Assembly: GCF_000234665.1 (NCBI RefSeq)
Contig: NC_018329.1
Location: 618,489 to 682,488 of the forward strand
DNA: 64,000 nucleotides
Source of the DNA: Leishmania mexicana MHOM/GT/2001/U1103
Taxonomy: Eukaryota; Euglenozoa; Kinetoplastea; Trypanosomatida; Trypanosomatidae
Direction of reading: 5' to 3'
Shown: piece by piece, positions 1 to 64,000 of the stretch
Layout of the letters: every line of letters begins with the position of its first letter
Position numbering within the stretch: position 1 is the first letter of the stretch
Program-made: the position numbers and the translations under genes
Notes under the pieces: generated by a model
Told to the model about the DNA's origin: nothing
Databases searched by the model: none
What the model saw: only the letters and a program-made list of their open reading frames with translations

Positions 1-266
1 CGAGTGTGCCGTGCCACCTGGGACAGCGAAACGTCACGCACACAGTCGGTGCGCATCAGTCGAACACCAAACTTGTTGCACGCCACCGGTTCACTGCGGT
101 CCCCGATGCGGGCGTAGAGCGGCCCACCCGCGTACACGCTGTGCAGGCGTAGCAGGTGAATGAGGTCCATACCATTACGAGCGCAAATGGCATCCGCCGC
201 GGCGCTGCTCTCCACAACGACGACGGGGCGTGCATACCGCTGCTCCACCCAGTCTTCTAGGCTCAT
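1..266 (-). CDS. N-terminal part of a probable TRAPPC8/Trs85-like trafficking subunit (cut by window edge)
   Basis: Only the first 88 residues are inside the window; the reading frame is open to the edge. The start ATG is complementary to 264-266 and the protein begins MSLEDWVEQRYARPVVVVES. The pattern of a hydrophobic strand (PVVVVESS), then AADAICARNG, then a leucine-rich DLIHLLRLHS, then a short strand with YARIGDR, follows the start of TRAPPC8/Trs85. In that family a similar stretch opens a Golgi/autophagy TRAPPIII subunit that helps activate Rab1/Ypt1. The identification rests on this short N-terminal resemblance, so the family call is tentative, but codon pattern and gene spacing make the coding call good. 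It is the last gene of the minus-strand unit seen here, 3.6 kb downstream of the CK1-like kinase. Confidence 0.5.
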   Translation of the reverse strand, partial: MSLEDWVEQRYARPVVVVESSAAADAICARNGMDLIHLLRLHSVYAGGPLYARIGDRSEPVACNKFGVRLMRTDCVRDVSLSQVARHT

Positions 267-311
267 GATGGCGATGTGTAGATCGGGGGACCGGCTATGC
301 AGGTGATAACG

Positions 312-330
312 CACACACACACACACACAC
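312..330. repeat. (CA)n microsatellite
   Basis: Uninterrupted CA dinucleotide run directly upstream of the partial gene at the window edge; the transcript would carry a UG run near the start of its 5' flank. Confidence 0.9.
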
Positions 331-1582
331 GTGCTAGCAAGAAAACCTAACGCGCAGACGCAAGTAACAATCCGGCACGCGGAGGACCACGCGAATACCG
401 ACACAGGGAGACGACGGTATACGTGATGGGGGGTGGCTGTGACTGTGGCTGTCGTGGCAAGAGGTGGTGAAGCGAGAGCGAGTGTTCGAGGTGGGCGTGT
501 GTGGGTGTACGCGTGCGCGGCGATAGGGAGAGGTTGTTGCCGAATTAGAGAAAGGCGACGGCCGCAGGAGAAACCCACACGCGACCGCCAAGCGAAGAGA
601 GCACCAACAAGAGAGATCGAGGCAGAAAGATGGCGGGTCACTGCCTCGGAAGAGAAGGGGGGGCAGGCGAAAGAATGTGCGGAGTGTTTTGTGCGTTATC
701 GTCCGGCATCTGCGGGGTGCGCACAAGAAAAATAAATAAATCGACGACGACGACGACGCGGACGCGGACGCCGGTGAGCTCCACTATCGCCGCATGCGTG
801 TTTTTGGTTGTGTGTTGAGCACGAGAGGGCGAAAACGTCAGCGCGTTGGAGAGACAGAGAGATGTGAGAAGTGAGTTAGGACCATGTGGAGGTGGAGGTG
901 GTGGTGGGGGGATTCTAGCGCCCTGCGCGCACCCGCACACCCACGCGTAGACACATCAGCGAGAGAGAGAACGCTGCAACAGACACTGGAGTCGAGCAAT
1001 TCCCGCCCCTCACTGTCTCACCGGTCCCAACGCTGTCACCATGCAGCGCACAACGTCACAGAGCACCGATTGGCCCAAACATTGGAGAGCGCGGGGGTAG
1101 CGCAGAAGAAAACGCGTATGCGCTCCTTGAGCTCGCCCACGTGTCCGCACACACACACGCACACACGCTAAGTCAGTGTCCGTCGTGCTTGCTCAGTTTC
1201 CTTGAACTTGTTCGTCGAAAAATGCAAATTGCCTTCAGAGTGCGCGCTCGCGCTTGTACTGTGCAGTTCTTATACCCATCTGCTTCACTCGGCGAGATCG
1301 CTCCGGCCTCTTGATAATCACTACCATGTGTTCTCCGCGCCCGCACCCTAACCAACAAATGCCATCAGCCGCAGACAACGGCCAGCCGCACTGCGAGAAA
1401 GCCTGCGGCAACGAGAAAGCGGGGAAGCCAGCGAGTGCAGGAGTTACATACATGGATGCGCGACCGCACAGACGCATGGGGAGAGGAAGAGAAGGAGCAG
1501 GGGGGGGGCGGAGCCAGAGGAGGCGCCAGAGGATGCGGGCACCTCTCCATCTCCCCACCCCCGGGAGGGGGGTAGTGAAGAT

Positions 1583-1606
1583 ACACACACACACACACAC
1601 ACACAC
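1583..1606. repeat. (AC)n microsatellite
   Basis: Uninterrupted AC run of about 12 units in the kinase 3' flank. Confidence 0.9.
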
Positions 1607-1734
1607 CAAAATACTGATATAAAAAAGATGCGTCATTACAAAGACGAGGTAGCCCACACACCGCAGCGACATCGCACGCACACACGCACGCTCGTGTCAG
1701 TAGGCGTGCAAACTGGAAAATGATCCTCAACCGA

Positions 1735-1735
1735 G

Positions 1736-1769
<34 letters not shown>

Positions 1770-1788
1770 CGCACACACGCACGCACAC
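1735..1788. repeat. (CA)n run with CG interruptions
   Basis: A CA run that decays into CACACG and CACG variants, giving about 54 bp of alternating purine-pyrimidine DNA. Confidence 0.85.
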
Positions 1789-2255
1789 CCGGGCAAACAC
1801 AAGAAAGGAGAGACAAGGGAAGAGAGAGGGAGAGACAGCTGAAAGGCGAGATCTGGTCGAAACAACGCAAAGAAAAATAGAAAATGATGATAAAGGTGCA
1901 GAGGACGGCACAAGGGAGATGAGCGATGGAGAAGGCAGTGATGCGTGTGTGTGTGTCCGTGAGCATCTGGGTGTGCTCGACGAAGTGAGAGAGGGAGAGA
2001 CATGCATGTAGTGGGGTGAGAGGGGATAGGATGGGAGGAGGGGTGAGAGGCGAATGGAAAGGAAAAGGGAACTAGCCACGACGACAATCCTCCTCCTCCT
2101 CCTCGACAACGACAACGACAACAGCCATCAAAACACGGATGACCACCACGATAGAAAGAAGGCGGCAAACGTGAGAGAAGGAAACCACTACAAAGATATA
2201 TACATATATGTATATATGTATCAGGAGCAGTGCAGAGAGGCACACGGTATGTGGG

Positions 2256-2304
2256 ACACACCCACACCCACACCCACACCCACACCCACACCCACACCCA
2301 CACA
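2256..2304. repeat. CACCCA-type hexanucleotide array, about eight units
   Basis: Perfect hexamer repeats of ACACCC phase. All frames through it are open and give HT, PT or GC dipeptide repeats, which explains several spurious open frames around it. It is not the TTAGGG telomere unit. Confidence 0.9.
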
Positions 2305-2784
2305 TGCGAGGGGAGGGAGGGAGGCACGCAGTTGTACATTGCATTCGACTTCACGGAAGAGAGAAGAGCAGGCGAAAAAGAAAAAAAGTTACAGAGAGGG
2401 GGGGGGGGGGAGACACAGACACGTCCAAGTGACACGGAATGGGGGGGGAGGTGTGGGCACTGATGGAGGAGGAGGTGGGGGAGGCTTGTGGAGATTGAGG
2501 GGGGAGGGAAGAGACGGCGTACCCCGTGACGATGTGGGGTAATGCGTTCGGGTGGTATGAAACGAATTCCCTATTTCCTGCACCCTCCGTTGGTCCCCTC
2601 CTCCCCTCCCCTCCGTTTTTCCGTTGTGTGGTTGCGTGCACACGTTGTGCATCAATTTCGCGTGTGTGCGTGGCGGCGAAGACACTTACGTTTTGGCTGT
2701 CCTCAACGCGTCCATTCCTCCGCCCCTACAGCATGGACACAGCGCCACTCCCACTCCCCTCCTCCCAGCTTCCCATCCGGCCCA

Positions 2785-3168
2785 GCCATAGGCCTTTACA
2801 CTGCGTGGTGCCAAGCAGCCGTAGACACGCGTTGCGGCAACGCGCCGACCCAGTCAGCTCAGCGCGGCCTCCGCCCCACACTCTGTGCCCACCCTCACCC
2901 GCCCCGCAAGGTTGCCTCACAGCCGCTCACCTTGTGCCCGGTCGTCATGTGATGAACCCCCTCGAGGTGCCTCAGACTCTCCCCACCAGTAGACAGCGAG
3001 GGCCGGGTGGGATGTATTCGAGTGACGCTGACACTCCACCTAATCGCATATGGTTGGCACAAACGTGTCCACTGTCGCAGTTCGCATCGATGCAGCGCCA
3101 CTCCAGGGCCTGACACCGCCGACATCCGTAGCGGTGCATTACTCTGGCCTCCCCCTGTCATCAGAGCC
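2785..3168 (-). mobile_element. SIDER2-like degenerate retroposon, longest copy in the window
   Basis: The stretch shares diverged blocks with the two elements at 40093-40418 and 57334-57661. Shared pieces include the CGTGGTGC(C/G)AAGCAGC block near 2804-2819, the GGTTGGCACA(A/G)ACGTGT block near 3052-3067, and GGCC(C)TGAC followed by GCCGACA near 3106-3124. Between the first two blocks it has about 210 bp that the other copies lack. Read on the minus strand it resembles my memory of Leishmania SIDER2, a short non-coding retroposon common in 3' UTRs and linked to mRNA decay. It lies in the kinase 3' flank and ends in a CA run at 3169-3190. Confidence 0.6.
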
Positions 3169-3190
3169 GCACACACACACACACACACAC
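3169..3190. repeat. (CA)n tail next to the SIDER2-like element
   Basis: CA microsatellite abutting one end of the SIDER2-like element, a frequent arrangement at retroposon ends. Confidence 0.8.
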
Positions 3191-3850
3191 GCACATATCT
3201 ATATGAGAAATCAAGGAAGCACGTGTGGGTGGGCGGTGGGGCGGCATGTGAGAGGGAGAGCGAGAGAGGCGGTGGCGGGGAAGAGAACGAGGAGAGCACA
3301 CGCGCTCTCTCTCGCTCGCTCTCCCTGCCCGTTGCCTTTTCGATGGCAGACACAGAGAGAGGGAACACCGGCGGATATACATAACATGCTCCTATCCACA
3401 CAGAGAGTGGGAGGAGCGGGGAGAGGGGAAAAGACAGCACACACACACATGTATATATATGTATATGTAAGCGCATGGGGGGGGGGAGGGGAGGACGGAC
3501 GGCGCCAGAGAAAAGCCACCCTGCAGGGGGCTGCACAAGGCGAAGGAGAGGGTATGCCCAGTTAGAACTAGACTCGTTGCGGGAGTGGCAGGGAGCCAGG
3601 GAAGGGGTTGCCGAAGAGGAGATCTGCACAACCGCAGGGCATACGGTACGTGAAAGTGACGGGACGGTTGCGGAAGGGTGTGTGTGCGTGAGGGAGACGG
3701 CAGTGGCAGTTTTGCGCCACGCGTGCGCGCGTCCTCTATGTGGCTCTCCCCCTTCTTCTCACGGCACGTGGTGTCGGGCCTGAGCATGCACGCACAGGCG
3801 TGCGCATCACCCCCGCTTTCTTTCACACGCATACACACCCTGCAACATCC

Positions 3851-5416
3851 CTACATATGTAGGCGATCCGGCTGCAATGGACTAGTGAACATAGGACGCT
3901 TGCTGCCAAAGGCGCTGCTCTTGTCCCGCAGCGTTGATGCGTCCATCACGTCGGAGACGTCCTCAAGGCGCAGCTCGCTGTTGCGAGATGCGATAGTCGA
4001 CATCTGTGTTTCCAGCCGCTGCTGCCGCGACTTCTCCTCCATCCCCCTCTTCACCTCCAGCTGCCGCTTACAGAACCAGTCGAAGCACCAGTCATATGGA
4101 CCGCGCATCGGATCGATGTCCTCCAGAGTCGGCAGGACCTGCGCTGCGACGGTGCTGGGGGTCTGGAACGGATGGCTGCGCCGACTGATCAAGGTAGACT
4201 CACTCACGACACTCAGCAGCCGCGAATCAGTCGGGGATGTGATATCGGTGGACACCATGGCGGGAACCGCGAGCGGGTTGGACGGTTTCGCGCCAGTGCG
4301 GTTTGTTGCACAGAAGTTGCCACTAGGCAAATCACGCGCGGGTAATGTCAGCCCCAGTCGCTTGCCTAGATCGCGGAACAGGCGCCGCAGGCTGTCGTAG
4401 TCCGGCTTCTGTGTGAAGGACAAGGTACGGCAGTATTGGCAGTAGGTGAGAAACTCCTTCGGCATCCCTTTGCACAGCTCCTCCAGCGGCGTGGCCATCT
4501 TGGTCTCCCCGATCTTGATGGTTTTGATCTGCTGGTCCTTCGCCTGGATCCCTTGCCAAGGCAGGCTGCCTCGCAGAAAGTAGATGAGGAGAAAGGCGAT
4601 GGACTCGAGGTCGTCACGGCGGCTCTGCTCGAAACCGCGGTGGACATTGGTGCTGCAGTAGCGCGCCGTCCCGGTCAGCGGGCGGCCCTCCGCGAAAGGG
4701 ATGTGGCTGTTCTTCTTCACCTCCCAGTAGAGCTTGGAAAGCCCGTAATCGATGATGTAGAGGATGTGCGCCTTGGACCGGCAGCCGAACACAAAGTTTT
4801 CTGGCTTGATGTCGCGGTGCACGAAGCCTTTTTCGTGAAAGTATTGAATCCGGTGCAGCAGCTGATCAGCAATCATGAGCACCGTCTTGAGAGAGAAGCG
4901 ACGGTGACAGTAGTTGAAGACATCCTCCAGCGAGGGGCCGCACATCTCCATCACCATGATGTTGTAGTCGCCCTCGCTGTCGAAGTAGTAGATCTGCGGG
5001 ATGCCGACAACGATGCTGGCCTCTGATGACCTGTGCTGCTGCTGCTGCTGCTGCGCGATGGCGCTGACGCTCTTTGGCAGGTTGGATGGGGTACTGTTGC
5101 TGCTGCCCTGCGCCGCGCCACCGTTCATAACGCTGTGGTTGCTGCTCTCCGCAAAGAATTGCTTTAGGTTCACTTCATTCTGCCCCACCGGGGGCTGATG
5201 CAGCACGCGGTACACCTTGCTTTCGTAGGACAGCTGCGGGTAGCGCGCTTTTTTGCGCTCCAGCTTCACCGCGACGATGCGTTGGCTCTTCTTGTCGTAG
5301 CCTTCGAAGATGTCACCGAAGGAGCCGTTGCCGAGGCGGTGGCTAAGAAGAAAGCGGCCTCCCCCAAACGGGACCTCCTTGCCGGTAAGCTGATACTTCT
5401 CGGATACAGTGGCCAT
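3851..5416 (-). CDS. Casein kinase 1 family protein kinase with two large inserts
   Basis: This 521-residue Ser/Thr kinase has the CK1 hallmarks. They are a Gly-rich loop GNGSFGDIF (29-37), VAVK lysine K51, EGDYNIMVME (148-157), catalytic HRDIKPEN (200-207), GTARYCSTN where most kinases have APE (CK1 usually shows a SIN-type motif), and EQSRRDDLES (263-272). Two inserts set it apart. One of about 60 residues (75-136, Gln run, Asn/Ser-rich) sits between helix C and strand 4. One of about 80 residues (357-440) splits the last helix region from the YDWCFDWF segment, the counterpart of CK1 YDYVFDW. The metal-binding motif is DYG (223-225) instead of DFG. The start chosen is MATVSEKY; the open frame continues upstream only through repeat-like sequence. 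It is probably active. Its substrate and location are unknown, and it is not the canonical exported CK1.2. Confidence 0.9.
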   Translation of the reverse strand: MATVSEKYQLTGKEVPFGGGRFLLSHRLGNGSFGDIFEGYDKKSQRIVAVKLERKKARYPQLSYESKVYRVLHQPPVGQNEVNLKQFFAESSNHSVMNGGAAQGSSNSTPSNLPKSVSAIAQQQQQQHRSSEASIVVGIPQIYYFDSEGDYNIMVMEMCGPSLEDVFNYCHRRFSLKTVLMIADQLLHRIQYFHEKGFVHRDIKPENFVFGCRSKAHILYIIDYGLSKLYWEVKKNSHIPFAEGRPLTGTARYCSTNVHRGFEQSRRDDLESIAFLLIYFLRGSLPWQGIQAKDQQIKTIKIGETKMATPLEELCKGMPKEFLTYCQYCRTLSFTQKPDYDSLRRLFRDLGKRLGLTLPARDLPSGNFCATNRTGAKPSNPLAVPAMVSTDITSPTDSRLLSVVSESTLISRRSHPFQTPSTVAAQVLPTLEDIDPMRGPYDWCFDWFCKRQLEVKRGMEEKSRQQRLETQMSTIASRNSELRLEDVSDVMDASTLRDKSSAFGSKRPMFTSPLQPDRLHM

Positions 5417-6068
5417 CTTGTTCTTCGCGATTTGTCTGCTGCTGCGCCGCGTCCGAGCCGCTCTCGTCTGATTGGCCCTCGCACACGCACACGCACAGGG
5501 AGGGGGCGGGGTACACTGACAGGTACGCTGGGCACAGGAGCAGGCTATCTGTGTCTGTGTGCGTGTGTCTCCAAGAGTGAGGGAGTTGGACGGGTCAAGG
5601 ATGGAGGAAGGGCGGTGGGGTGGGGAGGATTGAGTCAGCAGCGGAGGGAAAGGACCAGAAGCATGATGGCATGCGCGGCGGAACACGGAAGCGTGCACAC
5701 ACACACACACACACATGTGCGCACAAAACACCAATCGACGGGCAGCTGTGCGCGAAGAGAGGCAGAGAAAGAGGAGGGGGTGTTGAGCGGAGGTGGGCGG
5801 GTGAGGTGTGCGTGGAGCTGTTCGTGGGTGGGTGGGCAGGCAGACACACACAGCAGAGGTCCAATTATGACGTGTGCGATCTGCCGATGGAGGAAACGGA
5901 GGAGGGAGGAGAGAGAGAGGGCGGAAAGGTGCCGGAGGAGGAGAAGGCGGCTGATGCGTCTGCACAGCGGAGTTCTATACCCACAGGTGACCCCACTCCG
6001 TGACACACACAGACACACAGGCACCAGCTCTGCGTCTGATCCTGTCCATCTCTCCTTCCCTCTCCCTG
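5417..6068. other. Spacer: CK1 5' flank and BRCT gene 3' flank
   Basis: No gene seen. It has a CA run near 5697-5716 and GC-rich low-complexity sequence. Antisense and upstream open frames here are compositionally repeat-like. Confidence 0.65.
5478..5510 (-). promoter_or_regulatory. Putative trans-splice acceptor for the CK1-like mRNA
   Basis: On the minus strand a C-rich pyrimidine tract (5497-5510) is followed by the first AG at 5479-5478, giving a predicted 5' UTR of about 60 nt before the ATG at 5416. This is inferred from the usual polypyrimidine-then-first-AG rule. Confidence 0.4.
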
Positions 6069-9000
6069 TCACACGACGGCATCATAATGGCCATCGCTGT
6101 ACTGTATGCGCGCAAAGTCCAGGCCATCTTCCTCCTCCACGCAGAGCGGAGCCGTGGTGGACTGCTGCGGTGGATGCGCAGGTTCTCGTATGAACGGGGT
6201 GGCTGCGTCAAGCGCACTGAGAGACTGCAGCTGCGCGTCGCTCAGCATTGCCGCTATCTCCTGTGTGTCGAGCTGATGACTCGCATGCTTCAGTGCGGCT
6301 TGCGGACCTCGCGTGTGCTTGAGGTGCGGAGAAGCGGCTGCTGCCACCACGGCTGACCAGACAGAGCTGTTCAGCGACTCGGCGAACTCCACGTGAGACG
6401 GCGGCGCTGATGGGGCGTGTGCGTATGGTGCGTCCATGGCACCTGGCGCACCCGCAGCGACAAAAGCATCCTCGACTACCGGTGCTGCGACGGCCCCGCT
6501 CCCCGTTGGATGTTCGTGAGGCACTGTTGCACCGGCGGCCACAGTGCCGTCGACCTGCGCGCACGGGTGCATGTTCGCAACCTGAATAGCGAGAGGGTGG
6601 TCAATCAGTGCAAACGGGTCCGTTGCCGTCCACTGACGCGTGAGAATCGAATGGATGAACCACGCGATCCCCACAACCGGCGGAGCCGTCTGAGACGCTG
6701 TCGAGGCAGCACTGGTGTCCATGGAAACAGGCCGCAGAGAGACGCGCTGCAAGGCGTCCTGAAAGGCACAGCTGAGAGACTCGCGGAGCGCGCGGTCCTC
6801 CTGCTGCTGCGACTGCTGCTCTCTTGCTGTCGGCCCCAGCCCCACCATGTTATCGTAAAAGCCGGTCAGGTCGATCACAAGGTCAAGGTAGGTGCTCCCC
6901 ACGTTACGCGTCACCGTACCGCCAAGAACGCGCAGAAGCTCCTTCACCTGCGCCAAGGCGGCCGTCGCGTCTCCCAGATAGTTCCCACTGCGACCGTTGC
7001 GGCTTGCTCGACTTGAACGTAGCGGCCCGGTGCCACCGCCGGTTGCATTGGCATTCGCCAGGTCCACCGGGGGAACGTGGAGGTAGAACATGCGGTCTTG
7101 AAAGATAGGCACGTAGAACGGCCGCATCGCCTGCTCGCCAGCCGGCACGTACTCATCCGCCACCTCTTTACGGAGCTGTCGCAACGTGGCGGACCCGCCC
7201 CAACGTGGCAGACACCGCGTTCCCGTTTTTACGCCAGCCCGCGCCGCCTTTTCCTCCACCGCATCTCCATCGTCCTCCTCGGCGCCAAGGAGCTTGTCGC
7301 GACGAGGGACACCGGCAGCGGTGACCGGAGCGGCGGCCGCCACCGCCGCGTCCGCTACCTGCCGATCACCGTACACGGGGTGGGCATGAACGTGCGGCAA
7401 GACGGCTGGAAACGCCCCCAGCGCTATCGCGTCGTAGAGCCACTGCGGCGTCACAATCGGGATGCCCAGCGCCTTGCAGTACAAAATGTGCGGCGTGAGA
7501 ACGGCGTGTGGGCTCACGACGAGGTGCGTCGGCTTCTTCGCAATCCGCCGCGTCCGTTCCGCGTGAGTGTATTTGTGTCGACCATACCAGCACGAACGAC
7601 CTCCGCTGTCGTCGTCCTCGCCGCCGAGGACGACACAGGTAGCACCCAGCTGCTCCACAACGTCGCGCAGGAACGATGAGAGCGGCGCTGCCGCTGCATC
7701 GACGTCTGCGAGGCCATCGAGGAATACGAGCACGCACAGCCCAGCCACCGGCACTCCCGCTTTCTCGTCCTCTGAGGCCAGTGGACGGAGGAGAGTGAGG
7801 TCCGTGAAGGTCATGGAGAGGGGGAGCTCCGCGGCGGGAGTACACTCGAGATCCGATAGGACCTCAGCCCGACCTTGGCTTTGGACGCGACGGCGTCGTC
7901 GCGCACAAAGTTGGCGCGGCTGCTGCTGCTGCTGCTGCTCTGGCTTCAATGACTTACGCGCCTCTTCATGGACTGCAGCGTACCCCGCATCTTCTTGCTT
8001 TCTTCGTCTCTGGCGATTACTTTGCGGTTTGTCAGATGGCATTGCGTGGGTGCGATGCGCCGGCTCCTCCGCACCGCTGCTGCTGCTGCGGCTGCGAGGT
8101 TGCTTCGAAGTCCTTCGGGTAGGCGCCGCGGGGGCTGCTGAGGATGTCTGCGGCTGTGCGGCAGCGATGGCGGCCGTAAAGGGGGAGGCGGCAAGGGACT
8201 CGGTGTCAGCCACGCCCACATCACTTAACGCACGCGGGGACGGCGCTGGCGCTGCTCGTGGCAGCAGCTGATGTTGCGAGCTGCCTTCCGAGTTCAAGAA
8301 AGGGTCTCGGCTGCGCTTTGCCGTCGCGCTTCGGTCGCCGGCCACACTGTCCGCTAGAAACGACACCGTGTAAGCCGCCTTGGGAGTTGAGCCGGCTTGT
8401 TGGTGCCGTCGCCCCCGTCGCTGAGTCACGGCGGCCGTCGCCGTTGAGCGCAGCACCGCGTGGCGAATCGCTTCCTCCTCCTCCTCCTCCTCCTCCGTAT
8501 CCGCCTTCCACCTCTCCACTGCGGCAGCAACGCGTTTGTTTCCGCCGCTGCTGCTGCTGCTGCTGGCCAGTGCCACGGCACTCACGCCTTGGCTTCCGCA
8601 GCCGCCGACTTCGTATCGAGAAGACGGGGTGAGCCGCGGCGTAGAGGCGGTGTCGGTGCTCGGCTGCTGGGTAAAATCCTCGTCCAGTTCGAACGCTGTC
8701 GTGCTATCCTGGTGCGCGCCTCCCCTCGCACGGGCTGCACCCCTTCTTTGCTGGCTGCCTGCACCGTTACTTTGGAGTTGTCCAGACGCGTAGCGTACGG
8801 CATTCGCTTGGCTGTTCAGAGCGTCAACGAGATGATGATGCGGCTTCGTGGCGCCGCTGTTGGTGGGGGTGCTGAGCGCGACGTGGGGAGCTGAGAGAGC
8901 GGAGGGGGAAGCAGCGGTGATGGCGGTCGAGCCCTCTTCGCTCGCCGTTACCACCCTTGCAAGAGTTGCGAGCCCGCCCTGCTGTTGCTGCTGGCGGTCT

Positions 9001-9725
9001 GCCTTGCCGCCATCCTCATCGTCGTCAAGGTGAGGTATGCGGTGAAGCAGGGGAGGGGTTGTAGGGTCTTCGGCTGGTGCGCTCGTTTGGGCTCCGCACT
9101 TCGGCGGGCTACGCGTTGCACACGAGGGGGCGGCAGCTGCACCTCGTCCAGCTGACCTACGAGCACCTCCCGGCGAGGTGGCCGAGGTATGAGATGAAGG
9201 GACAGCAGAGGAGGAGGTTCCTGCAGACTTGTGTGCTGGGGTGGTGCACGTGGCTGCCGTCGCGCTGACAACGTAGGGGGCTATGCTCACGCGTTGATCG
9301 GCAGCGACGCATGCGGCAAGGTAGTCTGGACGAACCACCGTCTTGAACTTCACGTGTGCAGCCTCTAGGAGGGATGGACTGCCGCGGTGGAAGACGACCA
9401 AATCCGCGGCGGCCTCACTTAGGGCAAGCGTGGCACCCAGCTGCTGCACATGCAAACGCGCGGTGCGCAGCACATCCCTTGCAGAGGCTCGGCTACCGTC
9501 TCCGTTGCGCTTCATGGTGTAGTCGGTGTTAATGCTGCCATCATTCCTCCGTCCTCCGTCCTTGTCGCCGGGGCCGTAGCGGATGTGCAGGAAGACGCGC
9601 ACCCCAGAGAGAGGGCGAGAGGAGCAGGAGGGGACAGCAGACGACATGGACAACAACGCTGCAGGAGAGGGTAAGCAGGAGGCGACGGGACTGGCCTCTC
9701 TAGTACTTTCACGAATGGTTCGCAA
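6069..9725 (-). CDS. Large BRCT-domain protein with microcephalin-like layout
   Basis: This 1218-residue protein has an N-terminal BRCT-like segment (about 38-150: LSGVRVFLHIRYGPG, QQLGATLALS, VVRPDYLAACVAA). A second lies at about 655-775 (GLCVLVFLDG, VEQLGATCVVLG, THLVVSPHAV, PIVTPQWLYDAI) and a third at about 870-1035 (DRMFYLHVPP, LRVLGGTVTRNV, GIAWFIHSIL). The middle is low complexity with runs of Glu, Gln, Ser and Ala. BRCT pairs bind phosphoproteins at DNA damage and cell-cycle checkpoints. One BRCT at the start and a spaced pair at the end recalls MCPH1/microcephalin, though orthology is inference. Residue 27 (ATG at 9647) is a possible alternative start. It is probably nuclear. Confidence 0.75.
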   Translation of the reverse strand: MRTIRESTREASPVASCLPSPAALLSMSSAVPSCSSRPLSGVRVFLHIRYGPGDKDGGRRNDGSINTDYTMKRNGDGSRASARDVLRTARLHVQQLGATLALSEAAADLVVFHRGSPSLLEAAHVKFKTVVRPDYLAACVAADQRVSIAPYVVSATAATCTTPAHKSAGTSSSAVPSSHTSATSPGGARRSAGRGAAAAPSCATRSPPKCGAQTSAPAEDPTTPPLLHRIPHLDDDEDGGKADRQQQQQGGLATLARVVTASEEGSTAITAASPSALSAPHVALSTPTNSGATKPHHHLVDALNSQANAVRYASGQLQSNGAGSQQRRGAARARGGAHQDSTTAFELDEDFTQQPSTDTASTPRLTPSSRYEVGGCGSQGVSAVALASSSSSSGGNKRVAAAVERWKADTEEEEEEEEAIRHAVLRSTATAAVTQRRGRRHQQAGSTPKAAYTVSFLADSVAGDRSATAKRSRDPFLNSEGSSQHQLLPRAAPAPSPRALSDVGVADTESLAASPFTAAIAAAQPQTSSAAPAAPTRRTSKQPRSRSSSSGAEEPAHRTHAMPSDKPQSNRQRRRKQEDAGYAAVHEEARKSLKPEQQQQQQPRQLCARRRRRVQSQGRAEVLSDLECTPAAELPLSMTFTDLTLLRPLASEDEKAGVPVAGLCVLVFLDGLADVDAAAAPLSSFLRDVVEQLGATCVVLGGEDDDSGGRSCWYGRHKYTHAERTRRIAKKPTHLVVSPHAVLTPHILYCKALGIPIVTPQWLYDAIALGAFPAVLPHVHAHPVYGDRQVADAAVAAAAPVTAAGVPRRDKLLGAEEDDGDAVEEKAARAGVKTGTRCLPRWGGSATLRQLRKEVADEYVPAGEQAMRPFYVPIFQDRMFYLHVPPVDLANANATGGGTGPLRSSRASRNGRSGNYLGDATAALAQVKELLRVLGGTVTRNVGSTYLDLVIDLTGFYDNMVGLGPTAREQQSQQQEDRALRESLSCAFQDALQRVSLRPVSMDTSAASTASQTAPPVVGIAWFIHSILTRQWTATDPFALIDHPLAIQVANMHPCAQVDGTVAAGATVPHEHPTGSGAVAAPVVEDAFVAAGAPGAMDAPYAHAPSAPPSHVEFAESLNSSVWSAVVAAAASPHLKHTRGPQAALKHASHQLDTQEIAAMLSDAQLQSLSALDAATPFIREPAHPPQQSTTAPLCVEEEDGLDFARIQYSDGHYDAVV

Positions 9726-10965
9726 CGAAGGTGGACAGAGGCAGGTGTGGGTACGGGTGTGGTCTGCTTAAGAGAGTGTTTGTGACTCGATCCATCGGCG
9801 GTGAGAACCACCAACGCTGTGATGCGCAGGCCCTCTCCCGTCTGCTCGCCGTCTTATGAGAGCGCCTGTGTGTTTGTGTGTATCTATGATAGGTGCCGTC
9901 TATGATGGTAATAATAGCGCGAGCGCTGTTGCCTGGGCGAGTGGGCGTGTGTGCGCAGACCAGGGACGAGCCGCGCACAAAGGTAGTGCAGCCCTCGTTC
10001 TATGGATCCACCGACTTAGGTGCCCAAGTATGGACGGCTGTTTGTGTGTGCTTGTCTACGGTGTGTCAGGGGATCGCGGACAGCTGCTCTTCCGCACCGG
10101 AATGCTGGGGGTTTTGCGGGCGAAGATCAAGGGAGAATAGGGGGAGGGAGGGAGGGAGGGAGGCGTGGCAGCTGCGCAAAGGGAGTGAGAGAGCTGGCGA
10201 CCGAGGGGCGATGCGGCGCTTGCGCAAGTATCCACACCACTCGCACACGCCCCTCACGAGGCAGCGCCTGCTCACATTCGCTTCGACTACAAACACTAGC
10301 CATACCGCACGGCCGTCTCCCAAGTCTCAGGCCGCTGCACATCGCCGTCTGCTCTCTACGCAGACGGCGGTGGCGCAGGGGAGTGAGGTGGACGCGACGG
10401 GTTGGGGATGGGGCGGAGGAGGCGCCAGTGCGCTGTAAAGAGGTGCCCCACCCCTCCCTCTGTCTGGTATAAACGTTTCGCGGTTTCTGAGCGAGGTGAG
10501 AGGGGGGAGGGGTGGTGGTGGTGGTGAGGCACACATCCGCTTTCGCCCCTCCCAACAGACAGACGGACACACGCCGATGTGTATGAGAGTGTGCCGGTGC
10601 CGTTCCTCTGTCTCTCTTCCGCCTGCACGCTGTGTCCTGCTCCGGGCACACGCACTTGGCTGCTTTACATCGCTGTCCTGCAGAGGGACACACACACACA
10701 CACATAGGAGCACAGAAACACTCTCAGAGAGGCTGACAAGCAGCGTGCACCGTAGAAGGGTACGCGCTCACTGCACTCGCGTGTACGTGGTGGAGATGAG
10801 GCGCCCGTCTCTGGCTTCCCTCGCTTTCGTTCTCTCACGGAGTGCAGCAGTGAGCGAAGAAGGGATTCGATCTACGTACATGAGCGAGGGACAATCCACA
10901 ACACTGCTGTATCTACGACCACTATTGACTTGCGCCGCTGCTATCCGTTCCGCAGCCATTGGTTA
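9726..10965. other. Spacer: CFAP251 3' flank and BRCT gene 5' flank
   Basis: I see no gene. It has GGGA-rich sequence at 10140-10165 and a short CA run near 10686-10705. The open frames have no protein-like composition. Confidence 0.65.
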
Positions 10966-13900
10966 CTAGGCAAGCGTGTTGACGTCGACCTCGTCGCCGG
11001 CGGTGTACATGCCGCTACTGCTATCGTAGTCATCCTCGCTGTCCACGCCGTTGCCGCACCGTTCCTTACCGTCCGGTCCACGGTCCTCGTCGTAATCCTC
11101 GAAGCCCAGCAGGTTCTTCGCGAAGGTGCGTGCTGTAATGACGTCCTCCAGCATTTCAAGCCGGATGCCGTCGCCGATCAGCGACGTCAAAGCCGCGGCG
11201 ACTTCGCTGGCCTTGAGCGACTCCCCCTGGGTGGAGAGCAGATGGAAGAGGTGATCGCGGTTGATTTCCCCCGTCACCCTATCCGCGCCGAGCGCGCGGA
11301 AGGCTGCCTCGATATCTTGCCGCGTGATGCCGAACACGGGGCGGTAGTTGATGTACAACCGCATGAACTGCGAGAAGTCAAGCAGAATGGCGTCCACGTT
11401 CATCTCAGCGAGCGGTTCGTCCTGCGGGCCGTACATGTTCGCCACCTCGTAGGTCAGGTGCCCGATTTCCTTCTCGGATGGGTAGTAGCAGAGAGAGCGC
11501 AGAAGGTTTGGCATCTGCGAAAAGGGAATCGCGCCAAGCAGCACGCGCTTCGCCGTTGTCTCCTCACCCTGCGCGCGGATCTGGGCGTAGTAGAAGTAGT
11601 CCACCACTTCTTTCATCAGCTCACCGTCAGCGCCGCCCTCGACCGCGCCGACGAGATGAGGCAGTGGCACGCCGCCCTTCTCTCGGCAGTGCACGACGGT
11701 CGCCCACTCCGACGGTGACATGATGCATTCGCCGCGCACGCGCCACTGCATGACAGCCTGGTCAGGCCCGCCCGCCGTGAAGACGATGGCGCCGTCGTGC
11801 GAGGTGACCATGCTGGTGATGCTGCCAGGGTGGGCGAGGATGCCGATAGAGCCGCACGGATCACCGCGGAGGGGGAGCTGGGTGAGCCCAATCACCTTCT
11901 CCTTGGTCGCGTACACCAAGCAGTGAGATGGCGGCGGGGACAATGACGAGGCAGGCGAGACGGGCGGCTTCGCTACCGGCACAACAGCCATCCGCGTCAC
12001 CGGGCCACCGAACGTCGGTGCCAAGACCGTCTTGACGCACTGCCGACTCCAGTTGCTGAGGTACACCTGAAACTTGTACTCGCGGGTGGCGATCAGCAGC
12101 ATGTCCAGCACATCTGCGCCACTACCACCGCCTCCTGCTCCAGTTGCAGTGCCGGCGGCCTTGTCGCCGTCGCCTCTTTCGTCTGCAGCACTGCCGTCCT
12201 CTGTCCCGTCGTCACTACTTTCGGCGCGGGTATCAAAGAAGTCGCGCGGCTGGCTCGCCGCATCCAGCAGGGAGCACCCGTCTGGCAGCCAGGCGAAGCC
12301 CGTCGGCGTCGACTCCTGCGATATCTTGTGCGCCGTCCGTAGGAGAAGCCCCGTCTCGGGGCTGGAGTCGACGAGCTCGTACTCGATGAGTCGCTTGTCA
12401 GCGCCAACGGAGAGGAGCCTCAGCCCTTCCTCTGAGGCGTTGGTGTGAACGCCGAAGTGGAGGCCGCAGATAGGCGCCTTGTGCGTCTTGTGGTGACCCA
12501 CGAGCTGCCACTCCGCTTTCTTGGTAGACCCGGACGCTTTTACATACTCGTACAGGCCGACGGAGCCGTCATCTTTGGCGGTCGCCATGAGGAGGCTGTC
12601 AGGGGAGAACCGGATCTCCTCCACACTGGCGGCCGCCTTGCTCACCGTTGCTTGCTGTTGCTGCTGCTGTTCGGCGACACTCTGCTTGCCGTTGCCCGAC
12701 GACGAGGGCTGCGCTGTGGCTGTTGTGGCGCCGTCGCCAGCTGCCGTGCCGACTGCCGTGGTGTTGGCTATGGGGCGAATCGTCTGCTCCTCCTCCAGCG
12801 TCTCCCCGTCCAGCACCTTTATGACGCCGTTGGTGAAGCCGACAACAAGCCACTTGCCCGATGGGTCGAAGGCCAAGCAGCGGATCAGCAGGTTGCGGAA
12901 GAGGCTCAGCAGCACCACTCGCTTCTCACAGTAGTCCCAGAGGTGCAGATTGCCGCTGTACCCACCGATCGCTAGCCGCGGCAGGTGCGGGTGGGCCGCC
13001 AGAGACTGGATGGCGCGGTCTTGACCCTGCACGATGAGCCGTCCGCGTGCCACTGTGTTGGGGCCTGCGTGTGCGGTGGTGCCGGGCGTGTGGAATGCCT
13101 TCGCTGGCACGTCGATGATCATGCTGTGCGCCGTCGACACCATGAAATCTGGAGCGGTGAACAGGCTCGCGGCGGCGGTGCCCTCAGTGAGAAGGTGACC
13201 ATCAACCTGCTCCGGCGCCATCGCCCGCGCCTCCTCCACCGTCATCACCGGCAGCGCTTGGTCGAAGCTGATAGAGGCGATGGGACCGCCGTTGAGGTCA
13301 TCGAACCACGCCACCAGGCGAAGTTTTGCATCCAGGAACTTGACGACACCGTCCATGCCGCCCGTGACGATGTACCCTTGCACTGTCGTGATGAAGGTCA
13401 CGCCGCCGGTGTGCACCCGCACCATCTTCAGCAGCGACTTGTCCTGCTCCTTGATGACACGGTCCTGGGGCTGCAAGGCCCAGAGAACGACATCGCCGTC
13501 GACGGTGCCACTGCACGCCATCATTGTGCCAGGCAGGTACACGGCCTGAGTAAAGTTACCGACAGAGGCCTTGAGGCGGCGCTGGAGGATGGGCGGCGAG
13601 TAGTACTTCAGCATCCCCTCCACCCAAGACCAGAAGATGATGCGGCGCAGCCCGTTCGTGCACAGCAGCTCCGGGCTGTCCTGCGAGAAGGAGATGAACG
13701 TCTGCTCATCACGCGCAGCGATGCGCCGCACAAAGACGGGGGTCACATCAGCATCCGCGAGGGGGGTAGCAGCGTTATGGGTTCCTCCGATGCTGCCATG
13801 CACCCCTCCCACCGGGGCAGGATTCGTCTGCGTCCAGGCCCAGATCATGATTTCCTGCGGATCTCTGCGGTTGAGAGTGGCGAGGTATTGCCCATCTGGT

Positions 13901-14550
13901 GACATGGCGACGCTCAGGACACCGCCGTATTTGCCTGTGGCAATCATTTTCACCGGTAGCGCGGTCGCCGCGTCCCATACGATCATGACGGACCCGTCCT
14001 CCTCGTCGTCGCGCTTCGCGACGGAGGGATCGACGCACATGGCAGCCTCTTCCCACAGCTCTTCCTCCTCCACATCTTCCTGCGACTCGCCCACGTGGCC
14101 CTTGACCGACTGCGTGAGCACCACCTGCTGCTGAATGCGCCGGCGCACCTTGACGTCGCCCTCATCAGCCGTCACGATAAAGCGGTGGTTGTGGCTGCAG
14201 CAGCTACTGCTGATGATGGAGTACCGGTGCCCCAGCAGGTGCTTCTGCGTGTTTTGGATTGCATCGTACAAGATACCCGTGTGCGCCACCGTGTAGAAGA
14301 CCTTCCGCTGCTGCTGCGCCAGCTGCTGTTCGCTTTCTCCTCGGCCACTGACGCCACCACCGCCAATGCTGAGGTTGTGGATGCCAGCCTTGTAGTCACT
14401 GTTGAGGCCGAAGACCCACTCAAGGCGTAGCGCTCCCTCCGCGAGGGAGGGGCTGGGGAGGCGAATGTACGGACTTCTCATTCTCCCTCTCCTACGGAGC
14501 TTGGGGCGTGTGTGCGTGTAGTGCCGCTGCTGCGGTTGGGATGGCGACAC
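10966..14550 (-). CDS. CFAP251: CFAP251/WDR66 axonemal WD-repeat protein
   Basis: The protein has 1194 residues. It opens with LRLEWVFGLN close to the N-terminus and continues through a long array of WD40 blades, then a C-terminal helical EF-hand-like region. Many segments track vertebrate CFAP251/WDR66 in order: HTGILYDAIQNTQKHLLGH, ATLNRRDPQEIMIWAWT, YIVTGGMDGVVKF, LLSVGADKRLIEYEL, IVFTAGGPDQAVMQW, then VVDYFYYAQIRAQGE and MRLYINYRPVFG. CFAP251 belongs to the calmodulin- and spoke-associated complex at the base of radial spoke 3 and is needed for ciliary beating, so this should be a flagellar axoneme protein. Gly/Ala/Ser and Gln tracts are inserted in loops between blades. Residue 24 (ATG at 14481) is an alternative start that keeps the whole conserved part. 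Confidence 0.93.
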   Translation of the reverse strand: MSPSQPQQRHYTHTRPKLRRRGRMRSPYIRLPSPSLAEGALRLEWVFGLNSDYKAGIHNLSIGGGGVSGRGESEQQLAQQQRKVFYTVAHTGILYDAIQNTQKHLLGHRYSIISSSCCSHNHRFIVTADEGDVKVRRRIQQQVVLTQSVKGHVGESQEDVEEEELWEEAAMCVDPSVAKRDDEEDGSVMIVWDAATALPVKMIATGKYGGVLSVAMSPDGQYLATLNRRDPQEIMIWAWTQTNPAPVGGVHGSIGGTHNAATPLADADVTPVFVRRIAARDEQTFISFSQDSPELLCTNGLRRIIFWSWVEGMLKYYSPPILQRRLKASVGNFTQAVYLPGTMMACSGTVDGDVVLWALQPQDRVIKEQDKSLLKMVRVHTGGVTFITTVQGYIVTGGMDGVVKFLDAKLRLVAWFDDLNGGPIASISFDQALPVMTVEEARAMAPEQVDGHLLTEGTAAASLFTAPDFMVSTAHSMIIDVPAKAFHTPGTTAHAGPNTVARGRLIVQGQDRAIQSLAAHPHLPRLAIGGYSGNLHLWDYCEKRVVLLSLFRNLLIRCLAFDPSGKWLVVGFTNGVIKVLDGETLEEEQTIRPIANTTAVGTAAGDGATTATAQPSSSGNGKQSVAEQQQQQQATVSKAAASVEEIRFSPDSLLMATAKDDGSVGLYEYVKASGSTKKAEWQLVGHHKTHKAPICGLHFGVHTNASEEGLRLLSVGADKRLIEYELVDSSPETGLLLRTAHKISQESTPTGFAWLPDGCSLLDAASQPRDFFDTRAESSDDGTEDGSAADERGDGDKAAGTATGAGGGGSGADVLDMLLIATREYKFQVYLSNWSRQCVKTVLAPTFGGPVTRMAVVPVAKPPVSPASSLSPPPSHCLVYATKEKVIGLTQLPLRGDPCGSIGILAHPGSITSMVTSHDGAIVFTAGGPDQAVMQWRVRGECIMSPSEWATVVHCREKGGVPLPHLVGAVEGGADGELMKEVVDYFYYAQIRAQGEETTAKRVLLGAIPFSQMPNLLRSLCYYPSEKEIGHLTYEVANMYGPQDEPLAEMNVDAILLDFSQFMRLYINYRPVFGITRQDIEAAFRALGADRVTGEINRDHLFHLLSTQGESLKASEVAAALTSLIGDGIRLEMLEDVITARTFAKNLLGFEDYDEDRGPDGKERCGNGVDSEDDYDSSSGMYTAGDEVDVNTLA

Positions 14551-14887
14551 TTTTCAAGGAGGTAACGAAGAGTCGCCCTCAGACACAGTCATGCGCGCGC
14601 GGGGGGGGGGGTTGTACCGCATGAGGGGGTGGCGCGGATAGGGTCAGCAAGACCGCCATGCCAAACGAATGGGAGAGAAATACGGGGGAGGGATGAGGGA
14701 GGGAGGAGGGAAGACGTCAGTGGTCATTCGTCTACATGATTAGAGGGAATCATGAGGCTCGGCATGTGCCAGTGCCGCGCGCCTACCCACTAGCACGTGC
14801 GCATGCAACTCACTAGGGCGCCCTGCTGGTGAGTGCTGCCAGCAGTGAAGACGACGTTACGCAGGGGAGAGTGTTCGCGGATCCGCC

Positions 14888-14924
14888 ACACACACACACA
14901 CACAGACATATATATATATATATA
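14888..14924. repeat. (CA)n followed by (TA)n
   Basis: A CA run flows into an uninterrupted TA run, an AT-rich island in GC-rich spacer. Confidence 0.85.
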
Positions 14925-15496
14925 TGTTGGACGGCGACGGCATTACGGCGCGACTTTGCCTCTCTCCTTACATTGGCTCCGTTGCTCCGCAAGTCCTCTT
15001 GTCGCCGATGCATCTTTCCATCCATCCATGCTTGTGTGTATGCGTGTGTGTGTGTGTGCTGCTTCGTTTGCTTAGACGCAGAGTGAAAGTCCATCGACTT
15101 CGACTTACCAACGCACGCCGAAACAAAACGAAGGAATGAAAAGCGAGACACACGCCGAGATACACACACACGCACACGCACACGCACACGCCCACACATA
15201 CACACACGCCCATGGCGAGCACTTACTTAGCTCATTAAACACAAAAGAGAAAACGAGAGAGGGGCCGCGGGGGGAAGCGCGTAACACAAAGCGAATCGAA
15301 GGCGACGGCGAATGACCACCCGCATGCGCGCTGTGCAGTGGGACGGAGGGGGAGAGGGTGGTGGCGAGGGGAGGGGGGAGGGCAAGATGACAAGGAATGC
15401 GCCTTCTCCAACATTGCTTTCTCCGCTGCACCCTTCTCTCCCCCAATTCCCCTCCCCAAACTTCCATGCCCACTCTTTCCCCACCCCACATACACA

Positions 15497-15521
15497 CGCA
15501 CACACACACACACACACACAA
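15497..15521. repeat. (CA)n microsatellite
   Basis: CA run of about 12 units in the eIF3f 3' flank. Confidence 0.85.
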
Positions 15522-15708
15522 CCACACGTCAGGCAGCTAGAAAGAGGAAAGGAGTTGCACTGTGGTCTCCGCTGCTGCTGTCGCTGCCGCTGCCGCTCGA
15601 CTATCCCCTCCGCGCGCAGCTTCGCCTCAACGGTCGATCCAGCCCAGACTGATTCCCTTGCGCTCACTCTATCGCTCTTACACAGAGAGCGGCGCAACCA
15701 CCCTTTTT

Positions 15709-16689
15709 CTACTGCTGCTGCTTCTCCGGTTGCTGCTGCTTCTCGTTGCTCTCACCGCCGGTGGCATTGCTGCGGCGAGCGGCATCTTCGCCGTACACGG
15801 TGGAGAGATGCTCGATCTGGTCAATCTCCCTGCGCAGGATCGTAGCAGCACACTTGATCATGAGGGCGTCCTTGAATTGCTGCGAGTTGAAGTCCATGCG
15901 ACCGGTCTGGTCACGCTGGCGCTTCAGTGCCTCGTCGCGAATCGCGCGGAAGTTCTCGACGGCGGTCATCATCTCATGCTCATCCTTGCCACCTCCGCTG
16001 CCGCCGGCCACGATCTCCTGCGCCGCCGCCACCGCGCGCTCCAGCCGGCGCTGCTCCTCGTCCACAGCCTCCGTCGAGGACTTGTGGTCGATGGAGGCCA
16101 CGTACGCCACCTCGTCGAGGTTCTGCAGCTTGCTACGGGGGAAGGGGCGGCCACCGTTGTAAAGGAGAAGGGAGGTGATGTGGCTCAGCATCACATCCGA
16201 GGCAAGGTTGTTCATGGGGGCGAGGGTGACCCGGTGGTCGATGTGCTTCAGCGTTCGATCTGCAGGGTCCTCGAAAACGACGGAGGCCGTCCACGTCACC
16301 GTCGGCGTCGTCCCATCTTCGTGGGGCATCTCGCAGTGCAGGTGAAGGCAGTGGCGACCCTGGAATATGACAGACGGCGCGTTGCACCACAGCTGGTAGT
16401 CCTCCTCAGTCAGGTCCGCACCAGGCTGCCCCGCCGAGTACCAGCCTATGAGGTCCTGCGTCGTGTAGCGGCGCTTGGCGGCGCGCCGGCGCGTCAGCTC
16501 CGCGCGGTGGGCCTTCGTGTTCGGCACCTCCGTATCCTTGTGCGTGTGCGGAATGAAGTCTGTGATGACGATCTCCTCCGCCCTGACAGTGCCGAGGATG
16601 TAGCCCGCAGCGTACTTCTTGCGCTTGGCGTGCTCGATGATGAACGCTGCCGGGTACGGCGTCAGGTGAATCGCAACCTCGAACGACAT
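15709..16689 (-). CDS. EIF3F: Translation initiation factor eIF3 subunit f (MPN domain)
   Basis: A 326-residue protein starting MSFEVAIHLTPYPAAFIIEH. The first ~140 residues form an MPN/Mov34 domain: AAGYILGTVRAEEIVITDFI, then the PHTHKDTEV loop and DLIGWYSAGQ. The metalloprotease HxH signature is missing, as expected for the non-catalytic MPN subunits eIF3f/eIF3h. The C-terminal half has the helical tail that joins the eIF3 helical bundle (LKHIDHRVTLAP, LASDVMLSHI, LQNLDEVAYV). Length fits eIF3f, and this eIF3 subunit acts in 43S pre-initiation complex assembly in the cytoplasm. The extreme C-terminus is Gln-rich. The open frame extends upstream, but the MPN fold begins at this Met. Confidence 0.88.
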   Translation of the reverse strand: MSFEVAIHLTPYPAAFIIEHAKRKKYAAGYILGTVRAEEIVITDFIPHTHKDTEVPNTKAHRAELTRRRAAKRRYTTQDLIGWYSAGQPGADLTEEDYQLWCNAPSVIFQGRHCLHLHCEMPHEDGTTPTVTWTASVVFEDPADRTLKHIDHRVTLAPMNNLASDVMLSHITSLLLYNGGRPFPRSKLQNLDEVAYVASIDHKSSTEAVDEEQRRLERAVAAAQEIVAGGSGGGKDEHEMMTAVENFRAIRDEALKRQRDQTGRMDFNSQQFKDALMIKCAATILRREIDQIEHLSTVYGEDAARRSNATGGESNEKQQQPEKQQQ

Positions 16690-17963
16690 GGCAAGGTGAG
16701 TGTGTCTGGACGGTGATTGGTGGGATGGGCTTGAGTGCGCGCGTGTGTGTGTATGTCGGCTCGGGCTGCGAAGCCTTTTTGATGAGGTCCGGAGGAGGTG
16801 AGGTGCCTGTAGCTGGAGGTGTGTTACTGATGTTGTGACTCGAGATGTCCGTGGGTGCGAGGGGTAGACGACGGGGGCGTTGCTGACGACGAGTAGTACA
16901 TGCTGATAGTGAGGTATGCGTAGGGAGTATGTAAGAGACACACACACACGTTTAGATGCAGCGGTGCAGAGGTGAATGCTCAACGATTTATGTACCAATG
17001 CGCACGTGTACGCCACCGCGAGAGTGCAGCGGGGGATGGCGGGCTCTGGGAATGGGGGTGAGCGAGTGAGGCGGCGGCAAGAGAGGGGGGGGGGCAGGAG
17101 ACAACAGCTCCGTAGTGGCGTGGGGAGTGGCAACGAGCCCACAGCCGTGCTTTTTCCTCATACCCCCCTCCACCCACGCCACACACACACGCGCACTCTC
17201 AAACTCTTTGCGGCAGCGCTGACGCGCACAGTCACAGCGCAGCTTGTCTGCCGTTCCGAATATTACCCTCTTTTGGTGTCTTACTTCTGTGTCTACTAAG
17301 AAGTGCGTGTGCTTCCCTGTGCGCCAAATCGCTCCTCGTGCACACGTGTGGTACGGAGCCTTGCACCTACGACTGACACCTTAAGAAACGGTACGGTGGG
17401 CACACATGCACACATGCATACACATGCAATCCGCTCAAGAGACCAGCGCTGAGAGGGATTAGCGCAACGGCAGGTGGCACACCCTTCTTCGTTTGCCAGT
17501 GCTGCTGCTGCTGCTGATGCCCTTCAGGATGATCTTCCTACGTGGCTTTGTTAACCATACTATCCGAAGAAGTCAACGACGTATGCACACATACGTGCAC
17601 ACATCCAGTGTGACTTGTTCAAGGCACCGTCGCCTGGATACTCTCCGGGGCGCTCCTCCTCTGCTCTCCAGCACCCTGCGCCCCTCCTCTCCCCCCATAC
17701 TCTTCCACCCGTTGACATCCCCATCGACGCGCGCACGTGTCTGCTCCGTCTTCCCTGCGCCACCGCTGCGCAGCGGACTGCACCGAAAAAGATAATGGAG
17801 CAACCAGCAGCAACGATGCCGTGACAAGGTGGGAGAGAGGGGTGTGGGGAAGGTGGCGATCGACGGGCAGAGACAGACAGGCCCAACACAACACGGCTAC
17901 ACCCACTACCGTGTGTGCTTTCCGTGTCGCCTGTGTACGTATTGCCGCCTCCTCCGTTTGTGC
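16690..17963. other. Spacer upstream of eIF3f
   Basis: I see no gene. Purine-rich blocks on the plus strand (around 17040-17100) would be pyrimidine tracts on the transcript. Short frames such as minus 17560-17889 lack recognisable domains. Confidence 0.65.
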
Positions 17964-18401
17964 TTAGTGGTGGGCACCAGCCGCACCGCTCTTGTGGTAG
18001 TAATCCTTTCCGGGCAGGAGGTCACCTGAAGGCTGGATGATGGTTTCCTTGGGGCCGTAGGCGGAGTACAGCTTCTCTATGTCCGTAAAGACACGGATGC
18101 GGAGCTGATCCTGCGGCGATAGCTTGCGCACCTCCTCCAGCGAACCACCCCAGCGCTGGATCATGGCCTTCTCCACATAGTCGGGCTCCAGCGAGTGGTC
18201 ATTGTGGTAGCGGTGAATGAAGTAAATAATGGGAACGCCGCACGCCCAGAGGCGCACCTCGCCCGGGATCGCCCACTGCACGCAGCCGCACCACGCGCGC
18301 TGGAAGTAGTAATCACAGAAGGCGCGCGAGGCCATCACGGGGCCCTTGAGAAAGCCCGGCGCAACGACGCGCTTGCTGCGGTAGGTGGAAAAGAATACCA
18401 T
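17964..18401 (-). CDS. Small mitochondrial-type membrane protein, possibly ATP synthase subunit f
   Basis: A 145-residue basic protein beginning MVFFSTYRSKRVVAPGFLKG. It has one likely membrane segment around 50-65 (RLWACGVPIIYFIHRY) followed by a charged soluble tail rich in KLSPQDQLRIRV and DIEKLYSAYG. A single helix between a basic N-terminus and a hydrophilic tail suits a small inner-membrane complex subunit. From memory, trypanosomatid F1Fo-ATP synthase subunit f has about this size and a T. brucei chromosome 3 locus. I cannot confirm that here, so function should be treated as unknown. The coding call itself is strong: the composition is clean and the termini are sensible, unlike the surrounding spacer. 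Confidence 0.7.
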   Translation of the reverse strand: MVFFSTYRSKRVVAPGFLKGPVMASRAFCDYYFQRAWCGCVQWAIPGEVRLWACGVPIIYFIHRYHNDHSLEPDYVEKAMIQRWGGSLEEVRKLSPQDQLRIRVFTDIEKLYSAYGPKETIIQPSGDLLPGKDYYHKSGAAGAHH

Positions 18402-18535
18402 GATTGTGTACGCGTGTGGTGTTGGCGGCGGTCCGTGATGGCGGTGAGGGGGGAGGGGAGAGAGGAGTCAAACGTGCCTCTGGAGAGGATTCGTTCACAA
18501 AGAGAAGCTGCCGGAGTGCGGGGCCCAATATGTAT

Positions 18536-18575
<40 letters not shown>

Positions 18576-20105
18576 GTTACGAGGAGGTAGCGTGGCGTGC
18601 GTTGGTAATAGGCGAAGTGGTGGAGGAGATCATATAGCGGAGGGGAAGGGAGAATAGGAGGAGGAGGAGGGGGGAGGGTGCCAAGGCAACCTCCCCGTCT
18701 CTCCTGCGTTGTGCATTCGCCTGCAGATGTGGCCCCTCCCCTTACCCCAAACAGACGGAAAGCCCACTGCCGGACGTAAGCACACACACGCGCATGGGGT
18801 ATGTGTGTGTGTGTCTGGTGTTTGCCAGAGAGCGGAGGGGGAAGGGGGGAGGGAACATGTATGCGTGCTGCTGCACACTGCCGTGGCGTGCACTTGTGCT
18901 CTCGTGTGAGGGCTTTGACGATGGTGCTGGCGAAGGGGGCGAGGAAGGAGCATGCGTTGAGACGATGAATGCGCGTGAATGGCGTGCGCTCGATCAGAGA
19001 GGAACGGCGCACTGGTGGCCGGCTCAAGAGGATGCACCATATCGCCCAGAGAAAGGCACGGGGAAAAAACAACGCAGGGCAACTCTACACGAGGGCGCAG
19101 AAAAGGGGGTGGGGCTGCAACCAAACAAAGAGGCCGAACATGTTGGACTCCACTCACAAGGGCGCATCGAAACACGCGATTGGTCGATGTCCAACAGTAC
19201 AGGACGATGGTGTTTCTCCCCCCCGCTCCTCCTCGCAGAGCGCCACTCGTCAGGCAACGGCTTCTACTGGCGGAGCCAGCGAGCGCGGAGGTCGGCGGGG
19301 CGGGGGCAGGGAGAGAAGGGTGCATGCGTGGGAAGGTGGCGGTGAAAGCCTAAAGTGGCCATTGTGAGGAGGGAGGGGGGCGAGGCTGTGCCCAGGTCCA
19401 TAAACCTGTGGCGAAACAACACAACACGAAGATGCCTCGGACACCCAACGGACGCACTGCCGTGGCACCTCCGCACACAAAAATGGGCCATGAACGCTAT
19501 CGAAACAAGAAGGAAAGAGAGCAGCACACCATTAGCATCAACACGGTGACTACAGAGCCGGACACACACACACACACAAGGCATGAGGATATATGAAAGG
19601 GAAAGGCTTGCGAAGTGCACACAGCTCGACTACATACACACATACACACACACAATGATACGCGTATCGCTGCGTGCCTCCCCTCCCCCCACTAGACCGT
19701 GACGGAGTCGGCAGAGAAGAGCGGTAACACCCCTCAACAACAAAAAAGATCAACACAACCTCGATACAAGTAAGCTATGGGCCCTCCCCCCTCCCACGCA
19801 CGCACACAGACTGGCATGCACCTCAGTCTCCTCCTCCCTCCTCCGCCCCCTTTTGTTCAGAGGCGAAGGGTGCCCCGTTGTGTAAGTGAGAAAGGCATCA
19901 TCGCAGGATGAGGCAAAAAGGATGGGGGGATGGGGGTGGCCGGAAGAGCGCGCTTCACGGGCACCCGTGACACACTCGCCTTCAACTTTACTCGCGCACT
20001 GAGTAGGGCGCATGGGTGAGGAAGAGGAAAGCGCGCGCGCTCTCACCACCTCTCTCTCCCCCGACACGGACTCACTCGTGTGCAGACCCCGTCATCTTCG
20101 CACGT
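18402..20105. other. Spacer: DGAT2-like gene 3' flank and 5' flank of the small membrane protein
   Basis: No gene seen in 1.7 kb. It has a long TG run (18539-18577), short CA runs (19562-19580, 19632-19654) and purine blocks. Antisense or overlapping frames are low complexity. Confidence 0.65.
18539..18577. repeat. (TG)n microsatellite
   Basis: One of the few long TG runs on the plus strand; most dinucleotide runs in the window are CA on this strand. It would read as a CA run in the transcript, in the 5' flank of the small membrane protein gene. Confidence 0.9.
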
Positions 20106-21944
20106 TCACTGCATAATGCGAAGCCCGGTCGACTCCAAGTCGTAGATCCCACGGTGCTCGTTGTACAGCTTGCGAAGACACTCGATATACTTGCCTTGCC
20201 ACACCTCGAGATCCTCCTTGGTCGGGTTAGGGATGCGCGGCACTTCCAGCGGTTCCCCGACCACCACCACGATCGGGCGGCGGTGCGGCAGCAGCCCATA
20301 ATTGAAGTTGAAGAATCCGCGACCCCTCACCAGCGGGATGGCGAAGCCGACATACTGCTTCCACAGCACCATCAGGTACCGCATCCACGGCTCGTTGGCC
20401 AGCTCCGGCACGCTGTACACGTTGTTCTCGCCGAAGCCGTACACTGGCACCAGCGGGGTCCCCTCCTGGAGCGCGATCTTGATGAAGCCTTTGCGCTTGA
20501 ACAGGAGCAGGTCGTTGCGGTTCGGCTTTGCCATGAGTGACTCCTCGGCCCCGCCAACGACGAGCATGATGCTCTGCCCAGGGCCGGACCGGAGCGTCTT
20601 GCGGATGCAGGAAGCACTGGCGTCGCCGCACCCCGCCCAGATGGCAAGTTGGCGCCATAAGGGCACGTAGAGATTAATCTTGAGGGTCTGCAGGTGGATC
20701 GTGATGCCGTCGAGCATCCTCGATGCATCGTTCTTGTCGAGCCCGAAGTTGACGATGGCGCCGAACGAGTGAATGCCGTGCGGATGGTACACGAAAAAGT
20801 AGTTGCGCTCCTTGTCGAAGCGGCGCCGCACCGGTTTTGGGATGACGAGGCGTATGGGGAAGTAGTCGCGGTAGTAGCGCCACACGAAGCAGCGCGTGAA
20901 CGTTTGGTGCTTGAACAGCGGATGGCTGGGCCGCCCGAAGGTAAAGATCCAGATGAAATACATCACCATGAAGGGCGCCGTGTAGCGCGAGAGTAGGAGC
21001 AGCCCCGTGAGGGTCAGACAGATGGGGATGCCCGTGAAAAAGGTGAAGATGGAAACAATAAGCGACTGCAGCCGCCGCTGGCCGGGGGTGTGGATGACGC
21101 TGCGCCACGATAACTGCGCGCCGTGAGCGTCGAAGGAGGTGGAGGACCGGTTCTTGTCAACGTAATCCTCCAGCGCGGCGAGCAGCCTGTCGGCCGCCGC
21201 CGCCTTTGGGCTGTACTCTCGCTTTCCTTCTGTGGGGCGAGATATCTCTACTGCATCCTTGGCTGCCTTTCCACTTGGGCCATCTGCTGACGGCGTTCTT
21301 GGGACGCTCCATGACTCCGCAGCGGTGTTGGTGGGGCCCGTCATGGAGGTGGTTTCCTTGGGTGGCGTGCGCTGCGCAGGCAGGGATGGTACGGTGAGTG
21401 CTGAGGAGCACCCGCTCACGCTCCCATGCGCTGCTACAGTGTCTCGATAGCGTTGCTCCTCGCCAACGGCGAAGAGGAACGCCCGGCGGAGGTTTTTCAC
21501 TTCTGTGCTGGCGATGTAACGGTCGCGCTGCTGCAGCTGCTGGAGGTGGCCGATCGCGTAAAGAATCTTGTCCAGGCCCTCCTCGACTTCTTCTCGAGAG
21601 GAAGGCGGGCGCGCGTGCGTGAGCGGCGGCTCCTCGTCGTGGAGACCTGCTTCGCTGGCATGCCTGTTAGTGCTGCGGCCACCCGTGCGCTGCGTACCGC
21701 AGCTACGGGCCGATGCCTCGTTGGCCAGAAAGTGAAAGGAGGATGAGATGGTGGAGGTGAACTGCGCCATCAAGGAGGGTCTGCGTGCGTTGAACTTATC
21801 CTCCGCGGTGGCTGCGGTTATTGCCGCATCTGGCGCCGGTAGCGATGGTGCAGGCGGTGATTTCAATCGCGGCGGAGTCGGCACACGCACCTGAGATTGG
21901 CGCTGCTGCTGCTGTAGCCGTTGTGGTGGTGGTGCTCCGTCCAT
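20106..21944 (-). CDS. DGAT2-family acyltransferase with long N-terminal extension
   Basis: A 612-residue protein. The C-terminal half is a DGAT2/monoacylglycerol acyltransferase domain: a hydrophobic membrane segment (about 292-335), then YHPHGIHSFGA with HPHG at 387-390, then RSGPGQSIMLVVGGAEESL, KRKGFIKIALQEGTPLVPVY, GFGENNVY and RRPIVVVVGEPLEVP. HPHG holds the presumed catalytic His. Family members make triacylglycerol or related esters from acyl-CoA at the ER, with exact acceptor specificity unclear here. The N-terminal ~280 residues are low complexity with Gln and Ser runs and look unstructured; typical DGAT2 enzymes are 330-390 residues. The start MDGAPPPQ was chosen because upstream frame is TG-repeat-derived. 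A later Met (MAQFTSTISS) is possible. Confidence 0.88.
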   Translation of the reverse strand: MDGAPPPQRLQQQQRQSQVRVPTPPRLKSPPAPSLPAPDAAITAATAEDKFNARRPSLMAQFTSTISSSFHFLANEASARSCGTQRTGGRSTNRHASEAGLHDEEPPLTHARPPSSREEVEEGLDKILYAIGHLQQLQQRDRYIASTEVKNLRRAFLFAVGEEQRYRDTVAAHGSVSGCSSALTVPSLPAQRTPPKETTSMTGPTNTAAESWSVPRTPSADGPSGKAAKDAVEISRPTEGKREYSPKAAAADRLLAALEDYVDKNRSSTSFDAHGAQLSWRSVIHTPGQRRLQSLIVSIFTFFTGIPICLTLTGLLLLSRYTAPFMVMYFIWIFTFGRPSHPLFKHQTFTRCFVWRYYRDYFPIRLVIPKPVRRRFDKERNYFFVYHPHGIHSFGAIVNFGLDKNDASRMLDGITIHLQTLKINLYVPLWRQLAIWAGCGDASASCIRKTLRSGPGQSIMLVVGGAEESLMAKPNRNDLLLFKRKGFIKIALQEGTPLVPVYGFGENNVYSVPELANEPWMRYLMVLWKQYVGFAIPLVRGRGFFNFNYGLLPHRRPIVVVVGEPLEVPRIPNPTKEDLEVWQGKYIECLRKLYNEHRGIYDLESTGLRIMQ

Positions 21945-22447
21945 AATTGATGACAGTCCTGGAGGAGGTTGAAGGGAGAGTGATGAAGACCGATAGCGCT
22001 TGTGATGCAGGAGGCCGCCAGACCAAGAACGAGGCGAAACTGGAGAGCGAGGGGAGCGCGCGAGCACGCACACGCACACACACACACACACACGTCCGGG
22101 ATACAGGAGTGGCGGGGAGGGGGAGAGCACAAGGGAACACGAAGGCACGAGAAGATCGAGAAGGACTGCAGCTTTCCTCTTCTTCCTACATCAACACACA
22201 CACGCACACACGCACAGAACGGGAAAAACAAAAACTTTATGGATGCCTGCTTTTATCACGGCACATCAGCGTGGTGGGCACCGGGTCGATGAGTGGATAG
22301 GGGGAGGTGCAAGAAATACAGAGAGCGGGAGAGGGAGGGGACTGAAGGGAGGAAAGGGGAATGAAAGGGAATAGCAGTGAGGGCTTGTGTGCCTGTGTGT
22401 ATGTGTGGTGGTGGTGGGGTGATTCGATACTCAGCAGTGGTGACCAC

Positions 22448-22483
<36 letters not shown>

Positions 22484-23211
22484 GCGACAAGGAGAATGGG
22501 AGGAGGGCGAGAGCGAGGGGGTGGAGACGGCGCATACCTCATGAACGCTGGCGACCGTGCCTAACGAGGCCAAGAAATAGATGACGTCGGCGATGGCATC
22601 GAAAGCCTCTCGGGGAGGGTGGGGGGGGGAGGTAAGAGAATGCGTACCCTTTGGTGCATCAAGGAGCATGTAGATCAACACACCTGCACGCAGAGTCACA
22701 CACACACACACAGCGGCCAGCCCAGTGGTACGCCTCCTCGCCGACGAAGAGTTTCGCTCTCCTCAGCGATGCCTCCCCTCCCTGCTCCCCATCTTGTCAC
22801 CTTCATCGCTAAAAAGGACGGGATGGGGGTGGGGGTGGGGGGGGGGCTGCATGATTCCCTAGGTCTCTCCCTCTCGTTGTGCTGGGGTATTTGTGTGAGG
22901 CCTTAGGCGAAGAGTGGGTGGGGTGGGGATGGGCGCGTGAGAGAAGCTAAGAGACCGAGAGCGCAAAGAGGGAGCGCCTCATCAGCTCACCGGCGCCGAC
23001 GCAAGACAAGACACAGCCATCACCGCTGCGGCGTCATCAGGCAGCCGCATCGACCAACATCCACCAACAACACTATCATCTGCAGCATGGCGAAAACGAA
23101 GACAGTGCGGAAACCGACGCCACATGGGTGCGCGCGCGCAGAGGCGCACCCTCACACCTGACGCTGCTTCGACCGGTCTCTGTGGGAGGCGTCCTCGTCC
23201 AAGTCGCGATC
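21945..23211. other. Spacer: uL24m 3' flank and DGAT2-like 5' flank
   Basis: No gene seen. It holds CA runs (22075-22092, 22449-22479, 22697-22713) and G-rich tracts (22620-22632, 22825-22847). Overlapping open frames are repeat-driven. Confidence 0.65.
22449..22479. repeat. (AC)n microsatellite
   Basis: Uninterrupted AC run of about 15 units. Confidence 0.9.
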
Positions 23212-24534
23212 TTACTCGTCTAGGTCTTCGTCGCCGCCTTCGCCAACGTCGCCTTCCATCGTCCCGTCGTCTGCCATCGGCTGGCCCACCTCGGCAGTGG
23301 CGTCGGCCATGAGTTGCTCAGCGCGGCGATCCGCCTCTGCCGCCTGTGCCTGCGCTGCTGCCTCGGCCTCAGTGGTTGCCTCTTCGTCCTCAAGAACTAA
23401 AATGTACGAGTTAATCATGTCCTGCCACCACCCCGGCATTCCCGGCGCGGCCGCAGCGCTGTGAAACCGCTGCTCGGACTTGAGCACTTCGGCCACAACC
23501 GTTTCGGCTGTGATGGTGCTCTTGACAGCGTCGTCTTCAGCGTCGCCTGCCTGCGAAGATTCCGTCGCCGCTGAGGCTGCCTGAGAGCCGGCACCAGCCA
23601 TTGCACCGTGCTCCGCTACGGCCGCTGCGGCCGCCAGCTTCTCTGTTGCGCGAGCGAGCACATCCTTCTGGAAGGTCTGCATGTCCTGCGCGTTGCGCAC
23701 CTGCAGCGCCTTGTGATACTCGTACGACTTTCGCAGCGAGCCCACAAAGTAGTCCTCCATCGCCTGCAGCCGGCGCACAACCAGCAGCGGCATCTCTTTC
23801 TCCCGATCGTACGTGTCTTCGTCGGCGTCCTGGATGGCCGTGTCTTTCAGCGGGTCACCCGCCTCTACGGTTTCCTCCGGTGCCGGAATGGGCAGCAGCG
23901 CGCCGCTTTCCAGTGAGATGCGCCGCTCCTCCAGCTCGCCTGTTTCCTTATTGCGGACCTTCACGATCTCGAGGTGGCATAGCTGATTCGTGGACGGGTC
24001 CACGTGGCGTACGCGGAGGACGCTGATGGGATGTTCGCGCTGTACCACCTGCTCCGGTCGCGTCTCGCTCGCCGGGATGACGACGTCCCGCACATTGACA
24101 TTCTGCACGAGAATCTCATTCTTGTACTTGACGACGGCGATGATGGCGCCGCGTTGGCCGGCCCCCTCGCCCGAGACCACTTCGACCGTGTCCCCCGGGT
24201 ACCATATCCACGGCTTGATCTCGTAGTCTGGGGAGAAGTACGGGTAGCGGCCCGCGATCTGAAATTTTTGATGCGACTCCAGCTCACGCGCGATCCATTG
24301 GTTGTGGTAGGTGTGATCTTGATAGAAGTCGCGCTCTTTGGGATGGCGGATGGACTCGACCAGTTCGAGCCTCTCGCGGTCGCGCAGGTCAACCTTCTCG
24401 TCAGTGTAGATACCTTTGAGAAGGCCCGGCTTCACCTTGGGGAGACGCAGAAGGTTGGGGCTCACATTGTAGGCCTTGAGCATCTTCTCCGGGCGCTTGT
24501 AGAAGCGCGACCGGGTACGGTACCGTGCGTACAT
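23212..24534 (-). CDS. Mitochondrial ribosomal protein uL24m (L24) with long C-terminal extension
   Basis: A 440-residue protein starting MYARYRTRSRFYKRPEKMLK, a strongly basic, presequence-like N-terminus. A KOW motif lies at about 111-150 (PGDTVEVVSGEGAGQRGAII, then KNEILVQNVNV), the RNA-binding fold of bacterial L24. Around it are kinetoplastid mitoribosome-type extensions (PEQVVQREHPISVLRVRHVD, RRISLESGALLPIP). Bacterial uL24 is about 100 residues, so three quarters is extension, ending in an Ala/Glu-rich acidic tail of about 130 residues. It should bind large-subunit rRNA near domain I in the mitochondrion. A Met 25 codons upstream (24609) is also in frame, but the basic start is a better import signal. 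Confidence 0.85.
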   Translation of the reverse strand: MYARYRTRSRFYKRPEKMLKAYNVSPNLLRLPKVKPGLLKGIYTDEKVDLRDRERLELVESIRHPKERDFYQDHTYHNQWIARELESHQKFQIAGRYPYFSPDYEIKPWIWYPGDTVEVVSGEGAGQRGAIIAVVKYKNEILVQNVNVRDVVIPASETRPEQVVQREHPISVLRVRHVDPSTNQLCHLEIVKVRNKETGELEERRISLESGALLPIPAPEETVEAGDPLKDTAIQDADEDTYDREKEMPLLVVRRLQAMEDYFVGSLRKSYEYHKALQVRNAQDMQTFQKDVLARATEKLAAAAAVAEHGAMAGAGSQAASAATESSQAGDAEDDAVKSTITAETVVAEVLKSEQRFHSAAAAPGMPGWWQDMINSYILVLEDEEATTEAEAAAQAQAAEADRRAEQLMADATAEVGQPMADDGTMEGDVGEGGDEDLDE

Positions 24535-25198
24535 CTGTGGTTGCGTGTGAGTGAGTGAGGCGCGAACACACCGAATTCGGAAGCCTGTGTGTATGCGCCC
24601 ACAGCCCATACCGATGACACGGGAGAGTGGGGGAGGGGGAGAGAGCGAGGGAGTCGTCAGGCGCGTCCAACAAGAGAGGTGGCGAAGGAGAGCATGAAGG
24701 ATAACAACAACACGGACGTGTCTGTGTGCCTACACACGCGAACGTACACGTCCGTGCGTCGCCAGCAGAACGGGGTAGGGAGGGAGAGGGGCGGCGCACG
24801 AGAAGGGAATACCACACACAAAGCGTTCAACCGAGAGCAAAGTGCGTGCGCGCGTCTGTGCTTGTGAGTTGCAACCTGCGCAAGACGACCGATCAGGTCA
24901 GCTTTTCGACGGAGTTCGGCGACTCAGCAGCGCCGTGGGCGCTATCGAGCGATGCGGTTTGTGCGCTTACCTTGCTTCCCGCTTTCGCCGTGTCTGTGTG
25001 TAGTGTCAGAGAGACGTGCCTCGTTCTACTCGATCTCTGCGCGGCAGCATAGAGGAGTGCACCGCTCAGTGGGAGAGTAGCCACGGGGAAAGGGGTGGTG
25101 GCGGTGGTGGTGTGTGTGTGTGTGTGTGTGTGTGTAAGTGCTGCCCTGCCCGTCCTGCACTGCTGCGTGGAAGCGACACGCTTTCTTTCATCGACACG
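24535..25198. other. Spacer between the twin CX9C gene and uL24m
   Basis: No gene seen. A TG run occupies 25111-25136. The rest is GC-rich with short overlapping frames of no recognisable family. Confidence 0.65.
25111..25136. repeat. (TG)n microsatellite
   Basis: Plus-strand TG run of about 13 units in the 3' flank of the twin CX9C gene. Confidence 0.9.
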
Positions 25199-25459
25199 CT
25201 ACCACACCTTCCACCAAGGTTTATTCTTCGCTGCCAAGTACTTTTCCATGCACGTCATGTACTCCCGCAGCTCTGTCTGGCAGTGCTGCAGCGACGTCTT
25301 GGCCGTCGTCACATCATGGTCATTCATCATGACTGCATGAGTCTCAAAACAGCGGAAGAAGGTGTCCGTCTGCGTTGCGCACTGCTTGCAGGACGTGGGG
25401 AAGTACTGAGGCAGCCTTCGGATGGCCTCCTCGCTTGCCGGTGGCAGTGGCTGCGTCAT
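25199..25459 (-). CDS. Twin CX9C (CHCH-type) small mitochondrial protein
   Basis: An 86-residue protein starting MTQPLPPASEEAIRRLPQYF. Its five cysteines are C24, C27, C37, C60 and C70. C27 and C37, and C60 and C70, are each spaced by nine residues, the twin CX9C signature of coiled-coil-helix-coiled-coil-helix proteins folded by disulfides in the intermembrane space. Such proteins serve cytochrome oxidase assembly, MICOS or complex I, and this family member cannot be named. C24 adds an unusual CxxC. The end KNKPWWKVW is basic and aromatic. An in-frame ATG 20 codons upstream (25519) would add an Ala/Thr-rich leader, but CHCH proteins normally lack a presequence, so the shorter start is preferred. 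Confidence 0.72.
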   Translation of the reverse strand: MTQPLPPASEEAIRRLPQYFPTSCKQCATQTDTFFRCFETHAVMMNDHDVTTAKTSLQHCQTELREYMTCMEKYLAAKNKPWWKVW

Positions 25460-26203
25460 CGCTAGCGCCACTGCTGGTGTAGTGGCAGTGGTGACTGTTG
25501 CTTCACGTGCTATATACACAGAGAGAGAGAGGGGGAGGGACGAAGAAGAGGATCATAGCGCACCGGAAAGGTGGGCGGTCGAGTTGAATGACTCACCGGG
25601 TTGGAGTCGTCACACACACGCACACGCACACACACACACGAGCGTTTACCAGCAGTGGCAGCTGGTGGAGCACGGCAGCAGTAATATGACAGGCAGAGGC
25701 AGGCGCGCCTACATAGACGCGGAAGGGCACTCACGACTGTCACCGAGTGCGAATGGCGAAGATGACGCAGGCCGTGATTAGACGCGGCAACACTGACCCT
25801 GTACTCTCCGAGGCAGGTTGCCAGGCCACGTTGCGACGTCACTATAAGAACGTGGATAGCGTGCCATACGCATGCGCACAGAACGTCACCGCAGCCGCCG
25901 ACACAGCAACACAGCGCCGGGAGCATTTTTCCGTGAAGGCGAGGGTGGGGGGGTTGGGGGTAGCAGACATGCAGTGCGCGGGCCAAAGGCAGAGAGAAAG
26001 ACAGCAGCAACGCGGCGTACTCCTGCACGCTGCGGTAGCCCGCGACTAGTGGTGCTCACCACCACCGCCGCTGTCACTTCCCCTCGCACCCTCCGCGGCC
26101 TCCTCCGCAGTCGAGTGCTGCTGTTTTTTATGCGTTCTGCTCTCCACCGTTGTCTTCACCGCCTCCACGGTCCCTTCTCCCTCCATCCTCCAGTGCGCCA
26201 CTC
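25460..26203. other. Spacer between the EF-P-like gene and the twin CX9C gene
   Basis: I see no gene. A CA run lies near 25612-25639. Open frames here are short and arginine- or serine-rich. Confidence 0.65.
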
Positions 26204-26905
26204 TTATGCGTTCGCGCGCCCGCCAAACGACACGGTGCCGTCCGGCTTAATCACGACCTTGATCTTTTCCCCCAGCTGAATCTGGTCATTCACACTGACG
26301 GTGCCGTCGCACTCCACAAAGGTCGCCATCTTGTAGAGCCCCTTCAGTGTGATCTTCTCCACGGTGTACACGTAGCTGCTCGGCATCGTGATCTCCGTCC
26401 ACATCTCCTTCTCGGCGGCGTCGTCGTCCGGGATGATGTGCAGAATGTCCACCGGCATCGCACACGCCAAGAACTTCTGCTGCACCTCTGGTAGCGAGTC
26501 GCCTGGGATATTCACTTCCTTGCCTGCGTCTGGGCTGTGCGCCGGGAAAACAAAGCAGGCGAAGTCGTCGTCGTCGAAGCCGCTGAAGAGAAGGCGAACA
26601 CGCTCCGCACGCACCTCCGTAAAGTCGTGCCCTTGACCAGCCGTCACCTCCTTCTTTCGACTCGTGCCCACCTCCGTGAGCTTGATGTTGAAGGAGGCGG
26701 CGTTCTGGCCCTTCTGCGAGCGCGTGTTGGCCACGACACGGTACACCCTCTTATCCAAGCGCAACACCATACCAGCGCGCACCTTATCGGCGAAGACGCC
26801 GCGGTGCTGGGTAAGGAGCGACGACGACGCGGCCACTGGGAGCCGTGCACTAGGGCCTACCACACGCGCCGTGATGGGCAGAGAGAGGTTCCAGCACCGC
26901 CACAT
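26204..26905 (-). CDS. Mitochondrial elongation factor P-like protein
   Basis: A 233-residue protein. Residues 1-35 (MWRCWNLSLPITARVV) are basic and lack acidic residues, like a mitochondrial presequence. Residues 40-97 match the EF-P N-terminal KOW-like domain (ADKVRAGMVLRLDKRVYRVV). QKGQNAA lines up with the bacterial PGKGQAF loop, placing K65 at the lysine modified in EF-P. Residues 98-160 and 165-232 are the two OB domains, the last ending EITLKGLYKMA-like and GEKIKVVIKPDGTVSF in the EF-P manner. EF-P relieves ribosome stalling at polyproline. Eukaryotic cytosol uses eIF5A, so this copy should act on mitoribosomes. It is not eIF5A: it has three domains. Upstream Met at 26950 is possible. 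Confidence 0.82.
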   Translation of the reverse strand: MWRCWNLSLPITARVVGPSARLPVAASSSLLTQHRGVFADKVRAGMVLRLDKRVYRVVANTRSQKGQNAASFNIKLTEVGTSRKKEVTAGQGHDFTEVRAERVRLLFSGFDDDDFACFVFPAHSPDAGKEVNIPGDSLPEVQQKFLACAMPVDILHIIPDDDAAEKEMWTEITMPSSYVYTVEKITLKGLYKMATFVECDGTVSVNDQIQLGEKIKVVIKPDGTVSFGGRANA

Positions 26906-27137
26906 GAGGACAAAGGAAGAGAAAGGGGGGGGGGAGGGGGTGATCTGCACCTGTGCGCGCGCGTGCGTTGTTGTCTTGTACTGTACAGGCGTGGGAGGGG
27001 GGGGGGATATGCGCGATTGTGCACATGTGATGAGGAGAGTTAGGGAGGGTGAAGTAGAAGGTCAGTAGGTAACACGCGTGTGTGCGAGGGAGGAGACACA
27101 TAGTCAGGGGTTGTGCCTCTCTCCCCCTCTCCCTCGA

Positions 27138-27170
<33 letters not shown>

Positions 27171-28031
27171 TACGCACCCACCTACACCACTTGAGGTAAC
27201 CGTTTCGTAGAGGGGCGCACACAAAGATGGTGTAGGGGAGGACGGGAGGGTTGAGAATGTATATCGCAGCGCTCTACGCAACCGCCACACTGTGCTCGCT
27301 CACGCGGTTCGAGCAGGATGTGTAACACACCCTAGACCGTAGAGAGAGGGGGGGGGCATCGCATATCTGTGCATACCCCCTTCTTTCGCCTTTGTTCCAG
27401 TTGCCCTTGTTCCAGAAAATGGGCTGGGGGGGGTGTAGTTGGTGATGGAGAGGGGCAGAGCGTGTTACACGGTGGCGTTTCCCTGTCATTGCGTGCGGAG
27501 AGAGGTGTCGTTAGGTTGATATGTGTGCGTGTATAGAGAGAGAGAGAGGTGAGGCGGCACATGCAGCTCTCCCGCGCCATCTCTTCCTCCTTTGACTTCC
27601 CCCTCCCCCTTTTGTCTCTTACTCATGCGCGCCATCGCGGACGTCTGCGCCAACACTCGAGAACCAGACACGCACCTAGCCGGGCAAGCTCTACATATAC
27701 ATGGAGGCGTGGGTGGGCAGGACATCGCCCCTTCACCTCTGCAATACGGTACATTACTAACAACACTCGGGGCGCAGCGAAAGCACGCACGAAACACGCG
27801 ACGCCCACCGTCAGCGCACTCGATGAAACTCACCAACGGTGGCGACAGACACACACACACATACGCACACCGAAACGACTAAAAGCAGTTGTATGTCATC
27901 GCATAGGGCGGCCCAAGGCTTGGTGGTCCTTCGAGAGGGCAGCAGCGGTGGAGTGCGTGGTGGGGCCTTTCCCCCGTTGTGGTGCATCATGTGAGCGCAT
28001 ACCACACGCGAGGGGCCACAGAGCGGGCGCG
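26906..28031. other. Spacer upstream of the EF-P-like gene
   Basis: No gene seen. Notable are G tracts on the plus strand (26927-26940, 26994-27005; C tracts in the transcript), a CA run at 27138-27164 and TG-rich sequence near 27520-27550. Confidence 0.65.
27138..27164. repeat. (AC)n microsatellite
   Basis: AC run of about 13 units. Confidence 0.9.
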
Positions 28032-30917
28032 TCACTTCCTGGGTGCTTTCCTGCCATTGCCATTGCCGTTGGCGGTGACGCTGGCAGATACCCCAGCCCC
28101 ACTACCACTTGTACCAGATGCCGTGCCTGTGTTGATGCCCAGCTTCGTATCGAGCATGCTAATCTGCTTTGTGTACTGCTCCTCACGCTCGTGCAGTATG
28201 GTAAACGTTTCGGTGATAATGGACTCGTGTGTGACGTACACCTTCTGCACGACTCGGCGCAGCGCCCGCGGCCCTTTGCCGCCGTAGTCAATTGTGTAGG
28301 CCTCCAAGTCCACGGACAGAGATCCCTCCTCCAGCTTCGTGAGAGTGCGGGAGTGGCCTAGGAAGAACTGCTCCACCGTCAGCATGAACTTCTTGGGGAT
28401 CGGCTCCCACACCGCCGGCTTCACAACTCCCTCGTCGAGCAGCTGCGCCTCGTGCGTGTGCACCTGCCACTCAACGCTCTCCGTCTCCTCCACGTGCTGT
28501 TTCGCGATAGCAGCAAGGAGCGCCGCGTTGCAGTGAGAGAGGTACTGCGCACGGATGAGTGTTGGTGGGTGCAGCCGACGCCGCTCGTTGCGGCGTGCAC
28601 ACAGCAGCGCGAGGAAGCTGAGCGCCGAGATGTACGTCTCTGACAGCTCCGTTTTCAGCAGGTACCTGTTGAGGACCATCGTGGCCACGCTGCGGTCGCT
28701 CTGCGGGAGGTAGGGATCGTTCACGTGCCCCGGAAGGCTGCCTTGCATATCGAGGATGACGTGCAGCACGTCGTGCTGGTCTTCCGCAACGGCAACAACG
28801 CGGCATGACGTGACCAGCGGCAGCAGCCACGCGCGGTTGTGCGGTGAAAAGGAGAGGTCGGCCAGCTCCAGAGCTTCCACGACGTTGCGTAGCTCTACCA
28901 CCACCGCGTTATCGGGAATGGCCCCGATGGCGCCATCGCTGGCGACTTCGCTCCTCTCGTCATCCTCCGTGGCGGAATTCACCTGCGAGGCGCTGTCATC
29001 GCCGTACAGCGCCGCGGAGCCCTCGAGCTTGGCTGTGATGGTTGCCGCGTAGGGCAGCGACTGCCGCGCCACCGTGAAGGAGGGGAGCACAAACCAGTCC
29101 CCACGCTCTATCTCGCGCAGTGACCGCTGCACATGGAAAGGGACGTCGCGGTAGCCAATGTAGAGTGTCGGCGGAGGCTGCAGAGTGGCAATCGCGCCCA
29201 TAAGGTACCCTGAGGTGTTCGTTCCACTGCTGTGCCGCCGACGGTTCCGAGTAAATGCCACGCCGTCCTCGTCCTGCGCGTTGTCGTCCACCTCGTCCCG
29301 GATTGGCAGCTGAAAGCCGACGCGCGGGCCTCCGTCTGCCCCGATCACCTGCACGTCAGGCACGGCGCCTTCCTTCATGTTTACAACCGCCTCACTCGAT
29401 TCATGCGACTCCACCGCCGCCGCCATCGTCTTCGCGGCCGCCCGGGCGGTGCCGTCACTGCTCTCCTCAACCACGAAGGAAGCCGGCAGCAGCGCGGTGA
29501 GCAGCGCCGCCCACTTCTGAAGGAACGCGCCGCAGCGGTCTGGCAGACTGCCGACGTCGATCCCGACGTCGTCCTCCTTCGCCGCGGCGGTCGATGGCGC
29601 CGACGCCGTGTTGTCCAGTAGCGTTGCCCGCATGCGGAAAGCGCTGACTAGATCCTCAGTGATCGAGCGCTCCGGCAGCGTTAGCAGCCTAGGGAACGTG
29701 CGCCCCACGTCCTCCGGCTCCATGGCCAGGAGGCATATTGCAAACAGCGATGCGCGCGGCAGCCCCGGATAGAGCCCGCCCCACTGCGTCGTGAGGAATT
29801 CATCGAGCACCACCACAGCAGCAACCTTGACGCCCCAGTTGCGCGCCACCTCGCGGTGGATTGCAAGGGGGTCGAAGTCTTTGATGCCCTTGATTGCGTT
29901 CTGGATTATTCGCTTCACGAAGCCGCCGGCAGCGTCGTAGGAGATGGCGAGCTCTTCCGTAATGGACCATGGCATCGGTAGCGGATAGCGGCGACGGTAC
30001 TGCGCCGCCTTCCAGAGCTGGTCCACCTCCTCCAGTGACAGCTGCTCGCCGAGGTGGCGGTCCGCGGTCTGCAGCCGGCCCGCCTGCGCAACATGCGCGA
30101 TACACTGGTCGTACACCTCCAGCTCCTCCACCACCGTGCGCTTCTTGATCTCCGAGGAGAACATTACCTGCTTAAGGATGCGCCGCCCACTAGCCTCGCG
30201 AATCAGGGGGCCCTCGATCTTGATCTTTGGGCTGTTTGCCGGCAGCTTATCAGGCGACACGAGACCCAGGGCACATGGCACACCGAACACGAGGTGCGTG
30301 TTCGCGTTGACGGCCTTGATGCACTGGAGCAGCAACACCTGCTTCGGCGGCGCCCCGCCGTTCTTATCACGCTTGAAGGCGAGATGGCGTACCGGGGTAA
30401 TGACCTTCGCCGAGTCTCCTGACCAGTAAGCGCGGAAGTGAGAGCTTGTGTCGATGTCGTCGACTTGCTCTACCAAGTTGCCCGCTGCTAGGTCTCCCGC
30501 ACCAGCTCCGGTGCCCGAGAACACACGCTCAAGGGCGAACTGCTGCGCCACTGGGCCACGGAATTTGGGAAGGTGGATGTAGATGATATCTCCCGCCACC
30601 AGCTCGACGGAGACGCGGAACTGCACGAGGAGCGACACTTCCGTGCGTGGCAGCGGCGGCGTAATTTTGATGGCGCTAGAGGTGAACTCTGCAGCTTGAC
30701 TGCCATCCACTCCTGCCTCTCTGTCTGCTACTACAGTGGCCGGCGACGTGTTGACGGTGGTGGCGGGTTGCGCTGCAGCCTTCAAGGCGGTGCCGTGGCT
30801 GCCCGGGGCGTTCTGCAACGAGACCGACGTGTACTGGCACAGTCGCTCGAAGGCATCGAAGACGGGCTTCGCTTTCTTCGCGGAGGCCTTTTGACCTCCT
30901 GCTGCCCTCGGTGGCAT
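28032..30917 (-). CDS. Large conserved-looking protein of unknown function (961 aa)
   Basis: The 961-residue frame has ordinary protein composition through most of its length and stands clear of its repeat-rich flanks, so it is a real gene. I recognise no named domain. The N-terminus (MPPRAAGGQKASAKKAK) is basic. A beta-rich region follows (VSLLVQFRVSVELVAGDIIY, PKQVLLLQCIKAV), then a helical central part (EELAISYDAAGGF, VARNWGVKVAAVVVLDEF). The last third has SDRSVATMVLNRYLLKTELS and a PKKFMLTVEQFFLGHSRTL stretch, ending in a basic Gly/Ser-rich tail. Short Ala/Ser/Asp linkers break the regions. It looks soluble, with no membrane segment. Probably kinetoplastid-specific. The chosen ATG gives a basic start; the frame upstream is spacer-like. 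Confidence 0.8.
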   Translation of the reverse strand: MPPRAAGGQKASAKKAKPVFDAFERLCQYTSVSLQNAPGSHGTALKAAAQPATTVNTSPATVVADREAGVDGSQAAEFTSSAIKITPPLPRTEVSLLVQFRVSVELVAGDIIYIHLPKFRGPVAQQFALERVFSGTGAGAGDLAAGNLVEQVDDIDTSSHFRAYWSGDSAKVITPVRHLAFKRDKNGGAPPKQVLLLQCIKAVNANTHLVFGVPCALGLVSPDKLPANSPKIKIEGPLIREASGRRILKQVMFSSEIKKRTVVEELEVYDQCIAHVAQAGRLQTADRHLGEQLSLEEVDQLWKAAQYRRRYPLPMPWSITEELAISYDAAGGFVKRIIQNAIKGIKDFDPLAIHREVARNWGVKVAAVVVLDEFLTTQWGGLYPGLPRASLFAICLLAMEPEDVGRTFPRLLTLPERSITEDLVSAFRMRATLLDNTASAPSTAAAKEDDVGIDVGSLPDRCGAFLQKWAALLTALLPASFVVEESSDGTARAAAKTMAAAVESHESSEAVVNMKEGAVPDVQVIGADGGPRVGFQLPIRDEVDDNAQDEDGVAFTRNRRRHSSGTNTSGYLMGAIATLQPPPTLYIGYRDVPFHVQRSLREIERGDWFVLPSFTVARQSLPYAATITAKLEGSAALYGDDSASQVNSATEDDERSEVASDGAIGAIPDNAVVVELRNVVEALELADLSFSPHNRAWLLPLVTSCRVVAVAEDQHDVLHVILDMQGSLPGHVNDPYLPQSDRSVATMVLNRYLLKTELSETYISALSFLALLCARRNERRRLHPPTLIRAQYLSHCNAALLAAIAKQHVEETESVEWQVHTHEAQLLDEGVVKPAVWEPIPKKFMLTVEQFFLGHSRTLTKLEEGSLSVDLEAYTIDYGGKGPRALRRVVQKVYVTHESIITETFTILHEREEQYTKQISMLDTKLGINTGTASGTSGSGAGVSASVTANGNGNGRKAPRK

Positions 30918-31824
30918 GATGGTGCAGGTACGCGTTCTGCTACTGTCTTGTGGTGGTAGCCGATGGGACAGGGCGAACGGGAGGAGAGCAGAGGGGATAC
31001 GCGAGGTAGCCCTCCCCCCCCACGTGCACCAACCGTTAGGGAAGAGGTGAAGCGATGGTGATGGGCGAGGGCGTAGATAGTGAGAGGGAGTAGGTGAGCA
31101 AAGAAAGTGCAGGTCCACAAGACACACACACAGATGTATATGAGGCGGGGCGGGGGGTTGATGGGCGTCTGTCGCAGTGCACACAGGGAATAGAGATAAT
31201 AATAATGGTTTGCGCGTGCTGAGGCCACGAGAAGCGTTGGACTACACCGTGCGCCAGCCTCGCCCCAGCCGGCATTCGCCGGCTTCTGATTTTGCACCCA
31301 CGCTGTCTCTCCCTCGCGCCTTCGCGTGGTTGCGCGATCTTGAAGCCCCTGTGTGCCCACACACACCACACACACATACCCGTGAGCCGGCAGCAGAGGG
31401 AGAGGCGCGCTGATGAGGAGTGCCGCTGACCTTTTCACTCGTTGCTTTTTCTGCTGCTGCTGCTGCTGCTGAAGATGCGCATGACCAAGGCGAGAGAAGT
31501 GGGAGGGAGGGAGACGCGAAAGACACATGCATCGGTACATCGCATGCCCTGCCACCACCATCACCACCACCACAAGCATCCCATTCACGGGCGTGCTCTC
31601 TGTCTCCCTTTCTTTACACGCCTCCACAGCCCTAGTCCCTCAAGGCGGCGTCAGCTGGTCATCTAAGGAGGCAGTGAGTGGTCCGCACACGCAGACGCGG
31701 CGGCGCGTCAAAGGGGGGGGGGTCGGAAGGGGTGCGAGGTGGTTGTTTGCCTCCGTCGCCGCACTACTTCATGCCTCCATTCACCCCTCCTGCGCACCCG
31801 TGCACACACGCACTGGTGGCTCTG
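30918..31824. other. Spacer between Mad2 and the 961-aa gene
   Basis: No gene seen. It has a CTG run near 31450-31472 and short CA runs (31122-31134, 31359-31376). Frames crossing these are Gln-, Ala- or Leu-repeat artefacts. Confidence 0.65.
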
Positions 31825-32430
31825 TCACTCACGGTAGACCACACTCGTGTCGACGTGGTGGAAGGACGTGGTGAAGGAGCGCAGCTTGACTTCGGTGCCG
31901 CGCTTGAGCACCTGTGGGTCGCTCGGTTCCCACGCTGTCGACGGCACCTGTGCGTCTGCGGATGTGTAAACGAGCAGGTCGAAGGCACACGGCTGCGTAA
32001 TCACAGGCAGGAAGGACACGCAGGCGGTGATCTGCCGCATCACGGCTTGAATCTCCATGCGAACGTCCTCCTCGCTCTTGCGAGCGCCGCTGTGCAGGCG
32101 CGACGACGACGCTGCGGGCTCTGTTTCTATGTTGATCTCCCACCGCTCCATCGTCCGCACTGACTGAACGTCGGTAATAAGTATCACCAGACGCCGGCAC
32201 GTTCCGTGCGCAATCCACGACGAAATCTGCTGTAGAAGCTCCGCCAGGTACGCGTTCAAATCCGCATCGGTGGAGATCATGAGCGACAGACCAAACTTCT
32301 TCACCTGCTGGAAGTCGTCGGGCGGGTAGACACCGCGCTGGTAGAGAATGTTATTAATGGCAAAGCCGAGGTACTCCGTGACGGTGGCGACGGAGCCGGT
32401 GAGGGAGATGGCGTGAGTCGTCTGCGTCAT
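31825..32430 (-). CDS. MAD2: Mad2 HORMA-domain protein
   Basis: A 201-residue protein that is one HORMA domain. It tracks human Mad2 along its length: SLTGSVATVTEYLGFAINNI, LYQRGVYPPDDFQQVKKFGL, LVILITDVQSVRTMERWEIN, EIQAVMRQITACVSFLPVI, CAFDLLVYTSADAQVP and VKLRSFTTSFHHVDTSVVYR. Mad2 changes shape to close a safety belt on Mad1/Cdc20 and delays anaphase when kinetochores are unattached. Kinetoplastids lack most other checkpoint parts and have unconventional kinetochores, and T. brucei Mad2 has been reported near basal bodies, so the role here may differ. A Ser-rich insert (TEPAASSSRLHSG) sits in a loop. Length and start agree with the family. Confidence 0.93.
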   Translation of the reverse strand: MTQTTHAISLTGSVATVTEYLGFAINNILYQRGVYPPDDFQQVKKFGLSLMISTDADLNAYLAELLQQISSWIAHGTCRRLVILITDVQSVRTMERWEINIETEPAASSSRLHSGARKSEEDVRMEIQAVMRQITACVSFLPVITQPCAFDLLVYTSADAQVPSTAWEPSDPQVLKRGTEVKLRSFTTSFHHVDTSVVYRE

Positions 32431-33184
32431 GGCTCATGTCGTGTGCGCAGGCGTGCGCTCCGGAGGTGGTGGTGGGAAATGAGGATGGCAAGAAGAGTGA
32501 CGGCTTAGCGGAGGCCGCTGTCGTCGCGATATGTCTTTCCTTTGCGCGTGTATGCGTATCCAAGTCGCTGGGCGACCCGAGAGAGCGCGTGGGTGCAGCG
32601 TTGCCGGCGCACATTTACGCATGCATGAGAGACGAGGAGTACAACCGAGAGGGGGGAGAGAGTATGGTGGCCGTGAAGGGGGAGCCGAGCGAGAGCCACA
32701 CGAGTGTCAAAGACCCTCACGGGGTGTATGAGCGAGGGGCGCCGTGGATGATGCCCGTGCTTGCCCATCATCTCCCCTCTTGCACGGGCACTCGGTGGAG
32801 ATACGCCCCATGACACATGTGTCGCGTCTCTCGGTGGTTTTTGGAGTATGTGCCCTTAGTGTTTCTAGGTGTATGCGGCGGAGACAAGTGCGTGTTGGAG
32901 CAGCGAGTGAAAAAGGGAGAGAGATACATTACACCGTACATACACATATTCTCTACCTTTTGCGTCCTCCTCGCGACCTTCGTAAACAATGCTAAGCACC
33001 CCCTCCACACACACCACATGTCTCACAACATGTAGCGCATGTCATCTAGCCCCGTGAAGTTACTGTATCACCGCCGCCTCCAGCACGCAGCTTCACACGA
33101 TTACGAAGACAGGAAAACAAACAAACAAGCGAGCATAAAAGAAATAGCCTGCTAGCATACATCGTTTGCGCTCCTACACGGCCA

Positions 33185-33226
33185 CACACATACATATGCA
33201 TATATACACATATACATATATATAAA
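33185..33226. repeat. TA/CA-rich alternating tract
   Basis: Mixed ATATACACATATA-type repeat, AT-rich relative to the window. Confidence 0.8.
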
Positions 33227-33436
33227 CGTGTGTGTGCGTGTTAGTGTGGCCGTGTGGGCTTATTCGCAGAGGCAATATGCGAACCACCACCACCGCCATG
33301 TAAAGCACACATGCGTGCATCCCGCATTCAAAACGTCACCGGTACCGTTGGCAGACAGTCACGCCATTGGAAAGAACGGTCGCAGCAGCAGGAGTCGAGG
33401 GAAGGAAAGGGAAGCGGATGGATACATACAGATAAC

Positions 33437-33456
33437 AATATATATATATATATATA
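33437..33456. repeat. (TA)n microsatellite
   Basis: TA run of about 10 units in the TPR gene 3' flank. Confidence 0.9.
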
Positions 33457-33830
33457 GACACGCTCGTGATAGGAAAGGGAGGTGGTGGTAGTCGTGGTGG
33501 GGAAGCACCAGTGACGACATCGGCCACGAGTACAGCTTGCACAGACATACACGTACACACGGACGAGTCTTTGACTCGCCCCAAGATACACGCAGGCATG
33601 GACGCGCAAAGTAGGATCCCATGAGGAATGCTGCGTGCGGGTCAGATAAGTGCGCACGGAGACAAGCTGATGCACCTCTGTGTGCGTGCGTGGTGCGTTC
33701 ATGCCGATACAGACACGAGTGAGTGGAAGCGTCACTAGAAATCGTGAGTGGATGCATTGTGGTACTTGGTTGCGTACCTTACTGTACATGTGCGCTCCAG
33801 GATGGAGGTAACACACCGTCTCCCGATGCC

Positions 33831-36800
33831 TCACAGGAGCTCCACAAACTCGCTGTGAGTGGGCAGCCCGTTCTGCACCACGTACGTGCCCTCCATCACA
33901 AGCAGGCGATATTCCGTGGCGTCCACGAGCTTCCGCGCCGCCGCGTGCTCCAGGGACCATTCTTTGGGGTAGTGGATGTGCAGCAGATCGACCGCCTTGC
34001 GTGCCCACATCAGAGCATCGCTGCACTCACCGACAGTATAGAGCAACTTGGACAGCGCCTCCATGATGCGCACGGCGGCGAGCGTGTTGTCGCCGAGGTG
34101 GGACGCCTCGTAGAGGGCGAGCGACTGACCGTATTTCTCTCGAGCTTCGGCCGTGCAGCCCTGCGACTCAAGCATGGCTGCCCCCATGAACAGCGTCGTG
34201 GCAAGGTGCAAGGCCTGCGAGACGGTGTCGAAGGATGTCTGGACGAGAGCGTTGCGCTGGGCCACGAGGCGCTCGCCACGCTCGCGGGCCTCGGCGGCCT
34301 GTGCAGCGCAGCTTCGGCCAGTCCTGCCGTCACAATCCTCGTTACCGGCGCTGCCACTCATCGTCTTTTGCTGCTCCAAAATAAGGACATCCTTTGGCTT
34401 CAGCACATCGGTGGATACGAGCAGGATGCCGCGGTGGTCCAGAAGCCGCGTCGTCTGCTGCAGGCACTCGATGGCGCTGTCCGTGTCCTTCAGCAAGTAA
34501 AACAGTTCCGCCATGTTCCACAGCGGCACCACGAGTCTCTCGCTGTGCGGACCGACGCGCTCTCGCAGGCGCTGCAGGCGCTCCTGGAAACGTGCGCAAA
34601 GAGTGGCCGTGTCGAGGTCCAGCACCGCCGTCGGCGGGCAAAGCAGAATCGCGCCGAGGAACTGGGTGTCCATCAAGATCAAGTCGTCCTCCGCCAAGCG
34701 GTTTGTCTGCGCAATGGCGTACGCGGCGCTCAAGTGCTCGACGGCAGGCCGCCAACGCTGCTGCGCCTCGGTCATCAATCCAACCACATAGTGGGCCATG
34801 AGCCGGTCGTAAGACTTCGGCCCGACCCCTCGCTCCAAGGCGGCCAGGCTGCGCGTGGCCAGGCTGGCGCTGTGCCGGTTATTGGTCACGTAGTGCGCGA
34901 CGTAGGCGTAGAGCAGGTTGGCCTTGGCAGCGAGCGGGTGCAGGGGCCCGCGGGTGCGGACAACACGGTCGGCCATCTCCTTCAGTATGGGCATGATATC
35001 TGTCACCTGCCCCGGCTGCATTCTGCTCTTCGCGAGCATAAGTCCCACCCACAGCACCGCCGCAAGGGTGGCGCGCTGATTGCGCTCCACGTGGCGATGC
35101 TTGCCGAGCACCAGCTCCTTTACAGCGCTTTCCGCAACCTCCATGCCCTCCTGCTCGTGGCCGTTCTGGAGGAGCTGCGCGCCCGCAAGGCACAGCAGGT
35201 TCCACCGCAGCCGCTTCTGCGCCGCTTCCATCTTGGCTGCGACGTCCCCGCAATCCTCGCCTTCACCGCCGCTCAAGGTGCTGGGGTTTCCGAAAACTCG
35301 CACTGGCTTAAAGGAGGCGCGGCCCGTCGTGAAAGCCCCCTGTTCGCGACAGCCTGTGGGCAGCATCATGGAAATACCCGTATCACCGCTGTTGCTTGTT
35401 ATGGACGGCCGCACCTGGCCCGGGAACACCGTGAAGAAGCTCTGCTCCATCTCCTGTAGGTCACCCTTGCCGCGAAGCAGGTGCACCGCTTCCCGCAACA
35501 GTGTGACCATGTCTCCCGTGCTGACAGGTGATGCGCTGCCGGCTGCACTGCGATTCTGTTGCATGTCGTCGCTGGCTGTGGTGGCCGCCCTGGTGGCGGC
35601 GAGAGCACCCGCCGTGGCCCCGACGGATCCGCTACGCACGAGGTACGTTTTCGCAAACACAAGCACAAGGCGCAGCTGCGCTTGTTGTAGGGGCTGCGCC
35701 GCGCGCGCCACACTGTCGTTGCCATGGTTCACTGGAAGCATGTTGAGCTCGAGGTTATCTATGTAGTGTGGAAGTCGATCTCGCTTACCGGCCGCGACAC
35801 AGGCGACGGTGCACAGCAGCTCTGCCTCGACGACCTCGTACGCGTCGGGGGCATCGTCGCAGAGTTGGCGCGTGAGCATCACGACATCCTCGGCGATCGT
35901 GGCGGCTGTGACATAGTCGCCGTAGAAAAAGTACGCCTCTGCCAAGTCGCGTTGCGCCGCGTTCACCAGCGCGTCCGTATCACCCTCCAGCAGACACAGC
36001 GTGTGGACACGCTGAAGCGCGTACTCGACGGCCTCGCCGTAGGCCCCGACAATCAGCATGGTCGTCATGGACAGCTCCAGTGCGTCTTCCAGCGAGCGCA
36101 GTAACTCGATGTCCTTCCCAGAGAGCCCCACGTTGCCGTCAGGCCCACCGCCGCTCGTGCACATCTTCCTTGGCGACGCAGGCGACCCAGCAGACAGGAT
36201 CGCCGCTGCCGCTTGTTGCAGCCCTTCTCGGGTGCCGCGCGTTAGGGCGGTGGTCTTAAGCAAGGCGCTGTGGCAGAACTGGCTGCAGAGCTGCACCGTG
36301 TCGTTGTACAGCTGCGTCGACGCCCGCTCCTCTTCCACTGCCAGGCACAAGATGAGCCGCCGCAGCACCGCGAACGTCTTCTCCGTTGTCACTTCGACCG
36401 AGGCCTTGAGCTGCACGCCGCCGCCGGCGCTGCAGCCGTTCGTTGTGACGCAGCCGCGGTTTGCGAGGACGGCGAAGGGGTTGTTGATGCTGGTGCTGCT
36501 GTGATAGAAGATGCTCTCGATGCCACTGCTCAAGTTGCGCGACGCGGCCACCGAGGACCCGCGGCGGGGGTGCACGGATGCGCGTCTGCCACTGCCGCTG
36601 GCGCTGCTGTTACCGACGCCGCCATTCCACAAGTACAAGTTGGCGATCATACCAGCCAGTGCGCCGTCGCTGAGCTCCTGAAGGGCCTCGCGCTTGAAGC
36701 GGGTTCGTGGTTCACTGCGCAGGAGGTCCTTGTCCTCCTCGCGGAACAGAGTTATCAGGCGGTCCTGCCACCCGGTCAGCCGCATGTAGCCCAGCGGCGA

Positions 36801-39641
36801 CTGCAGGCTGTCCATGAAGAAAAAGGTGGTCGGCAGGGGAGGGTAGCGCAGCTCGTGGTTCGCCGCTGCGTCGGCGTCGCAGACACTGCCACTCTGCCCC
36901 AGGGTCGCCTCGGAGGCGTCACTGTGGCGGTGTGCCGGTGAGACCTGGCCACCACTGTTTGTCGTGCTGTTCGACCACTGCGGCTCCCACGAGGTCATGG
37001 CTAGCGCTGAGACGGAACTGTTTGTGTCCAACTGCTGCTCGGGCTCCAGCACCTCCACCTTTGGCTTGCGCCGCTTCCGTTCCTTGCCGACCGACGATGT
37101 CGCCGGCTGGCTTCGACTGTCAGAGTCCGCCGCCAATGTCCCACTCAGATCCTTGTCGCCTTCGTCATTCGACAACGTGGTCCTCGCCTGCAGTGGACTA
37201 CCGCTGCTCGAGTTCGCTGATGCGTGCCGCGGCTGTTGATGACACCGTTTCTCGGCCGCTGCTCCTTGTTCGGCCTTATCGCCTGCCTGCTGCACCTTAC
37301 GCTGCTGCAGCCGGCGGAGCCGCGTTGCCTCTGTGTAACAGGCATAGCGCAGCTCGTGTGGGTTGGTGACAGGAAAGAGGTAGTGATGGGCGCGATTTTG
37401 GCTGTCCGTCTGCGTGCCCACCGTGCCGTTCCCTCCACGGAGGTCGTGAGCAGCGCCACCTGCCGCGGCGCCGTTTTGTGCTGCTGGTGCATAAGCTGCC
37501 GAGATGGCCACTGCCGCCCCGTTTTCAGCGCCGGTGTAGGGCGCCGTGGCGCCCACGGCCACCGCTGCCGCTTCTGCGGCGTTGCGAGCGGCCATGCTCT
37601 GCACATCAAGGCTGTTGCGCCGCGGCTGGGTGAAGGGTGCTTGCCTTCCCTGCTGCGCCACCGGATTCGGTGCTCCGGCGGCCACGCCGTCATTGGCTGG
37701 GGACGGCATGCGGCTTAAACCACCTGCACTGGCTCCTGACGCCTCCGCCGGCATCGATCCGGTGGTCTCTTGGTTGAAGTGGGCGAGGGAAAGGGAAAAA
37801 CAGTCTGCGCCTTGGGCTTCCGCGCCACTGCTGTCGCGAGCCGAGCGCTGTGCCATGGCGGCGGCGCTTGCCGCAGTTCCGGCTGTGATCGCGCGCGCCA
37901 ATCGCGCTGCGGCTGACGGCACGCGTGCGTAATGCGTGCCACCACCACCCAGAGTGCTGGCGACCGCCTGATCACGCTCCACCTTGGTGGCAGCTGCGCT
38001 TGTGCTATGCTGCAACACGAGATAGCAGGTCAGCGTGTTGCTGCTCTTCAGTACAGCCCCTGCGACCGGGTCCACGCTGCCACAGTCCACGCCAGTGATG
38101 GTGAGCTTTGCTGTGCCTTGCAGGGAGGTGTTGAGCTCCATGAAAAGGTCCCCGGTACTGGCGTTGATGTAGGGTGGTGCAATGAACAGGTCCCTCACCG
38201 ACGCGATCACCTTGTACTCGAGCACGCGCTCCAGTCCGACCTGCTCACCTAAGCCGGGCCGCAGCCCAACGAGATGGTGAATGCAGTACAACCCACTGCT
38301 GCCAATGCGGTCCTCGCGGGTGATGTCGAGGCCGACATTTTCTTCCTCATGCATGAGCGCAGACTTTGCTGTGCGCGGACGCACACCGACCGAGGCCACT
38401 GCCGCCCCGGCCGCCGGCGTGCCGCCGCCAATGACTGTGGCAGAGTCTGCCGTGTAGTCGCGCTGCATCGCGAGGGTGCTTGTGTCCACTCTAAAGCGAA
38501 CCGAGGTCAGCGTCGTCACCGGTGCACCGTTGCTCACCGCCGTGAAGGCTATCGCGGGAGGCGGAAGCGTGTCGGCAGTCGGGATGTTCACATCCCAGTC
38601 AATGCGCCGTCGAGCACTTGCTAGGGTCTTGAGCTGTGCTTCGGCCCCCGTAAGCTCGGGAAGCAGCTCTTGGGCGAGGTGATACTGCAGCCGTGGCGGC
38701 TCCAACGCACCATTGCGCGGATTTGTGTGGGCAACCTCGATCACATCTTCGCCTGTGGTGCCGTAGAGGCGACGCAAAAGGCCGAGCGAGCTCGCCGTGG
38801 CGGTGATTTCGAGGGTCTGCTGCAGTAGCGGCACGCTCTCGGTGCGAGAGCGGCTGGTGCGAATCGCCTCCACCGTGACTACAGCGTCATCTGCGCTTCT
38901 ATCGATGGAGAACGAGGCGACGCAGGTCGGCGACGCTGCACGTCCGCGTGGCCGGCGAGAGGCGCCGCCACTGGCCGCCCCCAATGTCCCTCCAAATGCG
39001 CGGGCTCTGTCCGGAGAAACGCTTCTGCGCTGCGTTTCGCCGCCGGCCGAGGCAGCCGCTGCCGCCGCGCCGTGGGTATTGTTGAGCTGCGGCCCAATAC
39101 CTGGGCGGAGAAGCGCGTCAGGAACTACGCTTAGCGACCGCACCTCGCGTATTTCCTCCTGGACAGATGGCGACACCATCAGCTGCGGGTTCACCACGGC
39201 GCCGCCGACAACGTAGTAGGCCGGGGCATCGGTCGCCGTGGGTGCTGCTGCCAGCGCCACCTGAGAGCTCGGAAGCGCTCCAGCGCACGTCTGGCGTGCC
39301 ATCCACGTCTCTGCATTGGGTGGGCGTGGGACCCGCGCCGCAGCGAAGAAGTTACGCGCGGCGTAGTGGGTGGACGGCATCCGCTGCGCTGCTGGTGTGC
39401 CTCGCATGGAGGCAGAAGAAAGCCATGGCGGCACCGCTGCGGCGGGGCGCGATACGGCAGGGCTGTGCGGCGCCATGCGCCCAAGGCTAGGAATTGCTGG
39501 GAAGGCTGCTTGCTGCTGCTTGCGCGGCCGCGCGTTCGAACGCCGGTAGCTGCTGGCCGATCGAGCCGGAGGCGCGCCCGAAGCCAACTTTGACTGTGAC
39601 GTCATCGCTGGCCCGCGCGCCACCGAGTCACCTTTTGGCAT
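33831..39641 (-). CDS. Very large TPR protein (about 1936 aa)
   Basis: The frame continues for 1936 residues from MPKGDSVARGPAM. The C-terminal third (roughly residues 1180-1930) is a run of degenerate TPR-like helical pairs: LWNMAELFYLLKDTDSAIEC, AREKYGQSLALYEASHL, ALSKLLYTVGECSDALMWA, AVEHLSAAYAIAQ. TPRs form a protein-binding superhelix. Upstream is a beta-rich block (LYCIHHLVGLRPGLGEQV, LTITGVDCG), possibly an immunoglobulin-like or ASH-type fold, embedded in Ala/Ser/Gln-rich linkers. No membrane segment is seen. Large TPR scaffolds in trypanosomatids are often flagellar or basal-body proteins, which is only a guess here. The frame is open upstream to 39821; the chosen Met avoids repeat-like sequence, but the true start is uncertain. 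Confidence 0.8.
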   Translation of the reverse strand: MPKGDSVARGPAMTSQSKLASGAPPARSASSYRRSNARPRKQQQAAFPAIPSLGRMAPHSPAVSRPAAAVPPWLSSASMRGTPAAQRMPSTHYAARNFFAAARVPRPPNAETWMARQTCAGALPSSQVALAAAPTATDAPAYYVVGGAVVNPQLMVSPSVQEEIREVRSLSVVPDALLRPGIGPQLNNTHGAAAAAASAGGETQRRSVSPDRARAFGGTLGAASGGASRRPRGRAASPTCVASFSIDRSADDAVVTVEAIRTSRSRTESVPLLQQTLEITATASSLGLLRRLYGTTGEDVIEVAHTNPRNGALEPPRLQYHLAQELLPELTGAEAQLKTLASARRRIDWDVNIPTADTLPPPAIAFTAVSNGAPVTTLTSVRFRVDTSTLAMQRDYTADSATVIGGGTPAAGAAVASVGVRPRTAKSALMHEEENVGLDITREDRIGSSGLYCIHHLVGLRPGLGEQVGLERVLEYKVIASVRDLFIAPPYINASTGDLFMELNTSLQGTAKLTITGVDCGSVDPVAGAVLKSSNTLTCYLVLQHSTSAAATKVERDQAVASTLGGGGTHYARVPSAAARLARAITAGTAASAAAMAQRSARDSSGAEAQGADCFSLSLAHFNQETTGSMPAEASGASAGGLSRMPSPANDGVAAGAPNPVAQQGRQAPFTQPRRNSLDVQSMAARNAAEAAAVAVGATAPYTGAENGAAVAISAAYAPAAQNGAAAGGAAHDLRGGNGTVGTQTDSQNRAHHYLFPVTNPHELRYACYTEATRLRRLQQRKVQQAGDKAEQGAAAEKRCHQQPRHASANSSSGSPLQARTTLSNDEGDKDLSGTLAADSDSRSQPATSSVGKERKRRKPKVEVLEPEQQLDTNSSVSALAMTSWEPQWSNSTTNSGGQVSPAHRHSDASEATLGQSGSVCDADAAANHELRYPPLPTTFFFMDSLQSPLGYMRLTGWQDRLITLFREEDKDLLRSEPRTRFKREALQELSDGALAGMIANLYLWNGGVGNSSASGSGRRASVHPRRGSSVAASRNLSSGIESIFYHSSTSINNPFAVLANRGCVTTNGCSAGGGVQLKASVEVTTEKTFAVLRRLILCLAVEEERASTQLYNDTVQLCSQFCHSALLKTTALTRGTREGLQQAAAAILSAGSPASPRKMCTSGGGPDGNVGLSGKDIELLRSLEDALELSMTTMLIVGAYGEAVEYALQRVHTLCLLEGDTDALVNAAQRDLAEAYFFYGDYVTAATIAEDVVMLTRQLCDDAPDAYEVVEAELLCTVACVAAGKRDRLPHYIDNLELNMLPVNHGNDSVARAAQPLQQAQLRLVLVFAKTYLVRSGSVGATAGALAATRAATTASDDMQQNRSAAGSASPVSTGDMVTLLREAVHLLRGKGDLQEMEQSFFTVFPGQVRPSITSNSGDTGISMMLPTGCREQGAFTTGRASFKPVRVFGNPSTLSGGEGEDCGDVAAKMEAAQKRLRWNLLCLAGAQLLQNGHEQEGMEVAESAVKELVLGKHRHVERNQRATLAAVLWVGLMLAKSRMQPGQVTDIMPILKEMADRVVRTRGPLHPLAAKANLLYAYVAHYVTNNRHSASLATRSLAALERGVGPKSYDRLMAHYVVGLMTEAQQRWRPAVEHLSAAYAIAQTNRLAEDDLILMDTQFLGAILLCPPTAVLDLDTATLCARFQERLQRLRERVGPHSERLVVPLWNMAELFYLLKDTDSAIECLQQTTRLLDHRGILLVSTDVLKPKDVLILEQQKTMSGSAGNEDCDGRTGRSCAAQAAEARERGERLVAQRNALVQTSFDTVSQALHLATTLFMGAAMLESQGCTAEAREKYGQSLALYEASHLGDNTLAAVRIMEALSKLLYTVGECSDALMWARKAVDLLHIHYPKEWSLEHAAARKLVDATEYRLLVMEGTYVVQNGLPTHSEFVELL

Positions 39642-40509
39642 ATTCGAGCAGGCGGGGGAGGTTAGGGGAGCGTTCTGCGGCCGCGAACCGAGAGAGGCAC
39701 TGCGGCGTTGGACTGTGGGTGGTGCCGCAGCGCTCTGTGCAACGCGGTGAACGTGTTTGTGGGTGGGTGGAGTGGAGGGATTGGGGTGGGGTTGGCGCCA
39801 TTCCACTGAACACAAGATCAAGGGGGAAGGGTGTGAAAGAAGAGCAGGGCGGAGGCGATGCAGACGCGGAAAAAGGAATCACCGAGAGCCACGCTGCACA
39901 CAGGAAGAGAGAAGGGTGTGGCAGCCATGAAGAGGCTAAACCGCAGGGCACACACACACACACACACACGCACACGATGTGGGGCGATGGGCGCGCGCGT
40001 GTGCAAGAGAGAGAGAGACTTGGTGCGCACTGACACCCGAGCTGTACCGGTGATACTTTTCTGTTTCTTATCCGCGTGTGCCACAGGCCCCACATCGCGT
40101 GGTGCGAAGCAGCGTTAGACACACGCTGGCGCTTCGCCCATCAGGTGGTTGGCACAGACGTGTTCGCAGTAGTTGGTCGCTCCGACGCAACGCCATCCGG
40201 GCCCTGACTGCCGACACCCGTAGCAGTAAACCGCCCTGCACCCTCCCCCACCCCACCACGTCGTAGGCGCTTGACCCTGTCACCACCAACAGTAGCTCGG
40301 CATTCAGCAGGAATAGGAGGAGGAGGGGGACGCACGGGGCCCTGAGATACGACGCACTGAGAGGTGTGTGTGTGTGTGTGTGTGCCCACCACACCCTTGT
40401 CATCCGGGGAGGGCGGAGGTGGCGAGCAAGCGAGAAAACGCCTACGCGCTGCATCTTCCGTGGCAGCACCAACCACCACCAAAACAGCCAAGAAGGCTTT
40501 GCCCTTTGC
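39642..40509. other. Spacer: HscB 3' flank and TPR gene 5' flank
   Basis: Contains the SIDER2-like element at 40093-40418, a CA run at 39951-39976 and purine-rich sequence at 39811-39860 that would be the pyrimidine tract for splicing of the TPR mRNA. No further gene seen. Confidence 0.7.
40093..40418 (-). mobile_element. SIDER2-like element, copy A of a near-identical inverted pair
   Basis: Its reverse complement recurs at 57334-57661. In a by-eye alignment I see only a few differences over 326 bp: one near 40097, one transition near 40122, one near 40413 and a longer TG run in the other copy. It shares diverged blocks with 2785-3168 in the same orientation but lacks about 210 bp between CGTGGTGCGAAGCAGC (40098-40113) and GGTTGGCACAGACGTG (near 40146-40161). 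It lies just after the HscB stop codon, so it should be in that mRNA's 3' UTR. Confidence 0.65.
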
Positions 40510-41364
40510 CTACTCGAGCATGCGCTCCTTCAGATGGTTCAGTGCCGTGGTCACGTACGTCCACTCGTGGACGATGTGATGAAAGGCGCCCATATCGCCG
40601 TCATTCCAGCTCTTGACGGCGTCCTTGAAGTAGCCAACGACGCGGTCCTCGAGGTCGAAGCGGAGCACAGACCACTGCTGACGCACGCCCTCGTCTGACG
40701 AGTCGCCAGCGAAGATCAACTCGTTCATGGCCAGCATCTCCATGAGGAAGTCGTCGCTCATGGGGGCATCGGGTCGCACCTCACGCGCCTTCATGGTGCG
40801 CTGGTCGTCCTCGAACAGCAGCTCCTCCTCCTCTGCTGCACTGAGCGGGCTACCCTTGACTTCTTCGGCCTTCACGAGGCGAGAGAGGTACCGGCAGCGC
40901 GAATACGGCGCCCGCAGAGTCTCGTACGCGGCGTTGGCGTACGTGGAAACATCGGTGCTGCTCTTCGTTTTGTTGGAGGTGCACGCAAACGGCAGCGGCG
41001 ATGACGAGGCCGCGGGGGTAACATCGGCCGCCTCTGCCTGCTGCTGCTGCTGCTGCTGCTGTTGCTGCGCCTGCACCTGCTGTTGGTCGGGGTGCACGAG
41101 ACGCTGGAGGTTGTGGTACTTCTTCTGCAGGGCTGCCACATCGAGGTCGGGGTGCTTGGCAATCCGGAAGAAATGAAAGTAGTTACCTTTTCCCGCATCA
41201 GTGCTGGGCGCTGCCGGGGTGGAGGAGGCGAAGGAGGAGCATCGGCGCTGCTGCTGCGTCATCCAGGGCAGAGAGGCAGCCCAGCACGCGACAGGAGCGT
41301 GGGACCGCACCACGAGACCTTTGAATACCCGCCGTTGCGCGAAGAGAGAGCACCGGGCGAGCAT
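40510..41364 (-). CDS. HSCB: HscB/Jac1-type mitochondrial J-protein for Fe-S assembly
   Basis: A 284-residue protein. The N-terminus MLARCSLFAQRRVFKGLVVR is an arginine-rich mitochondrial presequence. NYFHFFRIAKHPDLDVAALQ starts the J-domain and HPD is at 91-93, the motif that triggers Hsp70 ATPase. The C-terminal part (MSDDFLMEMLAMNEL, then RFDLEDRVVGYFKDAVKSWN) is the HscB three-helix bundle that binds the scaffold IscU/Isu. HscB hands nascent Fe-S clusters from Isu to Hsp70. Right after HPD, ten glutamines (100-109) and a Ser/Ala stretch are inserted before the helix with YANAAYETLRAP. Family proteins have a short turn there. The zinc-binding cysteines of animal HSCB are absent, as in yeast Jac1. 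A Met 30 codons upstream is less likely. Confidence 0.9.
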   Translation of the reverse strand: MLARCSLFAQRRVFKGLVVRSHAPVACWAASLPWMTQQQRRCSSFASSTPAAPSTDAGKGNYFHFFRIAKHPDLDVAALQKKYHNLQRLVHPDQQQVQAQQQQQQQQQQAEAADVTPAASSSPLPFACTSNKTKSSTDVSTYANAAYETLRAPYSRCRYLSRLVKAEEVKGSPLSAAEEEELLFEDDQRTMKAREVRPDAPMSDDFLMEMLAMNELIFAGDSSDEGVRQQWSVLRFDLEDRVVGYFKDAVKSWNDGDMGAFHHIVHEWTYVTTALNHLKERMLE

Positions 41365-42407
41365 CTCGGTGAACCTTGCAACAGAGATGGTCGTCGTGTC
41401 AGCTCGGAGAGGGGAGGGAGGAAGAAGAGGACTCAACTTGGGAGCCGCACGCAATCAAGTAACAGAGCGAAAGAGAAGTGTGCGTGTGCGTGTACATGCC
41501 GGGGGAGCGGAGGGCCGGTTGAGAGGTGGATGGACAGTGGTGGTGCATCCAAGGGGAGGTCATTGTACCAGTTCGCTGTCCCGGCAGCAGTGGGGAGGAG
41601 CGGAAGCGGCGTTCAAGCGGCCGTTATACCAGTTGCGCAGGATGGATACATCCACATACATGCGCATCGCGGACTGGGCGCCCTCTCGTGGCGGGTCTAG
41701 AGAGCGGAGCCGGCGATTCAAAGTGGAGAACCGGAGAAACGCGCAGGGGAGAGAGGCGGGAGAGGCTGCGGCGAGGTCTTCGTGAGAAGCCGCCGCGCGC
41801 ACAGGCACATCCACGACCACATGAAGACGGCAACTGTTGTTAGCGGCAGTGAGTTGTACAGTAGGAAGCGGAAAGACGAAGCAACGAACGTCAAAAGTGT
41901 TTGCAGGGTAGCGGGAAGGAAAGGGAAGGGAAGGGAGGGGGGGGGATGGGGGAACAGCGATGACAGCGGGGGTGATAGTAGCGTGTAGAACATGCGACGA
42001 GAGAAGCAGGACAGTGGGATCCCGCGCACAACCGTGGAGGACAGAGAAGCGAAATGTGGGGGGAGGGGAGGGGGTCAAGCGAGAAGGACGGCGCATGTAG
42101 AGATGATGCTTCCATGAACACAAGAAAGCCTTCCATTATATATACCAAAGGGAGAGAAGTCCTAAAGAAAGGGGGCACACACGCCCGCGAGAGAGGGGGG
42201 GGGTGGGCAACAGTAGCGCCAAACAGTACAGTCCCGTACGTAAACAAAAGGTGACGTGGTGCCTGTCTGTGTGGGAGAGCACGACGGCAGCGGTGGTGGT
42301 GGTGGGATGGGGTAGGGGCGTGAGGAAAGGTAACAAGAAGAAAACACTTTTGTGTTTCTTTTCCGTTTTCTTTTTCATATCAGCCAATCATGCGACACGT
42401 GCGTGTG

Positions 42408-42456
42408 CACACACACACACACACAGATATATATATATATATATATAAATATATAT
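42408..42456. repeat. (CA)n followed by (AT)n
   Basis: CA run passing into AT-only DNA, giving a weakly paired island. Confidence 0.88.
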
Positions 42457-42570
42457 TTTACATACATGCACGTATATGCATACCTCTATGTACATACAGC
42501 CCTCAAGTACAGAACGAGCTGTATCTGTGCATGCACGCCACAACGCGCATCTCCTTTCTCAGCTGCTTCG

Positions 42571-42626
42571 AGGGAAAGGGAGGGAGGGGAGGGAGGGAGG
42601 GGAGGGGAGGGAGGGGGGGGGAAGGG
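42571..42626. repeat. Homopurine GGGA-type tract
   Basis: About 56 bp of nearly pure G/A with GGGA units. On the minus strand it is a long C/T tract in the LRR gene 3' flank. Confidence 0.85.
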
Positions 42627-43079
42627 GACCGTCTGTCTGTGTGTGTGTGTGTGGTACACCTACGACCTAGACGCTCCACGCCATGACGAGGAGGCGAAAC
42701 CGAGAAGACGAGCGAAGAGAGGAAGGACTAGAAGACGGTGCAGCAAGATAGGGGGAAGGGGGGAGGGTTGGGTGGTCTGCGCAAGGGGAGAGCAGCGGCA
42801 TACTTCACACGGGGATCGAAACCTCGCATCATCATCAACGCCGATACATCTTTGCATGAAAGGCGAATACACCAGACCACACCGCAACAAGGAGGATCGT
42901 AGCAGTCGCAGTCACTACCGTCTTGGTGTCAAACCCCACACTTCGTACACGTTGGCAGGGAGGAGGCAGAGCGAAGATCGGTGAGATGGGGAGCAACACA
43001 TCACTTGTGCCATCCACACCCTTGCCTTCCGCCTCCCTTCCGAGCCTCACCTGCCGCTACACGCCGCTCGTGCGACGCG

Positions 43080-46000
43080 CTAACGACGGCCAGTGTATGC
43101 GGCCAGCACCTGCGTCGGGTCAAGGAGACGCAACGCTTCACTCGTTGTCACAGACGGGCCGGCCGCCGCCAGCGCGGCCTCGATGTGCGCAGCGTGCATT
43201 TTGACTGCCTGCACGCGGTGGAAGAGGAGGGGCAGCGTTGCCGCAGCACCGCCGCCCTTCTGACCTGCATGGTCGGCAGTGGCAATGACGCTAGCGGCCG
43301 CCGTCGCCGACGTCGCACGCGTCAACTTTTCCTCCAGGTAGGCGACGCGCGAGCGCACAAAAGCCGGCGAGAAGAGAAGTGCGGTCAGCACCGCGGTGAG
43401 GGTGAGCTGTGTAGCGACCCACTGCCGTGGACGCTGCTGTGGGAGCATCTGCGCGGCTTTCACGGAGGAGCGCGTTTGGGGGCCTGCTGCAGCGGACGCA
43501 GATAAAAGAGACGCGGAAGCCCCGCCGTCGGGGAGGAGGGCCGATGCTGCGCCCCTGACCGGCCGCCTGCTCTTCGCCTCGGCGCTGCCGTTCTCCTCCG
43601 TCGCCAGCAGCGACTCCTTCTTGTTCCGGGGCCCGGTGCTAGAGGAGCGAGGCTGAAGCTCTGCGGTGGTGGCCTTCGACATTGACGCCGCTGCAATGGC
43701 TCGCTCGTGCACGGCGTGGTGCGCCGCAAGAGCGTCGCACATCGACTGCACGCCCTCCTCGGCCACAGGCACCCGCAGCAGCGTTAGCAACGGACCCAGC
43801 ACGTGCGATGCGTACGGGCCGATCGGCCGCACAAGGTGTTGCACCGCCTCGGGGTCCCGCAGGGAAACCGGAGAGACGGAGGTGGCTGCAGCGTTGCCTC
43901 TGGCTCCCGCATTGCTGCTGATTGCGGCCTCCGGAGGGGGTGCCGTGATGGCGGCGCTGCTGCTACTGCTCTTGCGGATGAGGCTGACCGACCCGCTGGC
44001 GTCCTCGATGCTCTTGCCAAGGGCCACTACAACGCCGGGGCTTCCTCCAGCTGTCGCTCCTGCCACCATGTAGGGGCCTGTGAGAAGCTGCCACACCAGC
44101 TGTGGCTCACTACGCAGCGCCGCTCGCGCAGCGTCCAGGGCCGCGGCCGCGGTTGGTACTCCTCCGGCGGCGGTGTCGGCGCCGCCACCACCACGCGTGG
44201 CCACCGAGCCGGGCTTTGTATTGCCTCTGTGTGCAGTTCCCTTTGACGCGGCAACGCATTTTCGGTCGTGCTGGGAGGCAGAGCCGCGCACGTTACCGCC
44301 ACCGCCGCCGGCGGGGCTTCCGACGTTGTCGGAATGTGACAGGAGTGTCATGGCCTGCCTCGCCGCCACGGTGGTGCACACGACCTCGCCGGGTCCGCTT
44401 TCGCTCCCGACGGCGGACCACTCGCGCAGCGGCAGCAGTCGCAGTAGTTCAGCGCCACCGTACTCGCCCTCCAGCGCCTGGAGCTCCTTCAAGGAGTAGA
44501 CGTCGTGCAGCAGCACCAGAATCTCCGTGAGCGCCTCCTGCTGAGTTGTGGAGGGCGAGACCACGCCGATGCAGTTGGGGGACGCTTCTGAGGCCCCGGT
44601 GGCGGCCGGTGAAGCCACAACGGCTCGTGGCGACTTGGCGACGGTTTCCGTGGCACCACCAACCGCAACGCGCACCGTCGCGTCCTCCCACGGCGGCGGG
44701 ATGACGGCATACTTGGTTTCCTGAATGGTACGCAAAGTGCTGTACTCAACAGGAATGCTGGTGGCGGCAGCGACAGTGGACGGCGGCGGCGATGGTGCGA
44801 CATTACGCTGCCCTGACCCTACACGCTCTTGCACAGCGGATAGCTTCTTCAGTGTTCCCAGCGAGCTCTGCCGTGCGGTTACGACGCGGACAACCTGAGC
44901 GGAGGCCTGCAGGGTACGCTGCAGCGTGGTGAGTCGATCAGGTGCCAGCCCCTTCACAGGCAGCAGCCGGCTCACTGCAGGTGGAGAGGCCGCGGCCGGC
45001 AGGAGCGGCGCCATGCCCTTGCATGATGTCGCCGAGCCGCCTCGGACGGTGCGGAAATATAAACTGTCGTGTATCGAGGGCAGCAGTGGGTTAGCGGTTG
45101 CGGCTGAGGGGAGGGGCCCTGATCTGGTGGATGCTGCTGCTGCTGCGAGCTGCGAAGTGGCTGACTCAGGTGTGCCGGCCGTCTCTGCAGACGAGGGAAA
45201 GAGAGGGCGATCAAACGACACCTCGATTATCACGTTCAGCGCCGCTGTGCCACTGCCGACATTCACTTGTGTCGCCGCCGCCGCTGCCGTGATAGTGGTC
45301 GTTGCAGGCGGGACGGACGGTGTCTTGATCGGCTTGCGGCCCGCGTGCAGCGGCGATGACGGGGCTGAGGGACTGGCGGAGCTAGATCCCGACACTCGAA
45401 AGTTAGGGGCAGAGACCAGGAAGCTGCTCTGCGTCTCCGGCCTTTCCACGTTTCCTTCGGCACTCTCCGAAGCCGCCGCTGCCGCCGCCATCTGTGTCCG
45501 TTGCCAGCCATCAGCGGAGAGCGGCATGCCTGGCTGCGAGAGTGTCCAGACAGCGTGAAAGGACTCCCATGTCTCCTCTTGCTGTCGCCAGGCAGCAGCG
45601 GTGCTCTGCGATGCCGCTTCCTGTGCTTGCCGCTGTTGGCGAAGGTACGCCGCGTAGACGCGCTCCAAGTCCTTCGCCGTGAGAGACTTGGCAAAGGGGT
45701 CGCCCGCCGCTCTCAGACGCGTCGTGCAGCTTGGGGAGGTACGTGGTCGAGCGCTGCTCACCGCAGTGTCCGCGGAAGTGGCGGCGCTGTGTGAACGGCT
45801 CTCGTGTGCGCGCCCGTTCCACCGCGTCGGTGCCGCTGCCTCCTCGCGCTCCTTTGGTGTGACGGACTGGCGATCAAGCACCTCCACCTGGGGGAGCGCC
45901 GCTATACATCGCTCGCGGTATCGCGACTCCCCCGTGAGTGGGTTGCCGCGCAGATCCAGAAAGCGAAGGTTTCGCAGCCGCTTCAGCGCATCCAGCACCT

Positions 46001-46574
46001 TGCTGAGGCCTGTCAGCTGATTGTACGCCAGCGACAGGTGCTCCAGGAGGAAGAGGCGCGGGATGTCGGTGTCACCAGCAATATCGCGGATGCGGTTGTA
46101 CGCGGCGTGGAGGTGCGTCAGCTGCCGACATCCGCGGTAAAGGGGAGGCGGTGGCGGGAGAAGGGGGAGCCCATCAGCGGCGGTTATGGTCGAGGCGGGC
46201 GACGATGCACGGAGCGCCGATGGTGGCAAGAGCAGATTGTGGAGGGTTTCGAATGCGTTGTGCTCCAAGACGATGCAGCGCAGGTATTCAAAGCGAAGAA
46301 AGTTGGTGTGCAGTGAGGTGAAGCCGCGGCGGTCGCAGACGTACTCGAGCACCTCCGGCACTGCTGTCGAGGGAATGTTCAGCTCGGCCAGCGGGTCGCA
46401 CACAAGAGAGGCGCCGCTCCTGGAAGCAAGGGATGGTTGAGTACCGTGGCTGCTGCCGCTCAGCTGTGCGGCAACGGGCGCCGACCCGCGGCAGAGTTTT
46501 CTTGCCTGCGGCCTGGCCTCACGACGTAAAATGTCGTGATAGCGCTGCTGCTCGACCGCCCGCATACTCCACAT
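43080..46574 (-). CDS. Leucine-rich repeat protein with long low-complexity tail (1164 aa)
   Basis: Residues about 70-245 form an SDS22-like leucine-rich repeat block: LRCIVLEHNAFETLHNLLL, LTHLHAAYNRIRDI, LEHLSLAYNQLTGL, LRFLDLRGNPLTG. It ends in the LRR-cap sequence YRERCIAALPQVEVLDRQSV. This bidentate arrangement is common in axonemal and cytoskeletal LRR proteins. The remaining 900 residues are mostly Ala/Ser/Gly/Pro runs, with a short conserved-looking helical island around ALTEILVLLHDVYSLKELQA. A terminal region (LTLTAVLTALLFSPAFVRSR, VQAVKMHAAHIEAALA) may be a helical interaction module. No enzyme motif or membrane segment is seen. The function is unknown; a flagellar role is a guess from the LRR type. 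Met4 is an alternative start. Confidence 0.8.
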   Translation of the reverse strand: MWSMRAVEQQRYHDILRREARPQARKLCRGSAPVAAQLSGSSHGTQPSLASRSGASLVCDPLAELNIPSTAVPEVLEYVCDRRGFTSLHTNFLRFEYLRCIVLEHNAFETLHNLLLPPSALRASSPASTITAADGLPLLPPPPPLYRGCRQLTHLHAAYNRIRDIAGDTDIPRLFLLEHLSLAYNQLTGLSKVLDALKRLRNLRFLDLRGNPLTGESRYRERCIAALPQVEVLDRQSVTPKEREEAAAPTRWNGRAHESRSHSAATSADTAVSSARPRTSPSCTTRLRAAGDPFAKSLTAKDLERVYAAYLRQQRQAQEAASQSTAAAWRQQEETWESFHAVWTLSQPGMPLSADGWQRTQMAAAAAASESAEGNVERPETQSSFLVSAPNFRVSGSSSASPSAPSSPLHAGRKPIKTPSVPPATTTITAAAAATQVNVGSGTAALNVIIEVSFDRPLFPSSAETAGTPESATSQLAAAAASTRSGPLPSAATANPLLPSIHDSLYFRTVRGGSATSCKGMAPLLPAAASPPAVSRLLPVKGLAPDRLTTLQRTLQASAQVVRVVTARQSSLGTLKKLSAVQERVGSGQRNVAPSPPPSTVAAATSIPVEYSTLRTIQETKYAVIPPPWEDATVRVAVGGATETVAKSPRAVVASPAATGASEASPNCIGVVSPSTTQQEALTEILVLLHDVYSLKELQALEGEYGGAELLRLLPLREWSAVGSESGPGEVVCTTVAARQAMTLLSHSDNVGSPAGGGGGNVRGSASQHDRKCVAASKGTAHRGNTKPGSVATRGGGGADTAAGGVPTAAAALDAARAALRSEPQLVWQLLTGPYMVAGATAGGSPGVVVALGKSIEDASGSVSLIRKSSSSSAAITAPPPEAAISSNAGARGNAAATSVSPVSLRDPEAVQHLVRPIGPYASHVLGPLLTLLRVPVAEEGVQSMCDALAAHHAVHERAIAAASMSKATTAELQPRSSSTGPRNKKESLLATEENGSAEAKSRRPVRGAASALLPDGGASASLLSASAAAGPQTRSSVKAAQMLPQQRPRQWVATQLTLTAVLTALLFSPAFVRSRVAYLEEKLTRATSATAAASVIATADHAGQKGGGAAATLPLLFHRVQAVKMHAAHIEAALAAAGPSVTTSEALRLLDPTQVLAAYTGRR

Positions 46575-47172
46575 TTGCCACTATTGCGTCCGTGTATGTG
46601 TGCGTGCGTGCGCGTATGGATGCCAGCCTCCTTGAGTCGATGCAGGGAGAGGGATGAAGGGCCGAGGTGGGGATGAAGCGGCGGCGTGCGCAGGGAGCGG
46701 TGGATGGGCGCGCTGAGAGAGAACGTGCATGAGAGAAGCGGGAGGGAAAGAGGAGAGATGGAGCTGGGCGCGGCAGAGGCGGTGCGGCCGAACCACTCTT
46801 GCCTTTTGTCCGCCCTCCCTTGCCCTCGCCACCTGTCGACCTTGCAGAGCGCACATTTCACAGTGGCAAGTACATATACTCATGTGGCGTGCTAGGAGAG
46901 TTTCGGGGATGTGCGCCGCCCTGCTCTTCAACTCCGCGGGTGCGCCTCACTGCAGGGCGCGTCACCAGCTACTTTCCTTCTCCCGCCAAACATGCCAAAG
47001 GAGAAGAGAGGGCGAGGGCGGAGAGGCCGCAAGCCTGAGGCTTTTCCTCGCGTTCCGCCGTGCGTGCTGGTTGGATGGCGCTCGCCGGAACACAATACAA
47101 TGCCTCGCGTGTGAGCACAACCGCGTATACACATACACGTAAAGCCATTTTCTCGCAGCCACGCCTAAACGT

Positions 47173-47210
<38 letters not shown>

Positions 47211-47255
47211 CACACACATCAGGAAGAGCGCCAGTGCTGTCGATTACGTCGACCG
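46575..47255. other. Spacer between LSm8 and the LRR gene
   Basis: No gene seen. A CA run of about 17 units (47175-47209) lies in the LSm8 3' flank. Confidence 0.65.
47175..47209. repeat. (AC)n microsatellite
   Basis: AC run of about 17 units just past the LSm8 stop codon. Confidence 0.9.
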
Positions 47256-47651
47256 TCACCACGACCTCGCTACAGTCGTGGCAGGCGGCATATCCCGTCC
47301 TCGCCAATCCTTCACGTTTGTGCCAGCCTCCTCGTACACGTCGATGGCAGCTATGGAGACCACGTCGGCACCGCGCAGCATCATCACGCCCAGTTGTACT
47401 TCTTCCAGGGGCGGCAGTGCATTGCGTGCAGTGCCACCGCTGCGGACAGCCGTGGAGACATCTTCATCGACCACGCCACCGTTGTCCTCTTCGGACGCGT
47501 CATCGTCGAAGTCGTACGGTGCGCCAGTGCGCTCGACGCAGGACGTGAGTACGATGTTCAGCAGCTGATCGGCTGCGTGGAGTACGCCGACGAGATTACG
47601 GCCATCTACCGTCACCACGGAGACGCGCTTGCGCAGGTACTGGGAGAGCAT
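47256..47651 (-). CDS. LSM8: LSm8, U6 snRNA-binding Sm-like protein
   Basis: A 131-residue Sm-fold protein. Sm1 (about 8-37) reads KRVSVVTVDGRNLVGVLHAA, matching the LSm8 pattern VAVITSDGRMIVGTL. Sm2 (84-103) contains LGVMMLRGADVVSIAAID, where LSm8 has the IVRGDNVAVIGEID segment. LSm8 is the subunit that makes the nuclear LSm2-8 ring, which holds the U6 snRNA 3' end for splicing; cytoplasmic rings use LSm1. An acidic insert of about 40 residues (42-82, DDDASEED) lengthens the loop between Sm1 and Sm2. Human LSm8 has about 96 residues in total. The start MLSQYLRKR fits the family; a predicted splice acceptor at 47714 supports it. In my memory LSm8 and PDH E1-beta are also neighbours in T. brucei. 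Confidence 0.88.
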   Translation of the reverse strand: MLSQYLRKRVSVVTVDGRNLVGVLHAADQLLNIVLTSCVERTGAPYDFDDDASEEDNGGVVDEDVSTAVRSGGTARNALPPLEEVQLGVMMLRGADVVSIAAIDVYEEAGTNVKDWRGRDMPPATTVARSW

Positions 47652-50205
47652 GTGCCGTGCGTAACGTCCGACACGCGGATGGGACTTCGGCAAACTACAG
47701 ACGCACGCGCACACTGAAGGGGGGGGGGGAGTCCCTGGCTGAGTGGGGGGGGGCGTTCTTTTTCTTTTGCGATATGGCAGCGCTCGATTACGTTCGGGTG
47801 TGTGTCGGTCAGCCTCCCCCGGGAGGTGAGCCCACAAATCCAAATCACAACAGCGGCAACACCGTGCATGCTCACTCCGTTGGGATGACCACGTGAGAGA
47901 GAGGGACAGAAAGAGGGGGAGGGCAGAGACGCAGTGGGGAGAGACAGGTGCGCGCGCACACACATATACATGCATACATACAGCCTCGTTGCGTGCTGCT
48001 GGGCCAAAGCACGAGTGCAGTCGCGGCGGCGTGTGCGTTCTCTGCGTTCACAAGCACCTTTCCCCCAAAAATAAACGAGTTGCATACGGCGTGCGCAAGA
48101 GGGAGGGAGGCGTGAAAGTGGAGGGAGGGGTCATGAGAGGCGGTGCTGGGGCGTATGTGCGACGTGTGTTCGTAACCCCAACCCGAACTACAACGCGTTT
48201 GGCCACACGGTGATGCGTCACCGATTCGATTGGAAGAGAGACACGGACTGCGTCGACGACTACTCGGACGACATCAGCGCGACGAATGCGGAGCAGGAAG
48301 AGCGAGGGCAAGCGGGAATGTGTGTGCGAGTTGTCCTTCTCGGCTGCCGCACCGCTGCTGCCTCTCACTCTCCACCTCCATTCGCCTCCAAGTTTCCTCG
48401 ACGCCAAACATACAGATGCACGCATACTCGAACATGTCGTTCTCTGTCGTCGCAATGTGCCTCTCCACATCTCCCCCCATACCGCTCTCTGCACCATCCC
48501 TCGCCCTTTACTGCACCACCCAGACTCCCGAACAGCCGCACTCGTCTGGAAGGAGAGCACAGATTCGTGGTGCCGGCCCACGCGTGTCCACGCCGCGTCT
48601 CTCTCGCTCTCTCTCCGTGTCTGTGCGTACACACAGATGGGGAAGAAGAGAAAACAGAAGGAACGCGGCGGCGGCGGGTGCATCGCGCCCAAAAATCGAG
48701 ACTGTGCTCCCCATCTACCGGGCGTGTGCGTGTCGCATCGCTTACGGGGCTCTGGTGTGTTTGATCGTTAAGTATACCGCTAAAACTTCGCCGCTTTTCC
48801 TCTCTTGGAAGGTGCACGTGTGTGCGGAGTACCTGCATGCGTTGGATGTGTGCGCACAGAGCTCGAGGATGTACATACACGCACGCACGCACACGCACGC
48901 ACGCACATGGAGAGGGAGAGAGGAAGAGACCCCCGCTTTTTCTTAGGTGAAAACCAAACAAAGGAAACGACGCCCGCGGCGTCTGAGGAGCGGCGGCGTC
49001 GCTCTTATCGCCTGCGCTAAGGGTGCGAGGTAGAGGTGTGTGCGTGTGTGTGTGTGTGTGACGTGGGGGAGGTGTGTTACGGGGACAGAGGACACTACTC
49101 GCTCTCTCCAGAGCTGCGTTCTGGTGTCTTGTCAAGGAAGATGCTCACGTTAGCGTTTGCCCCCTTGTCTGCTGGGCGTTGCGCTTCTCTGTTTTCTGGC
49201 GTCCTTTCGGGTCGATATTCAGCTTTAAATGAAACGTGCAGGCGCAACGCGCACACAACACATCGCCGTCGTCATCGGTAGCGCATCCCACCCCATCCCA
49301 TCCCTCCATGGGAGTCGGAGGGGGGCAAGAGGGACATGGGAGGAGGGGGGGCCAGGCGAAGATGAGCCCGATGGTTTAATTTTCATCGAACAACTTCCGT
49401 GCTGGGGATGCTGCTACCCTTACGTCATTCTCTCGCTGCTGCGCTCTGCCTCACTTGTCAGACGCACGCACGCACGCCTGACACGGGGGGAGGGGGAGGG
49501 GGGCACCGAGCACGGGAGAGGGGGGGGGGGTAAATGGGGAGCGACGGAAGGCGAGGCCTTTTGAGGTTCGGGGGAATGTGGGATGCGCGTGCACGTGTGC
49601 CGACTTCGTGTGTCACTCGTCAACGAAGGGCGAGAGGAGGACATACAGCACCACAGTGCGCCATACCCGCCCCGTTCTCTCCTTCCCTATTTCGCACGCG
49701 CACCGTGTGTCAAGACATCCCCAAGCCAGGCAAGAGAACACATGAGGAGGAGAGCGAGAGAGGTCGCACGGAGACAAACCGAACGTGCCGGTAAAGACCC
49801 AGACGAACAGACGGACGCGGGGGGGGGGGAAATGGTAGGATACACACACACACACGGGAAGGGGAAGGGGAAGGGGGGACGCTTACAGGCAGACGGAGGC
49901 GGCAACAACAGGATACAACGTGGTGTGCTGAGAGGTCCCTCTCAGCGCGGATAAAGAAATTCAGCCGCGGACACACAGAGGGAGACGTGATCGACCACGT
50001 ACGTACGGGGTTGGGTGGGCGTGAGGCAACGCATGGGGAAGCACACGCCAGTGCGTGCACGGCGCCTTACCTCCTCTATCTTCTGGTGTCCCCCCTCGCG
50101 CTCTATGCAGGGGGCTATTTCGTCGTTGCTTGGCTTCCTGTAGATTCCCGAGAAGACTTGTAGCCCACTAGAGGAAGCACACACACACGCACGCACGCAC
50201 ACGCT
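47652..50205. other. Long spacer: PDH E1-beta 3' flank and LSm8 5' flank
   Basis: I found no convincing gene in 2.5 kb. Frames such as plus 48230-48946 and minus 48048-48692 have shifting composition and no family resemblance. It contains CA/TG runs (near 49045-49060 and 49842-49856), CACG repeats near 48885-48906, and several G tracts. Most is probably PDH E1-beta 3' UTR. Confidence 0.65.
47714..47736 (-). promoter_or_regulatory. Putative trans-splice acceptor for LSm8
   Basis: On the minus strand a C run of about 10 is followed by TTCAG, the first AG after it, at 47715-47714. It predicts a 5' UTR of about 63 nt before the LSm8 ATG. Confidence 0.5.
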
Positions 50206-51258
50206 TTAACTGAGCACCCGCTTTGCAGCGGCCATGACGTCGGCCACCTGCGGCTGCGAGGCCGTTTCGATATCCTTGCTGTACGGTGTTGGACAGTCGG
50301 CGCACGACACGCGCTCGATCGGGGCATCGAGGTAGTCGAACGTGTCGCTCTCCATGACACAGGCGCAGATCTCAGCACCAATGTTGCACACAGGGAAGGA
50401 CTCATCGACTGTGACCGCACGGTGCGTCTTCTTGATGGAGTTGAAGATCGTCTGACGGTCGAGCGGGCGCAGGGAGCGAAGGTTGATCACCTCTGCCTGC
50501 ACACCCTCTGCGGCGAGCTTCTCAGCCGCCTTCAAGCACAGATCCACACCGCGAGAGAAGCCGATGAGGGTGATGTCCTTGCCCTCGCGCTCAATCTTCG
50601 CCTTGCCGAACGGGATCACAAAGTTCTTGTCCGCTACCTCGTCGGTGACGGGGAAGGACTCGCTGTACAGCAGCTCGTGCTCGAGGACCACCACGGGGTT
50701 ATCGTCGCGGATGGCCGCCTTCATCATGCCGCGGGCGTCCTCGCAGCTGTACGGCGCAATTACCTTCAGACCGGGCACGGACGCGTACCACGGGCCGAAG
50801 CACTGACTATGCTGGGCACCTACACCAGCCGAAGCACCGTTGGGACCGCGAAAGACTATGGGGCACTTCATCTGGCCGCCAGACATATACAGGCCCTTGC
50901 CGGCCGAGTTGACGATCTGATCAATAGCCTGCATGGCGAAGTTGAAGGTCATGAACTCGCACACGGGGCGCAGGCCGCTGAGAGCGGCACCAACGGCCAT
51001 GCCAGCGAAGCCGTGCTCTGTGATGGGCATGTCGATGATGCGGTCCTTGCCATACTTGTCCACAAGGCCCTTGGTCACCTTGTAGGCACCTTGGTATTGG
51101 CCGACCTCCTCACCAATCACAAAGACCGTCTCTTCACGGGCAAGCTCCTCGTCGAGGGCCGAGTGGATCGCATCGCGCACCGTCATGTTGATCGTGGCGC
51201 AGCGCGCCGCCATGGCGGCGGACGCAGAGAAGAGAGCTCGGGAGGCGAAGCGGCGCAT
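50206..51258 (-). CDS. PDHB: Pyruvate dehydrogenase E1 component, beta subunit
   Basis: A 350-residue protein with an arginine/alanine-rich presequence ([20 protein letters not shown]) followed by the full transketolase-type fold. Marker segments are [35 protein letters not shown] with the thiamine-contacting Glu at about 51, [40 protein letters not shown] and [12 protein letters not shown]. It ends [20 protein letters not shown]. It pairs with E1-alpha (not in the window) to decarboxylate pyruvate with thiamine diphosphate in the mitochondrial matrix, feeding acetyl units to E2. Length is standard and no key residue seems missing. Trans-splicing is predicted about 100 nt upstream. Confidence 0.96.
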
Positions 51259-52286
51259 GGCGTTCTCTGTGTGTGTGTTGGCGTGGTTTGGGGAGACGAG
51301 GGAGGGGCCGAGGGTGGCTGCTGTCGGTGATGTGGCGGTGATGATTATTATCGATTAGTACCTTGAGGGAGATGAATGAGGGGGCCAAGGAAGAAAGGGG
51401 GAGGGTATGTGTGCGCTTGTGTGAACTGTGCGTGTATGTGCTTGTAACATGCGAGAATCAATGGAGAGCAAGGGAGTGTGTTCGCGAGAAGATTTTTCGG
51501 GCGAGCAGGGCATGAGGTCAGGGTGGCGATAACCAATGCACATGCACCTGGAATCGCCGAGCATGAAGGAAAGGGTGCTTGTGCGCGCTTGAGGACGCAT
51601 CTGCAGTAAGCTGGGCAAGGGGGAGGGGTGAAGAGTCCGAAACGCGAGAGGGGGGGGGTGCAGAAAGCTGACACATCTCTCACCACTATTCTGCCGCTGC
51701 TGATTACTGTCGCTCCTTCGGTACGCTCATGCCTCTCCCTCTCCCTCTCCCTCTGTTCCCTCCCCCCCTCCCCTGACCTCCTCCATCAGCCTCGTTAGCC
51801 TTCCCATGGCCGTGCCCTCTCGTTGGGCTTTTCGCATTGCCCCTGTGCCACCCACAGCCACCATCAGCGCTTGCGTGTGCCGGCCCCACGCACCTTCTTC
51901 CGCGTTTTCCTTTTGTAGGGCGCATTCTACCCACAACAGGCCGAGATGGAGAGGAGGGGGGGAGGCTGTCTGCCCGTGCTGCAGAGTCACCTGCCTTGGC
52001 TTCTGTCTTCAGTGCACTCCCCCCTCTCTCTGCCTCCCTATCCCTCTCGAATGGCCCGTCATCTCGCACCGTGTTCATCCTTTCACTCAAGGGGCACAGC
52101 CAGAACAACTACCCCACCACCCAAGCACCGCTCACCGCTTACACGGCGTTCAAAAGCCTCTCAAGAGACGCCTCCCGACACACATACACCCACACACAGT
52201 TACAGACGAGAGCCGCCGTTCACATCACCACGTACCTCCTCCTCCTCCCCACTGTGTACAGGAACGGCGCCCTGTACTGCTGCTGC
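51259..52286. other. Spacer upstream of PDH E1-beta
   Basis: No gene seen. Pyrimidine-rich on the transcript near 51378-51405 and CT-rich on the plus strand near 51733-51775. It also holds the 3' flank of the 1570-aa gene. Confidence 0.65.
51362..51405 (-). promoter_or_regulatory. Putative trans-splice acceptor for PDH E1-beta
   Basis: Minus-strand pyrimidine tract (51378-51405) followed by CTCAAG with the AG at 51363-51362, giving a 5' UTR of about 104 nt. Confidence 0.4.
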
Positions 52287-55200
52287 TCAGCGACGTGTGC
52301 GCTTGAAGTCGGCACGATACCGTTTGCTGTCCTTTCGAGGGTTTTGCCAGGGTTTCTCGCCACCATCGCCACCACCACGGTCGTCACGGCTCCTCTTGCG
52401 GTCCTTTTCGCTGCGGCGCTCGTTCTCTCGACGGTCTCCGCGCTTTCTGCGGCCGCTGCTGCTACGCTCCACTGGCGCGGCGGCGGCGGACGAGGCGGTC
52501 GTGAGGGCTTCCGCCGCTCTCGCCGCGGGCGAAGAGGAGGACGATGGCCTCGGGTGAAGGGTAAAGAGGCAGTGAACGTCATCGGCGACGCCGCAGTCGG
52601 TGCGCGCCGCACTTTTCTCCACGACTGCTAGCTGCTGCGCAATGACGTCCATGACGGCACTCCTGCGCCGGGCCTTGAGCTTCTCTACGGTGCTGCGCAG
52701 CTTCTCCACCGTGCTGCGCACGAGCGACAATGGATCACCGAGGTGCTGCAAAACCAGCACGATCTTCCACTCGTCAAGAATACCGTTTCGCAGCGCAATC
52801 TTCTGCACGGCCATGATAACGTCGCCGCACATGTGCTGCACCATGCGGAACGCGTCTGCCTCCGTGTCGGAGAAACAGCGATGATATAGGCCCGCTGCAC
52901 TGGCCTCAGTCAAGAAGCTCTTCTTGTACGGCAGCACAATATCTTGCAGGACACACCGCAGGCAACACACGGAGGACAGCGCCTCGGTGCGGGTGCACTC
53001 AGCTAGAGAGTTCGCGAGCGTGAAGAAGAAGCGCTGGCACATGCGCTGCCGCTCTTGCACACTCATCGTGATGGGCAGATGCACGTCGCTCAGTGCATGC
53101 AGGAGATGGCCGAGCGTGGCGGCGCTGAAAGCGCCGTCCACCGGCGAGATGCGCGCACGCTGAACGAGGGCCTCGTGTACCTGATCCAGGTAGTCGCGCA
53201 GCGTGGCCGGCTTAAGGACGGCTCCTGCAGCGTCGGCGGAGCTGGTGGTCGTGGTCGCCGTAATCGTCGCCTCCTTCGTGTCCTCGGTAGATGCGACGGT
53301 CGTGGCCTTCTCATTTTCTGACGTTTCTCGCTGCTGTTGCAGCAGCAGCAACGCGCGCAGGTCACCGCGGACGGCCTCTCGTAACTCGTGCACAGTCACG
53401 GTTGTGTCTGGAGCACTCTCCGTTTTCAGTTGCTCCACCATCGCGCGGATTCCGAGGAGCGTCTTTGTTGGCGCGTGCGACCCGCACTGAACGGAGAACT
53501 CCCGCAGGAGTCGCTTCGCTGCCGTCTGCACACGTGCAGCGGAGTCCACCTCCTCGTACGTGCAGGCCCAGAACCAAGACAGCCAGCGGTGGCTGCTGCT
53601 GCTTCTGCTGCGCTGCTGCTGCTGCTGCGCGGGTGGCGGATACGCAACACCAGGCGAGCTGACAGCTTCGGCGCTCTCTGTGCTGGCGACGGCGCCTTCT
53701 GACTCAGCAGGGTCCACTACATTGCTGCCCGGCTGCACCTTGACACGATCTCGTAGAGAGAGAAGAAAAGGGTGCGCTACAACGTGGGGCGACAACAGCG
53801 TCGCCGACATCGGGCGCGGAGAATACAGATGCTGGATCACCGTCGCCGCCGCCTCCGCAGACAGGGACAATGATGACACGTTCATCTGCAGCGCACACCA
53901 GCGACACATACCGAAGAACACAGACGTCATCACATCAATCGCCAGGCTGCGCGTCCAGAACAGCCCCGACGCCGTCTTGGCGCTTTCGTGAGGCTCCGCA
54001 AACCGCCCGTTCGCCACCGCTGCCGCCTCCTGCAGAATGGCCAGAAATGGGGCAGAAGACGTGGAGACGGCGGCAGGCGCTGCTGTGACCAGTTCGCACA
54101 AATACCGCTGCGCGGCCTTGTGCGCGTGCCATGCCGACTCCGCCACTGGGGTGTCTTCGGCTCGCCAGAAGTACAGCCGCGGCAGCTCCCACGCATAGGC
54201 CATTGCACAGCCAGAGGGGTACTTGGCCGTCAGCGCAAGACTCACGTCCGCGTCCTCTGCGGTGGCGTAGTCGAGAGCCATGGCGCGCAGCGGCGGCACA
54301 AAGAAGGCGGCGAGGCCGTGGCGCTGCTGATCGATGATGTGATGACGCAGGTACTCGATGAGAGTACGCCCACCCTCGCCGAGAAACGTCTCCAGCGCAG
54401 CGCGCAAGCGAGGTAGCACCGTGGATGGCAGCGTGCGGAAGACGGCTGCAAAGAACATGAAGAGCTCGCTTGTGGCCACCTCGTCACCGGTGTTGCGCAT
54501 GCGTGTGACGCAGGCCTCATCCAGCGCTGCACCGAAGAAGCTCGCGAGCGTTGCGGGGAGGGAGCTAGGCGACGCCCACATGAGCGCGACATCACCGTCC
54601 GCCGTCTCTTCTCCGGCCGTGTTGTCGCCGGCGAGTTCCTGAAAGCGGTCCAGCACGTTCTGCATGGCCTGATCCAGGGATGAAAAGACTCGGTAATGGC
54701 GAGGAAAGTACAGCTCCACGAGCTGCACCGCAGACAGCGGCTCTTCCGTCAGGGCTTTGACGCGCGTGGCGCTACTGGGCGGCTGCGTGGAGAGGTTGGC
54801 GGTGGAGGCGTCTGGCGTGGCGCCAGGATCCCCTGCGCCGCCTTTTTCACGCACCACCGCATCCACACGGACACCCAGCGTCACACTGTTCACTCTGAGA
54901 AGTACCTGAAACACGCGGTCCTGCATCACTGACAGCGGCTGCTGAAGCGCGGCGAAGGCAAGTGGAAGAAGACTGTGGGACTCCGTGCTGTGGGCTTGGC
55001 GATCCGTTCCAACTGCGGCGGCTTGCCCAGACACATGCGCACCCGTTGAGGAGCAGCTGAGGCAGCCCATCACACGAGAGAAACACGCCGCGGCAAATGT
55101 GCAGTCCCGCGCGTGGCGGTGATGCACGCGCAACTGCCGACGTGCCCCACAGGTCGTGTGCGTGAAGAGAGCGTAGCCACCGTCCTGAGTAGCGTGCGTG

Positions 55201-56999
55201 ACGCGGTGCAACTCACGGACGCAGCCTTTCCACGCCTCCAACAAAAGCGGCGCCTGCTTCTCGGCAGACGGTGCGGCACCGTCCGGCGCAGGCGTGAAAA
55301 AAACGCACGTGAGGAAGGCCGTGTACGGGACTATCAGCAGCGTCGTTTCGTCGTAGGTGCTGAGAACGAGCGTGAAAGCCATGGCCTGCTTGCGCAGCCC
55401 CAGCCAAGCCTCCTCGACCTCTGCGAGGCGGCTTGTGCCGTTGCCGCTAGTGTGACCGTCGACGCCCTCCTGCTGCTGTTGTTCTCCCTCGACATTGCCC
55501 TCTTCTTCCATACGCGGTGCCGCCGCGGCCGCCGCCACGGACATGCGTGCGTGCCGTACCATGCGCTGGCAGGCGACCCACCAGCGACTCATCAGCCGAA
55601 GAAGTCGCTCGCATACCTTGTAGGAGGTAAGGACCAGCAGAGGGGCCACATTGTAGTCTACCTTCGTTGGCGTTTCTGAGTGTTGCGGCTGTGCCCGCAG
55701 CGCCGGCGGGAGCTGCACGGCAGCATAGGTCATCGTACAGTCGTCCTCTCCCACCTCCGTGGCGTTGTCGTCGCCGTAGAACTGCATGTTGATGATGGCC
55801 TTCACAACATTGGCAGCGTAGCAAATGTGCGCTGCCGCCGCGGCCGCCGCCGCATCCGAGCTGGCCACGCCAGCAGCAGCATGCTCGGACTGCACGACCG
55901 CGGCCTGCACGAGACTTTGAAGCTGATCACTAAACTCTGAGTGCACCTTGCGCGTGAAACAGGGCAGGTATTCCTCCTGCTCTGACGGAACAAGCTGCAG
56001 CCCTGCCCCTTGCACGAAGGCACCGATGTAGCTCACAAGGCAGAGAGCAGGTGAAGGAATCGGCGAAGCTGATGTTGACACCAAGGCAACCCCGTCTTGC
56101 TCGGCAACACCATCATCAGCACGCTGCTGCTGTTGATAAGCAGCGCGCAGGTACAGCGGCAACATACCAGTGAGCCAGTCGCCGGTGTGAGTGCCTGTAG
56201 CGGCTACGGCGCGGCGATGCTGTCCGCGGCGGGACTTTGTCGCCTCTTCTTCCTCCACGTGTGGCGATGCCGCCGCCGCGCCAGCGGTCGCAAAGCTGAG
56301 AACATGAGTGAGAAGACTGTCCAGCAGCAGTGACAGAGCGCGTGCTACTGGCGCGGCATCTGCCGTCCCGGAGCTCCCCCGGCCTTGTAGATCTGCACTG
56401 CATCCTTCCGCATCGGCTACGGCGTTGCGTGTGCTTGCATCCGTCTCTGCGGCGCCGCGCGCGCCGTCTGTGAATCCTTGCAGGACTGCCTTGAAGAAAG
56501 CGAGGTAGATCTGCTGCTGGAGCGCACGCAGGTGGCGGGCCTGAGCGGCGTCGACGTGGGCGGCTGGCGTCACCTTGGCACCGCTTCTTGCCACCCCCGC
56601 CGCCGATGCCGGCGTCGTGTCATCGGCGGCCTGCTCTGCCTGCTCGGCGGCGCGCTCCTCCCAGGCCCGGGCCATGCACTTCCGCAGCTGCGTGAGAAGG
56701 GGCAGGAGGACGCCATCCCACTTCATATGTTGGTAGAGGTCGCAGGTGCTAACGCTCCTGTTGTGCTGGTACGCGCTGTCGGCACTGCCCTTCCTTGCGG
56801 GGTGCACTTCCCCGATCAGGGGCAGGAGATCATTCTTGTAGGCGAGAACATGATTCGCTGTCTGCTTGGCGATGGCGGAGAGGCAGCTGGCGGCGGCATC
56901 GTCGGCCGTGGCGTCGAGAGGCTCTGCCTCTTCAACAATGCTGCGGTGTGACCACCACCACGGCGCCACATCGCTCGAGGACGCTTGCCCGGCTTCCAT
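52287..56999 (-). CDS. Large protein of unknown function with Arg/Asp/Ser-rich C-terminal tail (1570 aa)
   Basis: The frame runs 1570 residues from MEAGQASSSDVAPWWWSHRS. Composition is protein-like and mainly helical, with long Ala/Gln/Ser/Glu inserts, which argues for a large alpha-solenoid. Examples are AYKNDLLPLIGEVH, RALQQQIYLAFFKAVLQGF, YTAFLTCVFFTPAPD, LVELYFPRHYRVFSSLDQAM and SVCCLRCVLQDIVLPYKKSF. The last ~60 residues are a charged RRKRGDRRENERR and KDRKRSRDDRG type tail, seen in nuclear RNA-processing and export proteins such as THO and cap-binding subunits. I could not match it to THOC2, CBP80 or any other named family, so the link is only a hint. Upstream frame includes retroposon sequence, so this Met is preferred. 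Confidence 0.78.
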   Translation of the reverse strand: MEAGQASSSDVAPWWWSHRSIVEEAEPLDATADDAAASCLSAIAKQTANHVLAYKNDLLPLIGEVHPARKGSADSAYQHNRSVSTCDLYQHMKWDGVLLPLLTQLRKCMARAWEERAAEQAEQAADDTTPASAAGVARSGAKVTPAAHVDAAQARHLRALQQQIYLAFFKAVLQGFTDGARGAAETDASTRNAVADAEGCSADLQGRGSSGTADAAPVARALSLLLDSLLTHVLSFATAGAAAASPHVEEEEATKSRRGQHRRAVAATGTHTGDWLTGMLPLYLRAAYQQQQRADDGVAEQDGVALVSTSASPIPSPALCLVSYIGAFVQGAGLQLVPSEQEEYLPCFTRKVHSEFSDQLQSLVQAAVVQSEHAAAGVASSDAAAAAAAAHICYAANVVKAIINMQFYGDDNATEVGEDDCTMTYAAVQLPPALRAQPQHSETPTKVDYNVAPLLVLTSYKVCERLLRLMSRWWVACQRMVRHARMSVAAAAAAPRMEEEGNVEGEQQQQEGVDGHTSGNGTSRLAEVEEAWLGLRKQAMAFTLVLSTYDETTLLIVPYTAFLTCVFFTPAPDGAAPSAEKQAPLLLEAWKGCVRELHRVTHATQDGGYALFTHTTCGARRQLRVHHRHARDCTFAAACFSRVMGCLSCSSTGAHVSGQAAAVGTDRQAHSTESHSLLPLAFAALQQPLSVMQDRVFQVLLRVNSVTLGVRVDAVVREKGGAGDPGATPDASTANLSTQPPSSATRVKALTEEPLSAVQLVELYFPRHYRVFSSLDQAMQNVLDRFQELAGDNTAGEETADGDVALMWASPSSLPATLASFFGAALDEACVTRMRNTGDEVATSELFMFFAAVFRTLPSTVLPRLRAALETFLGEGGRTLIEYLRHHIIDQQRHGLAAFFVPPLRAMALDYATAEDADVSLALTAKYPSGCAMAYAWELPRLYFWRAEDTPVAESAWHAHKAAQRYLCELVTAAPAAVSTSSAPFLAILQEAAAVANGRFAEPHESAKTASGLFWTRSLAIDVMTSVFFGMCRWCALQMNVSSLSLSAEAAATVIQHLYSPRPMSATLLSPHVVAHPFLLSLRDRVKVQPGSNVVDPAESEGAVASTESAEAVSSPGVAYPPPAQQQQQRSRSSSSHRWLSWFWACTYEEVDSAARVQTAAKRLLREFSVQCGSHAPTKTLLGIRAMVEQLKTESAPDTTVTVHELREAVRGDLRALLLLQQQRETSENEKATTVASTEDTKEATITATTTTSSADAAGAVLKPATLRDYLDQVHEALVQRARISPVDGAFSAATLGHLLHALSDVHLPITMSVQERQRMCQRFFFTLANSLAECTRTEALSSVCCLRCVLQDIVLPYKKSFLTEASAAGLYHRCFSDTEADAFRMVQHMCGDVIMAVQKIALRNGILDEWKIVLVLQHLGDPLSLVRSTVEKLRSTVEKLKARRRSAVMDVIAQQLAVVEKSAARTDCGVADDVHCLFTLHPRPSSSSSPAARAAEALTTASSAAAAPVERSSSGRRKRGDRRENERRSEKDRKRSRDDRGGGDGGEKPWQNPRKDSKRYRADFKRTRR

Positions 57000-58110
57000 G
57001 CTATCGCCTCTCGCTTGGCGTTTGGGGATGTGTTGAGGCTCTGTATGCGCGTGCGCGGCTTGTGCTGCCGTTTCTTTTAGAAGGTTCTCCGCTGTATCCG
57101 CCCCCGTCTGTGCTTGTGTGCGCTCTCCCTGCACGGGTGGGCGTGGGTCGCGCACATTTTGTGTGTAAGCGTGTGGTGTGAGAGACAGAGAGACAGACAG
57201 ATGCAAGGGTGACAGAGCGGTCACAATGAGGAGGTCTCCGCGAGACCCCAAGACGTTATCGCTATCGGCACACGTGGACACAATGCCTCTCCATCTCACC
57301 CGATATATGTGTGTGCATGCATCTTTACGCCCACTCCGTCCTCCCCGGATGACAAGGGTGTGGTGGGCACACACACACACACACACACACCTCTCAGTGC
57401 GTCGTATCTCAGGGCCCCGTGCGTCCCCCTCCTCCTCCTATTCCTGCTGAATGCCGAGCTACTGTTGGTGGTGACAGGGTCAAGCGCCTACGACGTGGTG
57501 GGGTGGGGGAGGGTGCAGGGCGGTTTACTGCTACGGGTGTCGGCAGTCAGGGCCCGGATGGCGTTGCGTCGGAGCGACCAACTACTGCGAACACGTCTGT
57601 GCCAACCACCTGATGGGCGAAGCGCCAGCGTGCGTCTAACGCTGCTTCGCACCACGAGATGCGCCCCCCCCATAGCAGGTCGTGTGGGGGGTCGAGTGGC
57701 ATTGAGCTCACGTTCTACGGCGGGGATATCGATGTGTTAAGTAGAACAAGGCGAACAGTTCCTCGCTTTCACACATGACCCTGCTTGAGTGCGTCAAGAC
57801 GCTCGCAGTGGCCCATTGAGTGCCCCCTCCTCCCTTCCACCGCCTGAAGCCTGTGGAGGGTGAGATAGGGTGGTGGTGGTGGTGGGGTGGGCGGGGATGC
57901 TGTGTGTGTAGGTGCCACTGCTAAGGGTGGCGCTGGTGTGTGTACTGCTGAAGGGGTACTGTATGACATTGTTAACACACACACAAACACGGGCACGGGC
58001 ACGTGAGCAGAAGGCGGTGAAGAGCGCGCACCACCACGTGTGGTCAGCTACGCAGCCTCAACCGACGGACAATCATGTGCATGAGGGCTTTCGCGTAGCC
58101 GGCGTTCGGC
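57000..58110. other. Spacer: 3' flank of the 313-aa mitochondrial gene and 5' flank of the 1570-aa gene
   Basis: Contains the inverted SIDER2-like copy at 57334-57661. The remainder (57662-58110) is GC-rich with GGT repeats near 57869-57891 and no gene seen. Confidence 0.7.
57334..57661 (+). mobile_element. SIDER2-like element, copy B of the inverted pair
   Basis: Near-identical reverse complement of 40093-40418, differing at a few positions and by about two dinucleotide units in its CA/TG run (57368-57391). It carries the same internal junction as copy A and lacks the same block relative to 2785-3168. Copies A and the longer element point along transcription, whereas this one is antisense to it. 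It lies in the 3' flank of the 313-aa mitochondrial gene, about 340 bp upstream of the 1570-aa gene start. Confidence 0.65.
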
Positions 58111-59052
58111 TCAGGGCTTCCGGGTTCTGTTCAACTGCTGCTGCAGCGACAGCGCCCGCCGGACCAGGAAGGAGTTGCTGTTACAGTCCTGTACGCGCAC
58201 CTCGAAGAACTGTGGGTACTTGAGCAGGAAGGCACATGGTCGGACGAGTGGGTAGCCCATGCACCGCATCTTGACATCGCGGGAGATATTAAGACTCGAG
58301 AACGCCACCCACTCATTGGGAATGTACGTCAGCACCTCCTCCAAGCGTTCCTTGAGTGTGGTGGTACTGTCAACGAAGCCGCTGCCTGCTCCTATGCGAG
58401 GCGACCCGCCAACCACGTTCGGATTGAGCATGGCCACCTCTATGGCTTTCTGCGGCCCCAGCCACTGCTCCAGCGCCGGCAACGGCTTCGCTCCTGGCGG
58501 AAGTCGCATAATGCGCATGTTGCTCTTGGCGAAGGCTGGAGGCATCACATGCAGCCTGGCAGAGCTCGACGTCTTCGTTTCGCCGAGGCGGCACACCAGG
58601 AAGTGGCTCGGGAGGTGCAAGAGGAGTTCCTCCAAGGGAAGACGATGTGCTACGAGAATCTTTCGGGAGGTGGGGCTCAGAGCACGAAACAGCTCCCCGA
58701 CTGGCATCGTGCGTGTGACGAGGGTTCTGAGCTCCACTATGACGGGCTCCAGTGATGGCGGGCCTTCTTTAGCGGGGCTCGGACTGCTGCTGCTGCTGCT
58801 GCCCGCCGTACGGCTTTTTTCTGATAGGGAAGGCGGCGTCCCGGGTAGGGTGGGGGACTGTCCAACAGCGCGCCGCTGATGAAGCAGCGGCGCGGGGAAC
58901 GGCGAGCCGGTGGTCGCGGCGGCGTTGCTTGATCGAAGGAACGTGAATGTCGCCGTCGCCGTGAAGATACGCATCGGGGGCGCCGCGTGTTGCGCTGCGG
59001 GGTGGGCGAGCACAGCGCGCCACAGGGGACAACACAGACGCATAGGCTTCAT
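58111..59052 (-). CDS. Mitochondrial-type protein with two copies of a short repeat domain
   Basis: A 313-residue protein starting MKPMRLCCPLWRAVLAHPAA, a presequence-like, acid-free N-terminus followed by a Ser/Pro-rich linker (50-100). Two related segments follow. One (106-155) runs through TRTMPVGELFRAL to LLLHLPSHFLVCR, the other (234-298) through LTYIPNEWVAFSSL to CAFLLKYPQFFEVRV. Each has a Met/Ile-Pro pair, then 34-38 residues later a leucine-rich FL-x4-FF-x-V strand. The same pattern is in the neighbouring RGG3-like protein. No named family is recognised. Presequence, neighbour and basic tail suggest mitochondrial RNA metabolism, which is inference. An ATG 15 codons upstream (59097) is also possible. 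Confidence 0.75.
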   Translation of the reverse strand: MKPMRLCCPLWRAVLAHPAAQHAAPPMRIFTATATFTFLRSSNAAATTGSPFPAPLLHQRRAVGQSPTLPGTPPSLSEKSRTAGSSSSSSPSPAKEGPPSLEPVIVELRTLVTRTMPVGELFRALSPTSRKILVAHRLPLEELLLHLPSHFLVCRLGETKTSSSARLHVMPPAFAKSNMRIMRLPPGAKPLPALEQWLGPQKAIEVAMLNPNVVGGSPRIGAGSGFVDSTTTLKERLEEVLTYIPNEWVAFSSLNISRDVKMRCMGYPLVRPCAFLLKYPQFFEVRVQDCNSNSFLVRRALSLQQQLNRTRKP

Positions 59053-60120
59053 TGCATGTATGTGTGTACCCTCAGCGGTGTTGCGTTTTTTCCACACGGT
59101 GAGTAGAGACGACGGTCAAAAGTCGAGCGCGGCTAAGTGGGAGAGTGGTGGAGGAGATATGTTGGGTGAGGTTAGAGAGACAGGGACGCAGGGGAGAGGG
59201 AGGGGTGGGGGTGCCGTTGCAGCGCAGACGAGAGATAGGATGGGGAGACACATGGGCAGCGACGTCAGCAACCCACGAAGCGAGCCGGCAGCCGCACCCG
59301 CATCCGCGAGCTGCAGTGCACACGTGAGGCGGGCGGAGAGGGGAGGAGGATGCGGACGTGTATCTCGCACATTGACAAGGTGCTGCTGCTGCTGCGGGTG
59401 GTGGTGGTGGTGGTGGTGGCATGCAGCCGAAACACCTACGCACACACAGACACACGTGCAGAGATGAGGAGGAGGGGGAGGGGGGCTGCGTTGAGGGATC
59501 GTTCTTATCTAGACGACAGGCGTGGGAGCGCCACAAAGGGTGCCGAGGCACACGCACACACGCACACACGCACACACAGGCACAGAGACGGAGACAGAGA
59601 TAGACACACCGTCACACGCACACACCACAGGTAATCATATGGAGGAGGCAGGCACGGCTGCAACCGCATATTGAGATGGATCGAGGATGTATACAGACAA
59701 GCACACACAAAGACGGGCACCACACACATATACACACATATACACACACACACAGTGATCAACACGGAAGCAAGCCTACCATCATCGACCTCGGAAGCTG
59801 CACCCCTCCGGAGGTGTGCAAGGACGGGAGTGTGTATATATATACATGTGTGTATGTGTGTGTGCTTGTGCGCACTGTGGTGCTGAGAGAGAAGGGAGGA
59901 GGAGGAGACTGGTGGAGGGAAGCAGCTGTCGAGGTGATGAAGGAGCACGCGCTTCGAAGCATACGGTAAGACAACGAAAAAGCAAAGAAAACACAAGAGG
60001 CGAGACAGGGTGGTTTGAGTGGCGCGCAGGCGGTGCACCACCAACATAAGCACCCGCCCACGCCACCCACCGAGACACGCGCGCACAGGTGAACGTACGA
60101 CTACACAAGCCGTGTTTCAT
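59053..60120. other. Spacer between the RGG3-like gene and the 313-aa gene
   Basis: No gene seen. Dense CA runs (59550-59580, 59720-59760) and a TG/TA stretch (59830-59868); frames through them are His-Thr or Cys-Val repeats. Confidence 0.65.
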
Positions 60121-61044
60121 CTAGCGAGTGCCGAAGGACTGATTGCGACTACCCATCGGCCCGCCTCGACGGGGTGCACCATCACCGCCTCCGCGACTTC
60201 CATTGCTGCCGCCGTATCCGCGGCGATCATCGCGCTGCGGTGGGGGACCGCGGCGCCCATCTCCTCCTCCATAGTATCCGCTGCCGCCCTCGTTGCGGTA
60301 CTGCTGCGGGGGAGGCCGTGAAGGCCCTGAGGACGATGGGGGACCCTGATGCCGGCGGTCGCCACCACCACGGCCGCCACGTCCGCGGTTGCTCCAAAAG
60401 CTGCCTCCCGGACGACGCTGCTGCTGCTGGCGGTCGGCGTCGTCGAGCCCCATCATCCGACGCATTGTTTTGCGCTGCGCATCGCGTGTGGCGTACTGCT
60501 GAATGACGATGGGGTTGCCAATCACGTAGAGGACGCCGTCCTCGGGGTTGTTGTGTAGAACAAAGAACTGCTTGCGTTGTTCGAGGAAGCCCCGCAGCCC
60601 ACCGTGCCGCTCGCTGAGCGCTTCTTGTATGTTCTCGTCAATGGCAGAGAAGAGGGACTTGATGGAGATAGCTCCCGTGGGCGGTATATGCTTGACCACT
60701 TCGGTCATCACAATCGAGTCGTCACGGAGGGCGGCGCGGGTTTCAGCGCTTAGCTCGCCGTCACCTGTGCTGTTCATCATCGCGCCTGGGACAGGGCCGG
60801 GCGGCGCTCGCGGGCTGCCGAAGCCGCCTGTGCCACGAGAACCCGCAGGCGGCCCAGAGCTACTGCCGCTTCCTCTACCACCGCCAGAGGAGCGGTTGTA
60901 GGACCGCGAGGACTGCCAGCGCATCGCACAAGCTGAGTAGCCTATCGTTGCTGATGCCGGCGCGCCTGCAGCGACCGCCATAGCGGCAGCGGCTGGTCCA
61001 CCGCTGCCGAACCCACCGCGGGACAGGATGGAAAAGGATCGCAT
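60121..61044 (-). CDS. Mitochondrial RGG-box RNA-binding protein, RGG3/MRB1820-like
   Basis: A 307-residue protein. The first ~45 residues (MRSFSILSRGGFG) are basic and hydrophobic, consistent with mitochondrial import, then a Gly/Ser/Pro linker. One folded domain lies at about 111-177: VVKHIPPTGAISIKSLFSAI, RHGGLRGFLEQRKQFFVLHN and GVLYVIGNPIV. The last 100 residues are an RGG/GG tail (GRGGRGGGDRR, DDRRGYGGSNGSR) that binds RNA and is a usual target for arginine methylation. T. brucei RGG3 (MRB1820) affects abundance of mitochondrial, mainly edited, mRNAs and associates with the MRB1 editing complex. I place this gene as its likely ortholog from architecture and remembered gene order. The adjacent downstream gene may share the folded domain. 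Confidence 0.75.
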   Translation of the reverse strand: MRSFSILSRGGFGSGGPAAAAMAVAAGAPASATIGYSACAMRWQSSRSYNRSSGGGRGSGSSSGPPAGSRGTGGFGSPRAPPGPVPGAMMNSTGDGELSAETRAALRDDSIVMTEVVKHIPPTGAISIKSLFSAIDENIQEALSERHGGLRGFLEQRKQFFVLHNNPEDGVLYVIGNPIVIQQYATRDAQRKTMRRMMGLDDADRQQQQRRPGGSFWSNRGRGGRGGGDRRHQGPPSSSGPSRPPPQQYRNEGGSGYYGGGDGRRGPPPQRDDRRGYGGSNGSRGGGDGAPRRGGPMGSRNQSFGTR

Positions 61045-63204
61045 GCTCACGCTCCCTCTGCAGTTGAGTCGGCAGGTAGCCGTTGCCTGTCTATCGGCGT
61101 GCGGGCGTGTGTGTCGACTCTTGTATGTGCGTGTGGCTATTCGAGTCTCTGTGATGTTTACGCACCCAGCCAAGCCACGGTGCCGCCCACTAGGGTGGTA
61201 TGTGGTTGAGCAACCTTCGCGGAGCAGAGGAGTGGGGTGGAGGATGGGGTGGGTGGAGGCACGGCAGGGCGCGTACTCGAGCACGGTCAACCATCAACCA
61301 AAGGGCAGCAACAACAACGGTCCTCACGTGATTTGAGAGGCGGGACGAAGCAGTGATACACGCACACACACGCTTACAGGCAGGCAGAGGCACACGACGG
61401 CCTCAGCCACCAAACTGCTGCACGAGAGGCGAAGGAAAGCCAAGCAAGCCAACAGGAGGGGGCCACGCGAACCCACGTCACCTCAAGCAGACTGAGGCGG
61501 GGGACATACACCCAAAGCTCACAATACGTTTGTGCGCATGTGCAGGCGAGGTGGTGGAGGGGGAGGGTGTTCAGAGACAATGACGCACGTGGCATGCATC
61601 CAGCATTGGGGAGAGAAAGAAGCCAGCAAAGCAGAGGAAGACGCATGGTTGGTGCAGGATGTGTGCGTGAGCATGTGGCCGGCAGGAAGGGGGGAGGGAG
61701 CAGACGGTGGACGCTGATGTAAGGAGAAGGGATGAGGGAGGCGGCGGGGAGAGGTCTCCAAGCGTCTCTTGAGCATGACCGCACACACACACATACACAC
61801 ACACGCACACGTGCGTTTCTCTCTCCATGGAGCGCATCACATTTTTGTTTTTCGAGTTCTGAGGCACACACGCGCGCAAGACAGAGAGGTACGCAGAGAC
61901 ATACATAATGTGCCGAAGAGGGAAAAACGTGAGGCAGTGAGGCAGAGGGGGGAGGGGAGGGGGGAGGGACAGCTCCTCCGCCAATCACCCCAACCACCTC
62001 CCCCAAAAGAAAAGAAAACCGAAACAAAGCGCAGCATGGAAAACGGGAGAAACGAGAACGGTAGGGCACATGGGTGACGGGGCAGAAGAGAGGGAGAGGG
62101 GTGGGGAAACAGGTGTGTTCATGTGTGCATGCAGGACCTGCTACTCGGTCCCGCGTACATATATATATATATACCTTTGTGTGTGAGTGTGGGAACATGT
62201 GCCCCCCCCCCCACTCGTCCGTAAGAGCGCGCCCGTGAGAGCCGCACACACACACACACACACACCACACCCGCACACGCACACATCGACAGTCCGGTAC
62301 AAGAACAGAGAGGCAAAGAGAAGTAGTGATGAGCCTGAATGATGCGAACGATGTCAAGAAGGGGTGTATGGGGGAGGGGAGGGGAGCTGGTGGCGGCCGG
62401 ATATATATATAAGACGGACTGGGGGTGGATGGGTGGGGGTTGAAGGGGACCTGCTTACCTTGTGTGCGTGTAACAGAACGAATGACGTCACATGCACGAC
62501 CCTTGCTCCCTTCCGATTCTTCCTCACGCTTTCACTCACATCCCCCTCCCCCACCACACACACCCCGAACCGCGCCCACACGTAGGTCTGTGCATATTTC
62601 CGACAGCGCCGGAGGGCAGGACAAGCAGCAACACACCGCACATAAAAAAAGGTTTAACTCCGTAACACACACACACACACACAGACGACTGTGAGAGACG
62701 ATGTACGAGAGTAAAGACGAGGGCGGTGATGGGTGAGGAAGAGGGTTCGGAAGAGGACGGAGTACCACCTGCCCTCCTGCAAGCGACAGTGGGCGCACAA
62801 AACGTCAAAAGCGGAGGAGAGAATGAAAAAGGCAGGAAAGGGCGAAGAACGAAGCGGTGAGCCGGTCAGCCCAACGGCGCGGGGTGCACAGACGGAGGGA
62901 TGGGGAAAAGAATACACGACCATAGAGTGGTGAGGGCCTGTGGCGTGATGTATGTGTGTGGGGGGGGGCGGGGGCGGGGCAGAGTCACCCCCCTCCCCCC
63001 ACACACACAGAAAGCAACAACAAGAAGAGAACACACAGAGGGAGGATAACTATGCGATGCACAAGGACGACTGTAATCAACCGTCTGCAGCGAAAGTGAG
63101 AGGGGAGGGGAGGGGGAGGGGAAAGAGCAGCCATCAATGCGGACTAATATGGGACTGAGTAGGTGAGTTGGGGGGAGGGAGGAAGGTAGTGGTACGGGGA
63201 GCTA
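61045..63204. other. Long spacer: 3' flank of the DUF1935 gene and 5' flank of the RGG3-like gene
   Basis: No gene seen in 2.2 kb. It has CA runs (61783-61810, 62248-62266, 62663-62682), TA runs (62158-62172, 62401-62411), a G/A-rich block near 61946-61969 and C/G homopolymers. The 327-codon frame at minus 61374-62357 is made of Cys/Val/Leu-Pro repeat translation and is rejected. Confidence 0.68.
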
Positions 63205-63633
63205 CTACTTCCGCCTCGACTGCTTGTGCTCGTACTTTTCCTTGGTCTTCTCCCACTGGAAGCGTTCCGTGAGGGGTATAGCCTCGATGGTGCTGGTGTA
63301 GCTGCCCGCCACACCTATAACGAAGTCTTGGGTCTCCTTCGGGTAGACGATGATCTCCACTAGCTTGTTGCCATTTTCCAGCTCCGACAAGGTAGCATTG
63401 TGCAGCGCCTCGATGTCGCTGTCACGGCTAAAGTAGTAGCGGATGTGGAACTCGTACTCGAGGGTGTCGTTGTAGAAGGCCCAGCGCTCACCGTCGTCGT
63501 ACAAAAGGCGGAAGAGGAGGCCGTTCTGCTTCTTCGGGAACATCTTTAGTGCCTTCAGCGGCTCCTCCGGTGGGCCGCCGTACTTCCACACGATATCGTC
63601 CTGCGCCGAGTACGTAGAGTAGCCGCAGCCCAT
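63205..63633 (-). CDS. Small acylated calpain-like (DUF1935) protein
   Basis: A 142-residue protein starting MGCGYSTYS. Gly2 followed by Cys3 and Ser6 is the classic signal for N-myristoylation and palmitoylation. Residues about 32-123 are a DUF1935 calpain-related domain: NGLLFRLLYDDGERWAFYND, YYFSRDSDIEALHNATLSEL, LVEIIVYPKETQDFVIGV and YTSTIEAIPLTE. It lacks the calpain protease core, as in the small kinetoplastid calpain-related and SMP proteins. Dual-acylated family members such as SMP-1 sit at the flagellar membrane; the same location is expected but not shown. The tail is basic (KYEHKQSRRK). The acylation signal fixes the start: upstream frame would bury it. Confidence 0.88.
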   Translation of the reverse strand: MGCGYSTYSAQDDIVWKYGGPPEEPLKALKMFPKKQNGLLFRLLYDDGERWAFYNDTLEYEFHIRYYFSRDSDIEALHNATLSELENGNKLVEIIVYPKETQDFVIGVAGSYTSTIEAIPLTERFQWEKTKEKYEHKQSRRK

Positions 63634-64000
63634 TGTATCTTCTATGCGCCACAGGCGTGTGTTATTATATGGGACGTGAAGAGGTGACTTTCGTGATGGG
63701 GCAACTCGCCTGTTTTGTTGGGCGTCGCTGTTCCGAGTGCGTGGCGTAACGACCTTCCGGCTCACAGATGGACACGTGCGGTGGCGGTGTGCACTCCTGT
63801 GCCCCACAACCCCGTAGAGAGAGATTGAGGAGTCAAGCAAATCCCGCCAAGAAAGAAAGCGAAGACAACGACGTCGCGGTGTGTGCGTGTGTGTACGTGC
63901 GGAGGGCGTCAGGGAGAGGTTTATGGGGTAGAGGTGCTGGCAAGAGAGAGGAGGTGGAGAGAATGGGTAGGGCCGTCGTGATGGGGGGGGGTGGCGCTTG
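63634..64000. other. Spacer upstream of the DUF1935 gene to the window edge
   Basis: No gene visible. G/A-rich sequence near the right edge (63941-63995) would be a pyrimidine-rich tract on the transcript. The next upstream gene of the unit lies outside. Confidence 0.6.

What the first reader, a model, noticed from the sequence alone, without database searches (positions are those of the whole stretch)
40093..57661. Near-identical inverted retroposon pair 17 kb apart brackets LRR, LSm8, PDH E1-beta and the 1570-aa gene
The 326-bp block at 40093-40418 recurs as its reverse complement at 57334-57661. I see only a handful of differences plus a two-unit change in the CA/TG run, while the third copy near 3 kb is far more diverged. 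That implies very recent copying or ongoing gene conversion. Established work shows that Leishmania amplifies chromosome segments through short repeats, many of SIDER2 type: direct repeats give circles and inverted repeats give linear duplicated amplicons. This pair could mediate a linear amplicon carrying HscB, LRR, LSm8 and PDH E1-beta, or invert the interval.
Basis: partly seen in the sequence, partly recalled or inferred. Interest (0 to 1): 0.75.

Follow-up and report, generated by a model that had tools for sequence, protein, structure and literature searches.

The report
Near-identical inverted SIDER retroposon pair
Two remnants of an extinct mobile element lie in opposite directions 17 kb apart on a Leishmania chromosome and are almost identical, most likely because one has recently overwritten part of the other; such pairs are common in this genome and already known as seeds of DNA amplification, so this one is ordinary.

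Summary
Window 40093-40424 (+) and 57328-57661 (-) match at 327 of 334 aligned columns (5 substitutions, one 2-bp GT indel), 16,903 bp apart; positions 30-320 of the block carry no substitution. Both are SIDER-type (probably SIDER2) retroposon remnants sharing two internal deletions. Each copy keeps its own, different, in-register SIDER 5' remnant just outside the identical block (0 of 5000 controls score as high for either). I therefore favour local gene conversion between two old resident elements.

The pair is not unusual. Of 28 other SIDER loci of this genome, 20 have a same-contig partner at least as alike, and 8 inverted pairs match or exceed it over longer stretches. Published work already describes near-identical neighbouring SIDER2s and linear amplicons formed at such inverted repeats. 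The amplicon idea is plausible but untested here. In the published model the duplicated arms run out to a telomere (here about 208 kb on the right), so the 17-kb interval would be the centre, not the duplicated part. The genome looks like the L. mexicana group (partly recalled).

The parts
40093..40424 (+). Copy A of the near-identical block (C25:658581-658912); profile positions about 83-116 and 301-585; antisense to the minus-strand genes; 86 bp past the stop of the HscB-like ORF
40071..40092 (+). Copy A's own SIDER 5' remnant outside the identical block (profile 61-82, directly abutting it)
   Evidence: 6.2 bits, 0 of 5000 controls; 5.2 bits, 3 of 5000 controls and 0 of 2000 shuffles; with the whole profile: -3.9 bits, E 0.69, not significant
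57328..57661 (-). Copy B of the near-identical block (C25:675816-676149); sense to the minus-strand genes; 450 bp past the stop of the 313-aa ORF and 329 bp before the start of the 1570-aa ORF
57692..57727 (-). Copy B's own SIDER 5' remnant outside the identical block (profile 20-53, in register)
   Evidence: 8.6 bits, 0 of 5000 controls; 8.5 bits, 0 of 5000 and 0 of 2000; with the whole profile: -0.5 bits, E 0.063, 9 of 2000 controls as high
40122..40126 (+). Junction of the larger internal deletion in copy A (profile about 117-300 missing); the same junction in copy B lies at 57629-57633
2701..3155 (+). Third SIDER in the window, profile 6-427, 3' truncated, without the A/B deletion; not a member of the A/B subfamily
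40510..41364 (-). HscB-like J-protein ORF (284 aa)
   Evidence: DnaJ E 0.0036 and HSCB_C E 0.0038, both below Pfam's cut-offs; PDB 3bvo HscB E 6.5e-07
43080..46574 (-). LRR protein ORF (1164 aa)
   Evidence: LRR_9 E 4.4e-09
47256..47975 (-). Sm/LSm-domain ORF (239 aa as listed; the homologous part is residues 109-239); closest named LSm in PDB is LSm8
   Evidence: LSM E 2.7e-13
50206..51258 (-). Pyruvate dehydrogenase E1 beta ORF (350 aa)
52287..56999 (-). 1570-aa ORF with no Pfam family

Best explanation
A and B are two old, transpositionally dead SIDER retroposon copies (probably SIDER2) in the spaces between genes of one transcription unit. Recently, one has overwritten the other by ectopic gene conversion over roughly 330 bp, from inside the 5' signature region to the 3' end of the element. 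Shown here: near-identity, two shared internal deletions, separate SIDER 5' remnants outside the block in both copies, a sharp step in identity at the block's edge, and substitutions confined to its edges. Inferred: that conversion rather than another copying process did it, its direction, and its date.
For:: the 5 substitutions fall at block positions 5, 29, 321, 327 and 328; positions 30-320 differ only by a 2-bp microsatellite indel; both copies lack profile positions about 117-300 and 493-526; the 130 bp 5' of the block in each copy scores against a SIDER 5' profile that contains no C25 sequence (A 6.2 bits, B 8.6 bits; 0 of 5000 control 130-mers as high), in the register expected if each is a continuing element. 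A and B lose similarity abruptly at the block edge; no third genomic copy above 75% among the matches returned (40 of 294 candidates were scored); near-identity among same-contig neighbours is usual here. (PMC11520807 section 7): in L. infantum nearby SIDER2s are more alike, and the authors found this is not due to gene duplication.
Against: The 5' remnants are short and weak: with the whole-element profile the flanks alone fall below the inclusion threshold, and one search gave 3 of 5000 controls for A. In the six other near-identical pairs put through the same test, at most one member showed SIDER sequence on a given side, so conversion is not shown to be the general cause. L009, which first looked like a mosaic, turned out to be a truncated element once it was left out of the profile. 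No second species or strain was available to polarise or date the event.
Confidence: 0.65

Rival explanations
1. Recent segmental copying: a roughly 330-bp piece of one element was inserted at the other site during break repair, with no resident element there.
For: The block starts inside the element rather than at its 5' end; in several other pairs one member carries only an interior piece (L025, L014 and L007), which looks like partial copying.
Against: Both A and B have SIDER-like sequence in register upstream of the block, which a blind insertion would not give.
Confidence: 0.2
2. Recent retroposition by a still active element.
For: The 3' edge of the block coincides with the family's 3' end (profile 585-589).
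Against: Internal block start; no target-site duplication noticed by eye (not tested statistically); PMC2323293 passages put LmSIDER2 divergence from consensus at 12-40% and call the family extinct.
Confidence: 0.05
3. The pair is kept identical because it serves as a selected amplification cassette for this interval.
For: Length and identity (334 bp, 97.9%) pass the criteria of Ubeda 2014 (0.2-2.5 kb, at least 85%) and resemble the 374-bp, 98% RS1-RS3 repeats of the L. major M210/M230 linear amplicons.
Against: Such pairs are usual here (23 of 50 other near-identical pairs are inverted). Nothing ties these genes to a selected amplicon: the paper search (3 of 4 terms required, 8 of 10 papers listed) showed none on this locus, going by titles and abstract starts. 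The interval would not be the duplicated part in the published model.
Confidence: 0.07
4. Assembly artefact.
For: Only one assembly was available, with 545 contigs.
Against: The copies differ at 5 sites plus an indel, have unrelated flanks, and similar pairs occur on many contigs.
Confidence: 0.03

Closest known systems
SIDER2 subfamilies with chromosomal proximity (Requena 2008, PMC2424063; Ferreira 2024, PMC11520807)
   Same: Near-identical copies a few to tens of kb apart on one chromosome, in both orientations; subfamily L of L. infantum chromosome 32 has two 602-bp copies, d and r, at 1195026 and 1219109.
   Different: A/B is shorter than a full element because of two internal deletions, and shows in-register SIDER sequence outside the identical tract in both copies. 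The words 'gene conversion' do not occur in PMC11520807; in PMC2424063 I read the abstract and sections 5, 7 and 9 only.
RS1-RS3 repeats of the L. major M210/M230 linear amplicons (described in PMC2424063 section 7)
   Same: SIDER2-like inverted repeats of about 0.37 kb at 98% identity.
   Different: Those lie at observed rearrangement points; for A/B no rearrangement is known.
Repeat alignment groups (Ubeda 2014, PMC4028189)
   Same: A/B meets the length and identity criteria; 242 of the 507 groups in L. major have two members.
   Different: That catalogue covers L. major, L. infantum and L. braziliensis; its tables were not read, so I do not know whether this locus is in it.

Membership tests
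SIDER2 retroposon | Dispersed GC-rich family of about 550 bp in spaces between genes | tested here: met
   Profile of 633 positions from 12 loci on 8 contigs of this genome; block GC 64% against 61% for the window. A and B themselves are shortened by internal deletions. The gene context was checked for A and B only.
SIDER2 retroposon | Subfamilies of at least 85% identity lying close together on one chromosome | tested here: met
   A and B: 97.9%, 17 kb apart, next relative at most 75%.
SIDER2 retroposon | Two tandem 79-bp signatures at the 5' end (SIDER1 has one; PMC4035085 passage) | tested here: inconclusive
   The signature letters were not in any text I could read. A conserved 5' segment is present in part. 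A published 5' primer of one LiSIDER2 fits copy A with 3 edits (0 of 1000 controls), and 19 of 34 elements with 4 or fewer edits (140 of 1000 controls); the other three primers show no enrichment, and B does not match at that place. SIDER1 is not excluded.
SIDER2 retroposon | A-rich 3' stretch and target-site duplication (present only in some members) | tested here: inconclusive
   Flanks inspected by eye: a short A-rich run after A, none clear after B, no convincing duplication.
SIDER2 mRNA-decay element | Intact second 79-nt signature in sense orientation in a 3'UTR | tested here: inconclusive
   B is sense and A antisense to the minus-strand ORFs; both lack profile 117-300, which may remove part of the second signature, whose position was not mapped.
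Repeat pair competent for amplification (Ubeda criteria) | Noncoding repeat, 0.2-2.5 kb, at least 85% identity on one chromosome | tested here: met
Repeat pair competent for amplification (Ubeda criteria) | Junction molecules detected | not testable with these tools
   No reads or other strains held.

The most novel reading that the evidence does not exclude
Ectopic gene conversion between neighbouring resident SIDERs, and not retroposition or gene duplication, produces the published rule that SIDER2 copies are more alike the closer they lie. It would keep renewing pairs long and identical enough for homologous recombination, so the amplification-ready repeats of Leishmania would be self-maintaining.
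Probability: 0.3. Interest if true: 0.5.

Novelty: new member of a known kind. Interest (0 to 1): 0.2.

Why it matters
By itself, little: it is one more inverted SIDER pair. If conversion really homogenises resident neighbours, it would explain a documented but, in the texts I read, mechanistically unexplained feature of Leishmania genomes (proximity equals similarity), and the supply of repeats used for reversible amplification. The A/B pair is a usable test case because its tract edge lies inside both elements.

Tried and rejected
Mosaic L009: sliding identity suggested that L009 (C18) is a full-length element converted only in its 3' half. With the C18 members left out of the profile, its 5' 295 bp no longer matched, so it is a truncated element and the mosaic claim was dropped.

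Conversion as the general cause: envelopes suggested nested tracts in several pairs, but the stricter flank-only test found SIDER sequence on the same side in both members for 1 of 7 pairs, A/B itself.

Whole-profile flank test: one search was not significant for either flank; the 5'-only profile was made afterwards, so its significance is partly post hoc.

Rfam search of 39500-41000: two matches under E 1, both below gathering scores. The better one, EBv-sisRNA-1, covers the part of the block with the GT run and the other an upstream CA-repeat stretch; I take both to be simple-repeat matches.

tRNA scan: none. Published SIDER2 primers as an independent label: one of four informative. Literature: 'SIDER' with 'gene conversion' and 'Leishmania' gave 6 papers; by their titles, abstract starts and term counts none is about SIDER conversion, and passages were read in one of them (PMC4413820). 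'SIDER2' with 'concerted evolution' gave 1 paper, where the phrase concerns genes and gene arrays. These searches cover only the held open library.

Sampling limit: the 28 comparison loci are the best-scoring relatives of A that were fetched, not a random sample. Two elements without a close partner are 2701-3155 (best 82%) and L026 (best 78% over a stretch).

Full report
What is there. The window is G000:C25:618489-682488 of a 32.0-Mb, 545-contig genome. Contigs C8 and C20 reach at least 1.66 and 2.44 Mb. A 32-Mb genome with 34 chromosomes is reported for L. mexicana (PMC9279504 passages); that the L. mexicana group has fused chromosomes 8/29 and 20/36 is recalled, not from a call. I take the genome to be of that group.

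The pair. A (40093-40424, +) and B (57328-57661, -) agree at 327 of 334 columns with a spacer of 16,903 bp. The five substitutions sit at block positions 5, 29, 321, 327 and 328; between 30 and 320 the only difference is one GT unit of the microsatellite. Outside, similarity stops abruptly on both sides. No other copy among the 43 matches returned exceeds 75% over more than a 43-bp fragment (40 of 294 candidates were scored).

What kind of element. A profile made from 12 related loci of the same genome, none on C25, covers 633 positions. A matches positions 47-116 and 301-585, B 7-115 and 301-589; both also lack about 493-526. So A and B share two deletions. The 3-kb 'third copy' is a separate SIDER (2701-3155, profile 6-427) without the larger deletion, with relatives at 80-82% elsewhere on C25. 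Filing as SIDER2 rests on size, GC, dispersal and local subfamilies; I could not compare with a published SIDER2 consensus or signature. Of four published LiSIDER2 primers one gave support and three gave none. SIDER1 is not excluded.

Conversion or insertion. If B were a fresh insertion of part of A, or the reverse, the recipient's flank should not carry SIDER sequence in register. It does in both: 130 bp 5' of the block scores 6.2 bits (A, profile 61-82, abutting the block) and 8.6 bits (B, profile 20-53, with 30 bp left to the block, as the register requires). None of 5000 control 130-mers from the window scored as high for either. A first version gave A 3 of 5000 and B 0 of 5000, with 0 of 2000 shuffles each. 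The whole-element profile on 250-bp flanks was not significant (A -3.9 bits, E 0.69; B -0.5 bits, E 0.063, reached by 9 of 2000 controls). I judge that both sites held old SIDERs and that the block was homogenised later. In the six other pairs put through the same test, both-sided evidence was absent, so I do not claim this for the genome at large.

How ordinary. Among 28 other SIDER loci (L003-L030), 20 have a same-contig partner at 97.9% or more, 7 at about 96-97.9%, and one (L026) has none above 78%; some of these matches are shorter than A/B (L009: 217 bp). Of 50 other same-contig pairs with at least 90% over 180 bp, 23 are inverted (orientation). Eight of those are at least as alike as A/B over 433-524 bp, and five of the eight lie within 20 kb, for example C21:691754/704690, 496 bp, 100%, 12.9 kb apart. 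On C25 itself three direct copies at 31.6-64.6 kb are 98.5-99.3% alike. These loci were chosen by similarity to A, not at random.

Published background. SIDER2 subfamilies of at least 85% identity cluster on chromosomes of L. infantum in both orientations (PMC2424063, abstract and sections 5, 7 and 9). In L. infantum 275 of 311 SIDER2 clusters lie on one chromosome, and nearby copies are more alike (PMC11520807 passages and section 7). 1,926 repeats form 507 groups in L. major, 242 of them with two members (PMC4028189 section 7 and passages). Linear amplicons arise at inverted repeats and need MRE11 (PMC4256157 abstract and outline). An inversion flanked by SIDERs is reported on L. infantum chromosome 32 (PMC2689281 section 8).

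The amplicon reading. In the model of PMC4028189 annealed inverted repeats prime synthesis to the telomere. On C25 (883,937 bp) the arms would be 207,788 bp (right) or 658,580 bp (left), giving linear molecules of very roughly 0.43 or 1.33 Mb with the A-B interval once, at the centre. Nothing here shows that it forms. Inverting the interval would set its ORFs against the rest: of 16 window ORFs of 300 aa or more, 14 are on the minus strand and the other two overlap minus-strand ORFs.

LRR, LSm domain and PDH E1 beta are confirmed. HscB-like is supported by PDB 3bvo (E 6.5e-07) and by two sub-threshold Pfam matches. LSm8 is the closest named LSm in PDB at E 6.3e-06, after a protein called only 'Sm domain-containing protein'. 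The 1570-aa ORF has no Pfam family.

Verdict. Real, well observed, probably a conversion tract in two resident SIDERs, and ordinary for this genome.

Noticed in passing
C25:223767-224100 (+) and C25:250185-250518 (-): Two SIDER hits with equal query range and identity to the 2701-3155 element, in opposite strands 26 kb apart: possibly another inverted pair on this chromosome. The sequence could not be fetched.
   Followed up: partly
L004 (C21:691754) and L003 (C21:704690): Inverted SIDER pair with 496 bp at 100% identity, 12.9 kb apart: a more extreme case than the one reported.
   Followed up: partly
L033-L037 region, C25:31656-64639: Three direct SIDER copies 98.5-99.3% alike within 33 kb.
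   Followed up: partly
L025 (C34), L007 (C33), L014 (C13): SIDER copies near-identical to neighbours over an interior piece only, with one or both element ends missing; such pieces lacking the 3' end are hard to explain by retroposition.
   Followed up: partly
window 47256-47975: The Sm-domain ORF as listed has about 108 residues before the homologous part; the real start is probably further in.
   Followed up: no
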